Source of the DNA: a virus | DNA length: 45,633 nt | Reading direction: 5' to 3' (one strand) | IMG/VR virus record: IMGVR_UViG_3300012920_000073 | Span: 1-45,633 of that record | Shown here: positions 1 through 45,633 of the stretch, in pieces | How positions within the stretch are numbered: the first letter of the stretch is position 1 | How the letters are laid out: every line of letters starts with the position of its first letter | The notes under the pieces: generated by a model | What the model saw: the letters and a program-made list of their open reading frames with translations, nothing else | What the model was told of the DNA's origin: nothing | Databases searched by the model: none | Translations under genes and position numbers: made by a program

Positions 1-861
1 GACCGTGCAGTGACCGCTCAGGACTATGAGGCAATTGTACGTCAAGTATATCCTGCAACTAGTGACATCATTATTTTTGGTGGTGAGGATCAAGTTCCAC
101 CTGAGTTTGGAAGAGTCTTCATTGCACTCAAACCAAAAGATGCTAGCTACTTAACATCTCTAACTAAGAATCAGATTATATCAGAACTCAAGAAGTATGT
201 TGTTGCTTCTGTTGAACCAAAATTAATTGATCCTTCTATTCTCTTTGTTGAGATGACTAGTAAAATCTATTACAATGGTCAATCAACAGATCAGACACCA
301 GCGCAAATTAGAGACAAAGTAATTGGTAGTGTGCAGTCTTACCTTGATACTAGTGATACTGAAAAGTTCAATGGTAAATTTAGATACAGTAAAATGGTTG
401 GTGTGATTGATGATGCTGATAGATCTATTAATTCAAACTTAACTGAAGTTACAATGAGAAAGGATTTCTATCCTTCTCTAAATTCTACCTTCTATTACGA
501 AGTATGTTTCCAGAATGCTTTTGATGAGGACTGTGATGATCCAGTCCTTTCTAGCACTGGGTTTAGAGTTACTGAGTATCCTAACTTTGATGTTTATGTT
601 GAAGATAGGTCAGGCAAAATTGTCCTATATAGACTAGATAGCGTAACTGGCGAAAAGGTTGTCCTTGACAGCGATATTGGCGATATTGATTATGTAAGTG
701 GTGAACTTAAAATGTATAACTTAACTATCATCAAGGGTAGTTTCTTTGATAATCGTATTTCTGTAAGAGTAAAACCACTTTCTAATGATATCAAGGCACT
801 CCGTGAAGTGTATCTTGACGTTGACGTTGCAAATTCCTCGTTCACTGCATACAAAGAGTAA
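1..861 (+). CDS. 6: Baseplate wedge protein gp6, C-terminal part (5' end outside window)
   Basis: The frame is open to the first base of the window, reading D-R-A-V-T before the GTG at 10, so this is the 3' part of a longer gene and that GTG is not a real start. The R-A-V-T-xx-D-Y-E motif followed by an acidic beta-rich stretch is typical of the baseplate J/gp6 family. In T4, gp6 dimers join neighbouring wedges into the inner baseplate ring and control its change from hexagon to star. About 286 residues are visible, against about 660 for whole T4 gp6. A gp7-like gene follows after 5 bases, as in T4. The family call rests on the N-terminal motif of the visible part and the order gp6-gp7-gp8; no similarity search was run. 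Confidence 0.82.
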   Translation, partial: DRAVTAQDYEAIVRQVYPATSDIIIFGGEDQVPPEFGRVFIALKPKDASYLTSLTKNQIISELKKYVVASVEPKLIDPSILFVEMTSKIYYNGQSTDQTPAQIRDKVIGSVQSYLDTSDTEKFNGKFRYSKMVGVIDDADRSINSNLTEVTMRKDFYPSLNSTFYYEVCFQNAFDEDCDDPVLSSTGFRVTEYPNFDVYVEDRSGKIVLYRLDSVTGEKVVLDSDIGDIDYVSGELKMYNLTIIKGSFFDNRISVRVKPLSNDIKALREVYLDVDVANSSFTAYKE

Positions 862-866
862 AGTAA

Positions 867-3800
867 ATGCCTGCTGTAAAGACTAAGAGAATTTCTACTC
901 TCATTGAGACGCAGCTTCCTGCTTTTATTTCTGATGAATACGAACTCTTTAGTAAGTTCGTTCAGAAATATTATGAAGCTCAGGAAGTACAGGGTGGTAC
1001 ATTGGATGTTATTAATAACCTCCAAAAGTATGCCGATATTGATTTTTATGAGAAGAACATTCTCAAGCAGCACGATAGTCTAGCAGTCACTATTACTGAT
1101 AGCGATACTACGATCACTGTCACAGATGCACAATCTTTCCCAAAGAAGAACGGATACATCCGCATTGATGATGAGATCATCTTCTATGCTACAAGGACCG
1201 ATACAGAGTTCCAAGACTGCTCTAGAGGTGTTAGTGGCAATACATCTCTTGGTGATCTATATGAAGCAAGTAATTTTACTAGCACAGATGCGGCACCGCA
1301 TAATGCTGGGCAAAAAGTTCTTAATGTAAGTAACTTTTTCCTGTATGCACTTGTAAAGAATTTTGAGAATCAATATCTTGGATCTTTTCCTGAGAAATAT
1401 CTTAGAGGTGAAGTTGACAAGAGAACTCTGATCAAAAATATTCAGAAGTTCTACAAATCTAAAGGAACTACTAGTTCCATCAAATTTATTTTTAATACTA
1501 TTGTTGCTAAAGATGTAAGCAACAAACCTGAAGTATACAAACCAAGAGATTTTACATACAAAGCATCAGAGTCTGATTGGACTAATGTATATGCTTTAAA
1601 GTGTAAAGTTGTATCTGGTAATGTTAATGATCTGATTGGAAAGAAAATTGTTCAGACTGCTACTGCAGAGTATGGGTATGCAGATGCTACTGTAGACAAC
1701 GTATATGCTGATGGTACAGCAGATAACGAAGTAATCTATAATATTGTTCTTGCACCAGAAACAGTTAATGGTTCTTTTGCAATCTCAACTAAGACTAAAC
1801 TAGAGAAGTCTGTTGCTGGAACAGATAGCACTGGTGACAGAATTAATGTTTCTTCCACTCTTGGTTGGGAAAAAACTGGTTCTATATTAATTGGAACTGA
1901 AACTATTAATTTCAAAGAAAAAACTGTAACTCAGTTTATTATTGATGAAAGACAACCTTCTGGAGCTATTGCATACCCAGTAGGAACAGCGGTATACAAA
2001 CCAGTAACTATTGCAAATTCTGATGTAACACTACTTACATTTGGTGTTGTTTATAATTTAAAACCAAAATCTGCTCAACCGTATTCCAGTCCTGGTGATA
2101 AAATTCTTGTATCTAGACCTGGATTTGAGACTGCAGATGCTAAAATTGTTCAGACTGGAACTAATCAAACAAGATGGTTGCTAGATCAAGGAACTGCACC
2201 AGTCATTCCGACACTACCAAGTATTCAAACATCTTTAAGTCAATTGACTACAGATGTATCATCTATATTTGCAGATGATCAATACTATTATATCACATCT
2301 TCTTCTTTCCCATCATATAAGATTCTTGATGGATCTACAGTAAGTGAGACATTACTTGATCAAAGAATTCTTCGTATCATCAGAAAAGAAGCAACAAGGA
2401 CTACAGAAAAATATAAAACACCAAATAGAGATGTTGGTATCCTTCTAAACGGTGTCCCTGTCTACGGTTTCAGGGATCATGATAGTGTTCGTTTTGGTAA
2501 ATTAGAGGAAATTAAAATTGATACACAAGGTAGAGGTTATGATAAACCACCGTTTGTATTGATTGATCAGGTTCCTAATAAAGCTAGAGCAGTTTTGACT
2601 GGTCAAGTTGTAGAAAGAATTATTGTAGATACTCAAGACGTTTTTCCAAAAACTCCAGAAATTACGATTACCTCTGGTAGAAATGCTGCTGTTCGTGCAA
2701 TCGTAACTGGTGGTAAAGTTACTAGTCTAGTCATTGATAATCCTGGTGAATTCTATTCTTCTCCTCCAACTGTAAGAATTAGAGATAATGCTGGCAGAGG
2801 AAGATTTGCTGATTATGAAGCAGTTGTTAATACCGATGGAAATATCACTGGATTTAACAAACTTGCTGAAGGTAATTTCTATAATCAAAATACTGTTATT
2901 GTAGATATTATACCAGTTGGTGAAAATGCCACAGGTATTCCATTATTGAAAGAGTGGAACTTTAACAGATATAATAAAATTGAAACTGAACTTGACACTG
3001 AGTATGGTTACATTTTCCAAAATTACAATATCTCACTAGAGTATGGTTATGGACATGTTGCCAATCCAAAAGCTTTACGTGTTGCTCTTAACGACAACAT
3101 TAACAGTGCAGGAACCGAACCTGCAGTAAAAACCCATTCTCCTATTATTGGATTTGCCTATGATGGCAATCCAATTTATGGTCCATTTGGTTATGAGAAT
3201 CCATTAGATTCTACCTCTCCTATCATTAGAATGACATCTAGTTATTCTCTTAATGGAACTCGTAAAGAGGGTCCTTCTCTTTCTAAGTACCCTCTCGGAT
3301 CATTTAATAATGATTACACATACACTCATAAGAGTGGCACGTTAGACGAGAACAATGGAAGATTTACAATTACCCCCGACTTTCCGAAAGGAACTTATGC
3401 TTATTTCATTACTATTGATAGCAATCAAGTACCGCAATATCCGTACATTTTAGGAGAGAATTTCTACTCCCTACCTGTTGATAGTAATTACAATTCTAAT
3501 ATCAACCAAGATGATATTCCAAAAAATTCTAAGAAATATTTGGTCCCTGGAATGCAAGGTAATGGCGAAGGTGTCATTGCTTCTATTGGTGAAGTAAAAT
3601 CTGGAACAGTTGATAGCATTGATATTATCAGATCATCTGATAACTTCTCTGTTAATTCTCAGGTATACTTTGATAATAGAGGAACAGAAGGATCTGAAGT
3701 TGAATCTATTATTTCTTCTGTAAAAGGAAAGGGTGTCAATTACTTAGAATGTAAAGAGGATAAAGTTGTAAAGTTGACAACAATCCAAAGTGCATATCTA

Positions 3801-6800
3801 TTTGCTGATGATACACTAAACCAACCTTCTTCTGGTGCATCTGGTTCTATTGTTGGAACTGTAAGGAATGACAATACAATTGTTCTTAGAAATGTTAATG
3901 GAGTATTTGACGAGACAGGAACTTTTTCTGCAACTATTAAAACATTCATTATCTTATTAGACCAAAGAAGTTCTTATACTAAAGGTGCAACTTTAAGTTT
4001 GACCGATGGTGTCAACGCACCAATTGCAACTGCAGAAGTTTTAGAAGGAACATCCTCCCAAAACACAGTTCAGATCAAGGTTCTCACTGGTACATGGATT
4101 GTAGATGATGATTACTTCCTACAGTCAAGTAATTTATTCAATACTTCTGGAACAAAAGTAGTAACACTTACTTCACTTAGTGATGGACTCAACCCATTTG
4201 AAGTCAATCAAAGTGTTGCACTGATTGAAACAGCAGAACCACATGGATTAGGTATTGGTGATAAAGTTACAGTTGACATTAATCCAAATGATGCAACTAA
4301 GACTAAAACTTATTATCTAAGAAAACGTTTATATCAAGAGGCAACATTAATTCCTCCAAAAAATACTTCAACGATTGATTTTACTGGAATCGGAAGGTAT
4401 GAAATTCTTAATGGTGGTGCCGATTATACGGCTGGCACCTATACCAGTGTTGCTCTTACTGGTGGATCGGGTACTGGTGCTACTGCTACATTTACTGTAT
4501 CTAATGCTGGTATAGTTTCTGGTATTCAGATTCAAGATGCTGGATCTGGATATGAGAGAGGTGATTATCTATCCGTTGCGGATGAGGATCTAGTAAGATC
4601 TGGTGCATCTCAGTCTACTGCAAGGTTCACTATCTACGTTGGACATGTTGGTGTACCAGCTGGTGGTACAAAGGTAACTGTTGATGATGCTTTAGGATTT
4701 GCTGTTGATGATCTAATTAAGATTGGCGAAGAGATTCTAAAAATTGCTGGTATTAATGGAAAAGATCTTTCTGTAATTAGAGGACAAGAAGGAACTTCTG
4801 ATGTAGATCACTTTGATGGACAAGAAGTATCTTTATACAAAGCACAATATAACTTTGCAACAAACTTTCAAATTTTTACAGGATCTGGTTCTGGATACAT
4901 TCAATCATACAATCCTGTAACACATAAAATTATTGTTGTTTATGATTATGGAACATTATTATCTACTGCAAATGAATTAACTTTAAGTTCTAGTTTCTTT
5001 GATTCTAGTAATCCACAAAGATTAGTTGCTGTTAGGTCTACAGAGGAATTAATTTACAAATTTGAATTTTCTGAAGATAATAGTGTATTCACACCAAATC
5101 CCAATATCAATTTACAGGAATTTTACAAGTACAAGTTTGATACGTCTCACTCTAGTCTTACTGGTACTTATTTTGATATTAGTCCAAGTAATAATTTTAA
5201 CTTAATTACTGAAGAGAAAGAAGAATCCACAATTCTTCCTGGTAACTCAGGTGCATTTACTAATGTCAAGTTTGGATTTGGTTCTAGACTTGCTGATAAT
5301 AACTATCAAACAAAGAGAGGAACTGATTTTACAAACTTCTATTATTTTGATAGAAAAAATGTAGTAAATTCTGGTGGTGCATTCTTTAAGATTATCACAG
5401 ATCCACTACAGGGGGTTAAAACACTCAATTATGTCACACCGAATCGTTTTGTTTATGATATTACTAGTGAGCCTCTTTGGGATGGTTCTGGATCCATTTC
5501 TTATACTACTACTGGTCAGTTCGCTGTCGGTGAGATTAATGAAGTCAGCATCATCAACCTCGGGTTAAATTACAAAAAAGTACCATCAATTATTGGTATT
5601 GATCCAACAGAAAGTTACAGAGCATCTGCTACAGTATTATTTGACAATGCATCTAAAACTATTACTGGTGTTAGAGTAGATAACAAAGGTTCAAATTATG
5701 TCAATCCAAAAGTTGTAATTACAGAAGGTGATGGTGTTGATGCAACATTTGATATTGTTGTTAGAAATGGTGAAATTTTCTCACTAGTTGTATCCAGACC
5801 AGGAAGAGGATATACACAAACTCCAAAAATTCAAATTATTGAAAGTGATGTTGAAGCTTTTGCAAATAGTAATAGTATTGGTGTTCCTCAAAGTGTAACC
5901 TTTGTACAAAACGGTGGAGCATTCCACTTGGATAGAACAGTTTCTTCTTCCTTCACTTCAAACTATGTTGCTGTACTTAAAAATTATAATGGAGATTTCA
6001 GGAAAGGTGAGTTAGTAGTACAAAAAGTAAATGGTGTAGAGGTATTCAGAGCAAGAGTTGCTGAATGGAGATTTGGATCAAGATTATTAAAACTAGAAAA
6101 TACTGTTGGTATCATTCGTGAAAATGTTGCGATTGAATCTTACAATATGCCAGTATCTGGTATTGTACATTCAGTTTTTGTTAGTGAATTTACAGAAGAA
6201 ATTTCTAGTTTTTATGACAACCTAGGATTCTATAGTTCTGATAGAGGTCGTCTAGGAGTATCTAATCAGAAAGTTATTGATAGTGATTTTTACCAAGATT
6301 ATTCTTATGTTGTCAAATCAAAAACACCAATTGATCAGTGGCGTGAATTAATTAAGTCTACTACACACCCTGCTGGATTTAAATTATTTGGACAGGTAGA
6401 TGTAGAAGCTACTGCTAGCAGTGAAATGCCAGTAGAACTTCCAAAGTCATCTCATTTCAGTGTTATTCAACTTTGGGATCCAGATAAAAATAAGATTACT
6501 GTTGAGAGCACAAAACAAGTAACAACACAAACAATTCAAACTGTAGAAAGTCAAAGAGTTCGTAAGTCCTTTGGTACTGCTGCAACTAGTGAGTTCTTGT
6601 TTAATGAAGTTCGTGCATTTGAGTTTACTCTCAATGCACCTTTTGATGGTTATTATGATACAGATGGAAGACTACAAGGAACAACATCGTTCCAGATTTT
6701 AAACGATGGAACACCTTTCTTCCCTGCATCAGATAAAGGTATTATTGTAACTCTAGATGGTGTTCTACAAGAACCTGGAGTTTCTTACACTATTAGTGGG

Positions 6801-9800
6801 GATCAGATTGTATTCTCTGCTCCTCCACTAGGACCAGGTAATAAACTTACTGGTGATGGTGGAGAAGTAACTCCCTATAAAGGTGTTACTTTCTATGGTA
6901 AAGTATTCCAGTTTAAGGATGATCAATACAATACCAAACATCTAAGAAAAATTAGAAATATTTTCCAACGTGGTGGCACTTGGATTGATGCTGCAAATCA
7001 GATTGAAAGAAATGTAGAGTTTATCGTAAATGAAACTATTGGATATGCTAAACAAACATATTCCACATTAGATTGGAGTACAAAGCAAGATGATTACGAG
7101 AGAAATATTCGTGCAATTTTAGATGCTTATCAACATGATATTAGATTTGGTGGAAATGTAAAAACAGTTGACTATACTTCTATTTTCAATTCTAGTAGTG
7201 ACTATTTGTATATTCAAAATAATAAAACTCAGTCTAATGCAATTTTTGCTTATGCTACTAGATTAGCAAGATTAGCAATTCGTAATTGGGACTACACTGA
7301 TAATGGTGTATCTTACTTTGCTGGTGGAAATAAAATGATAGTAACCAGCACAGAAAATATTGCTGTTGGTATGTTTGTCAGCTCTGGTAGATCATTCCCA
7401 CCAGGAACAAAAATTGTATCTATTGATAGTGCAACTGAAGTTACCTTAAGTAGTAGTGCATTAGCAAACTCTGCTGGTGGTGGTGGCGCTCCAACTGGAA
7501 CCACTTTCTTAAGTGGCACAGCAACCACAGGACCAATTGCTACTAGCACAGGTGCTATTGTTCCTGGAAGCGATTATAACTTACCACCTGGCACTATTGT
7601 TACTATTCCTACATCATTCTCTGGTAGTGACTTAGCAACATTCTCTTGGAGTGGAATTAACAACGGTACATTCTATGATGCAGGTAATTTAATTACATTA
7701 AACAGATCTTATATTATTTCAGAGTCATTGACATGGGCACAAGCACAGTATCCTGGATTGAATTGGGGATCTTATGCTACAAAGTGTGGTAGAGACATTG
7801 GATTGATTCTTGATGCATATGTTTATCACCTTAAATTTGGTGGTAACGAAAAGATTGTAGAAGCAGCACAACTTTATTACAGAAAGAATGATTATCCATA
7901 TGGTGAAGAACTTTATTACATCTCGGGACAACTTACAGAAACAGTTGCAACATTCTTATATGCAAAGGATCTAATGATTCAGGCAATGAGAAATCAATTG
8001 CCAAATGCAGACTATAATGTTTCTATAGATTCTGTATCTCCAGAATGTGCAGAAGTTGAGAGTGCTTTGAATACCTATCATAGCATTATTGAAACTATTC
8101 TAACAGAAGGCAGAGGACTTGTAGAAAAGACACCACAAAATCCAAATAAAGCAGGTAATTGGACTCCTACATTAACATATTCTAATTACAATATTTTAGG
8201 TGATCCTCTACTTCCTAATCAAGAATGTAATAATGTTATCTCCGCTATTGATTCTTTGTATGATAATTTAAGTGATGTATTGGTAGAGCAATCAGTTACT
8301 AGAACTCTCCCAGATTATATTGATGGAGAAAGTAAAGAGTTTGAATTATATTGGGATGACAATACAGTTGTTAATACAGAAGAAGATGAAGATCTATTTT
8401 TAACAATTAATGCTGTAATTCAAAGACCTAAGTTTACAGAAGGTTATCCTTTAGAGGACTCTTATGTTATTGATAGAACTGTAATTCCTAATGTACTAAA
8501 ATTTGATGTTGCTCCTATTTGGGATCAAGATCTTGGAGCTAAGACTATTGGAGAACCAACAGCAGTAGAAAAAGTTGCTGGTATTGGTGTTGGTAACTAC
8601 AAGAGACTTACCATTGATTACAATCTAGTTGATGGTGTCAGAAATGGTCCTTTCTTAATCCTAGATGTAGAAGACTACACTGTACAAAATATTGAACAGG
8701 AAGACTGCTTATATGTTTTCCTAGATGGAGTTTTACAACGTAAAGGATTCTCTTATACTATATCTGGTCCGAACATTACATTTAATGTTTCAATCAAGAA
8801 AGAGATGAAGATTGACATCCGCTATCTCTATGGAAGAAACGTCGGACAAGTTCTTAATGTCTATGATTACTCTCCTGATAGTTACTTTGCACAAAGTAGA
8901 TTATCTTTTGATTCTCCTCTTTTAAATGACTTCTTAAGATATGCTTGGATGGGCGATGCAATCGGACTTCCAATTCACGTTTGGCAACAAAGAGCAAATG
9001 GAACATACAATGTTATTGGTCAAATTAGTAATCCAGTAGTAACTGGAAATAATGCAGTATTTGATGTTTTAGGTCAAAACGCTACTATTGAAAGTGGACT
9101 AGATTTTACTTTTGTACCAAAGGGATACTATGATAGACAATATGTAATTGCAGATGCTGATATTTCTAATGTATCTTTAACATATAATATAGATGATGTT
9201 GGAAGAAAACTTCTTAAAACTGATGATGCTATCTGGTCTGGAAGTAACTATGGAGTAACATATAAGAAACCATTTGTATCTTTATCAAATGGAGATCAAA
9301 TTCGTGTAGAAGGTGAAGATAAATTCCGCAGCATTAAGAGACTACCAACAGTAGCTACTAGTAAAGATGGTAGACCAGGAGAGCAATTAACCGATGATAT
9401 TTTTGGAACGGTCTCAGTTGAGTCTTATACTGGAATTACTAGAGGAGAAGGTCTTTCTGTAATTGCTACTATTGAAAATGGTAGTATTATAAAACTGACT
9501 TGGAATCAACGTAGTTATGACCCTATTACACAACCGACCGCATATCAGTATTATACACCACCAGTTCTTAAATTTGTACCTGAAAATGGTCAAGGTGGTG
9601 GTGCGCGAGCAAATGTTTTAGTAAGTAAAGGTCAAGTAATTAGTGTTGATATTATTGATGGTGGTTCTGGATATACAGAAGCTCCAAAAGTTATTGTAAC
9701 AAGAAGATTTGATATTCTTTCTGAAAGAGACATTGGTATATCAAAGATCAATATTCTCTATAGACCTTATATTAACATTGCTCAAAGTGGAACAGTTATA

Positions 9801-11195
9801 TCAACCATTGATATTCTTGGTAACAGACTAGTTGATGTAAACTCTTATTCTTCTGTAGATCTTTCCAGTCCAGCAGATGTTGATCGTAAGATCATTGGAT
9901 TAATTCAAACTGGAGATACTAAGTTACCAACATCTACTTTAGTTGGTGGTAGTGGATCTGAAATGCCAATTGGCATTGAGCAACCTGGTGGTGCTCAAAT
10001 TGTATACATTGAACCAGACCCTGTTACCATTGAGGGAGTTGGTGGTGTATTAAGAATTCAAGACACTGTAACTGTTGTCTCCGCAGAGATTCAAGACATT
10101 GTTTCTCTCAACTCCATTTCCACTGTAAGTAGAGCAATTACTCAGACACAGCAAATTGAAATTCCAAACAATGCAATTAGTAATATCAACTTCTTTGAGA
10201 CTGCTGCATATCTTGATCTTGATTTCAATATTGGTGACAGCATTGTATACATCCCAGACACCACTAAGTTTGATCCACAAGGTCTACTTCTGATTGGTAA
10301 TGAGATTGTATACTATAACCGTAAAATTTCTGATAGATTCCTCAATGTTCTTAGAAATCGTAAAGGAACAACAGAGCAAAATTGGGTTGCTGGAACATAC
10401 TTAAGACAGATTCCTGAACTTGTATCTGTTGCATCTGCTGGTGTTGTTACAATTCAATCCGAGAGTGATGTCTCTATGGCATCTGGTGGTGCTATATCTG
10501 TGGAATTTGAAAGAAATGTTCAGAGAGAAATTTCATCTCCTGTAGATTTCTCTATTACCAGAGATGCATTTGAAGTTGTAGTAACTCCACCACCTGGTGG
10601 TGTGGTTGATAGATATCAAGAAAATGCATTCATTAACGATCCAGTTCAACAAAGAAATGGAAATGAAGTTGATCTAGATGATATTAACGGAGTATACTAT
10701 GTTGGATTGAGAAGTGGAGCACCTGATATTGCTGTCAGAAACTCCACGATAGGTGAACTGGAATATATTGGCAACTACACAGTTACTAATGTAGGACATA
10801 CAATTAGTCATTATAATAACATTTTTGATGATGGTGTAAATAATGTATCTGGAGTTACACTACAAGAGTTTAGTTTCTACTTCGCAGATCTAACTCTTGA
10901 TGATTTTGTTGATAGGGCAAATTCTAGTTTTGCTAAGTCTGGTACTCGTTTCAACTTGATGCCACCATCAATTCAAAACCCAGTGACAATCAGTGCTAGC
11001 ACTGGTGGTCTTGCTGGAACTATCAATGTTCAAAATACTACAGGATTCCCATCTACTGGTTACGCCTTTACCAGTAATGGATCTGTGTTCCAATACACAG
11101 GAAAAACGGCAACATCCTTTACAGGTGTTACTTTGACGAGAGGTCCAAACACAATTAATACCACTCACGAAATCATTCCGTTTACATTATCCTAA
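867..11195 (+). CDS. 7: Giant gp7-like baseplate wedge protein with YHYH domain
   Basis: This 3442-aa protein is over three times the length of T4 gp7 (about 1030 aa), the peripheral wedge protein that initiates baseplate assembly. Two stretches resemble the C-terminal half of T4 gp7: residues about 180-270 (DKRTLIKNIQKFYKSKGT, then an I-G-K-K-I segment) and about 1805-1845 (YVVKSK...THPAGF, T4 has VHPVGF). Between and after them lie added modules: five EIIxY...RG-type repeats, a YHYH domain (about 759-870, GFAYDGNPIYGPFGY), several GxGY beta repeats (about 550-650, 1180-1240, 1560-1665, 2920-2950), two LDGVLQ...SYTISG repeats (about 1965 and 2620), and two helical FGGN modules (2040-2142, 2275-2378). 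ATG 867 lies 5 bases after the gp6 stop. No signal peptide or membrane segment is seen. Wedge assignment is fairly secure; the role of the extra 2400 residues is unknown. Confidence 0.75.
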   Translation: MPAVKTKRISTLIETQLPAFISDEYELFSKFVQKYYEAQEVQGGTLDVINNLQKYADIDFYEKNILKQHDSLAVTITDSDTTITVTDAQSFPKKNGYIRIDDEIIFYATRTDTEFQDCSRGVSGNTSLGDLYEASNFTSTDAAPHNAGQKVLNVSNFFLYALVKNFENQYLGSFPEKYLRGEVDKRTLIKNIQKFYKSKGTTSSIKFIFNTIVAKDVSNKPEVYKPRDFTYKASESDWTNVYALKCKVVSGNVNDLIGKKIVQTATAEYGYADATVDNVYADGTADNEVIYNIVLAPETVNGSFAISTKTKLEKSVAGTDSTGDRINVSSTLGWEKTGSILIGTETINFKEKTVTQFIIDERQPSGAIAYPVGTAVYKPVTIANSDVTLLTFGVVYNLKPKSAQPYSSPGDKILVSRPGFETADAKIVQTGTNQTRWLLDQGTAPVIPTLPSIQTSLSQLTTDVSSIFADDQYYYITSSSFPSYKILDGSTVSETLLDQRILRIIRKEATRTTEKYKTPNRDVGILLNGVPVYGFRDHDSVRFGKLEEIKIDTQGRGYDKPPFVLIDQVPNKARAVLTGQVVERIIVDTQDVFPKTPEITITSGRNAAVRAIVTGGKVTSLVIDNPGEFYSSPPTVRIRDNAGRGRFADYEAVVNTDGNITGFNKLAEGNFYNQNTVIVDIIPVGENATGIPLLKEWNFNRYNKIETELDTEYGYIFQNYNISLEYGYGHVANPKALRVALNDNINSAGTEPAVKTHSPIIGFAYDGNPIYGPFGYENPLDSTSPIIRMTSSYSLNGTRKEGPSLSKYPLGSFNNDYTYTHKSGTLDENNGRFTITPDFPKGTYAYFITIDSNQVPQYPYILGENFYSLPVDSNYNSNINQDDIPKNSKKYLVPGMQGNGEGVIASIGEVKSGTVDSIDIIRSSDNFSVNSQVYFDNRGTEGSEVESIISSVKGKGVNYLECKEDKVVKLTTIQSAYLFADDTLNQPSSGASGSIVGTVRNDNTIVLRNVNGVFDETGTFSATIKTFIILLDQRSSYTKGATLSLTDGVNAPIATAEVLEGTSSQNTVQIKVLTGTWIVDDDYFLQSSNLFNTSGTKVVTLTSLSDGLNPFEVNQSVALIETAEPHGLGIGDKVTVDINPNDATKTKTYYLRKRLYQEATLIPPKNTSTIDFTGIGRYEILNGGADYTAGTYTSVALTGGSGTGATATFTVSNAGIVSGIQIQDAGSGYERGDYLSVADEDLVRSGASQSTARFTIYVGHVGVPAGGTKVTVDDALGFAVDDLIKIGEEILKIAGINGKDLSVIRGQEGTSDVDHFDGQEVSLYKAQYNFATNFQIFTGSGSGYIQSYNPVTHKIIVVYDYGTLLSTANELTLSSSFFDSSNPQRLVAVRSTEELIYKFEFSEDNSVFTPNPNINLQEFYKYKFDTSHSSLTGTYFDISPSNNFNLITEEKEESTILPGNSGAFTNVKFGFGSRLADNNYQTKRGTDFTNFYYFDRKNVVNSGGAFFKIITDPLQGVKTLNYVTPNRFVYDITSEPLWDGSGSISYTTTGQFAVGEINEVSIINLGLNYKKVPSIIGIDPTESYRASATVLFDNASKTITGVRVDNKGSNYVNPKVVITEGDGVDATFDIVVRNGEIFSLVVSRPGRGYTQTPKIQIIESDVEAFANSNSIGVPQSVTFVQNGGAFHLDRTVSSSFTSNYVAVLKNYNGDFRKGELVVQKVNGVEVFRARVAEWRFGSRLLKLENTVGIIRENVAIESYNMPVSGIVHSVFVSEFTEEISSFYDNLGFYSSDRGRLGVSNQKVIDSDFYQDYSYVVKSKTPIDQWRELIKSTTHPAGFKLFGQVDVEATASSEMPVELPKSSHFSVIQLWDPDKNKITVESTKQVTTQTIQTVESQRVRKSFGTAATSEFLFNEVRAFEFTLNAPFDGYYDTDGRLQGTTSFQILNDGTPFFPASDKGIIVTLDGVLQEPGVSYTISGDQIVFSAPPLGPGNKLTGDGGEVTPYKGVTFYGKVFQFKDDQYNTKHLRKIRNIFQRGGTWIDAANQIERNVEFIVNETIGYAKQTYSTLDWSTKQDDYERNIRAILDAYQHDIRFGGNVKTVDYTSIFNSSSDYLYIQNNKTQSNAIFAYATRLARLAIRNWDYTDNGVSYFAGGNKMIVTSTENIAVGMFVSSGRSFPPGTKIVSIDSATEVTLSSSALANSAGGGGAPTGTTFLSGTATTGPIATSTGAIVPGSDYNLPPGTIVTIPTSFSGSDLATFSWSGINNGTFYDAGNLITLNRSYIISESLTWAQAQYPGLNWGSYATKCGRDIGLILDAYVYHLKFGGNEKIVEAAQLYYRKNDYPYGEELYYISGQLTETVATFLYAKDLMIQAMRNQLPNADYNVSIDSVSPECAEVESALNTYHSIIETILTEGRGLVEKTPQNPNKAGNWTPTLTYSNYNILGDPLLPNQECNNVISAIDSLYDNLSDVLVEQSVTRTLPDYIDGESKEFELYWDDNTVVNTEEDEDLFLTINAVIQRPKFTEGYPLEDSYVIDRTVIPNVLKFDVAPIWDQDLGAKTIGEPTAVEKVAGIGVGNYKRLTIDYNLVDGVRNGPFLILDVEDYTVQNIEQEDCLYVFLDGVLQRKGFSYTISGPNITFNVSIKKEMKIDIRYLYGRNVGQVLNVYDYSPDSYFAQSRLSFDSPLLNDFLRYAWMGDAIGLPIHVWQQRANGTYNVIGQISNPVVTGNNAVFDVLGQNATIESGLDFTFVPKGYYDRQYVIADADISNVSLTYNIDDVGRKLLKTDDAIWSGSNYGVTYKKPFVSLSNGDQIRVEGEDKFRSIKRLPTVATSKDGRPGEQLTDDIFGTVSVESYTGITRGEGLSVIATIENGSIIKLTWNQRSYDPITQPTAYQYYTPPVLKFVPENGQGGGARANVLVSKGQVISVDIIDGGSGYTEAPKVIVTRRFDILSERDIGISKINILYRPYINIAQSGTVISTIDILGNRLVDVNSYSSVDLSSPADVDRKIIGLIQTGDTKLPTSTLVGGSGSEMPIGIEQPGGAQIVYIEPDPVTIEGVGGVLRIQDTVTVVSAEIQDIVSLNSISTVSRAITQTQQIEIPNNAISNINFFETAAYLDLDFNIGDSIVYIPDTTKFDPQGLLLIGNEIVYYNRKISDRFLNVLRNRKGTTEQNWVAGTYLRQIPELVSVASAGVVTIQSESDVSMASGGAISVEFERNVQREISSPVDFSITRDAFEVVVTPPPGGVVDRYQENAFINDPVQQRNGNEVDLDDINGVYYVGLRSGAPDIAVRNSTIGELEYIGNYTVTNVGHTISHYNNIFDDGVNNVSGVTLQEFSFYFADLTLDDFVDRANSSFAKSGTRFNLMPPSIQNPVTISASTGGLAGTINVQNTTGFPSTGYAFTSNGSVFQYTGKTATSFTGVTLTRGPNTINTTHEIIPFTLS
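4402..4590 (+). repeat. GxGY beta module inside the gp7-like protein
   Basis: The encoded segment has the form NGGADY, a short strand, ALTGGSGTGATATFTV, then IQDAGSGYERGDYL. The same pattern recurs in the other large structural genes here and in gp14. It is a protein-level repeat; the bases are only moderately conserved. Confidence 0.7.
6981..8000 (+). repeat. Two helical FGGN modules in the gp7-like protein
   Basis: Residues about 2040-2142 and 2275-2378 share the core R-(N/D)-I-xx-I-L-D-A-Y-xx-(D/H)-(I/L)-(R/K)-F-G-G-N and end in an A-(I/M)-RN segment. Between them sits an inserted beta module (about 7318-7470) with V-S-I-D-S-A-T-E-V-T-L-S. A cysteine sub-module (PECAEV, about 8040; NQECNNV, about 8218) follows. 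Two further copies of the helical unit are in the 3030-aa fibre-like protein at 29728-30840. Confidence 0.75.
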
Positions 11196-11202
11196 ATATT
11201 GC

Positions 11203-11216
11203 TATAAATATAAATA
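11203..11216 (+). promoter_or_regulatory. Tandem overlapping late promoter boxes upstream of gp8
   Basis: Two TATAAATA boxes overlap (11203-11210 and 11209-11216) in the gap between gp7 and gp8, about 38-50 bases before the gp8 ATG. TATAAATA is the T4 late -10 element read by the gp55 sigma factor, and NATAAATA is its known cyanophage form. Transcription from here would start in the gp8 leader. Confidence 0.75.
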
Positions 11217-11253
11217 ACTCAGGCACAAACTACAACGTCGGACAAAAAACACC

Positions 11254-13068
11254 ATGGCTGCAATTATTTCTGATAAGTTTCGTATTTTTAACGCGAAACA
11301 ATTCCTAGAATCTCTAACTGAGGGAGCGACTGACACGAGTCAGGAACGTTCTAGAATGTATTTCTTTGTGGGTCGCCCACAGCCCTGGAGAGCGTACTTA
11401 GAAGTCTATTCTAAGAATTCTACTGCATTTACTGTGGGAGACGAAGTGTATATTGGAACGTATGGATCCACCGCTTTCCGCGCCACAATCGCTGCAGTTT
11501 ATGATAGTGCCCTCCTTTTGACCGACGTTTTTGGCAGTGCTGGCGTTAACTCTGCTCCTCCTCTTGGTTCTGACCTAAAAGGTAGAACAGGTGGTGCTGG
11601 TGGTTCTGACACAGGTGCTACAGCTAAGTCTGGCGTTTATCGTTATGCAACTGAAGATGTTCCTCCTCTTCCACTTGATAACCAAAGAGAAAAAGTTAGT
11701 CTTTATGACGAATTGATTGCTGCCAAGCGTATTACTGATGCTTTTGCAAGAACAGTCATTCGTCGTTACAACTGGGACTTAGTAGCTAACCCTAAGTTTG
11801 ACATGTGGAAACCAGACTACGCTGCTACTCCAGGTGGCGGTGGTCAAATTGGTAAGCAAACTGCAACAGGTGCAAATACAATTGCAGATGCTAAGTTCTA
11901 TGTAATGAACTCTCAGTATGAAGTATTCAAGTGTCTTTACAACGGAGAAGGTCCTGGTAATAGCACTGGTCAAAACGCAACGGAAGAACCAACTACTGCA
12001 GGTGGTAACTACGCTGCTGGAACTGGTCTTTATACCGAAACTACTGGTGCTGGTTACATTTGGAAGTATATGTACACCATCCCTACTGATGATGTTCTGA
12101 AGTTCCTTTCTTCTGACTTCATGCCAATCGTTCTTCCTGCTAACAACTCTAGGACTGGTGTTGTAGCACAAGCTGTTGCAGGTGCATGTGACGTTGCTCT
12201 AATTGAAGACGCTGGATCTGGACTTCCTGCCTCTCAAACTCTTTATACTAGCATCAAAGGTGATGGAACAGGTGGTGTTGTAGAACTAGTAACAAATGGT
12301 GCTGGCACAATTACATCTGCAAGTATTCAAGCTCGTGGATCGGGTTACACCTATGCTAATGTTCTTTTAGGCAATGGAAACCTCTTCTCTGACACTGGTC
12401 TAAGCAGTGCAGTCGCGACAGGTGGTTCCGCTGTTGGTGCTATTGAGGTTATCCTACCTCCTGAAGGTGGTCATGGTTCTGATCATGAAACAGAACTTAA
12501 TGGTAAGCGCGTGATGACAAACATCCGTCTAACCTATGCAGAAGGTCAAGGTGACTTCCCTGTAGATAACGACTTCCGTCGTATTGGCATCATCGCTGAT
12601 CCATATAACTGGGGAACCACAACATTTGCTACCTCAGATACTCTCTCTGGATTAAGGTCCGTTAAAATTACTGGTGCTACTGCAGACTTCTCTGTTGATG
12701 AGAAAATTACTCAGACTGTAACTGGTGGTACTGCATATGGTACAGTTGTTTCTTGGACACTTGACAGTGGTTCTACTACCGCTGGTGTTCTTAAGTACAT
12801 CCAAACTAATGATGCACACACTGATCAGGGTGTTGTAAGAGCATTTGAGTCTAATGGTTCTAATGCCATTACAGGAGAATCCTCAACTGCCTCTGGTTCT
12901 GTAGACACAGGTTATAATTCCGCACTACTAGGTGTCACTTTTGCAAGTGGTCTAGCAGCACCTGAAATTGAAAACAACACTGGTGACGTTATTTACGTTG
13001 AGAATCGTCGTCTAATCACTCGCGCTCCTGACCAGATTGAAGATATCAAACTAGTTATTGAATTCTGA
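11254..13068 (+). CDS. 8: Baseplate wedge protein gp8
   Basis: The protein (604 aa) keeps the landmarks of T4 gp8 (334 aa). An N-terminal SDKFRIF segment is followed by FFVGRPQPW (T4 has FGRSEPW), YIWKYMYTIP lies at about 268-277 (T4 YVWEYLFEIP), and the C-terminus is IYVENR...DQIEDIKLVIEF (T4 IYMENR...DQTEEINILF). gp8 is the homodimeric part of the wedge that binds gp7 and gp10. The extra 270 residues include two insertions: a Gly/Thr-rich stretch at about 75-130, and a middle segment at about 310-560 with a GSGYTYANV repeat and a TGGTAYGTV module shared with neighbouring proteins. The ATG at 11254 begins MAAIIS; no strong ribosome binding site is seen. The gene has its own late promoter upstream and a terminator downstream. 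Confidence 0.93.
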   Translation: MAAIISDKFRIFNAKQFLESLTEGATDTSQERSRMYFFVGRPQPWRAYLEVYSKNSTAFTVGDEVYIGTYGSTAFRATIAAVYDSALLLTDVFGSAGVNSAPPLGSDLKGRTGGAGGSDTGATAKSGVYRYATEDVPPLPLDNQREKVSLYDELIAAKRITDAFARTVIRRYNWDLVANPKFDMWKPDYAATPGGGGQIGKQTATGANTIADAKFYVMNSQYEVFKCLYNGEGPGNSTGQNATEEPTTAGGNYAAGTGLYTETTGAGYIWKYMYTIPTDDVLKFLSSDFMPIVLPANNSRTGVVAQAVAGACDVALIEDAGSGLPASQTLYTSIKGDGTGGVVELVTNGAGTITSASIQARGSGYTYANVLLGNGNLFSDTGLSSAVATGGSAVGAIEVILPPEGGHGSDHETELNGKRVMTNIRLTYAEGQGDFPVDNDFRRIGIIADPYNWGTTTFATSDTLSGLRSVKITGATADFSVDEKITQTVTGGTAYGTVVSWTLDSGSTTAGVLKYIQTNDAHTDQGVVRAFESNGSNAITGESSTASGSVDTGYNSALLGVTFASGLAAPEIENNTGDVIYVENRRLITRAPDQIEDIKLVIEF

Positions 13069-13083
13069 TTCAAATACATATTT

Positions 13084-13118
13084 AAAAAATCCCCCTGAGC
13101 AATCGGGGGATTTTTTTT
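13084..13118 (+). terminator. Strong intrinsic terminator after gp8
   Basis: AAAAAATCCCCC (13084-13095) pairs perfectly with GGGGGATTTTTT (13105-13116) around a 9-base loop, giving a 12-bp stem followed by an eight-T run (13111-13118). It lies 16 bases after the gp8 stop. The A/T flanks make it potentially active in both directions. Confidence 0.93.
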
Positions 13119-13123
13119 ATCTC

Positions 13124-13131
13124 TATAAATA
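13124..13131 (+). promoter_or_regulatory. Late promoter for the DUF4815 gene
   Basis: A perfect TATAAATA box starts 6 bases after the T-run of the gp8 terminator and 42 bases before the next ATG. It is followed by CTAGG. The order terminator then promoter suggests a fresh transcription unit starting with the DUF4815 gene. Confidence 0.8.
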
Positions 13132-13165
13132 CTAGGGACTAGATACTAGTATTTGGCGGAGCACG

Positions 13166-16100
13166 ATGCCTCAGAAGACTAACCTAAATGTAAATCCTTA
13201 TTATGAGGACTTTGACGCGAGTAAGAATTTTTACAAAATTCTATTCCGTCCTGGATACTCTATTCAAAGTAGGGAGCTAACACAGGTACAATCCATTCTC
13301 CAAAATCAAATTGAGAGTTTTGGAAAGTACGCATTCAAGCAGGGTGAACTTGTCATTCCTGGCGAGGTAGGTCTTAATACAAAATTAGACTACGTTAAGT
13401 TGTCTTCAGTTTCTGAGGTTGCTATCTCAGAAGGAAATGACATCGTATACAAAAAATACGATATTAGTCAGTTGGTAGGACAACAACTACAAGGTCTTAC
13501 CTCTGGTGTTACTGCAACTATTCTAGCAACAAAATTAGCAACAGAGACTGCTGCTGATACTTTATTTGTTAGTTACATTAATAGTGGCAACTCTAATACA
13601 GAACCAACTTTCCGTCAAGGTGAAACTCTAGAAGTTGTTGATGGTGTCAATACACCACTTCTAGTTGTTGGTACAGATGGAAGTGTTCTTCCTACTAGTA
13701 TTGAGATCACTAACCCTGACACAGGAGAAGTTACTTCTCTAGAGAGTCCTGCAATGGGATTTGGATCTGCTGTAAAAGTAGAGGAAGGAATTTACTTTGT
13801 CAATGGGTATTTTGTTCGCAATGACGAAGCACTTCTAGTTATTGATGAATATTATAACAAACCATCTGCAAAAGTAGGATTTACAATTAAAGAAGAAGTT
13901 GTAACACCAGAAGCAGATGCATCTCTATATGACAATTCTATTGGATCTGCAAACTATACAGCTCCTGGAGCACATAGACTCAAAATTTCCCTAGAGTTAA
14001 AAGAGTTTGCTCTAAATGCAATTACTGATAAGAATTTTATTCAACTCCTAACAGTTTCTAGAGGAGTTATTCAAAGAAAAATTGAATCTACTGATTTCAG
14101 TGTTCTTGAGCAAACTTTAGCTCGTAGAACATTTGATGAATCTGGTGATTATGTTGTAGACAATTTCTCTGTTGATATCAGAGAATATGCACAAAAAGAC
14201 GGCAACAGAGGTATCTACGGCATTGATGAGTTTGGTCTCTATAATGGAGAATCTGCCAGTGATGCTGCCAGAAAAATGATCGCTAGCATCGGTCCTGGTA
14301 AAGCATATATCAAAGGATACGAGATTGTCAATAAAGAAACTAAGTATCTTGAAATTAATAAAGCAAGAGAAAGTCTTTCAACTGATAATGTAAATCTTAA
14401 GAGCAAAGGTCTTCCAACTTACAGTGTTACTAATGTATTTGGTAGTGTTCCTTTAAACAAAGAAGGATCAGAACTAACAGCATATCCTGATGTATTTCTA
14501 TATTCTACATTTAATGATGGATCTATTGGTCTGAATGATACAGAACTTTCTACAGATCATAGACAGACTATTGACAGAAGAGGAAAGATTTTTAATACTG
14601 ATGATGGAATTAAAACCATCACTCTACAAATTACAAATACTGTTACATTAATTGGAGCAGTATCAGATGCAACGTTCCAAACTCAATTTGGCGAATTGTT
14701 TTTTGTAAAAACTAGAAGTGATTTGGGTACTCCAACAGCTGTTAGTTCTTTTAAAACATTATCGTTTGCAACATCAAATAAACCACTAATTAATTCTTCA
14801 GAATCAGTTCAGTTTTTAGAACTAACAGTATTTGGTAATAAGAGTGATTTAGAATTATTACTATTGGAGTATGATCTTTCTGATAGTGAATTTAAGAGAA
14901 AAATTTATCTATCGGAAGCTGATGCTTCTGCAAATAATAATGAGTTTGGTTTTATTGTAGATTATTCTGATATTATCACGCCTGTTATTGGAAAAACAAA
15001 ACCAAGTAATTTCTTTTTACAACAGAAAGGACCTGGATTTAATTCAGATTCTGATATTATTCTATCTAAAGGTCGTTTAGAAGCAGGAACCACTGCATAC
15101 AATACTACATTTGGATACTCTTATTTTGATCCTCAATTCTTCACCAAAATTCAATTAGAAAATGTTCCAGCTGGTGCTAATGCATTTGATGAAGGTAAGT
15201 ATGTATTTGGTATTGATAGCAATGCATATGGTGTTGTAGAAGGATCTTCTGCTGGTGTTTACAGTACAGGAAGAATTTTATTCGTAAAAACTCTATCTGG
15301 TAAGTTCCAATCTGGTGAAACAATTAGAGATGAAGATGGCAATACTGTAAAAATTGCAAAAGACAATACAATCTCTCACTTTGTAGTTCAAAATAGAGGT
15401 TTGGGATATGCTGATGGTTGTTCTTTATTAATTAATGGTCTTGAATTTGATGCATCAAAAATTGATCTAGGTAAAAATATTGCAGGCAATATTTACAATG
15501 CTACTATTATTAATAGAAGAGCAGTAAATATTGAATATGCACAACCACCTGCGGTAACTGTCAAAAATCCAGATGGAGCAGCCTCTCCTAGTTCTGCAGC
15601 TTCTGTTGTACCAATTCTATTCAGAAATACTGTTACAACTTATACACCACAGAATGTCAAGTCTATTGGTTGTTTTTATGGTTCTGGTAACTCCAACTCT
15701 TTCTCTGCAGATGTAGTTGTAGATAGTCAAACTTTCTCTGAAATTAAAGCAGTTACTAACTTTACATTCTTCGGATCTCAAGGATCTAATTTTGTGGAGT
15801 CTACTAGTTTTAGTGCTGATGCATCTGTCCTATTGCAGCAAGGAGATCTTGTACAATTCTCTGATGATAACAATAATTTAGTTCGTGCTATTGTACAATA
15901 TGCAACAAAACAAGAAGGATCATCTAAATCTAGAATTTACTTAGATACAGTTTTACCTGGTGGTGTTACAAATACAAGTATTGTACGTTTACGTCCTAAA
16001 GTAGCAAATACTAATTCTGGAACATTGTTGTTCCCAACAGGAAGTAAGCAAGTTTCTAAAATTTCTGCTGGTGGAGATGATACTAAGATTAAGTATTACT

Positions 16101-19100
16101 TCCGTAGAGATTTTGTAACTACTGCTTCTTCTGGTGGTGGTGTAATTACATTCGCTGCACAGTTACCATTTGGCACACAAAGATTTGCAGCTTTCAGTGA
16201 AAGTAATTTCATCATGACTGTATTAGATCCTGGCGATGCTCCTAATATTTCCGAAGGAGATATTATTTACGTTGGAGAGGACTCGGTTGAGATTACTTCT
16301 GCTACTGATACTGCTAGTGGTCTTACTTCTGGTAGTATTAGTCTACAGTTACCATCAACGTATTTTGGAACTATTCCTTCTAATGGTGCATTCCCTAAAC
16401 TAAAACTTACAGCAACTCTTGAAGTATCTAATGCAAAACCAAGACTTAAGACTGCAGTAAAAAATAAGAGAATCGTTGTTGCTTCTGCTGGAGATCGTGT
16501 TGTTCCATTTAGAGGACAAGACTATGATAATGAAGTTGTAGAGACTTTATCATATTCTGATGCTTTTAAATTAAGATATGTCTATGAAGGAACTTCATCT
16601 CAAGCACCAGATGTAGATTCTGCTGGTAATCTAATTTCAGGAACTGACATTACTTCCAGATATACATTTGATAATGGACAGAGAGATACATTATATGATG
16701 TTTCTAGAATTGTTCTAAAACCAGGATTTGATCCTGCAGTTGGACAATTGCTTATTGCATTTGATTACTTTGAACAATCCCAAGGAGACTTCTGTACAAT
16801 TGATAGTTATCTACACGAAGCAGGTGTTCCAGAAGATGAAATTCCATCTTTCAACTCTTCTGTTCATGGAAACTTAGAACTTAAGAACGTAATTGATTTT
16901 AGACCCAAAGTAGATAGCAGTGCTATCATTCCTGGTTTCCTTAATATTGCGTCTCTTGAGACTACTGCTGGATCATTCTCTGGTTCTGGTGCTGTACTAG
17001 CAAGTACACCAGCTCCTGACTTGAATTTGGAATACACTTTCTCATTCAGTCAAGTACAATACTTAGATCGTATTGATGGTGTTTTCTTAGATAAAAAGGG
17101 ACAGTTTATTGTTAAAGAAGGTAACTCTTCCTTAAACCCAACTAAACCAGATCCAATTGATGATGCTGTACCTCTTTTCTATGCATATATTCCTGCATTT
17201 ACGAAGACAACTAAAGATGTAAGAATTACTCCAGTTGATAACCGTCGTTATACAATGCGTGACATCGGTAAATTGGAGAAGCGTATTGAGCGTCTTGAGT
17301 ATTATACTACACTTAGTATTCTTGAGCAGCAAGCTCTTAACATGCAAGTTAAGGATCAAATTGGTTTAGACCGATTTAAGTCTGGTTTCTTTGTTGATAA
17401 TTTTGAAGCACACAAAGTTGGCAACTTGCAATCTCTTGATTACAGATGTGCAGTGGACAGTCAGCAAAGTGTCCTACGTCCTCAATCAAAAGAAGATTCT
17501 GTAAATCTAGAAGAAGTAAATGTAAGAGAAGATCAAAGATCTGTTTCTGGTTACAAGAGATCTGGAGATATGGTAACATTACCTTTCTCTCCTTTGAACT
17601 TACTAGGAAATGATTTTGCATCTAAGACTTTAAATCCAAATCCATTTGTTGTTCTTCAATATGTTGGTGATGGAGAGATTTCTCCATCTATTGATCATTG
17701 GTATGATCAAAATGAAGAACCACTAGTTGTAGATACTAACACAGATCTATTCAACATTTTCTTAGCAAAAGAAAATGTAAAAGAAAGTTTCTCTAGTCTA
17801 TTCAATTCTTTTGTAGTTAACTGGGTTGGAACATCCTCTTCTTTCACCACAATTAATTCTTTGGGTGAAAACAATACACAGCAAGCTACAACATCTGTTT
17901 CTCAAGCATCAGTTGCAAGTTCTTCTAATATCAGTCCTCAAAACAATGAGGTAGGCAAAGGAGTTCCAACTAAGAGTATTGGCGAAAGTTTAGTCTCAAC
18001 TTCCCTAGCATTCTTTGCCAGAAGCATTCCTGTCAGATATGTTATTAGAAGAATGAAACCTAATACGAAGATGTATGTCTTCTTAGAGGGAAGAAATATT
18101 GGTCGTTGGGTAAATCCAGACCTAAGATTTACAGGTATTGCTGGCAACTCTCTATCTGCATTCAATGGTGAGATTACAACTGATGAGTATGGTAATGCTA
18201 GCGGACTAATTGTTGTTCCTGCTGGTTTACCTCCACTTGAAAATGCAACTTGGACTGGTGATGTAGATACTCTACCATATGATACCTCTGCTGAAGAAGT
18301 ATCAATTACTTCTGGTGTACTAACCTTTAGATTTACTTCTAGTGCAACTAATGCTCCTAAAGGAGAAGTAGATAGTTATACTGAAGTTAAGTATTATGCT
18401 ACTGGTCTCCTTCCAGAGAATCCTGCAAGCATTGTATCTACTAAACCTTCTTACTTCAAATCTAATGAAGGTGTACAGTTAATTGAAAGCAATACTGATA
18501 ATCCTATCAGACCTAATCCTCTTGCACAAACATTTAAGGTTGAAAACCTAGAGGGTGGTTGTTTTGTTACTGGTGTTGATATGTTCTTCAGCAAGAAGAG
18601 CACTAATATTCCAGTCAAAGCATATATTTCTAATGTTGATGCAGAAAAACCAGCTAAAAATATTGTTCCTGGTTCTGAGAAGACACTCTCTCCAAATACT
18701 TTCCTTAAGTGTTTTGCTAGTGGTAATATTGCAGTTTTCAAAGGCGAGAGTGTAACAGGTGCTTCTTCTGCTGCTTCTGGTCCTATTCTTAAGATCTTTG
18801 ATAAGAACAATGTAGAGTTAGTATCTACTGCATCTGGTAAGTATAGTCTTACTAATGAGCAAGTTTATACTATAGTTCTAAGTAATCACAATGGTAAATC
18901 TTTTGTACAGAATGAAGATCTAATTATTCCTTCTGTTACTGAAGCAAATGCAAAAGATGCTACTGATCTTGTTCTTGCTATTGCAAAAGATAGCGGTAAA
19001 GTCTCTAGAATGAGAATTGCCAACCCTGGTCAAAATTATGATAGCGCAATTTTAACTATTGAGAGTCCACAACTTCCTGGTGGTGCTACTGCAACAGCTA

Positions 19101-21262
19101 GTATTGAAGTATCAGGTGGTAAAATTTATAATGCTGAGGTATCATTGAGTGGTTTTGGTTACACAGAAGCACCTTCTGTGGTCGTCAAAGGCGTCGGAAA
19201 TGGTGCTGGTGGGTGTGAGATCCAAACGTTTATTGAGATTGATTCTCCTGCCGTTAGAATGGGTGTCGCGATTGATGCAGGTGAAGTAACAAATTCTACA
19301 ACACCAACACACTTTGCATTTGATTATCCTGTTTATCTACAAAACGATACCGAATATGCATTAGTAGTAGAAACTGATTCTACTGATTATGAACTTTGGG
19401 TTTCTAGACTTGGTGAAACAGACATTGCTACAAGCACAGTCATTACAACACAACCATCTCTAGGTTCAGTGTATCGTTCTCAGAATACAGAAAGTTGGAC
19501 TGAAGATATCTTTGAAGATCTTAAGTTTACACTATACAGAGCAGAGTTTGATCTAACAAGACCTGCAGAACTTCTCCTTAAGAATACAAATCTTGGATAT
19601 GAACTTCTTGATGCAAATCCAATTGAAACAAACGCAAGTTCTAATTCTGCTTCCACTTCTACTTTATTCAAGAATAGCAACGCTGTTATTAAAGTAAATC
19701 ATAGAGATCATGGTTTTGAAGATAGTGGTAACTCTTATGTGTTCTATAGAACTGCTCTAGAAACAGGTGGTATCACTGCCTCCACTATTAATAGTAACTT
19801 GTTCCAAGTTCTTAACTCTGGTGTTGATACTTATAACTTTGTTTCTCCATCTCAAGCTGCAGGAAACTCTATTGGTGGCGGAACTTCTGTATACGCAAGT
19901 CATAACAGAAAATTTGAAACATTATATCCACAAATCCATTATCTAACATTTACTGGAACAACTTTAGATGTTTCTGTAAAAACTACCAATGTGGTTCCTA
20001 TTGATTCTTCTACAACTAACTATACTTCATATTCACAGGCAGATTATGAAAGAACTTTCTTGAATGAACCACATTATTTTACAAATCAAAAGTTGATTGC
20101 ATCTGAAATTAATGAAACTTTGAATGGTCTTGAAAGATCTCTGACTTACAAGATGCAACTATCTTCTACTTCTAGTAATCTATCTCCAATCATTGATTTG
20201 TCTAGCGCATCAGTCAAAACTGTTAGCAATAGAATTGAAAATGCTACTGGACAAGAAAGAAGATTTGGTAGAAGAGATCAGGTTATTGAATTTTATCCTG
20301 TATATCAATTTGATCTTGCTGGTAATGCTGGAACTGAATTACAACCTAATCAGACAATTGAAGGTCAAACTTCTAAAACAACTGGAACTATTGCAAGAGT
20401 CAATGGTAGTGTTGTTTATGTAAGAGTCAAGACAAGTCAATTTTTCCAAAAAGGAGAACTTGTTTCTTTAGGAAACCAAACACAATTGACAAATGTTAGT
20501 GTTGATTCTAATCCAACACAAGTATTTGCATCTATTGATGATGGTTCTACTATTGTAGCACGTAATCCATCTGTTATTCTTGAGACTTATGATAATGTTA
20601 TTACTGGTAAAACAGTTATTTGGAATAGTCAAACTCAAGAATTGACTGCTAGGGTTGATATTAAACCTATCAATGATAACTTTACTGATAGAATTATTGA
20701 CAATGCAGTTTACAATAGAAATGCCGTTGTTGGTGATCAACTTGCAGATATTTTCCGCGTAGGAGACTTCATTAAGTATCCAAACCAACCAGATGAAGAA
20801 GCAAATTATCTGGAGGTAGGAAAAATTACATATACAAATGGTATTGATTTTGTTGCAGAAAATACTTCTAAGAATGGTTCTGCTATTGCTAAGTATGTAA
20901 CCAAAGAAGTTGTTCTCAATAATCCAGCGACTGCAATTGATGTTCATCTAACTGCAAATGTCAAGGATATTTCAAATATCCAAGTTCTCTATAAGTTTAA
21001 AAAAGCATCTAGTCAAGAGAACTTTGATGACATTGATTGGGTATTGTTTAATGGTAATGGACAACCAGATACATTAGAATTAGCAACTACAGAAAATACT
21101 ATTTCTAGTGTTGTTGAGAAGCAATCTTCGTATCAAGATCTCAAGTATAGTGTATCTGATATTGATGAATATTCTTCGTTTGCTATTAAGATTGTGATGT
21201 TGGGTGTTGATCCAGCGTTTGCTCCTAAAATTCAAGATATTAGAGCAGTAGCAGCATTCTAA
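13166..21262 (+). CDS. DUF4815-type virion structural protein (2698 aa)
   Basis: The N-terminus has the DUF4815 signature: NPYYEDFD (10-17), ILFRPGYSIQSRELTQVQ (about 24-41), then NQIESFGKYAFKQGELVIPG. A second family landmark is a short coiled coil, IGKLEKRIERLEYYTTLSIL (about 1368-1387), followed by GLDRFKSGFFVDNF (about 1400). DUF4815 proteins are found in marine T4-like phages next to the baseplate genes; the biochemical role is not known, but tail or fibre attachment is likely from position and size. GxGY repeats occur at about 745 and 1950-2020, and several F-xx-GE-x-I modules are scattered through the protein. The start is supported by GGAG at 13158-13161. Gene order (after gp8, where T4 has gp9 and gp10) hints at a functional replacement of gp9/gp10, but I see no sequence match to either. 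Confidence 0.85.
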   Translation: MPQKTNLNVNPYYEDFDASKNFYKILFRPGYSIQSRELTQVQSILQNQIESFGKYAFKQGELVIPGEVGLNTKLDYVKLSSVSEVAISEGNDIVYKKYDISQLVGQQLQGLTSGVTATILATKLATETAADTLFVSYINSGNSNTEPTFRQGETLEVVDGVNTPLLVVGTDGSVLPTSIEITNPDTGEVTSLESPAMGFGSAVKVEEGIYFVNGYFVRNDEALLVIDEYYNKPSAKVGFTIKEEVVTPEADASLYDNSIGSANYTAPGAHRLKISLELKEFALNAITDKNFIQLLTVSRGVIQRKIESTDFSVLEQTLARRTFDESGDYVVDNFSVDIREYAQKDGNRGIYGIDEFGLYNGESASDAARKMIASIGPGKAYIKGYEIVNKETKYLEINKARESLSTDNVNLKSKGLPTYSVTNVFGSVPLNKEGSELTAYPDVFLYSTFNDGSIGLNDTELSTDHRQTIDRRGKIFNTDDGIKTITLQITNTVTLIGAVSDATFQTQFGELFFVKTRSDLGTPTAVSSFKTLSFATSNKPLINSSESVQFLELTVFGNKSDLELLLLEYDLSDSEFKRKIYLSEADASANNNEFGFIVDYSDIITPVIGKTKPSNFFLQQKGPGFNSDSDIILSKGRLEAGTTAYNTTFGYSYFDPQFFTKIQLENVPAGANAFDEGKYVFGIDSNAYGVVEGSSAGVYSTGRILFVKTLSGKFQSGETIRDEDGNTVKIAKDNTISHFVVQNRGLGYADGCSLLINGLEFDASKIDLGKNIAGNIYNATIINRRAVNIEYAQPPAVTVKNPDGAASPSSAASVVPILFRNTVTTYTPQNVKSIGCFYGSGNSNSFSADVVVDSQTFSEIKAVTNFTFFGSQGSNFVESTSFSADASVLLQQGDLVQFSDDNNNLVRAIVQYATKQEGSSKSRIYLDTVLPGGVTNTSIVRLRPKVANTNSGTLLFPTGSKQVSKISAGGDDTKIKYYFRRDFVTTASSGGGVITFAAQLPFGTQRFAAFSESNFIMTVLDPGDAPNISEGDIIYVGEDSVEITSATDTASGLTSGSISLQLPSTYFGTIPSNGAFPKLKLTATLEVSNAKPRLKTAVKNKRIVVASAGDRVVPFRGQDYDNEVVETLSYSDAFKLRYVYEGTSSQAPDVDSAGNLISGTDITSRYTFDNGQRDTLYDVSRIVLKPGFDPAVGQLLIAFDYFEQSQGDFCTIDSYLHEAGVPEDEIPSFNSSVHGNLELKNVIDFRPKVDSSAIIPGFLNIASLETTAGSFSGSGAVLASTPAPDLNLEYTFSFSQVQYLDRIDGVFLDKKGQFIVKEGNSSLNPTKPDPIDDAVPLFYAYIPAFTKTTKDVRITPVDNRRYTMRDIGKLEKRIERLEYYTTLSILEQQALNMQVKDQIGLDRFKSGFFVDNFEAHKVGNLQSLDYRCAVDSQQSVLRPQSKEDSVNLEEVNVREDQRSVSGYKRSGDMVTLPFSPLNLLGNDFASKTLNPNPFVVLQYVGDGEISPSIDHWYDQNEEPLVVDTNTDLFNIFLAKENVKESFSSLFNSFVVNWVGTSSSFTTINSLGENNTQQATTSVSQASVASSSNISPQNNEVGKGVPTKSIGESLVSTSLAFFARSIPVRYVIRRMKPNTKMYVFLEGRNIGRWVNPDLRFTGIAGNSLSAFNGEITTDEYGNASGLIVVPAGLPPLENATWTGDVDTLPYDTSAEEVSITSGVLTFRFTSSATNAPKGEVDSYTEVKYYATGLLPENPASIVSTKPSYFKSNEGVQLIESNTDNPIRPNPLAQTFKVENLEGGCFVTGVDMFFSKKSTNIPVKAYISNVDAEKPAKNIVPGSEKTLSPNTFLKCFASGNIAVFKGESVTGASSAASGPILKIFDKNNVELVSTASGKYSLTNEQVYTIVLSNHNGKSFVQNEDLIIPSVTEANAKDATDLVLAIAKDSGKVSRMRIANPGQNYDSAILTIESPQLPGGATATASIEVSGGKIYNAEVSLSGFGYTEAPSVVVKGVGNGAGGCEIQTFIEIDSPAVRMGVAIDAGEVTNSTTPTHFAFDYPVYLQNDTEYALVVETDSTDYELWVSRLGETDIATSTVITTQPSLGSVYRSQNTESWTEDIFEDLKFTLYRAEFDLTRPAELLLKNTNLGYELLDANPIETNASSNSASTSTLFKNSNAVIKVNHRDHGFEDSGNSYVFYRTALETGGITASTINSNLFQVLNSGVDTYNFVSPSQAAGNSIGGGTSVYASHNRKFETLYPQIHYLTFTGTTLDVSVKTTNVVPIDSSTTNYTSYSQADYERTFLNEPHYFTNQKLIASEINETLNGLERSLTYKMQLSSTSSNLSPIIDLSSASVKTVSNRIENATGQERRFGRRDQVIEFYPVYQFDLAGNAGTELQPNQTIEGQTSKTTGTIARVNGSVVYVRVKTSQFFQKGELVSLGNQTQLTNVSVDSNPTQVFASIDDGSTIVARNPSVILETYDNVITGKTVIWNSQTQELTARVDIKPINDNFTDRIIDNAVYNRNAVVGDQLADIFRVGDFIKYPNQPDEEANYLEVGKITYTNGIDFVAENTSKNGSAIAKYVTKEVVLNNPATAIDVHLTANVKDISNIQVLYKFKKASSQENFDDIDWVLFNGNGQPDTLELATTENTISSVVEKQSSYQDLKYSVSDIDEYSSFAIKIVMLGVDPAFAPKIQDIRAVAAF

Positions 21263-21271
21263 TTTCCGCGT

Positions 21272-21478
21272 ATGGACTATATCAAAGTTGAAGGGCATGA
21301 TGGTCTCGTAAGAGACCAAAACACTGGTGCCATCATCAATCTGGACGATTCTGCAATCACTGCAAGACGTAAATCAAAACAGTTGAGTTCCGCATTGGAA
21401 GACATAAATACATTGAAGAATGAAGTCTCTGAACTCAAGTCCCTACTAAGAGAGTTAATCAAAAATGCCAGCAATTAA
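21272..21478 (+). CDS. Small conserved coiled-coil phage protein (68 aa)
   Basis: The protein begins MDYIKVEGHDGLVRDQNTGA and ends in a heptad-like stretch (about 41-66, ALEDINTLKNEVSELKSLL). The V-x-GH-x-x-LVRD-x-x-T-x-AI form is familiar from small proteins of marine T4-like phages, where it is usually annotated as hypothetical or virion-associated. The gene lies 9 bases after the DUF4815 gene and overlaps the next gene by 14 bases, which suggests coupled translation. It may be a short structural partner or assembly factor for its large neighbours; no function is established. Confidence 0.8.
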   Translation: MDYIKVEGHDGLVRDQNTGAIINLDDSAITARRKSKQLSSALEDINTLKNEVSELKSLLRELIKNASN

Positions 21479-24400
21479 TGTAGCAAGAAGCGATACCTTT
21501 GAACAGCAGAGGTTGAAAATTAATGAAATTGGTGCCAATCTTTTCCAGATTAGTTCTGGTGGGACAGATTTGTCTACTGGTAATCTTAGATTAGGAGATG
21601 GATCAAAAAATTCTCCGTCACTAGCGTTTACTTCCGATAATAGTCTTGGTATTTTTAAATCTGGTATCGGTACATTTGGATTTGTTTCTTCTAGCAAAAA
21701 AATCTTTGATGCATCATTATCAAACATTGTATCATTTAAAGACTTTATTGTAAGAAAACAGTCTTTGAATCAAGGTGGTTTAAGTATCACTAATAATGGT
21801 AGTGGATATGACGGTGGTCAATATGCTGATATTCCTCTAATTGGTGGTAGTGGTGATAGTGCAACTGTAACTGTTGATGTTGCAGGATTCCAAGGCACTG
21901 TACTTAATACAGGACTCAACTATGTTCCTGGAAACTATGCAAGTATTTTTCTAGTTGGTGGTACTGGCACTGGAGCTCAAGCAACGTTTACCATTGATAA
22001 TCTAGATGGTGACATTACAAATGCTGGTAGTGCATATGTTCCTGGTACTTTTACTGATGTACCATTACAGGGAGGTAGTGGTTCTGGAGCAAAAGCAACA
22101 TTAAATATTACTGGTACTTCAACAATTTCTGGTAATATTACAAATGGTGGTAGTGGTGGAACAGATAATTCATATCCATTTGTACAATTACACAACTCAC
22201 CTGCACAGACATTTGTTGTCACAGCTGTTGCAAACCCAAATGCTGGACAAGCAGGAGAACCAAATTTCATTTATGCAATTGATGGTGTTTCACAACCAAC
22301 ACTAAACATTGTCCCAGGAAACACATATCTATTTGATATGTCGGACCCTTCTCTACTGGGTTCTAACCCAGGAGATCCTACAAGTGAGCATAGAATTGCT
22401 TTCCAAGCAGCAGATGGTAGCGCATTAAATTCTCAGATCTATACATTTTACACGAGAGGAAATGCTGGTCAACCAGGTTCTTTCTCTGATCTAGTTATCA
22501 AACCAGAAGCACCTGTTGGTGTTCAAATTAGATATGATTGTGCTAACCACCCAAACATGGGTCCTGCTGGTGGCAACATCAACGTTAATGCAGGTGCTCA
22601 AGGAAACTTTGGTAGTGGTGCGTATGCAAACTTGACAATCTCTGGTGGTGCTATCACTTCACTAAGTTTTGTTGATGAAGGTACAGGATATAGAGCGGGA
22701 GATACACTTTACGTTAAATCATCTGATGTCGGTAGCAACACTGGATTTTTATATACTATCAACAGTGTAGTATTTACAGGTACAGTAAACACTGTTGATA
22801 TTACGGTAGAAGGTAGTGGATATAATTTAAATGATGTACTTACTATCAATGATAGTGATGTTGGCGGTGGTGGTGGTAGTGGATTCCAGTTTACTGTAAA
22901 TACAGATCCTGGTCGTGTATCTGATCTAACATTTGATTCTTATGGTACAGGATATGTTGCTACCGATTTACTAGAGCTACCAAAAGCAGTTGCCAATATT
23001 TCAACTTATGCTCCTGGTCAAACAGCAACACAAGCATCTACTGCAACTGCTGGAGATGCTGTTTTAATTATTGCAGATACTTCTAATTTAGAAGTTGGAA
23101 TGTATTGCTTCACTAGTGGAGGTGATGTAGGTACTCTTGAAAACACTGCGGTAATTCAAAGTATTGATAGCGCAACACAAATTACGATGAACACTGGAGC
23201 AACAGGTTCTGGTGCTATCAATGTATACTTTGTATCCCAAGATCTCAATAACATTACTGTTGCAAGTACAGCAGGAATTGCGATTGGAGATACTATTGAA
23301 AAAGTTTCTGGTACTGGTGTACTTGCAGACAACACAACTGTTGGTGACGTTCTCAACTCTACAACAATTCAATTATCTGCACAACCAACATCTCCTGGTC
23401 CTATTGTAGTAAACTTTGTTCCACCTTTTGGCGATCCAACTACAGATTTCCAATATCGTGTTGATACACTAGGTGTTGTTGAAAGTGTAACTCTTGCTGA
23501 TGGTGGAAATGGTTATGCAGTAGATGATATTCTTTCCATTCAGGCAGAACTTTTAACTCAACCAAATATCTTTACAGTTCTTTCCAAAGCTGTACAAGAG
23601 ATTACATTTACGCAAACTATTGCGGATTCAGTTTTAGGAATTGGAGATTCAATTAAAGTTAGAGACGGTGCTGTAAGTAATGTTAGCACAGTAAATGCTC
23701 CAACTATTACGCCTACAATCACTGGACCTCTTTCTGGTACTATTACCTCAGGCAATACTACTATTACTGGTCTCTCTAGTACAACAGGAATTAGTGTTGG
23801 CGATTTTGTTCAGGAAGTATCTACTAGTGGAAATATTGATCCTCTAGCAAAAATTGCGTCTATTACAAATAGCACAACTGTTGTAATGGATCTACCTGCT
23901 TTAGCAAGTAACACTGTTGATTTAAACTTTACCAGTGATGAAGCAGGAACTTATACAGGAGTAGCAACTACTGGCGGAACTGGTACTGGACTAACGTTAG
24001 ATATTGAAAGAAGTAGTCAGGGTGATATTCTCACAATTCAAGTAAATAATCCTGGTGGAGAATATACACAAAGTGATCCTATCACTGTTGCTGGTACTTT
24101 AATTGGTGGTAGTTCTCCAACACATGACCTCTCGTTAACTGCAGACTCTGTAAGTTCTACGGATGATTTAGAAATTGTTGAAAGAATTACTGCTGGTGGT
24201 AATATTTCTAGTGTTACTGTATTGACTGGTGGTGCAACTGTTGCAGATGGCGACAGCATGATCAAAGTTGGAGTAACATCTACAGTTTACACCGTAGACG
24301 TTGCTGGAACATCAGATTCAAGATTCTATATTGATCTTGGAGATGGTAACGGATCTCAAAAGACTCCAGATATTACGATGTATGTTGGATCTACATACAG

Positions 24401-26846
24401 ATTTGATCTATCTGATGCATCCAATAGTGCTCACCAGTTCTCATTAAGTACATTCCCAGATGGTATTAATCCACCAAGTCTCGTAGAAAATATTTCTTCT
24501 ACCCTTGATGTAAACTCTAAAATTATTACAGTTGCAGATACAACAGGAATTGTTGTTGGCATGGTTGTAACTTCTACAGCAGGAGTTGGGCAGGTTGCGT
24601 CAAATACTTTAGTTGAGTCTATTGATAGTTTAACACAAATTACATTATCGGAACTACCAGATGCTAGTGGTGCAGTTACACTAGAATTTGTTGGTACTGA
24701 ATATACAGATGGTGTTACTAAAGATCAAGGCGTTTTAGATATCTTAGTTACATCAAATACACCAAGTCTTTATTACTATTGTGGTATTGGTGGTGAAGGA
24801 CATACAAATGAAGGTGGACCAGATGGTGATGAAGCTGTAATCACTATAGATCCAAATAATCCTAAGACATTTGGATCTGGATTTGAAATTAGAGTTTCTG
24901 ATATTACATCAACAGATCAAGCAACATTCAAGGTTTCCGATGGAGAAGTTGCTGCTCAAGTTTTCAATGCAACTTCAGCAAGTATTACTTCTATCACTGC
25001 TACTTCACTAACCTTAAGTACAATTCTTGCTTCAAGCAGTATTCAAGTACCACAAGTTATATCACAGTCTGGACTGACACTACAAGGCACTAATATTAAC
25101 TTAAATAGTGATACTACATGTGGTCCTCTTAGTATTACAAACTCAACTGGTGCTTTATCAACATCAGGTGAAATCAAGACATTTGGTCAACTCAATATTA
25201 ATGATACTCTGTTCATTAATAACAATACTGTTACATCACAAGCAAATACTTCCATTGTATTAGAACCAGCGGTAAACCAAGTTGTAACTATTGATGCAAC
25301 AACAGCAATTGCTGTTCCTGTTGGTGATACTGCACAAAGACCACTCACTGCTGTTAGTGGTCAAATTAGATTCAATACAGATTCTAATCAATACGAAGGT
25401 TATAGTTCTACTGCTAGTGCATGGTCTTCTCTTGGTGGTGTCCGAGATCTAGATGGAAACACATATATCTTAGCAGAACAAACTATTGGTGCTAATGATA
25501 ACACCCTTTGGTTTATCAATGACAATATTAATACTGTTAAGTTTACTCCAACTAGATTAGAATTTAGATCCAACAAATATATTTCTTCTAGTAATACTGG
25601 CGCACCAGCATATCTTGACTGGACTGCTAATGCGCCAGTTTCTGTTGGTGATTATTTAAAATACAAAAATAATCTTTATGAGGTAACAACTGCAGGTACT
25701 ACGGGTACATCTGGTAGTGAACCATCGCATACTACTGGATCACAACCTAATGGTAGTGCAGTTCTAGAATTTTGGGGTCTTGGCGTTGCACCTCTAACTT
25801 TTGAAGATATTGAAGAAATTAGAATTGGACCTACACAAGACACTCCTGTTAGTATCAACCAAGATTTAAGACTTGCAAACAATAAAATTTCTACCGATGT
25901 TTCAGATTTGGTTCTACAACCAAATGCTGGACAAAAAATTGTATGTGATTCTGACTCTACTCTTGTTATTCCAGTTGGTACAGATTTAACAAGAGGAGCA
26001 CCACAAGCTGGTTCTATTAGATTCAATACAACCTCTAGTCAGTTTGAAGGTTACGATGATAACAATAACTGGGGATCTCTTGGTGGTGTTAAAGACGTTG
26101 ATCAGAACACTTATATTATTCCAGAAACTACTCCTGGTGCTAATGAGAATATTTTATACTTCTACAATGATGGAACTAATACCGTACAGTTGACTGCAAC
26201 TGCTATGGATTTCTTCTCTGTAGATACTATCAGATCTCAGACAAGTAATGAGTTTGAAATTACTGCAAACTTGATGACATTCAATGGTGCAGAAACAACA
26301 CTTGATAATACTGATACAAGCAAAACATTCTTACATACAAGTAAACAATACTTTGATCTTGGTCTCTCTGCAGGTGTTACTGTTGACCCTGTATTAAGAC
26401 TTGACGATCAAGGTGATGTATATTTTAATACTGGTTTTGGAACAGGTACATTTACTGGAGTTAAAGTTTTTGATGGTGATCTAAAAGAATTTGAACTAGC
26501 TGACGTTAGAATTTTGACAGAAAAAGTTACTTTAACAAAAGGAACTGTAAATAATGGAGGTTCTAATATTTACGATGTTGGAACAAATAATGGAGCGAAA
26601 ACAGTTGTTGTCGCAGAAGATAGTGTAACTGGTGCTAGAGAATTTTTTGAGTTTGGAATCATAGATAATAACACAGATGTTTTCCATACCGAGTATGGAA
26701 ATATCAGAACAGGTGATCAACTTATTGATGTTTCTTTTGAAGTTACTGGAACTAATTTTGTCAGATTAAATTTCACAATCGGAAGCACAGTTCCAAATGG
26801 TAATAATGTGGTCGTAACTATCGTATCTAACGTCACTAAGGGATAA
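21465..26846 (+). CDS. Fibre-like virion protein with cupredoxin-like domains (1793 aa)
   Basis: The N-terminus (PAINVARSDTFEQQRLKINE) is a common start of marine phage tail proteins. Residues about 105-235 hold three tandem GxGY/GGTGTGA beta repeats. Residues about 245-380 form a cupredoxin-like domain with His309, Cys359, His362 and Met365 (CANHPNM). A second, interrupted copy (about 945-1130) has His990, Cys1106 and His1113 but no Met. Four beta modules of the form V-x-SI-x-S-x-T-x-I sit at about 525-650, 755-825 and 1005-1078. Two copies of an IRFNT...YEGY...W-x-SLGGV unit (about 1283-1360, 1500-1575) form the C-terminal part. It is probably a fibre or baseplate-attached protein. The ATG lies inside the preceding gene. 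Whether the cupredoxin-like fold binds copper is not shown. Confidence 0.8.
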   Translation: MPAINVARSDTFEQQRLKINEIGANLFQISSGGTDLSTGNLRLGDGSKNSPSLAFTSDNSLGIFKSGIGTFGFVSSSKKIFDASLSNIVSFKDFIVRKQSLNQGGLSITNNGSGYDGGQYADIPLIGGSGDSATVTVDVAGFQGTVLNTGLNYVPGNYASIFLVGGTGTGAQATFTIDNLDGDITNAGSAYVPGTFTDVPLQGGSGSGAKATLNITGTSTISGNITNGGSGGTDNSYPFVQLHNSPAQTFVVTAVANPNAGQAGEPNFIYAIDGVSQPTLNIVPGNTYLFDMSDPSLLGSNPGDPTSEHRIAFQAADGSALNSQIYTFYTRGNAGQPGSFSDLVIKPEAPVGVQIRYDCANHPNMGPAGGNINVNAGAQGNFGSGAYANLTISGGAITSLSFVDEGTGYRAGDTLYVKSSDVGSNTGFLYTINSVVFTGTVNTVDITVEGSGYNLNDVLTINDSDVGGGGGSGFQFTVNTDPGRVSDLTFDSYGTGYVATDLLELPKAVANISTYAPGQTATQASTATAGDAVLIIADTSNLEVGMYCFTSGGDVGTLENTAVIQSIDSATQITMNTGATGSGAINVYFVSQDLNNITVASTAGIAIGDTIEKVSGTGVLADNTTVGDVLNSTTIQLSAQPTSPGPIVVNFVPPFGDPTTDFQYRVDTLGVVESVTLADGGNGYAVDDILSIQAELLTQPNIFTVLSKAVQEITFTQTIADSVLGIGDSIKVRDGAVSNVSTVNAPTITPTITGPLSGTITSGNTTITGLSSTTGISVGDFVQEVSTSGNIDPLAKIASITNSTTVVMDLPALASNTVDLNFTSDEAGTYTGVATTGGTGTGLTLDIERSSQGDILTIQVNNPGGEYTQSDPITVAGTLIGGSSPTHDLSLTADSVSSTDDLEIVERITAGGNISSVTVLTGGATVADGDSMIKVGVTSTVYTVDVAGTSDSRFYIDLGDGNGSQKTPDITMYVGSTYRFDLSDASNSAHQFSLSTFPDGINPPSLVENISSTLDVNSKIITVADTTGIVVGMVVTSTAGVGQVASNTLVESIDSLTQITLSELPDASGAVTLEFVGTEYTDGVTKDQGVLDILVTSNTPSLYYYCGIGGEGHTNEGGPDGDEAVITIDPNNPKTFGSGFEIRVSDITSTDQATFKVSDGEVAAQVFNATSASITSITATSLTLSTILASSSIQVPQVISQSGLTLQGTNINLNSDTTCGPLSITNSTGALSTSGEIKTFGQLNINDTLFINNNTVTSQANTSIVLEPAVNQVVTIDATTAIAVPVGDTAQRPLTAVSGQIRFNTDSNQYEGYSSTASAWSSLGGVRDLDGNTYILAEQTIGANDNTLWFINDNINTVKFTPTRLEFRSNKYISSSNTGAPAYLDWTANAPVSVGDYLKYKNNLYEVTTAGTTGTSGSEPSHTTGSQPNGSAVLEFWGLGVAPLTFEDIEEIRIGPTQDTPVSINQDLRLANNKISTDVSDLVLQPNAGQKIVCDSDSTLVIPVGTDLTRGAPQAGSIRFNTTSSQFEGYDDNNNWGSLGGVKDVDQNTYIIPETTPGANENILYFYNDGTNTVQLTATAMDFFSVDTIRSQTSNEFEITANLMTFNGAETTLDNTDTSKTFLHTSKQYFDLGLSAGVTVDPVLRLDDQGDVYFNTGFGTGTFTGVKVFDGDLKEFELADVRILTEKVTLTKGTVNNGGSNIYDVGTNNGAKTVVVAEDSVTGAREFFEFGIIDNNTDVFHTEYGNIRTGDQLIDVSFEVTGTNFVRLNFTIGSTVPNGNNVVVTIVSNVTKG
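21765..22165 (+). repeat. Three tandem GxGY/GGTGTGA beta repeats
   Basis: Three units follow one another: NNGSGYDGG...LIGGSGDSATVTV, NTGLNYVPG...LVGGTGTGAQATFTI, and NAGSAYVPG...LQGGSGSGAKATL. Each is about 42-45 residues. The order suggests local duplication of a short beta unit. Confidence 0.8.
22197..22605 (+). other. Cupredoxin-like domain 1 (complete type-1 Cu ligand set)
   Basis: The segment has P-GNTYLFDMSDPS, an E-H-R-I-AF strand (His309), and ends VQIRYDCANHPNMGPAGG with Cys359, His362 and Met365. The His...Cys-x2-His-x2-Met arrangement matches the ligand order of blue copper proteins, with shorter Cys-Met spacing than plastocyanin. Confidence 0.6.
24275..24855 (+). other. Cupredoxin-like domain 2, interrupted by an inserted beta module
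   Basis: The first part (V-GSTYRFDLSDASNSAHQFSL, His990) and the last part (LDILVTSNTPSLYYYCGIGG, Cys1106, His1113) belong to one cupredoxin-like unit. About 70 residues between them (24485-24694) are a V-ESIDSLTQITLS module found elsewhere in the same gene. The Met ligand is missing. Confidence 0.6.
25313..26195 (+). repeat. Two IRFNT-type fibre repeats
   Basis: Two copies (25313-25540 and 25969-26195) share VPVG or IPVG, then IRFNT, Y- or FEGY, W-x-SLGGV-x-D-x-D-x-NTYI, and GAN-(D/E)-N. They flank a segment with an unrelated collar-like sequence. Related G-x-I-x-F-N...W units are at the N-termini of the LamG and fibrinogen-like adhesins. Confidence 0.7.
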
Positions 26847-26851
26847 CAAAC

Positions 26852-27352
26852 ATGGCAACAACTTTAGAAAAATTTGATTCTACAGGAGGTTTTTCTGTAG
26901 AAAAAACAACAGTCATTGATGAATTGCGTAATGCAAAAGACATCAATACTTTAGAAATTAAAAACAGTAATTTTACTGATAGTTCAGCATCATCTTTTAT
27001 TCTTAGAGGTTTAAATACATCAACTCTAGACCTAGATGGTGCAGGTGGTCAAATTCCTATTGCTAATAGCACTATGAGTTTTATCACTGCAAATATTATT
27101 GGAGTCAATTCAGTTGGAACTGTTTATGCAGTAAAATTTGAAACTGCATTATACTGCGATGGATCTGGTAATACAAATGTACTATCAAGTTTCCAGACCG
27201 TAATCAAGGATGACATTCCTCAGGGTGAGACTTGGGATATTCAACCACTTGGTGCTTTAAATCGTTTTAGTTATGATACAACCAGAGCAGGTACAACGTC
27301 AACTATTAAGTGGGTAGCATTTACTGAAGTTGTGAGCATTGACTGGACTTGA
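26852..27352 (+). CDS. Small virion structural protein (166 aa)
   Basis: The protein begins MATTLEKFDSTGGFSVEKTT and continues as a predicted all-beta domain with a single cysteine and no signal peptide. It starts 5 bases after the preceding fibre-like gene, with AAGGGA just upstream as a possible ribosome binding site. Its S-F-Q-T-V-x-K-D-x-I-P-x-G-E-TW region looks similar in character to the C-terminal domain of the preceding protein (both end in short beta strands with V-T-x-V or V-V-S), but I cannot prove homology. Proteins of this kind are found as virion components in marine T4-like phages. It is probably an accessory piece of the same tail structure; a function cannot be given. Confidence 0.65.
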   Translation: MATTLEKFDSTGGFSVEKTTVIDELRNAKDINTLEIKNSNFTDSSASSFILRGLNTSTLDLDGAGGQIPIANSTMSFITANIIGVNSVGTVYAVKFETALYCDGSGNTNVLSSFQTVIKDDIPQGETWDIQPLGALNRFSYDTTRAGTTSTIKWVAFTEVVSIDWT

Positions 27353-27353
27353 T

Positions 27354-27361
27354 GCTAAATA
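27354..27361 (+). promoter_or_regulatory. Possible weak late promoter
   Basis: GCTAAATA differs from the NATAAATA late box by one base and lies 2 bases after a stop codon and 36 bases before the next ATG. The similar CCTAAATA occurs in the gp8 (11191) and gp13 (43975) leaders, so a variant box is possible. Chance is not excluded in this AT-rich gap. Confidence 0.35.
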
Positions 27362-27396
27362 TGTAATAGGAAAAAAGTCAAGGGCACGCGAATACC

Positions 27397-30300
27397 ATGA
27401 GTTTTCATATTAATTCCGATAAAGAGAAGCTTAGAGGTGTAAACCCTAAGATCATCGGTGATAATGAAGCATCTATCAGAATTGGTACAGGAGCGGATGA
27501 ACGTGAAGTTCTCCGTACTGAACTAGATAGCGCAACTCAATTACCCAGAGTTGGTATCAACAGAACGGGACAAAGAGTTAACAATATTGAACTTGACACA
27601 GCTGGTTCTGGATTTACAGTAAACCCTGATGTTACTATTGGACCACCTAATGATCCTAATGGTGTCCAGGCTTTAGCGTCTGCCTTTACTTTTAATGGAA
27701 AAGTAACATCTATTGCTGTTAACAATCCTGGCAGTGGATATACGACTGTTCCAATTGTTACAATTTCTGGTGGTGGTGGTGCAGGTGCTACAGCAACAGC
27801 ATTCCTTGACTCTGTTGACTTTGAACTTGACATTAATGGTGCTATTAGAACATCTACGTCCATCATTTCTGATACGGCAAGAATTCTAAACCTGGATATT
27901 GACAACTTTGTTACTCCAGATGCTAACTTTAGAGCACCAAACTTAAAAACTTACGCAAATAATACAGGAACCCTATGGTCCCCTGGTGTTATTGTACAGA
28001 AAAATTCATATAGGTACTTCGGTGCCAATATGTATCAGGCAATGAACACTGGTCAAACTGGTGGTACTGATGAGGCACCAGAACATCTAGATGGCATTGT
28101 GCTATCTGGAGAAGTTCAGTTTAAGCATATTGGTTTCCGCGTAAACGATCCATCAGAATTCAGGTATAACGATACTGGAGATGCTGGTGTATTTCCTCGT
28201 TCTATCACACCTCTATTAGGTGACAGATCAGACAAAGTTGCAACTACAGAATACGTTCTCAACCTAGCAACGAACGACGTTGGTGGTCGTATCTATGTTT
28301 CTCAGCAAATTGGTTCTGACCTAAACGACGGTCGTTCTGCTGTAAACCCTGTTCGTACTATTAAGAAAGCGGCACAGTTGGCATGGGCAACTGTTGGTGT
28401 TAAAGAAACTATTATTTGTTCTGGTGGTGATTATGTAGAAGATAACCCAATCTCCCTACCACCCGATGCATCTGTTGTTGGTGATAACCTTCGTCTTGTA
28501 ATTATCAGACCTGCCAATCCTGGCAAACACATCTTTAAATTTGGTGATAAGAACTACGTTACTGGTGTAACATATCGTGACCAAATTGATTCCAATGGTG
28601 ACCCAGTTGCTACTTGGGACTTTGCTATGGTCTTTGACGACAAGCAAAGAATTATTATTGACCAAGAAGCTAATGGAGATTTTGGTACTTCATTCCCAAT
28701 TGGTCATCAGATCTTTGGACCACAAAAATTTAGTGTTAACTTCCAAAACAATACAGGTCTTTCTACATTAGTATCTGGTCTTATTGTAAAGGGTGTTAAC
28801 ACTGGTTCTAGAGCAAAAATTACCAGAGTAATTTTTGAAGCTCTTACTGGACCCAGTGCATATGTAAATGGTAAGATTGAAGTTGATCTACAGAGTGGTT
28901 CTTTTGTTGAGGGTGAAAGATTTGATTATATTACAAGTGCTTCACCAGGATCTGCATATACACAAACAATTACAGAACAAAGTGGTCCAAATGTTCTAAC
29001 ATTTACCACAGATCCAACAGTTGATATTCCACCTGGAACTGTTGTAGAACTACAAGCAACTCCTTCTTCTGGTCTTCCTTTCACTGGATTTTATGAGATT
29101 GCTTCTGTTGATGCTACACAATCTGCTAACAACATCTGGAAAGTATCATTCTTCCCAATCTTAGGAGCACCTAGTTGGAACGGTGATGGTGTTGGTGGTG
29201 GTTATGTACTGAATCAAGCGACTGCTGTTACTGAATCTTTTGATACTACTAAAATTGAATCCATCCGTGCTGAGGGTGAGGTTGTATCAGTAGATGAAGA
29301 GTATACCACAACTCTACCTATTTCTAGACTTGATTTCTCTCTACAGGGAGATCCAAGTATTGCAACTGGTGGTTTCCAATCTGAACAGTTTGGTAATGCA
29401 GAAGATCTTGGTGGTATTATATTTTACACTAACGCACTAGTTGGTAGAACTAATACACACGAATTTAAAGAAGGTCAAGAAATTTTAATTGAAGGTCTAC
29501 CAACAGCTGGTCCTGATTTATCTGTCCTCAACGGTAAGCAAAGAATCTACAAAGTTCTAGAAGATGCTGATGGTCGTTGCAGAAGATTTGTTATTCCAAA
29601 GAAATTACCTTCTATCACAGACGCAAATTTTGATCCAGGTCAATTTGCAGTTGTTAGAAACTTCAGTAAAGTAGTTACTTTATCACTACTAAACTCACCA
29701 AACACTTTCCCACTTTCTACACCTGTAGAAAGAAGATTCCAAGATGCTTGTGTATTCTTACGCAATAACAGAGAGTTTATTGCTGATGAAGTTGTAGGAA
29801 TTATCAATGATCAATTTAAGACAGATCATTATTCTGCATACAATATTTCTGGAAACTCTTTTGATATTTTCTTAGGTAATACAGAAGACGAACATACTTA
29901 TGTTTCTGGTGGTACTGTACAACTAGGTAGTGGTGGAACGATCTATAACATCACTAACTTTATTTACGACAATACTATTACTGGTGTTGCTACTATCACA
30001 ACAAATCTTCCAGTAGCAAATATTCAAGAAGATAGTATTGTTAAACTTGCAGATATTCTATTAAGTTGTGATGCTGGACAAAAAGTATATCCTTCATATA
30101 GTTCTCCAACAAACACAAACACAGGAAGTAATGGTGACGAGCAATGTCGTCAAGACGTTATTCACTTTGTCAATGCACTGGTAAGAGACCTTGAATTTGG
30201 ATCAAACCACAACATTATTGAAGCAGCAGAGAAGTATGTCATTGGTGGTGACATTGCATACATCAAAGACGAAATCATTCAAAACGTTCGTGCAATTGAG

Positions 30301-33300
30301 TATGCTAGAGAGCTCTGTATTTTCGCAATGCGAAATTGGAGAATTGGTGATGGAACTCCATCTGATGACATCTATGTCCCACGTTATTCTTCTGTAACAA
30401 GATATTTTGACGATACAGTAATTACAACAACAGCAGGAACTCCTGCTTGTGCTGATGTTAAAGCAGCAATTGATACTTTATCATTCTTATGGGTAGATGT
30501 AATTTCTAAGAACCAAAATGGAACATACTTAGATGCTGCATATCTAATCACTAGAAACAGGGATCTTATTGCACACCAAGCATTAGCAGATACTTTTGCA
30601 AACTATCCAACTTTTACACTTTCTAATACAAACGAAAGAAAGTGTATCAGAGATATCCGTATCGTCATCAACGGTCTCGTAAAAGACCTGGTATTTGGCG
30701 GTAACGAAGGTATTGTTGGTGTTGCTGATGCATACTTCACTGGAACTGTATTAACAGGTCTTCCAGAAGCACAGAGAGATGAGACTGTCTATGCTTTCCA
30801 GAGAGTGAAGCAGTATTGTATTGATGCAATGCGTAACTGGTCTGGTGGAGATGTTGATGAAGTAACTCCAAATGGATCTACTTACAACGCTTCATCTGGT
30901 GCTCTTACTGTAAGTTTCCCAGATCCACCTGTAGCACCTACTACTTCGGATAGAATTGCATTCAAAGAAGAAGCAATTACATATAGCTGCACATATAATA
31001 GTGTAACTGGAAATCATGCAAGTCCTCTCAGATTTGATTCTAACTGGGGTCAGGACTACGCTATTACTAATGTATCATCTTCTGGTGGTATTACTACTGT
31101 ATCTTGTACTGTTCCTAATGCAGGTGCTGCATCTGGTTCCGCACATACATTTGTAAGTGCTTTAGCAAATGGAACAATTCTAATTTATGATCCAGTAACT
31201 CCAACAGTTGATGTTCCAAGATTTACTAACTGGAATATTTTACTTTATAATAGTGTACCTCTTTGTGCTAATGTAGCTTCTACAATTACTACAGCGATGG
31301 ACCTCTTTGAGGACATCCTAGACGGAACTATTCCAGCTGGATCTGTAAACACAAATAACGGAACTCTATTTGATACTTCTCAAATTCGTACATTCCCTGA
31401 TAACTTCATTTACGATGCAAACAATCAGCGTGTGTCAATTCGTGGTGACTTTGATGAGTTCCCAATTATTGAAGCATCTCCATATACACAAAATGCTTCT
31501 GTTATCTCCTTCTTAGGTGGTGGCGGTGCTCTGATTGATGGATCTAAAGTTAAGCAACCTAACTGTCCTTTCCCTGGTCTTGAAATTGATGGAACCGCAT
31601 CATTCCCGAACCAAGGTAAATCCATGGTTGCTGCGGCATTCACGATTGTATCCTTTGGTGGCACAGGATATAAGGTTATTAACGATGGTTATACCCAGTT
31701 GGTTTCTGTCTTCGTTATTTTCTGTGCTGATGGTGTTCTTTGTGAATCTGGTGGTTATGCATCTATTACTAACTCTGCTACTAACTTCGGTCAATTTGCT
31801 TTACGTGGTACGGGATATAGAGAAGAGTGCTACTCATTTGACCAAGGTACAATCAGTAATGTTTCTTCAACACCTACTGGTAGAACTATTTTAACAGTTA
31901 GTGGTCTTGGAAGAGAACCACTAGAGCATTATGTTGGTAAAATTGATGGATTTAGAAATACCAATACTGATATTGAATACTTCATTGATGTAGTTGCTGG
32001 CGTCACTGTTGGTCCTCCTTTCTCTGCACAGTTAACATTTGACGATGGTACTGGTGGTGGAATGGATCTAACAGACATAAACACAGGAAATCCAGTATCT
32101 ACAAGTGCTCTTAGTGGAAAGACAATTAAATTACATAGACCATCTATTGTTAACTCTTCTTCCCACACTTGGGAATTTGCAGGTTCGGGTACTAATTACC
32201 TAGCACTACCTGAGAACGGTGGTACTAAGATTGAAGCATTTGAGCAAGTATCTGAGAACTACGGTCGTGTATATGTTTCTGGTACTGACGAACTTGGTGA
32301 CTTTAAAGTTGGTACATTTGCTAGAATTGAAAACAGAACTGGTGCTATTACCTTTACGGGTACAGTTACCATTTCTGAAGTTGAATTCTTGAAACTGAAA
32401 GGTGGTGACGTTGTTGTTACTGGATTTGATGCTTCCAATACACTTGGCGGTGCTAACTCTAGTGACTCCAAGCTACCTACCCAAAAAGCAGTTAGAGATT
32501 ACATCACTAACAACCTTGGACCTTACATCAACAAACCATATTCTACGAACGCTGTTCCTAGAGCACTGGTTGAACTTACTGATTCTGGTAAGATCTCTAT
32601 TGACCAAATTCCAGCACTCAGACCTTTCCAAGTTTACACTGTTGCAGATCAAGCAGAAAGAACTTCTATTGAGGGAGCACTTGCTGGTGACATTGCAATC
32701 CAACAGGATACATCTACATCATTCATTCTAAATCAAGATAACGACAGTCTATTCCTTGGATTCCAACCAGATCCTAATATTAGTATTAACCTTGGTGATA
32801 TTTACACTGGTAGTTTAACAACTGGTCGTATTCAAGCAACCGAATATAGAAAAGGTGTTGTTTTCCAAATCAACATCACTAATGGTGGTTCTGGATATGT
32901 AACTCCTCCAACAATTTCATTCTCTGGAGGTAATCCAGATCCTGGTGCAGTATCTGCAGCTGCTACATGCACAATTGCTAATGGCACTGTTGTTACCGTA
33001 ACTATTGAAACGTTTGGTGGATATCAAGGTGGTATTGGATACACTACTGCTCCTACAATTACATTTACTGCTCCTCCTGGTGCTGGAACACAAGCACAAG
33101 GAAGTGCTCTAATTGAAAGTAGAGTTTATGGTGATATTGTCAACAATATCAAGATTGAAGATACTGATACATTTAATGATAGCACATCACCGACTCCAGT
33201 CACAGTTAACATTAACAGAGTTGTAAACACATCTTCGTTTGACAATAATAACTGGGTATCTCTATCTTCTAACCAGATTGCTGCATCAGACATCACATCT

Positions 33301-36300
33301 GGTGTTATTGAAACAGATAGACTAGCATCTGGTGGTGCTGCAAACTCCTTTACCTTCCTCCGTGGTGATCAGAACTTTGCTCTAGCGATGCAATCTATCA
33401 AGGGTGCTGAAACTAGATACTTCGCCTCTCTTGCTGCTCAGTGCTCTATCGGATCATCTCAGATGATCTTTACGACAAACTCTGATGTTCTTATCGGACA
33501 TGAAGTTAAACAAACTGTCAACGGAGTTGCTGCAAACACAAACATTAATGGTGTTGTTACTTCGGCAGGTCTCACAACTATCTCTCTCAATAATCCAGTA
33601 ACACAAACAATTCCTCTTGGAACGATTATTGAATTTGAGCGTGGTGCTTCTCCTGTTACATTTGAATCTACATTCACACAAGGCGGATTTATTGATGACG
33701 TTATTATTTCAAATCCTGGATTAGGATTTACAAATGGTCAATATTTTGATGTAGAACTTTTAGGTGGTACTGGTACAGGATTAAAAGTAAATCTGGTTGT
33801 ATCTGGTAACTCAGTTACTGAAATTACTGTTACTGATGGTGGTACAGGATACAACGCAGACTTTACTGTTGTTACCGCTCCTGGTGTGATTGGTTCTGGT
33901 TCAGCTCTTGTTCTAGAAGCAAAAGTCTCCACAGTTCTTAGACAATATGCAAACGTTGCTATTGATGTTCAGAGAGCAACAGATCTAACAATTTCTGCTG
34001 ACCTCTTCGGTACAATTGGTGTTTCTAGATTTAAGAAATCTCAGTTTAATATTGGTACAGCAGGTAATGGTTCTATTGAACTTAAGACTGGTGCTGACAG
34101 TGGATTAGATGCTGACTTACTTGATGGTGTACAAGGTGCTTTCTATACAAATGCAACTAACCTAAGTTCTGGTACTCTCAGTCCAGATAGACTTGCTGGT
34201 ACATATAACATCAGTATTTCTAACCAGTCTGGTAGTACACTTAGAATTATCACTGGTACTAACAACCCATCTTCTTCTCCACTACCTAACTTCTTCTCCT
34301 CAGGTATTGTCTCTAACACTATTTTCAATAGTGCTAATGGATTGAATGATGGCGGTACAAGAAACATGGTCGTCACCTTTAGGCAGGGTGGTTCTGGTTT
34401 TGATACTGGATTTGGTGGTGTAAGACAACTTGCATTCACAGATAATGATAACATGTATCTCCGTGGTTCAGGCACGGGTGTTACATCTTTTGGTTCTTGG
34501 GCAAAAATCTGGACATCTCTAAATGATGGTCTTGATTCTGGTCTTGATGCTGACAGACTTGATAACAAACAAGGTGATTGGTATCAGAATGCACTTAACA
34601 TCAACTACGGTACATTATCTGATAATAGACTTCCTAGATTTATTAGTGCAACTAATTTCAGAGATCAAGTAACAGTTAAGGGATTCCTTGGTGATCCTAA
34701 GTTTAGAATTTACTTCTCTGGAGTAATTCTAGATACTTCTCCAACTGGCGTTTATACTCCTGGTAATCCAATCAAACTCTATAATGCTAATGCTCAGGCA
34801 GTTGCAGATTTTGTTATTGACTCGGTTACTGTTAATGATGATACTTCTGATAACTTTAATGATTTTACTATTCTAATTGGTAGACTTACTTCTGGTAACT
34901 TTACTGGTGCTATTACCGCTGGTACTGCTACCAATAGATTGCCATTTGATGATTTTACACTAGAAGATGGCAACACTGTAGATGTTGCTAAGTTGGAAAA
35001 TGATGGTGGGGTCGGTCTTATTAAGGTTGGTAGAGTTGACGGAACAGCTTCTACTCCTGCACTATTATTCAGATCTTCTCAAGTTGTACCAGGAATCAAC
35101 GCAGATGATCACTATACTGTAAAACTAGAAGCAAGTGGTGGTAATGCTACCGCTGGTTCTGGTACATTAAATGCTAGTGTTGCAAACGCAGATTCTCTTA
35201 CTATCAATGGTCAGATTGTTTGGAACGCTGGTAATATTCAGTTCAGTTCTTCTAACATTTCCAACTACGCAGTACAGCGTGATGGTTCTGGAAACTTCTC
35301 TGCTTCCACTATCACAGCATCTCTAACGGGTGCTGCATCACTTAACGTTCTGAAGACTGGTGATACCATGACAGGTACACTAGCAATTACTGGTGCTGGT
35401 TCTAACCTAACAGTCTCTGGTAACGCTGCTATTAGTGGAACTACAACGTTAACCGATGACCTGAATGTTTATTCGGGTGTTCTATTTGTTGATACTTCTG
35501 CTAACGAAGTTGGTATTAACGTAGGCACCAATCCACAGGCTGCTCTGCATCTTAAGGCAGATAGTGGACTCTTGATCCAAAGTGCTAGCAATGCTCCTTC
35601 TACTGGTGCAAGAATTAGATTCAGTGATAATCAATCTGGAAATTATACTCAGCAAGGTACTATCAGATATAATCATTCTGATGGCGCATCTCCAGGATCT
35701 GCTTATGGTGAATCTTTCTACGTTGAAGGCACAGAAACAATTCTTGCTTTCAAGGTTGCTGGAGACATTATTGCTTCCAGAAGAATTGGTATTAATAATG
35801 ATAACCCAACATTTGCTCTTGACGTTACAGGCAACGCAAGAATTCGTGATGGTCTAACGATTGACAATGCTTCTAACAACAGTGGTGCTCCAATTAACTT
35901 CCTTGGTTCTTCTAACCAGAGAAACTTTAGAGTTGGTAACCAGTTACTAGCAAACAATCTGTTCACTATCCAAGCATCTACTGCTGGTGGTGGTCAGTCT
36001 TGGAATTCAACTCCTGCATTCAGTATTGATGGTTCTTCCAACAGAGTTTCTATCAATACAACTGCAACTACTGGTGTTGATCCTTCTAATAATACCACTA
36101 GATCTTATAATCTCAACATTCAAGGAGATGTTAACTTTAATGGAACCTTGTTCCAAAACAACTCTGAATTTGTTACTTCTAGATGGACTGAATCTCCTAA
36201 TGGTAATGACATTTACAGAGCATCTAAAGTTGGTATTGGATTTACGAGTGCAAAGAATCCAGAGGAAGCATTAGAAGTAGAAGGAAACATTGAAGTTTCT

Positions 36301-36489
36301 GGAACACTAGAAGCAAACGGTGACGCACAGTGGTTAGATACATATGGAATTTTCAAGGCAAATAGAAATACTATTGATGAAGATATCACTATCCCACAAT
36401 CAACCAACTGTATGACCGCTGGACCAGTAACTATAAATAACAACAGGACAATTGTTATTTCTGATGGAGCTTCCTGGAGTATCGTATAA
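27397..36489 (+). CDS. Giant fibre-like tail protein with beta-helix (3030 aa)
   Basis: Domains in order: GxGY repeats (about 65-145); a pectin-lyase-like beta-helix start, GRIYVSQQIGSDLNDGRSA (about 297-390), with a DG-x-S...TIKKA pattern; two helical FGGN modules (778-981 and 1049-1148); a second beta-helix stretch, ISFLGGGG...GKSMVAAAFTIVSFGGTGY (about 1368-1480); a PTQKAVRDYI collar-like segment (about 1693); more GxGY repeats (about 1830-1910 and 2100-2180); two LDAD-x-LD segments (about 2236 and 2385), as in T4-type long fibres, with a pyocin-knob-like W-x-K-I-W between them; and a repeat-rich fibre shaft to the C-terminus. No transmembrane or signal sequence is seen. It is probably a large tail fibre or baseplate spike arm, perhaps serving several T4 fibre functions at once. 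The function is inferred from architecture. Confidence 0.8.
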   Translation: MSFHINSDKEKLRGVNPKIIGDNEASIRIGTGADEREVLRTELDSATQLPRVGINRTGQRVNNIELDTAGSGFTVNPDVTIGPPNDPNGVQALASAFTFNGKVTSIAVNNPGSGYTTVPIVTISGGGGAGATATAFLDSVDFELDINGAIRTSTSIISDTARILNLDIDNFVTPDANFRAPNLKTYANNTGTLWSPGVIVQKNSYRYFGANMYQAMNTGQTGGTDEAPEHLDGIVLSGEVQFKHIGFRVNDPSEFRYNDTGDAGVFPRSITPLLGDRSDKVATTEYVLNLATNDVGGRIYVSQQIGSDLNDGRSAVNPVRTIKKAAQLAWATVGVKETIICSGGDYVEDNPISLPPDASVVGDNLRLVIIRPANPGKHIFKFGDKNYVTGVTYRDQIDSNGDPVATWDFAMVFDDKQRIIIDQEANGDFGTSFPIGHQIFGPQKFSVNFQNNTGLSTLVSGLIVKGVNTGSRAKITRVIFEALTGPSAYVNGKIEVDLQSGSFVEGERFDYITSASPGSAYTQTITEQSGPNVLTFTTDPTVDIPPGTVVELQATPSSGLPFTGFYEIASVDATQSANNIWKVSFFPILGAPSWNGDGVGGGYVLNQATAVTESFDTTKIESIRAEGEVVSVDEEYTTTLPISRLDFSLQGDPSIATGGFQSEQFGNAEDLGGIIFYTNALVGRTNTHEFKEGQEILIEGLPTAGPDLSVLNGKQRIYKVLEDADGRCRRFVIPKKLPSITDANFDPGQFAVVRNFSKVVTLSLLNSPNTFPLSTPVERRFQDACVFLRNNREFIADEVVGIINDQFKTDHYSAYNISGNSFDIFLGNTEDEHTYVSGGTVQLGSGGTIYNITNFIYDNTITGVATITTNLPVANIQEDSIVKLADILLSCDAGQKVYPSYSSPTNTNTGSNGDEQCRQDVIHFVNALVRDLEFGSNHNIIEAAEKYVIGGDIAYIKDEIIQNVRAIEYARELCIFAMRNWRIGDGTPSDDIYVPRYSSVTRYFDDTVITTTAGTPACADVKAAIDTLSFLWVDVISKNQNGTYLDAAYLITRNRDLIAHQALADTFANYPTFTLSNTNERKCIRDIRIVINGLVKDLVFGGNEGIVGVADAYFTGTVLTGLPEAQRDETVYAFQRVKQYCIDAMRNWSGGDVDEVTPNGSTYNASSGALTVSFPDPPVAPTTSDRIAFKEEAITYSCTYNSVTGNHASPLRFDSNWGQDYAITNVSSSGGITTVSCTVPNAGAASGSAHTFVSALANGTILIYDPVTPTVDVPRFTNWNILLYNSVPLCANVASTITTAMDLFEDILDGTIPAGSVNTNNGTLFDTSQIRTFPDNFIYDANNQRVSIRGDFDEFPIIEASPYTQNASVISFLGGGGALIDGSKVKQPNCPFPGLEIDGTASFPNQGKSMVAAAFTIVSFGGTGYKVINDGYTQLVSVFVIFCADGVLCESGGYASITNSATNFGQFALRGTGYREECYSFDQGTISNVSSTPTGRTILTVSGLGREPLEHYVGKIDGFRNTNTDIEYFIDVVAGVTVGPPFSAQLTFDDGTGGGMDLTDINTGNPVSTSALSGKTIKLHRPSIVNSSSHTWEFAGSGTNYLALPENGGTKIEAFEQVSENYGRVYVSGTDELGDFKVGTFARIENRTGAITFTGTVTISEVEFLKLKGGDVVVTGFDASNTLGGANSSDSKLPTQKAVRDYITNNLGPYINKPYSTNAVPRALVELTDSGKISIDQIPALRPFQVYTVADQAERTSIEGALAGDIAIQQDTSTSFILNQDNDSLFLGFQPDPNISINLGDIYTGSLTTGRIQATEYRKGVVFQINITNGGSGYVTPPTISFSGGNPDPGAVSAAATCTIANGTVVTVTIETFGGYQGGIGYTTAPTITFTAPPGAGTQAQGSALIESRVYGDIVNNIKIEDTDTFNDSTSPTPVTVNINRVVNTSSFDNNNWVSLSSNQIAASDITSGVIETDRLASGGAANSFTFLRGDQNFALAMQSIKGAETRYFASLAAQCSIGSSQMIFTTNSDVLIGHEVKQTVNGVAANTNINGVVTSAGLTTISLNNPVTQTIPLGTIIEFERGASPVTFESTFTQGGFIDDVIISNPGLGFTNGQYFDVELLGGTGTGLKVNLVVSGNSVTEITVTDGGTGYNADFTVVTAPGVIGSGSALVLEAKVSTVLRQYANVAIDVQRATDLTISADLFGTIGVSRFKKSQFNIGTAGNGSIELKTGADSGLDADLLDGVQGAFYTNATNLSSGTLSPDRLAGTYNISISNQSGSTLRIITGTNNPSSSPLPNFFSSGIVSNTIFNSANGLNDGGTRNMVVTFRQGGSGFDTGFGGVRQLAFTDNDNMYLRGSGTGVTSFGSWAKIWTSLNDGLDSGLDADRLDNKQGDWYQNALNINYGTLSDNRLPRFISATNFRDQVTVKGFLGDPKFRIYFSGVILDTSPTGVYTPGNPIKLYNANAQAVADFVIDSVTVNDDTSDNFNDFTILIGRLTSGNFTGAITAGTATNRLPFDDFTLEDGNTVDVAKLENDGGVGLIKVGRVDGTASTPALLFRSSQVVPGINADDHYTVKLEASGGNATAGSGTLNASVANADSLTINGQIVWNAGNIQFSSSNISNYAVQRDGSGNFSASTITASLTGAASLNVLKTGDTMTGTLAITGAGSNLTVSGNAAISGTTTLTDDLNVYSGVLFVDTSANEVGINVGTNPQAALHLKADSGLLIQSASNAPSTGARIRFSDNQSGNYTQQGTIRYNHSDGASPGSAYGESFYVEGTETILAFKVAGDIIASRRIGINNDNPTFALDVTGNARIRDGLTIDNASNNSGAPINFLGSSNQRNFRVGNQLLANNLFTIQASTAGGGQSWNSTPAFSIDGSSNRVSINTTATTGVDPSNNTTRSYNLNIQGDVNFNGTLFQNNSEFVTSRWTESPNGNDIYRASKVGIGFTSAKNPEEALEVEGNIEVSGTLEANGDAQWLDTYGIFKANRNTIDEDITIPQSTNCMTAGPVTINNNRTIVISDGASWSIV
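29728..30840 (+). repeat. Two helical FGGN modules in the 3030-aa fibre-like protein
   Basis: Residues 778-981 and 1049-1148 share R-xx-F/L...NR-(E/D)-(F/L)-I-A, C-R/I-(Q/R)-D-I/V, a D-L-(E/V)-F-G-(S/G)-N core and end in AMRNW. The first copy is about 80 residues longer because of an inserted beta segment (about 29855-30060, HTYVSGGTVQ). A cysteine sub-module (TPACADV, 30439; VPLCANV, 31255) follows each. Confidence 0.75.
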
Positions 36490-37472
36490 TGAGTAGTTTA
36501 TCTGTAAAAGACATTTTAGGACTTGCATCCTACAATAACACAATTAGCATTCCAACTGGTAATAACCTAGAGGTTGCTGATAAGATTACTGTAGGAGAAT
36601 TAGTGATTCCAGTTTGGACATCTTCTACACGACCACCAAATCCTGCTGTAGGAAATGTTGGTTATAATTCTCAAGAAGGATTTCAAAAAATTGAATATTG
36701 GACTGGATCTGAATGGTTGGGTGTTGGAGAAACATCTTATCAAGACGGAATTACTCAAGGTCTTGTTCTTTGGTTAGATCCAAATAGACAGGGCGGACTA
36801 AATGGAAATATTGTTACTGATCACAGTAGCACTATGGGTGATGTTAACATTCAAAACAGAAGTTCTGACTGGACTATTCAAACAGAAACTTCTACTTCGT
36901 TGAAGTGTATTTTCAATAATAGTAATAGAACTAGCAGTCCTGGAATTAATGTTCCTATGAATAATGGTTGGAACAAGCAAGTTGCAACTATTGAAATGTG
37001 GATTCGTCCAGTTGGAGACTATACTGGTGGTCATGGTTGGTTTAATAATTCAGACGGTAACAGTTATACCAATAACGCCAACTGGTTCTGGTGGGGAACT
37101 TGGGATACTTCAAATTCTCACTATGCAAGATGGGGTAACTCTTCTACATGTTGTAATGACTTATCCTTTAGTGGTTTTCAAAGCACTTATACATTGAACC
37201 AATGGTTTCATTGGGCACTTACTTGGAATACAACTCAAGGTAGAGGAACGTTGTATAAGAATGGATCTGTTATCCAAACTAAAACTAATATTCCAACCAA
37301 CGTTACATCAACTAACCCAACAAATACTGGACAGATATTTAATGGTCATAGTAGAAGTGATAACATGCAATTCAAAGGATACTGTTCTCAGTACAGAATC
37401 TACAATAGAGAGTTGAGTGTTAGTGAAATCAATCAAAATTATACAACTTACGCTAGCGCACATAATCTATAA
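36489..37472 (+). CDS. LamG-like lectin adhesin, candidate receptor-binding protein
   Basis: The N-terminal 45 residues are a shaft-type start (NTISIPTGNNLEVADKITVG), followed by a VGYNSQEGFQKIEYWTGSEW docking-type unit (about 57-77). From about residue 90 the protein has the laminin-G/concanavalin-A-like (LamG_3) pattern: G-L-V-L-WLDP, then IEMWIRP, QWFHWALTWNTTQGRGTLYK and FKGYCSQYRIYNRELSVSEI at the end. This fold binds sugars or proteins and is widely used in phage tips and cell-surface proteins. The start codon overlaps the stop of the giant fibre gene by one base (TAATG), with GGAG about 10 bases upstream. It is probably a tip subunit that binds a surface glycan. The target is unknown. 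Confidence 0.8.
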   Translation: MSSLSVKDILGLASYNNTISIPTGNNLEVADKITVGELVIPVWTSSTRPPNPAVGNVGYNSQEGFQKIEYWTGSEWLGVGETSYQDGITQGLVLWLDPNRQGGLNGNIVTDHSSTMGDVNIQNRSSDWTIQTETSTSLKCIFNNSNRTSSPGINVPMNNGWNKQVATIEMWIRPVGDYTGGHGWFNNSDGNSYTNNANWFWWGTWDTSNSHYARWGNSSTCCNDLSFSGFQSTYTLNQWFHWALTWNTTQGRGTLYKNGSVIQTKTNIPTNVTSTNPTNTGQIFNGHSRSDNMQFKGYCSQYRIYNRELSVSEINQNYTTYASAHNL

Positions 37473-37474
37473 CC

Positions 37475-37774
37475 ATGGAAATGTCACAAGACAGGCAAAG
37501 ATGCCTGGAAACAAACAAGCTTCAAGTTCTCCAGAATAATCTCCCTAGATGGAGAGAGATTAGAAATAAAAAACTGGAAGAATCTGACATTGAATTCTTG
37601 AAAGCAATGGAAAATTATTTTGCTTCTCTGCAAGATAATAGACCAGAAGTTTCTAATTTAAAAAGTTTAGCACAGCACAGGCAACGTTTAAGAGATGTCA
37701 CTCAATTCAGAAATACTGATGTTGTTTCTGATGAAATTGAGATGATGGATTACTTACCTGAAATTTTACGATAA
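37475..37774 (+). CDS. Small tail-fibre chaperone-like protein (99 aa)
   Basis: The protein is charged and helical with no membrane segment. Its layout recalls small phage tail assembly chaperones, which have R-xx-(K/R)-L-xx-(S/T)-D-W, a spacer, and a (W/H)-xx-(Y/H)-R-Q-x-L-R-D motif; here RNKKLEESDIEFL (31-42) and AQHRQRLRDVTQF (66-78) match that spacing except that the Trp after Asp is replaced. The neighbouring genes are an adhesin before it and another after it, the usual place for such a chaperone. ATG 37475 is 2 bases after the LamG stop; a second ATG at 37481 is a possible start. The chaperone role is inferred. Confidence 0.6.
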   Translation: MEMSQDRQRCLETNKLQVLQNNLPRWREIRNKKLEESDIEFLKAMENYFASLQDNRPEVSNLKSLAQHRQRLRDVTQFRNTDVVSDEIEMMDYLPEILR

Positions 37775-37777
37775 ATA
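37770..37777 (+). promoter_or_regulatory. Late promoter box over a stop codon
   Basis: GATAAATA covers the TAA stop (37772-37774) of the small chaperone-like gene and lies about 18 bases before the ATG at 37795. The same 10-mer GATAAATAGT occurs at 43726, again on a stop codon. The distance to the ATG is short, so the leader would be only a few bases long, or the box may be a chance match. Confidence 0.55.
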
Positions 37778-37794
37778 GTCAATAAAGAACTCCC

Positions 37795-38928
37795 ATGGCA
37801 TCTGAGATTAGGGTAGATAGAATAAAATCAACTGCTGGTGGTGCGGTTATTAACGCAACCATCAACAATGATGGATCTATTACTTTTGGCGGAAACGTTG
37901 ATATTACTGGAAACCTGTTGCAGAATGGGTCACCTTTTGCTGCTCTACCAGAGCAAATTCCAGCAGGACAAGAGGGAACTACTGCTGGTGCTACTCTAAA
38001 ATCAGATGGCACAAATGCATACTGGGAACTTATCGTTGATTTTGCTGACGGATTTGCAATTACCAGAGGTTATCCTGCTGCAGGATATCAAAGTGGTAAT
38101 GCTTGGAGAAATGTAAATCGTTGTCAACACTCAACATTCTCAATCGCAAACCTAGGAGATCTTATTGATCGCTCTGATGCTTATACTGCTGGTGCTCAAA
38201 ACACTGCAATGAAAGCGTATATTTACTGTACTGGTAATAACTGGAATACAGATAGTAATTATGTTTCTACTTTCAGTATGTCAACAGAGTCTAATACTGG
38301 TGCTAGCACATCAATGGCTACCAGTAGAAACAGAACTTCTATTATGAAGAGAGACTTCAGGTATGCATACGTTTGTGGAAACAACAATGACAGTCCAGAT
38401 AGATTTGATTTAGTAACAGAAGCTGTTGTAACCGTTGGAGGTTCTGGTGGTTCTGGTGGTCTCAATCCTGCTTGTGGTTATGGTGAAGAAAATGGTATGT
38501 ACAAGCAAGGCGGTAATGCATATCTATTCCAATGGGCAACTGAAAGTTGGACTAGTTGGGGATCAGCACCTGGAACAGATGGAACAAATAAAACCATGAG
38601 TTCCAGAAGAGGATTTTCTTACTGGAATGAAGCAGGTGGTTATCAAACTGGTAGTGCTATGACAAGAAGAGATATTAAGACAGGTAGTAATCAATCATCT
38701 GTTAGTAAACCAGGAGTTACGGGAGAAGAAACTTTCCACACTGGTGTTGATTATGGATTTATGAACGGAATGTATAATGGTGCTCAGAATAATACTGGCG
38801 GTTATTTTACATTCTCTACCCACACATTTAGTTTCCAGAGTTCACTAAACCGCCAGGGACCTGGTGGCACTGCTTCTGGTGCTGCTATGGAATATGGTAC
38901 ACTAGCAACTGGATACACAGGAGTATAA
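37795..38928 (+). CDS. Tail fibre or adhesin protein, repeat-rich (377 aa)
   Basis: The start, MASEIRVDRIKSTAGGAV, and the shaft-like segment SITFGGNVDITGNLLQNG (about 29-47) are of fibre type. The rest is a Gly, Ser, Asn and Trp rich beta region with an RGYPAAGYQSGNAWRNVNR stretch (about 90-108), SPDRFDL, SSRRGFSYW and SSLNRQGPGG. Such YxGG/AGY plus NRxxHS patterns occur in marine phage adhesins, where they may form a propeller-like head domain; I cannot assign a named fold. A poly-Gly-Ser linker (GGSGGSGG, about 214-222) separates two halves. It is probably a host-binding or tip protein. Strong AGGAG (38919-38923) within its end serves the next gene. Confidence 0.7.
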   Translation: MASEIRVDRIKSTAGGAVINATINNDGSITFGGNVDITGNLLQNGSPFAALPEQIPAGQEGTTAGATLKSDGTNAYWELIVDFADGFAITRGYPAAGYQSGNAWRNVNRCQHSTFSIANLGDLIDRSDAYTAGAQNTAMKAYIYCTGNNWNTDSNYVSTFSMSTESNTGASTSMATSRNRTSIMKRDFRYAYVCGNNNDSPDRFDLVTEAVVTVGGSGGSGGLNPACGYGEENGMYKQGGNAYLFQWATESWTSWGSAPGTDGTNKTMSSRRGFSYWNEAGGYQTGSAMTRRDIKTGSNQSSVSKPGVTGEETFHTGVDYGFMNGMYNGAQNNTGGYFTFSTHTFSFQSSLNRQGPGGTASGAAMEYGTLATGYTGV

Positions 38929-38932
38929 AAAA

Positions 38933-39685
38933 ATGAAGTATTTTATCTGTAAAAATCCAGACGTTGCAAGTCTAGTATCATACACACCAATTTCCACTAT
39001 TTTAGATTGGAATATATTCAGTCTAGATGATATGGACATCCGTGGTATCTGTAGTTTAAACAATCCAACTGAACTAACTAAAGATATTGCTGTCTTTGGA
39101 TTTAGAAGTTTTGGTGACGTTAGACAGTCAATTAAAGTTTCTGCTGTTGATCTGACAGAGAATGAAATTTTTGATCAAATTGAATATGAAAAGTATACTA
39201 CTATTGGTTCTAAAGTAGAAATTCCAGTAACTAAAAAAAGATATGATGTAATTCTCAGAGCAATGAAAATTGCTGCTAAGGTAATCATTGAAGATATTTA
39301 CAATGAAAGATATCTGGCACTTGACTCTAGTGTTAGTGACATTGAAAGAAAGTGTTGGGAATATTTTGTTGATGAATTAAACACAGAGAGATATAATTTC
39401 ATTACTCAAATTGCCAAAGCAAAAGGTATTAAAACAGAAGCATATATTCAAAATATTAAGTTGAAGAAATCACACTATGATTCTAGTGTAAAAGATCTTT
39501 ATACTAAGATGATAACGTTGAAAACAGAGTTCAATAATTGTACTACTGTAAGGCAACTAAATAGGTTATATGAGGATTACATGGGCATTCCGATGCCTCA
39601 ACAACAAGCGTTTGATGAAGGTAGAACTGAGACAAACGAAAGTGGTGTAACAAGAAAATCAGTAGTCCCTGGATTTAGGTTTTAA
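38933..39685 (+). CDS. Tail-fibre assembly chaperone-like protein (250 aa)
   Basis: Residues about 137-215 follow the layout of phage fibre-assembly chaperones: ERKCWEYFVDEL (138-149), QIAKAKGIKTEAYIQNI (159-175), and NNCTTVRQLNRLYED near 200. That layout in known proteins is E-x-x-W...E-A...L-x-x-IA-x-A-(R/K)-G-I...A-(T/C)-T-x-x-x-L. The N-terminal 130 residues have no family I recognise. The gene has a good ribosome binding site (AGGAG, 38919-38923) and begins 4 bases after the preceding adhesin, the usual order of adhesin then chaperone. It is probably soluble and cytoplasmic in the infected cell, helping the fibre fold. The assignment rests on pattern and position only. Confidence 0.6.
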   Translation: MKYFICKNPDVASLVSYTPISTILDWNIFSLDDMDIRGICSLNNPTELTKDIAVFGFRSFGDVRQSIKVSAVDLTENEIFDQIEYEKYTTIGSKVEIPVTKKRYDVILRAMKIAAKVIIEDIYNERYLALDSSVSDIERKCWEYFVDELNTERYNFITQIAKAKGIKTEAYIQNIKLKKSHYDSSVKDLYTKMITLKTEFNNCTTVRQLNRLYEDYMGIPMPQQQAFDEGRTETNESGVTRKSVVPGFRF

Positions 39686-39703
39686 TTAGTAGTTGATTTC
39701 ATT

Positions 39704-40444
39704 ATGCTTACAAACGAAGAAATATTTGGACATGCCAAGAAAGTTGCTATCGGCATGTCAAAAAATCAAATTGAAAATTATGTTGTAAGTTCTCATGTCA
39801 CTGGTGACAGACAACTCAAACAGGTGTTGCTTGAGATTGAAAATAGATCTCACCAACATGAGAAAATGCTTATTGATGAAAGACGTGGTGCTCTAAGGTT
39901 AAAGCAAACAAAGAAAGTTTTAGATGATGCCAAAGTAAATGGTGATCCATTTCTTATTGAAGAAGCACAAATTGAGTTTGATGATGCATCTCTAGATATG
40001 GATATGTGGTCAAGAAGAAAAGCACAATCAAACTATGAACTCAATGTGTTTATTGAATACATTAAGGAGCATGTAGATTCACAAGAAAAATTAGAAGAAT
40101 CATCTAGATGGGATGAGGATAAAGAAAGAAAGTATTGGATTGCTAGACTAGGAAAACAAGCAGCTCTAGACATTGTTGCAAACGGACGCATTGGTATTGG
40201 AAACATGGATTCCATTGCTATGATGAAGAAAGAAGATCAAATTGCAACTCTTGATGTTGCTTCCCAGTATTCTTGTTTACTTAAAGTTTCTATTGACAAG
40301 ATTCAAGGTAGAACAGAAAAACAATTCCAAGCGTATGCAGAATCTCCTGAAATTGATCTCCCAACATTCCATGGTGTTGAGAAAACTTTGAACGTACCTC
40401 TACTTGATGAAATTAATGAAAGATATCTTCAGTCTTCCAATTAA
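39704..40444 (+). CDS. Conserved phage protein of unknown function, coiled-coil rich (246 aa)
   Basis: The protein is strongly helical with charged heptad-like stretches (about 45-145, ENRSHQHEKMLIDERRGALR) and a more compact C-terminal half containing ERKYWIARLGKQAALDI, GRIGIGNMDSIAMM and EEDQIATL-like text (about 143-190). Proteins with a similar WIARLG-x-QAALDI...NMD segment occur in marine phages, but I know no function. The start at 39704 lacks a clear ribosome binding site. It overlaps the next gene by 29 bases or more. It may act with the downstream enzymes or be a scaffold-type protein. Confidence 0.6.
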   Translation: MLTNEEIFGHAKKVAIGMSKNQIENYVVSSHVTGDRQLKQVLLEIENRSHQHEKMLIDERRGALRLKQTKKVLDDAKVNGDPFLIEEAQIEFDDASLDMDMWSRRKAQSNYELNVFIEYIKEHVDSQEKLEESSRWDEDKERKYWIARLGKQAALDIVANGRIGIGNMDSIAMMKKEDQIATLDVASQYSCLLKVSIDKIQGRTEKQFQAYAESPEIDLPTFHGVEKTLNVPLLDEINERYLQSSN

Positions 40445-42113
40445 TCCAAAAGGAGATTCAAAGTTTACTAAGAATGTATTTGTCCCATTCTTAAAAAGAA
40501 ATAAACATTTAATTTATGACTTGTACTTCACCTGTCGTATTCCTCCTTTTAGTCAGGATGCGATGGGTGATATTTTTGAGAACGATCCAGTAAGAGGAAC
40601 TAGTATCAATGCTCTATGGATTTCTGAACAGTCTGGTATTCCTTTGTCTGCCACATTTAACAATATGTGGGTAAGACCAGATCAAAAAAATTTAGATATC
40701 TGGATTGAAAATTTCAAACCTTTGTATGATAAAGGTATTCGTATTGTAACCTTGCCTCATACAACATGGGTTTCTACGGGTCAAATTCAAAAAGAATTTC
40801 CAAAGTTGTTTATTAAGAATACAATTCTTCGTGAAGTGACACGAGCTAATGAAGTTGTTGCTGCAGCAAAAGCAGGATTTAACTATGTCAATCTAGACAG
40901 AGATTTGATGCGTGATCATGATGCTCTAAAAAGAATTAAAGATGCTAAAGATTATTGTAAGTCAATTGGCAAACCAGTAAAGATTTCTTTACTTGCAAAT
41001 GAAGGGTGTTGGGGTGGTTGTCCTATCATGCCTGAACATTACCAATTTAATTGCACTAGGTCTGGAGATGGACCACAATATTTCAATGATACTATCAGTA
41101 GAGTTTCTTGTTCTACATGGGAGTATGAAGACTCTTCTGCATCATTAAAAATGGCAAATCTTCCGCCATGGCGTGAGGATTGGGAAGAGTTTATTGATCT
41201 TGGAATTGATGTATTCAAGATGCATGGACGTGAAAGTATGATGCGTCTTAAAGAAAGTATGGATATTATTGATAAGTGGAATGATAACAAGAGTATTTTG
41301 TTTCCACAATTAGATCCATACATGAAAAATTTAAACATTAAAGATAAACCTATTGATGTTTGGAGAAAAAAAATTAAAACATGTAAGTTTGATTGCTGGG
41401 AATGTAACTATTGTGAGTCTGTTGTTGATGCACATATCAAAAAGCAAGACAGAGAACTTCATCCTTTAATTGATAAGTGCCTAACATCTATTAATAATGC
41501 TACAAAAAAAGAGTCAAAATACAATCACAATATAGAAGGTCTATCTTCTGATACAGTAAAACATTTTTTGAATAATCTTTGTTCATATGAAGATACAAGA
41601 TACTTAGAAGTTGGTGTCTATAATGGAAGCACATTCTGTGCTGCTATTCAAGGTAACGATGTAACAGCTTATGCATCAGACCATTGGGAAGATAAAAACA
41701 TCAAACCATACAGAGATGATATTCCTTGGAAAGGAAATGAAGGATCTCTTGATACCTTTATATCTAATGTCAAGAATATTTGGACAGACAATAGTGATAT
41801 TGTTGTAATGGAAGGTGATATTAGAGGAACTAGTGAAATTAATTTCAACAAAAATGTTAATACTATTTTCTATGATGGTGAGCATGATGCTGCGACACAG
41901 ACACAATGTTTAGAACATATTCTAAAATACACAGATGATGAGTTTGTGTTAGTTATTGATGATGCAAATTTCAAAGACGTGGTAGAATCTTCTAAAGATT
42001 TTATTGAGAAAAATAATCTCAAAATTTTATATGAAAGAATTTTGTTAACAGATGAGTTGGAAGATTCGTCTTCGTGGTGGAATGGAATTGTTGTATTTGT
42101 ATTAAAAAAATAA
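40416..42113 (+). CDS. TIM-barrel/U32-like and methyltransferase fusion protein
   Basis: Residues 1-340 look like a peptidase-U32-type TIM barrel: a KISLLANEGCWGGCP motif with Cys198, Cys202, Cys213 and Cys232, plus a second cluster Cys323-x3-Cys327-x2-Cys330-x2-Cys333 near the join. In U32 enzymes such as UbiU/UbiV four Cys bind an iron-sulphur cluster. Residues about 380-565 are a class I SAM-dependent methyltransferase of the Methyltransf_24 type: EVGVYNGST (398-406, motif I), FYDGEHD (485-491), and VIDDANF (513-519). The start is uncertain: ATG 40416 is preferred; ATG 40407 and TTG 40404 are in frame upstream. It overlaps the preceding gene and shares one base with the next (TAATG), so translation is probably coupled. 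The substrate is unknown; virion fibres, host RNA or a sugar are possibilities. Confidence 0.65.
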   Translation: MKDIFSLPINPKGDSKFTKNVFVPFLKRNKHLIYDLYFTCRIPPFSQDAMGDIFENDPVRGTSINALWISEQSGIPLSATFNNMWVRPDQKNLDIWIENFKPLYDKGIRIVTLPHTTWVSTGQIQKEFPKLFIKNTILREVTRANEVVAAAKAGFNYVNLDRDLMRDHDALKRIKDAKDYCKSIGKPVKISLLANEGCWGGCPIMPEHYQFNCTRSGDGPQYFNDTISRVSCSTWEYEDSSASLKMANLPPWREDWEEFIDLGIDVFKMHGRESMMRLKESMDIIDKWNDNKSILFPQLDPYMKNLNIKDKPIDVWRKKIKTCKFDCWECNYCESVVDAHIKKQDRELHPLIDKCLTSINNATKKESKYNHNIEGLSSDTVKHFLNNLCSYEDTRYLEVGVYNGSTFCAAIQGNDVTAYASDHWEDKNIKPYRDDIPWKGNEGSLDTFISNVKNIWTDNSDIVVMEGDIRGTSEINFNKNVNTIFYDGEHDAATQTQCLEHILKYTDDEFVLVIDDANFKDVVESSKDFIEKNNLKILYERILLTDELEDSSSWWNGIVVFVLKK

Positions 42114-42763
42114 TGGAACTATTTGATATTTTTCCCAATGCGGTATGTAGAGAAATGTATGAAGATCATGTATCTCTCAAAAAAATTGTTATTCCAATGA
42201 TAGATGACAAACCATTAGAAACCAATGGCATGTCAGAAAAACTCTTTCATTTAGATAATCAAAGAGGAAAATCTTTTTTGCATAGGAATGGTTTAGAACC
42301 ATTTAAAGAATGGTTAGAAGAACAGTGCTCAAAATTTGTTAGATCTCTTGGATATGTCTTAGAAGAAAAAATGGTAGTAACCGATAGTTGGTTAAATATA
42401 TGCAACAAAGGTGGAAGTCAATATCCTCACTTTCACACCAATTCATACATATCAGGAACGTACTACTTAAATTTTAAAAATGGTCATGCGCCATTGATGT
42501 TTAGACATAGTGATAATTCAACACATTCATCACGTCCAGCTATTATATTAGAACAAGACACATCAAATCCAGGAAAATATAATTCTGATGTATTGGTTTA
42601 TCCAAATGAAGGTGAACTTCTTCTTTGGCAATCAAATCTCAGTCATGGATATCAAAAAAATGAGTTAGATTATAGAATTAGTATATCTATGAATTTTATG
42701 CCATCGCTTGTGGGAAACGATAAATACTCTTACAGAGTAATATCATCCCAAAGAACGGAGTAA
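42113..42763 (+). CDS. 2-oxoglutarate/Fe(II)-dependent oxygenase
   Basis: The protein (216 aa) matches the 2OG-FeII_Oxy_5 layout: SWLNICNKGGSQYPHFHTNS (about 93-111) with His106 and His108 as candidate metal ligands, then an SGTYYLNF strand, PNEGELLLWQSNLSHGY with distal His178, and YRISISMNF with Arg188 for 2-oxoglutarate. Members hydroxylate proteins or small molecules and are frequent in marine T4-like phages. The true start is ATG 42113, which overlaps the preceding stop (TAATG); an upstream in-frame extension to 42074 has no support. The substrate is not known. Its place between fibre-related genes suggests a fibre or host-surface target, an inference. Confidence 0.82.
   Translation: MELFDIFPNAVCREMYEDHVSLKKIVIPMIDDKPLETNGMSEKLFHLDNQRGKSFLHRNGLEPFKEWLEEQCSKFVRSLGYVLEEKMVVTDSWLNICNKGGSQYPHFHTNSYISGTYYLNFKNGHAPLMFRHSDNSTHSSRPAIILEQDTSNPGKYNSDVLVYPNEGELLLWQSNLSHGYQKNELDYRISISMNFMPSLVGNDKYSYRVISSQRTE
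42719..42726 (+). promoter_or_regulatory. Possible late promoter inside the oxygenase 3' end
   Basis: GATAAATACT, with the same downstream CT as the strong box at 13124 (TATAAATACT), lies 46 bases before the fibrinogen-like adhesin ATG. It encodes N-D-K-Y in the oxygenase, so chance is possible. Confidence 0.4.
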
Positions 42764-42764
42764 C

Positions 42765-43730
42765 ATGGGTCAGTTAAACGTAAACCTAGGAAACATCAAT
42801 AATGTTAAACTCCAAGCATACAATGGAGTTGACAACTATCCAACTGGTCTTGGTTCTACTGAGGCAGGATATTTAATCTTTGATAGTGCAAAGAACACTC
42901 TAGCATTCTGGTCTGGATCTGAGTGGAGACAGGCGCTATCTTCTGGTAATGAGGATGGTCTTTCCCCTGCATCTGCAATTACAAACTTTGCTGATTGGTT
43001 CCTTTCATCTCCAAGTTCTGGTGAATACTGGATCAAACCTTCTGGTTATGGTGGAGCAGCAGAACAAGTATTTGTTGACATTGGTGGAGTTGGAACATAT
43101 ACTGGAATTACTAATGATAATGGTATATGGGTTAGAATTAGATATGATGCGTCTTACTATTCACGCTCTAATGCATGGAAAGGACAATCTGGATTGACAA
43201 ACCCAGCTAATCAATCTACTACAGCATACTCTGGCAATTTTGGATTTGAGCAGTCTCAAGCATTTATCAATGCTTTACTATCACAGAGCTTAGAAGTAAG
43301 ACAAGTCTTTGAGTCTTGGGGTTATGGTTCTGTAGGTTGGACTTATCAAGGAAATAATGCATACATGGAAGGTATGGGATTTGATGGTACAAACTACACC
43401 AGATGGAGTGGTCAAGGAGGAACACACACTGGTGTTAGTGGTGGAAGACTATCTGGTATGTCTCATAGTATCAGTAGTATCAATGGTCCATGGAATAATC
43501 CAACTGGTAACAATACTGACGCTACTGACCAAAATGATAGCGTTTGGCGTTATGGTCGTTTCTACTTCCGATGGACTGGAGGAACTGACAAAAAACCACT
43601 ACCAATCAAAGGTGTTTACAACGCTGACGTTGACGGCGGAAGTGAGCAAAGATACTTCCCATTCAGAGATGCTGCTGGTGGATGGTCGGATCAAGGAGAA
43701 AGCAATACTTACATTAAAGTATATGGATAA
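42765..43730 (+). CDS. Fibrinogen-like adhesin, candidate receptor-binding protein
   Basis: The N-terminus (MGQLNVNLGNINNVKLQAYN) is of shaft type, followed by an AGYLIFDSAKNTLAFWSGSE docking-type unit (about 34-53) that resembles the one in the LamG adhesin. Residues 84-150 carry a fibrinogen-C-like start: SSGEYWIKPSGYGGAAEQVF, D-I-G-G, and GIWVRIRYDASYY. The C-terminal half is Gly and Trp rich (SGGRLSGMSHSIS, VWRYGRFYFRWTG). The start is supported by GGAG at 42757-42760. Fibrinogen-like domains bind sugars or acetylated groups and act as recognition tips; here the protein is probably a fibre tip that reads the host surface. The target cannot be stated. Confidence 0.75.
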   Translation: MGQLNVNLGNINNVKLQAYNGVDNYPTGLGSTEAGYLIFDSAKNTLAFWSGSEWRQALSSGNEDGLSPASAITNFADWFLSSPSSGEYWIKPSGYGGAAEQVFVDIGGVGTYTGITNDNGIWVRIRYDASYYSRSNAWKGQSGLTNPANQSTTAYSGNFGFEQSQAFINALLSQSLEVRQVFESWGYGSVGWTYQGNNAYMEGMGFDGTNYTRWSGQGGTHTGVSGGRLSGMSHSISSINGPWNNPTGNNTDATDQNDSVWRYGRFYFRWTGGTDKKPLPIKGVYNADVDGGSEQRYFPFRDAAGGWSDQGESNTYIKVYG

Positions 43731-43733
43731 ATA
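43726..43733 (+). promoter_or_regulatory. Late promoter box over a stop codon
   Basis: GATAAATA lies over the TAA stop (43728-43730) of the adhesin gene and 27 bases before the ATG at 43760. It shares the 10-mer GATAAATAGT with the box at 37770, which also sits on a stop codon. Confidence 0.6.
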
Positions 43734-43759
43734 GTACACACATTATTTTTGTGATTACT

Positions 43760-43957
43760 ATGGATCCTACACAACTTAAGAAAAATTTTGAAGAGCAAAT
43801 TGCTACTACTGATAAACAAATTAGAGAACTAGAAGAAAATCTTCAAAAAGCAAAAGAGTATAAAATTAAACTGCAAGGTGGTCTTGAAACTCTAGGACTA
43901 CTAGAAGACGAAGGGGCAAAACCAGAAGGCGAGCCTGAAGCACCTGCAGCAGAATAA
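43760..43957 (+). CDS. Small coiled-coil phage protein (65 aa)
   Basis: The protein is a single charged coiled coil (residues about 5-45, FEEQIATTDKQIRELEENLQ) with a KEYKIKLQGGLETLGLL segment and an acidic Pro/Glu tail. Small proteins with a KAKEYKIKLQGGLETL core are common next to gp13 in marine T4-like phages and have no known function. The start used is ATG 43760; an in-frame GTG at 43751 is possible but less likely. Its own late box lies 27 bases upstream, and a hairpin follows. It may be a neck or whisker-related accessory protein, only from its place beside gp13. Confidence 0.75.
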   Translation: MDPTQLKKNFEEQIATTDKQIRELEENLQKAKEYKIKLQGGLETLGLLEDEGAKPEGEPEAPAAE

Positions 43958-43960
43958 ATA
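43953..43960 (+). promoter_or_regulatory. Late promoter box upstream of gp13
   Basis: AATAAATA overlaps the end of the small coiled-coil gene (its stop is 43955-43957) and lies 47 bases before the gp13 ATG. Transcription started here would begin near or within the following hairpin, which may shape the gp13 leader. Confidence 0.55.
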
Positions 43961-43962
43961 CC

Positions 43963-43999
43963 AAATCCCTTCTTCCTAAATAGGTAAGAAGGGATTTTT
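43963..43999 (+). terminator. Hairpin/terminator in the gp13 leader
   Basis: AAATCCCTTCTT (43963-43974) pairs perfectly with AAGAAGGGATTT (43986-43997) over an 11-base loop, giving a 12-bp stem and a short T-run (43995-43999, five Ts). The AAGAAGGG arm also holds the only purine-rich element near the gp13 ATG at 44007, so it could act both as a terminator and by hiding the ribosome binding site. Confidence 0.75.
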
Positions 44000-44006
44000 G
44001 TGTGTA

Positions 44007-44807
44007 ATGGCATCTCCAAGTTCTAGATCTGAACTCATCACATATTGCAAGAGGCAACTTGGCGAACCCGTGTTGCAAGTTAATATTGATGACGAACAGG
44101 TCAATAACGTAATAGACGACACGTTTCAGTTCTTCCAAGAGAACTGTTACAACGGTATGGAGCGTGCTTACTTATATCACGAAATTACTGCTGATGATAA
44201 AACAAGGTTTGCTGCTAGTGTAACTACTACAAGAGGTACAACTGATTGGAAAGAAGCAACAAATTTCATTCCAATTCCTGATCATGTAGTTGGTATCACT
44301 AGAGTTTTTGGTCTTGTTAGTAACTCAATCCGTTCTAATCTTTTTGGCGTTGAGTATCAATTGTTCTTGAATGATCTCTATGCATTTGGATCACTTGATA
44401 TCCTCAACTATTATATGAATAAACAATATCTAGAAACTCTAGATATGGTTCTAAACAATGGATCTTTCCAACAGTTTAGATTTACAGCACGCCGCGATCG
44501 TTTGTACTTGGATATTGACAAAGACTTCCTCAAAGAAGGAACCAATGTTCTCATTGAATGTCATCGTCTTAATGATCCTACAGACGCTACAGAAATGAAC
44601 AATGATATGTTTGTTAAGAAATATGCTACAGCTCTGATGAAGAGACAGTGGGGTATGAATTTAATTAAATATAACAACGTTCAACTACCTGGCGGTGTGA
44701 CACTTAACGGTAGAGAAATCTACACAGACGCACTTGCAGAGATTGAGAAGATTGAATCTGAAGTTCTCAGCAAGTACGCAATTCCACCAATGGATATGAT
44801 CGGATAA
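44007..44807 (+). CDS. 13: Neck protein gp13
   Basis: The protein (266 aa) has the T4 gp13 C-terminal landmarks: [13 protein letters not shown] (T4 KNYATALAKELNG), then [14 protein letters not shown] (T4 MLPGGVTIDGQRLI), a short helix and a terminal PPMDMIG (T4 PPFGILVG). The N-terminal segment ([20 protein letters not shown]) matches the T4 ILRRLGAPIINVEL region. gp13 forms the head-tail connector with gp14, closing the filled capsid. The true start is ATG 44007; an upstream in-frame TTG at 43998 lies in the hairpin arm and is unlikely. The gene is about 43 aa shorter than T4 gp13. The gp14 gene follows after one base. Confidence 0.95.
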
Positions 44808-44808
44808 A

Positions 44809-45633
44809 ATGCCTACCAGTCCTTACTTTCCAACTTACTACGCAGGTCACAGTGGCGAACAGGGTCTCGTTCAGGATCTTGTGGATGAGCAAATCAAACT
44901 GTTTGGTACAGATATATACTATATCCCTAGGATAGTTCTGCAAGACAGCACACTGGATGAAGTTAGATACTCTAAGTATCAAGAACAATTCCAGATTGAG
45001 ATGCTACTACAGAACGTCATGGGTTTTGGTGACAATGCTGAGTTCATCTCCAAGTTCGGTTTAAGAATTACAGATGAAATTGTTTTCCGTGTGTCTACAA
45101 GACGATGGGATGAAGAGGTAGCTGAGCATAATCCTAATCTTACTGTTACCAGCAGACCCAATGAGGGAGACTTATTGTACTTCCCATTGACACAAGATAT
45201 CTACGAAATCAAGTTTGTTGGTAAGGAAGAACCATTCTTCCAGTTTGGTAAGATTCAATTCTATGCTATCACTGCTGAGATTTACGAGGTCGGTCAAGAC
45301 GACTTTGATACTGGTGTTGCAGAGATTGATGCAGTTGAACAACTATTTGATAACGCTATTAAACTATTCATGGATCCTGGTGGTACAGGAGACTTCACTG
45401 TAGGTGAAGAAATTGTTGGTGATGAGTTCTTAGCAAAAGCAACATCTGCTATTACAGGAGATGCTGTGACAGGTATTACAATTACAGATGGTGGATCACA
45501 TTATAAAGTTGCTACACCACCATCAGTAACTATTTCTGGAGGAGGTGGTACAGGTGCAACAGCTACTGCAACGGTTAGCTCTAGCGGTATTGTCAATGGC
45601 ATTACTATCACTAGCGGCGGTTCTGGGTACACA
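44809..45633 (+). CDS. 14: Neck protein gp14, 3' end outside window, with added GxGY beta module
   Basis: The frame is open to the last base (275 codons visible). Residues about 1-165 match T4 gp14 (256 aa) landmarks: DVYYIPR-like (YYIPRIV, near 38-44, T4 YYVPREY), FGLRITDEI (T4 FGMQVQDEV), and [18 protein letters not shown] (T4 EGDLIYFPMDNSLFEINW) followed by PFFQFG. From residue about 215 the protein leaves the T4 pattern and enters a GxGY module (ITDGGSHY, then [16 protein letters not shown], then SGGSGYT) of the kind found in the tail proteins of this window. The protein is already longer than T4 gp14 and still open. ATG 44809 is 1 base after the gp13 stop. gp14 joins gp13 in the neck, so the module probably decorates the collar. 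Confidence 0.92.
45475..45633 (+). repeat. GxGY beta module in gp14
   Basis: The segment encodes TDGGSHYKV, a [20 protein letters not shown] core, then ITSGGSGYT at the window edge. It matches the 27700 copy of the 3030-aa protein closely in layout (NNPGSGYTT, then TISGGGGAGATATAF). The second unit continues outside the window. Confidence 0.75.

Follow-up and report, generated by a model that had tools for sequence, protein, structure and literature searches.

Can the tail of a marine phage hold copper? The question is raised by one open reading frame (ORF) in a linear IMG/VR virus record of 45,633 bases, IMGVR_UViG_3300012920_000073. This whole stretch of DNA is referred to below as the window. 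A preliminary description placed a cupredoxin-like domain with a full set of type-1 copper ligands in a 1793-aa tail protein encoded there. The reading preferred here, at a probability of about 72%, is that this domain (D1) forms a type-1 copper site which the virion carries in its adsorption apparatus, where it would have a stabilising or host-contact role.

Tail genes of the window and the four putative ligand residues

The gene set of the window is that of the tail region of a T4-like marine cyanomyovirus. In a DNA-level search of phage records, none was close to the window. The nearest annotated relatives of the D1 region are Kyanoviridae phages of Synechococcus, in which the gene order is identical. 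The main features are as follows.

11254-13068, + strand: T4 gp8-like baseplate wedge (PF09215, 8.1e-11; phrog_438, 2.9e-175)
13166-21262, + strand: 2698-aa ORF with DUF4815, at the position of the gp7-type baseplate protein (PF16075, 4.7e-45; phrog_358; neighbours in relatives)
21465-26846, + strand: 1793-aa virion structural protein carrying D1 (phrog_6005, E=0; gene order)
22197-22604, + strand: D1, cupredoxin-like domain, residues 245-380 of the 1793-aa ORF (model, fold searches, conservation)
22389-22391, + strand: His309, putative first ligand (residue 70 of the model; H in 22/22 orthologues)
22539-22541, + strand: Cys359, putative thiolate ligand (residue 120 of the model; C in 22/22 orthologues)
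22548-22550, + strand: His362, putative second His ligand (H in 22/22 orthologues)
22557-22559, + strand: Met365, putative axial ligand (M in 194/194 full copies)

The match of the 1793-aa ORF to phrog_6005, a virion structural protein family, is strong (1868 bits, best stretch 826-1792). The ORF comes after the large DUF4815/gp7-type ORF, and the same order is found in all seven cyanomyovirus relatives inspected, where the large upstream gene is annotated as gp7, structural, virulence-associated, or DUF4815. Further tail genes of the window match phrog_5449 (small virion protein) and phrog_5342 (fibre protein, here of 3030 aa). None of the short motifs HxH, CxxH, HxxC, and CxxC occurs in three more large ORFs of the window. 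An upstream ORF of 3442 aa (867-11195) has a strong match to the YHYH domain (PF14240, 4.3e-30). The stretch inspected shows YAYF where the motif that presumably gave the domain its name is expected, and no literature on a metal link of this domain was found. Downstream of the tail genes lies a 2OG-Fe(II) oxygenase-like ORF (42074-42763; phrog_81, 5.9e-35).

His309, Cys359, His362, and Met365 are present in D1, with residues and coordinates exactly as first described, and the reported ligand pattern is confirmed. The 1793-aa protein contains only five Cys and nine His, and four of 20,000 shuffles of it produced a match to H-x(30-70)-C-x(2-4)-H-x(2-4)-M. The order of the ligands and the C-x2-H-x2-M spacing are common to D1 and amicyanin, whose ligands are given as His53, Cys92, His95, and Met98 in PMC12723479. 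The distance from the first His to Cys is 39 residues in amicyanin and 50 in D1. According to PMC4059628, loop length is considered to shape copper geometry. Unlike amicyanin, D1 is a domain within a virion tail protein, and family searches detected no relation between the two.

Predicted fold, cellular relatives, and the likely metal

The AlphaFold2 model of D1, built on a 55-row alignment, is all-beta with nine strands (pLDDT 86, pTM 0.82). His70 of the model lies two residues ahead of strand 72-76, Cys120 closes strand 115-120, and His123 and Met126 precede strand 131-135. The ligands follow the cupredoxin order His, Cys, His, Met, with the Cys-His-Met loop between the last two strands. This placement relative to the strands is that of type-1 sites in known cupredoxins. 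When the model is compared to PDB by Foldseek, ranks 1-16 are all copper cupredoxins (nitrite reductases, rusticyanins, and multicopper oxidases), with a best E of 6.6e-4 (2dv6) and modest TM-scores on the query of 0.38-0.51. Among the 50 Foldseek matches listed, 37 were judged to be copper proteins, including 8zo8_C2, inferred as oxidase subunit II, and 13 were not.

In VIA-align all of the 50 matches listed are copper cupredoxin-fold proteins. The top match (Z 8.3, 106 residues, 3.5 A) covers residues 24-137 of the 2dv6 chain, which are the N-terminal part of a three-domain nitrite reductase. The N-terminal domain of this enzyme type (2dv6 and 6tfd, VIA Z 8.3 and 8.2) is the closest structural match to D1. 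It is part of an enzyme and has 15-18% identity to D1, while searches of the phage protein revealed no enzyme domain. Such Z-scores barely clear the level at which two structures may simply share an arrangement. The cupredoxin-like domain proposed at the outset is borne out by the predicted fold, a beta-sandwich whose top PDB matches are copper cupredoxins; note that the Greek-key type (about 7-9 strands) is here assigned from the nine strands and the PDB ranks rather than from strand order. Viral matches to the model in BFVD include proteins of P-SSM2 and S-TIM5. Uncultured giant viruses of Pithovirus and Marseillevirus type have beta-sandwich proteins that also match D1 structurally, with E down to 4e-7.

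Sequence families give a fainter picture. No Pfam or NCBIfam model matched D1 of the window, and none scored above cut-off for any of the 17 D1-type copies in alignment A1. PF00127 (Copper-bind) matched neither the window nor the 17 copies. PF25489 (At5g54830-like, cut-off 27 bits) had no match to the window D1 and weak matches in two of the 17 phage copies (best E 0.003). PDB sequence searches with D1 gave insignificant matches only. In the PDB profile search the best match (0.033) is an immunoglobulin-like protein, and multicopper oxidase and pseudoazurin appear at E of about 1. An hhalign comparison with 12 bacterial PF00127 cupredoxins (of 28 loci, those with the matching motif on the + strand) puts His, Cys, and His in register, and the alignment is weak (probability 7.6%, E 0.0046). 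Its score was attained by one of 200 column shuffles; one column shuffle scored an anomalous 128.7.

The nearest cellular relatives detected come from Gammaproteobacteria, where the phage profile matches 11 of 94 genomes. One of the 11 is G001, the assembly from which a phage-like locus was taken (L194, see below). Four loci listed outside G001 encode exported-looking proteins (signal-peptide-like starts were judged by eye) with the same four ligands in 4/4. Three of these proteins (L234-L236) are about 460-520 aa long and the fourth (L237) has 377 aa. L236 scores 29.4 bits against PF25489, above the cut-off of 27 bits, and one of the four proteins has a weak YfdX match. These proteins have the domain and the four ligands as in D1, but they are cellular and have another partner region. 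From these sequence comparisons, phage D1 and the exported gammaproteobacterial proteins thus form a cupredoxin branch barely covered by current libraries.

The preliminary description had also likened D1 to plastocyanin. This likeness is not supported: the loop spacing is that of amicyanin, PF00127 does not match, and the nearest cellular relatives detected are exported gammaproteobacterial proteins close to PF25489. An origin from a host plastocyanin gene is not favoured, since PF00127 does not match and the nearest cellular relatives detected are other exported proteins. Cyanophage petE (plastocyanin) auxiliary genes encode free host-type metabolic proteins. The petE product is also a copper protein in cyanophages, whereas D1 is a virion structural domain.

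If D1 binds a metal, this metal is likely to be mainly copper. It is unlikely, though conceivable, that zinc, or copper as Cu(I) only, serves instead as a purely structural cross-brace. Type-1-like ligand sets accept other metals, and zinc azurin (1azr) is among the PDB matches. Zn, Ni, or non-redox Cu(I) could fit a His-Cys-His-Met set, and a structural brace would suffice for conservation in an exposed fibre. However, the full His-Cys-His-Met set, the amicyanin loop spacing, and the exported cellular relatives favour copper, and Met, an uncommon zinc ligand, seldom binds zinc.

Spread of the domain and conservation of its ligands

The domain recurs widely. A tblastn search with D1 of the window matched 41 of 50,697 phage records, all below 60% identity. 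In the 16 of these records that were fetched, the four ligands are aligned in every case (16/16), one record having a His-Met loop two residues longer. With a better-connected relative (L079) as query, 360 of the 50,697 records were matched at 703 places. These are mostly cyanophages and also include phages of Pelagibacter and Methylophilales, and the matched proteins carry annotations as gp9-type baseplate connectors, tail fibres, or structural proteins. The search for the domain in other phage tail proteins, which the preliminary description had called for, thus finds the domain in proteins of the tail, baseplate, and fibres of marine phages; the module is peculiar neither to this phage nor to cyanophages.

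Pattern scans of IMG/VR with three queries gave stretches coding for relatives in 16/23, 486/505, and 223/227 cases. For the latter two queries, the copies compared are the best 80 of 486 and the best 80 of 223. His, Cys, His, and Met are invariant in 194 full copies, and all 36 representatives below 70% identity are intact. The 55-row alignment has only seven invariant columns, and the four ligands are among them. Assuming independent columns, the probability that four preset columns fall within 7 of about 125 is 3.6e-6. This conservation is stronger evidence against chance than the shuffles of the 1793-aa protein. Each IMG/VR scan had one search word containing the Cys-His motif. Seeding does not explain the conservation, however, because 129 of the 176 tallied copies (9, 39, and 81 for the three scans) were reached via a word outside this motif, and all are intact.

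To look beyond the seeds, 12 additional remote phage records were fetched from the tblastn list. The complete ligand set is found in copies from P-SSM4, S-ShM2, S-SCSM1, P-GSP1, and S-B68. The set is lost in copies from Syn33, ACG-2014b, PSS2, S-SZBM1, S-RIM8, and S-WAM1, with the first His retained in those of S-SZBM1 and S-WAM1. In the ACG-2014d copy the first His is missing and the match stops before the Cys region. Over all loci, 216 of the 224 covering copies are H-C-H-M; this count leaves aside 24 partial matches, two with a domain E-value above 1e-3, and the second domain copy of the window described below, and one locus (L033) is cut off at a contig end. The eight copies without the full set retain the Cys in none, the second His in none, the first His in three, and the Met in one. 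Across the 224 copies, the Cys and the second His are always kept or lost together. Such block-wise keeping or losing of ligands is what a metal site would predict. Several tail copies, such as those of PSS2, ACG-2014b, and Syn33, persist without the set, and it therefore appears not to be essential to every tail.

Genome contigs gave another 11 matches, mostly in metagenome or single-cell assemblies. Most of them are probably phage DNA, since several of ten adjacent ORFs match phage tail or virion families. In the Porticoccaceae assembly (L194), an ORF at 5175-5849, shortly downstream of the cupredoxin-domain ORF, has a match (2.3e-28) to phrog_3704, a family of phage ferredoxins.

The 1793-aa protein has its own internal control, a second and degenerate copy of the domain (D2) that the preliminary description does not mention, together with a repeated module.

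24285-24854, + strand: D2, second, degenerate domain copy, residues about 941-1130 (profile match, ligand loss)
24483-24698, + strand: module of about 72 aa within D2, between His990 and Cys1106 (internal comparison)
23067-23234, 23241-23420, and 23781-23930: further copies of the module, residues about 535-590, 593-652, and 773-822 (internal comparison)

D2 of the window has His990, Cys1106, and His1113 and no Met. It is called a copy on its profile match alone (3.5e-8, residues 941-1002); its fold prediction is poor (mean pLDDT 58, pTM 0.45), and the fold search gave no match at E 0.001. The module, which occurs at least four times in the protein at 39-45% identity, is itself predicted well within a D2 model that is poor elsewhere. 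The 22 orthologue rows compared, 17 of them distinct, all have H, C, and H in D1. In D2 of these rows, 14 have the first His, 11 have the Cys and these same 11 also the second His, and none has the Met. The His/Cys/His trio without Met is seen in seven of the 17 distinct orthologues, Cys and the second His always occurring together. The D1 and D2 regions have the same mean pairwise identity (0.50 and 0.51). The loss of ligands from D2 at equal divergence implies that the fold tolerates losing them and that D1 retains them for another reason. We infer that D1 is under selection for metal binding.

This comparison bears on the suggestion that D1 is only a structural beta-sandwich, an Ig-type decoration-like domain whose ligands are inherited relics without metal. 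Many beta-sandwich modules recur in phage tails, the 13 non-copper Foldseek matches among the 50 listed include Ig-like proteins, and ligand-free copies survive in other tail proteins and as D2. But relics should disappear one by one, as fast as the domain around them changes, while D1 retains all its ligands at about 50% mean identity, D2 loses them at the same divergence, and the loss is block-wise. A fold of structural value only, which had been allowed for from the start, is weakened by this keeping of the set as a block in D1 and its loss as a block elsewhere, and we regard it as improbable. A real metal-binding site in D1 is very likely.

A probable copper site on the tail and its possible roles

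The case for D1 as a cupredoxin-like domain with a type-1 ligand set is supported, and phage particles with D1 probably carry copper on their tails, judging by the ligand set and its block-wise conservation. The location in the adsorption apparatus is deduced from the gene neighbourhood and from the copies in gp9-type connectors and fibres. A structural or host-contact role rather than a redox one has about even odds; it is favoured because nothing points to a redox partner and the domain is also present in phages of non-photosynthetic hosts. In the mechanism we propose, D1 would be a genuine cupredoxin domain that has spread as a module through marine phages, in proteins of their tails, baseplates, and fibres. 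Its four side chains would form a type-1 copper site on the adsorption apparatus, adjoining the baseplate. The cytosol, where virions are assembled, is low in free copper, and for this reason the site would probably be loaded outside the cell or at lysis. Copper could then lock the exposed domain in a rigid, long-lived form presented at the host-contact region, and electron transfer would be unnecessary for this.

Instead of such locking, the site could be redox-active, exchanging electrons at the host surface or sensing redox state and so triggering or timing adsorption. Cupredoxins with this ligand set, such as amicyanin, carry electrons (PMC12723479), and phages of photosynthetic hosts are the majority of carriers. 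However, a redox partner or linked redox gene was not found in the window, and phages of Pelagibacter and Methylophilales are also carriers. A redox role is possible but unsupported, and we hold it to be quite unlikely.

By analogy, tail-held copper might be recognised by a copper-uptake or surface protein of the host. An iron Trojan-horse version of this idea, involving the HxH iron-binding tail fibres of T4-like phages, has been proposed as a hypothesis for marine phages (PMC11705849), and the domain lies in baseplate and fibre proteins, gp9-type connectors included. In those fibres a phage tail protein binds a metal, as D1 would in the copper reading. According to the same paper, they have His-only octahedral iron sites, whereas D1 has Cys and Met among its ligands in a beta-sandwich setting, and no two His of the 1793-aa ORF are two residues apart. 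Copper-assisted entry is an outside chance at best: it is drawn by analogy alone, the iron idea is itself hypothetical, and no receptor is known.

Term searches of the open-access literature turned up no paper that describes a cupredoxin as part of a phage virion. If copper is bound by D1, then virus tails have co-opted a classic fold of electron transfer as a structural component, which is present in hundreds of marine phage sequences. The carriers include phages of Prochlorococcus, Synechococcus, Pelagibacter, and Methylophilales. A redox role or one involving a copper-uptake receptor would, if true, be more surprising. It is a bold and rather unlikely extension that marine phage virions commonly bear type-1 copper sites on baseplates and fibres as an unrecognised oceanic copper-binding pool, with copper active in adsorption as a receptor-recognised ligand or a redox-sensitive latch. 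Copper binding by D1 would also allow a direct test of whether phage adsorption needs a trace metal other than iron, and phage particles would join the list of oceanic copper ligands.

Follow-up and report, generated by a model that had tools for sequence, protein, structure and literature searches.

We propose, with a probability of roughly 60%, that the locus described here is a module for the tailoring of a tail adhesin, which suggests that cyanophages chemically modify their own host-binding adhesin, here the candidate substrate. The observations behind this proposal are the gene order, the co-inheritance, the domain families, the in-frame fusion of a GC353-like (GC353L) domain to a GT4 glycosyltransferase and a recurrent oxygenase. 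The window, meaning the whole stretch of 45,633 nucleotides that was analysed (IMG/VR record IMGVR_UViG_3300012920_000073), is the tail region of a T4-like ocean cyanobacterial virus (cyanophage), with the gp8 baseplate wedge gene upstream and the gp13/gp14 neck genes downstream. Its features are collected in Table 1, where the GC numbers are those of T4-like gene clusters in reference-genome annotations.

Table 1. Features of the tail region, in window positions.
Feature	Position	Strand	Evidence
Fibre gene	27397-36489		
Flanking LamG-domain adhesin, outside the co-inherited block	36489-37472	+	PF13385 1e-11
Gene originally called chaperone-like	37475-37774		weak match to PF16778, E=0.011
GC351 (T4-GC351), repeat-bearing adhesin, candidate substrate	37795-38928	+	phrog_1417 3.5e-74
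GC352, conserved protein, function unassigned, module member	38933-39685	+	phrog_1604 1.5e-36
GC353, helical protein, candidate adaptor or chaperone	39704-40444	+	phrog_1409 5.8e-63
GC353/GC354 overlap, 29 bp	40416-40444	+	read from sequence
GC354, whole gene	40416-42113	+	phrog_1458 3e-233
GC354 N-terminal domain: TIM barrel, 8 invariant Cys, U32-like	40416-41447	+	
GC354 C-terminal domain: putative O-methyltransferase (Methyltransf_24)	41448-42113	+	PF13578, O-methyltransferase fold matches
TAATG stop-start junction, GC354/oxygenase	42111-42115	+	read from sequence
2OG-Fe(II)-type oxygenase, exchangeable between phages	42113-42763	+	PF13759 1.4e-16, TIGR02466
Flanking adhesin-like protein, relative of S-CAM4 Fibrinogen_C protein	42765-43730	+	

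The three genes from GC353 to the oxygenase lie on the plus strand exactly as the original prediction had them, with the same overlap and the same stop-start junction. Their order was confirmed, and the unit proved too small, since the genes for GC351 and GC352 belong to it as well. Of the flanks it had described, the LamG adhesin stands, and the fibrinogen-like one does so through a relative in S-CAM4 that contains Fibrinogen_C (2e-6), the product itself having no match in the Pfam search; for the gene called chaperone-like the match is weak. The GC353, GC354 and oxygenase genes are not chance reading frames, because all three match profiles (phrog_1409, phrog_1458 and PF13759) and dN/dS is about 0.06-0.27 in the pairs measured. 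GC354 could start at the ATG at 40407 or at 40416, and the alignment favours the latter, which gives the 29-bp overlap. An overlap of 29-65 bp is kept throughout the clades, with two exceptions: one clade has a gap of about 210 bp, and in S-ShM2 GC354 lies apart, about 6 kb from GC353. Within the window the same bases (40420-40444) encode the conserved LQSS C-terminus of GC353 and the conserved FSLPIN of GC354; this LQSS end is missing where the two genes do not overlap.

The four genes GC351, GC352, GC353 and GC354 (37795-42113) travel together. A search of INPHARED turned up 123 records for each of GC351, GC353 and GC354, with an identical organism tally and no occurrence outside cyanophages; for comparison, gp13 is present in about 463 cyanophage records. 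From the equal counts and tallies we infer that one and the same set of records carries all three genes; these records reduce to roughly a dozen lineages and include cultured phages such as P-HM2, Syn19, S-ShM2, S-CAM4 and S-RIM2. The order 351-352-353-354 is near-invariant in 80 IMG/VR loci, so that the adhesin, GC352, GC353 and GC354 form one co-inherited module when co-occurrence and order are followed through related phages. In one set of 17 non-redundant loci, Mantel correlations between the distances of module members reached r=0.92-0.96 (0.92-0.93 for GC352 against GC351, GC353 and GC354) but only 0.24-0.35 against gp13; the block is therefore co-inherited and swapped relative to the neck gene. 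GC351, GC353 and GC354 were not found in Sf-CH1b, whose gp13 is 95% identical, and this phage retains an oxygenase in the slot despite the missing module.

Because the GC354 loci lie in tail regions, the chief competitors of a functional unit are operon convenience and phylogenetic inertia. Unrelated late genes could have gathered in a recombination hot spot between the fibre and neck genes, as the variable content of the slot across phages would allow. The contrast between the module and gp13 correlations, the conserved overlaps and the recurrence of different oxygenase types in one coupled position all speak against such a gathering, which we regard as the least probable of the explanations considered.

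GC351 is called 'sericin 1 precursor-like' in reference genomes. It had no match in the Pfam search and resembles Kelch proteins weakly (hhalign probability 4.5%), and it is probably a tail-tip adhesin, possibly a Kelch-like one.

GC354 has a more conserved N-terminal domain (residues 1-344, mean pairwise identity 67%, against 43% in the methyltransferase part) and eight invariant cysteines (181, 198, 202, 232, 323, 327, 330 and 333). Structure models were built with the window and IMG/VR sequences only; the AlphaFold2 model of GC354 has a mean pLDDT of 76, with the cysteine loop poorly predicted. The modelled barrel matches TIM barrels, among them a solved U32 protein (Mk0906; 5d88, E=1.3e-5, TM 0.59 by target). 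PDB profile searches with GC354 and with the N-terminal domain alone returned nothing significant. The label 'U32-like' given at the outset thus holds at the level of the predicted fold, and its sequence support is weak: the cut-off of Peptidase U32 (PF01136) was not reached, with a match in one of 13 members (E=0.028), and hhalign probabilities against four E. coli U32 proteins were 12-33%. Single U32 proteins score 13.7-28.0 against GC354, compared with 13.7-16.3 for MetF, PykF and FbaA and 27.2 for the best of 80 shuffles. GIDVFKMHGRE of GC354 aligns with GVHSLKIEGR at the U32 FK(I)xGR signature, these single-protein scores being near that best shuffle. The cysteine spacing of the Fe-S site in TrhP/UbiU is absent from GC354, the invariant positions differing from 170, 177, 193 and 197 of TrhP. 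Sequence and model together point to a weak kinship of the N-terminal domain with U32, favoured over the three other TIM barrels. The only cellular relatives of GC354 are two contigs in metagenome bins (Dehalococcoidia and Euryarchaeota) with N-terminal domains 67-68% identical, and these look like misbinned phage DNA.

The C-terminal domain scores 29.7 bits with Methyltransf_24 (PF13578), above the cut-off of 26.3, and its model matches O-methyltransferases including TrmR (8k1f). By analogy, GC354 might modify nucleic acid, a host or phage tRNA, in the manner of TrhP, a U32 hydroxylase, followed by TrmR on the wobble uridine. Both fold matches would fit, and the U32 enzymes RlhA and TrhP hydroxylate tRNA and rRNA (PMC6599085). 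Many other O-methyltransferases match equally, the U32 kinship is weak and the gene for GC354 is linked to that of an adhesin within the tail region, so we consider a tRNA substrate quite unlikely. TrhP and TrmR resemble GC354 in pairing a U32-type protein with an O-methyltransferase in sequence (tRNA ho5U34), both folds being like its domains; they are, however, separate proteins acting on tRNA, whereas GC354 is one fused, adhesin-tied protein with another cysteine spacing.

The window oxygenase scores 61.1 bits with PF13759 (cut-off 27) and 69.6 with TIGR02466 (cut-off 62.5). Its family has structural-genomics relatives (3bvc and 2rg4) and an invariant HxH...H...R, the textbook facial triad being HxD/E...H plus an Arg for 2OG. 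At 80 of 84 loci the gene directly after GC354 is of oxygenase type, in most cases with an overlap of 1-44 bp; by non-redundant clade the count is 18 of 22, ten of them by a Pfam oxygenase family, four by the 'denV' reassignment described below and four by DUF6445, whose link to the oxygenase superfamily is weak. In L031 and L037 an adhesin comes next instead of an oxygenase. At least five types occupy the slot (the window PF13759 type, other PF13759 members, PF13640, 'denV'-type and DUF6445), two of them reclassified in this analysis; the oxygenase is exchangeable between phages and not a fixed partner of the module. As it is replaced by other types, and as no oxygenase was found near the module in P-HM2, the single fixed pathway of hydroxylation followed by methylation that had been envisaged is unsupported, and a fixed hydroxylase-methylase pair was rejected.

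The cyanophage gene annotated as denV, that is DNA endonuclease V (T4-GC100, phrog_274; L083:10692-11189 and L086:10695-11204), had no match in the Pfam DenV search and carries an invariant HxD...H...R, and phrog_274 shares matching proteins with 2OG families. Judged from these PHROG cross-matches and the motif, it looks like a 2OG-type oxygenase; direct hhalign against the 188-aa oxygenases, with shallow alignments, did not succeed. Runs of consecutive oxygenase-like genes adjoin the module in L043 (9671-13880, including an apparent SpeD) and L084 (12756-15432), several with weak Pfam support, and in L033 (10324-11121) a 4Fe-4S ferredoxin-like gene stands between two oxygenases beside the module. 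In Sf-CH3 (L090:16531-21971) the same slot, flanked by adhesins and gp13, contains a tryptophan halogenase along with several genes of oxygenase-like type.

The model of GC353 is all-helical (pLDDT 85). Its fold had no significant match in the PDB and matches phage proteins, including weakly one from S-SKS1; in a viral fold library the best match outside cyanophages was a protein of RP12. No GC353 match was found in PaBG, Sf-CH1b, S-RIM44 or Sf-CH3. GC353 and GC353L are remote homologs (HMM 3.3e-6; hhalign 3.8e-5, probability 71% at the invariant core), and the core they have in common is EYW...R...Q...D...G...GN. In S-SKS1 Kelch proteins stand on either side of the GC353-like gene, and an oxygenase and a sulfotransferase accompany it. 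In AG-345-L05 the domain forms the rear part of an in-frame fusion with a GT4 glycosyltransferase, and adhesins of the Kelch and LamG kinds, oxygenases and sulfotransferases surround it. A scan of IMG/VR gave 197 relatives, of which 80 were kept and reduced to 31 non-redundant loci; neighbours were labelled by phmmer, using AG-345-L05 seeds whose own identity had been checked with Pfam. A Kelch adhesin adjoins in 29 of the 31, GT4 is present in 30 (fused in frame to GC353L in 21), a sulfotransferase in 23 and an oxygenase in all 31, as the next gene in 27, and no GC354 match was found in these loci. Loci L105 and L106-L185, large and from mostly uncultured phages, interleave Kelch adhesins with the GT4-GC353L fusion and also carry a second putative transferase, sulfotransferases, and P4H and DUF6445-type genes.

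The helical GC353 family thus has two unrelated enzyme partners, both beside adhesins and oxygenases, and adhesin modification is therefore indicated; since GC353L accompanies Kelch adhesins together with glycosyltransferase, sulfotransferase and oxygenase genes, the adhesin itself is the favoured target of modification. Of the substrates named in the original prediction, the fibre is accordingly preferred to a host glycan or nucleic acid, given the module and the GC353L genes beside other adhesins with other enzymes. It could be argued that GC352 and GC353 are only assembly chaperones of the adhesin, and that GC354 and the oxygenases have another target: a small molecule, the surface of the host or its metabolism (2-oxoglutarate and nitrogen status, for instance). 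Oxygenases are indeed scattered elsewhere in these cyanophage genomes, S-SCSM1 carrying 24 of the 2OG-Fe(II) type (PMC9602691), and the literature reads them as metabolic, proposing that they affect the 2-oxoglutarate and nitrogen metabolism of the host (PMC3037559, PMC9602691). GC354 is nevertheless co-inherited with the adhesin as tightly as GC353, and beside Kelch adhesins the GC353-like domain occurs in fusion with a glycosyltransferase, which makes this division of roles rather unlikely.

For adhesin tailoring we infer the following scheme, in its substrate, order of steps, adaptor and catalytic activities alike. GC351 would be a repeat-bearing adhesin carried with its own maturation set. 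GC353, with GC352, would hold or present the newly made adhesin and couple it to the modifying enzyme. GC354 would act on adhesin residues, its Cys-rich TIM-barrel domain carrying out a redox step and its C-terminal domain O-methylating a hydroxyl, and the 2OG-type oxygenase, translated right after it, would add hydroxyls. Residues would thus be hydroxylated and then capped with methyl, sugar or sulfate. Both the cap and the oxygenase would be exchangeable: methyl here, sugar and sulfate in the loci with GC353L, glycosyltransferase and sulfotransferase, and possibly halogen in Sf-CH3.

Hydroxylation followed by capping of a viral fibre protein has a parallel in Mimivirus L230, a collagen hydroxylase-glycosyltransferase; it shares the logic proposed here and differs in its collagen substrate, its eukaryotic virus and its unrelated gene set. 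In mycobacteriophages, phage enzymes modify their own virion proteins by glycosylation (Freeman et al. 2023, cited in PMC12619734). The likeness lies in phage-encoded enzymes acting on the phage's own virion proteins, which in our case is read from genes; as that system is presented there, glycosyltransferases act on the C-termini of capsid and tail-tube proteins, whereas here a TIM-barrel/methyltransferase and oxygenases are linked to an adhesin, and no glycosyltransferase was seen in the window cassette. The published auxiliary-metabolic oxygenases belong to the same superfamily as those described here, and virion modification is not what was proposed for them. No description of this module as a system was found in the literature searched, most subscription papers being outside our reach.

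More tentatively, the GC353 family may be a general, mostly uncultured phage system, in which an adaptor recruits interchangeable tailoring enzymes to new tail adhesins: a glycosyltransferase or a TIM-barrel/methyltransferase, plus oxygenases and sulfotransferases. For the oxygenases beside adhesins our proposal offers an alternative substrate, the phage's own host-binding protein, with GC351 as the first candidate, and since cultured phages carry the module it is open to mass spectrometry. If it is true, host range would depend on adhesin chemistry that is invisible in the sequence alone, and if the general GC353 system exists, phages would diversify their host-binding proteins in chemistry as well as in sequence.
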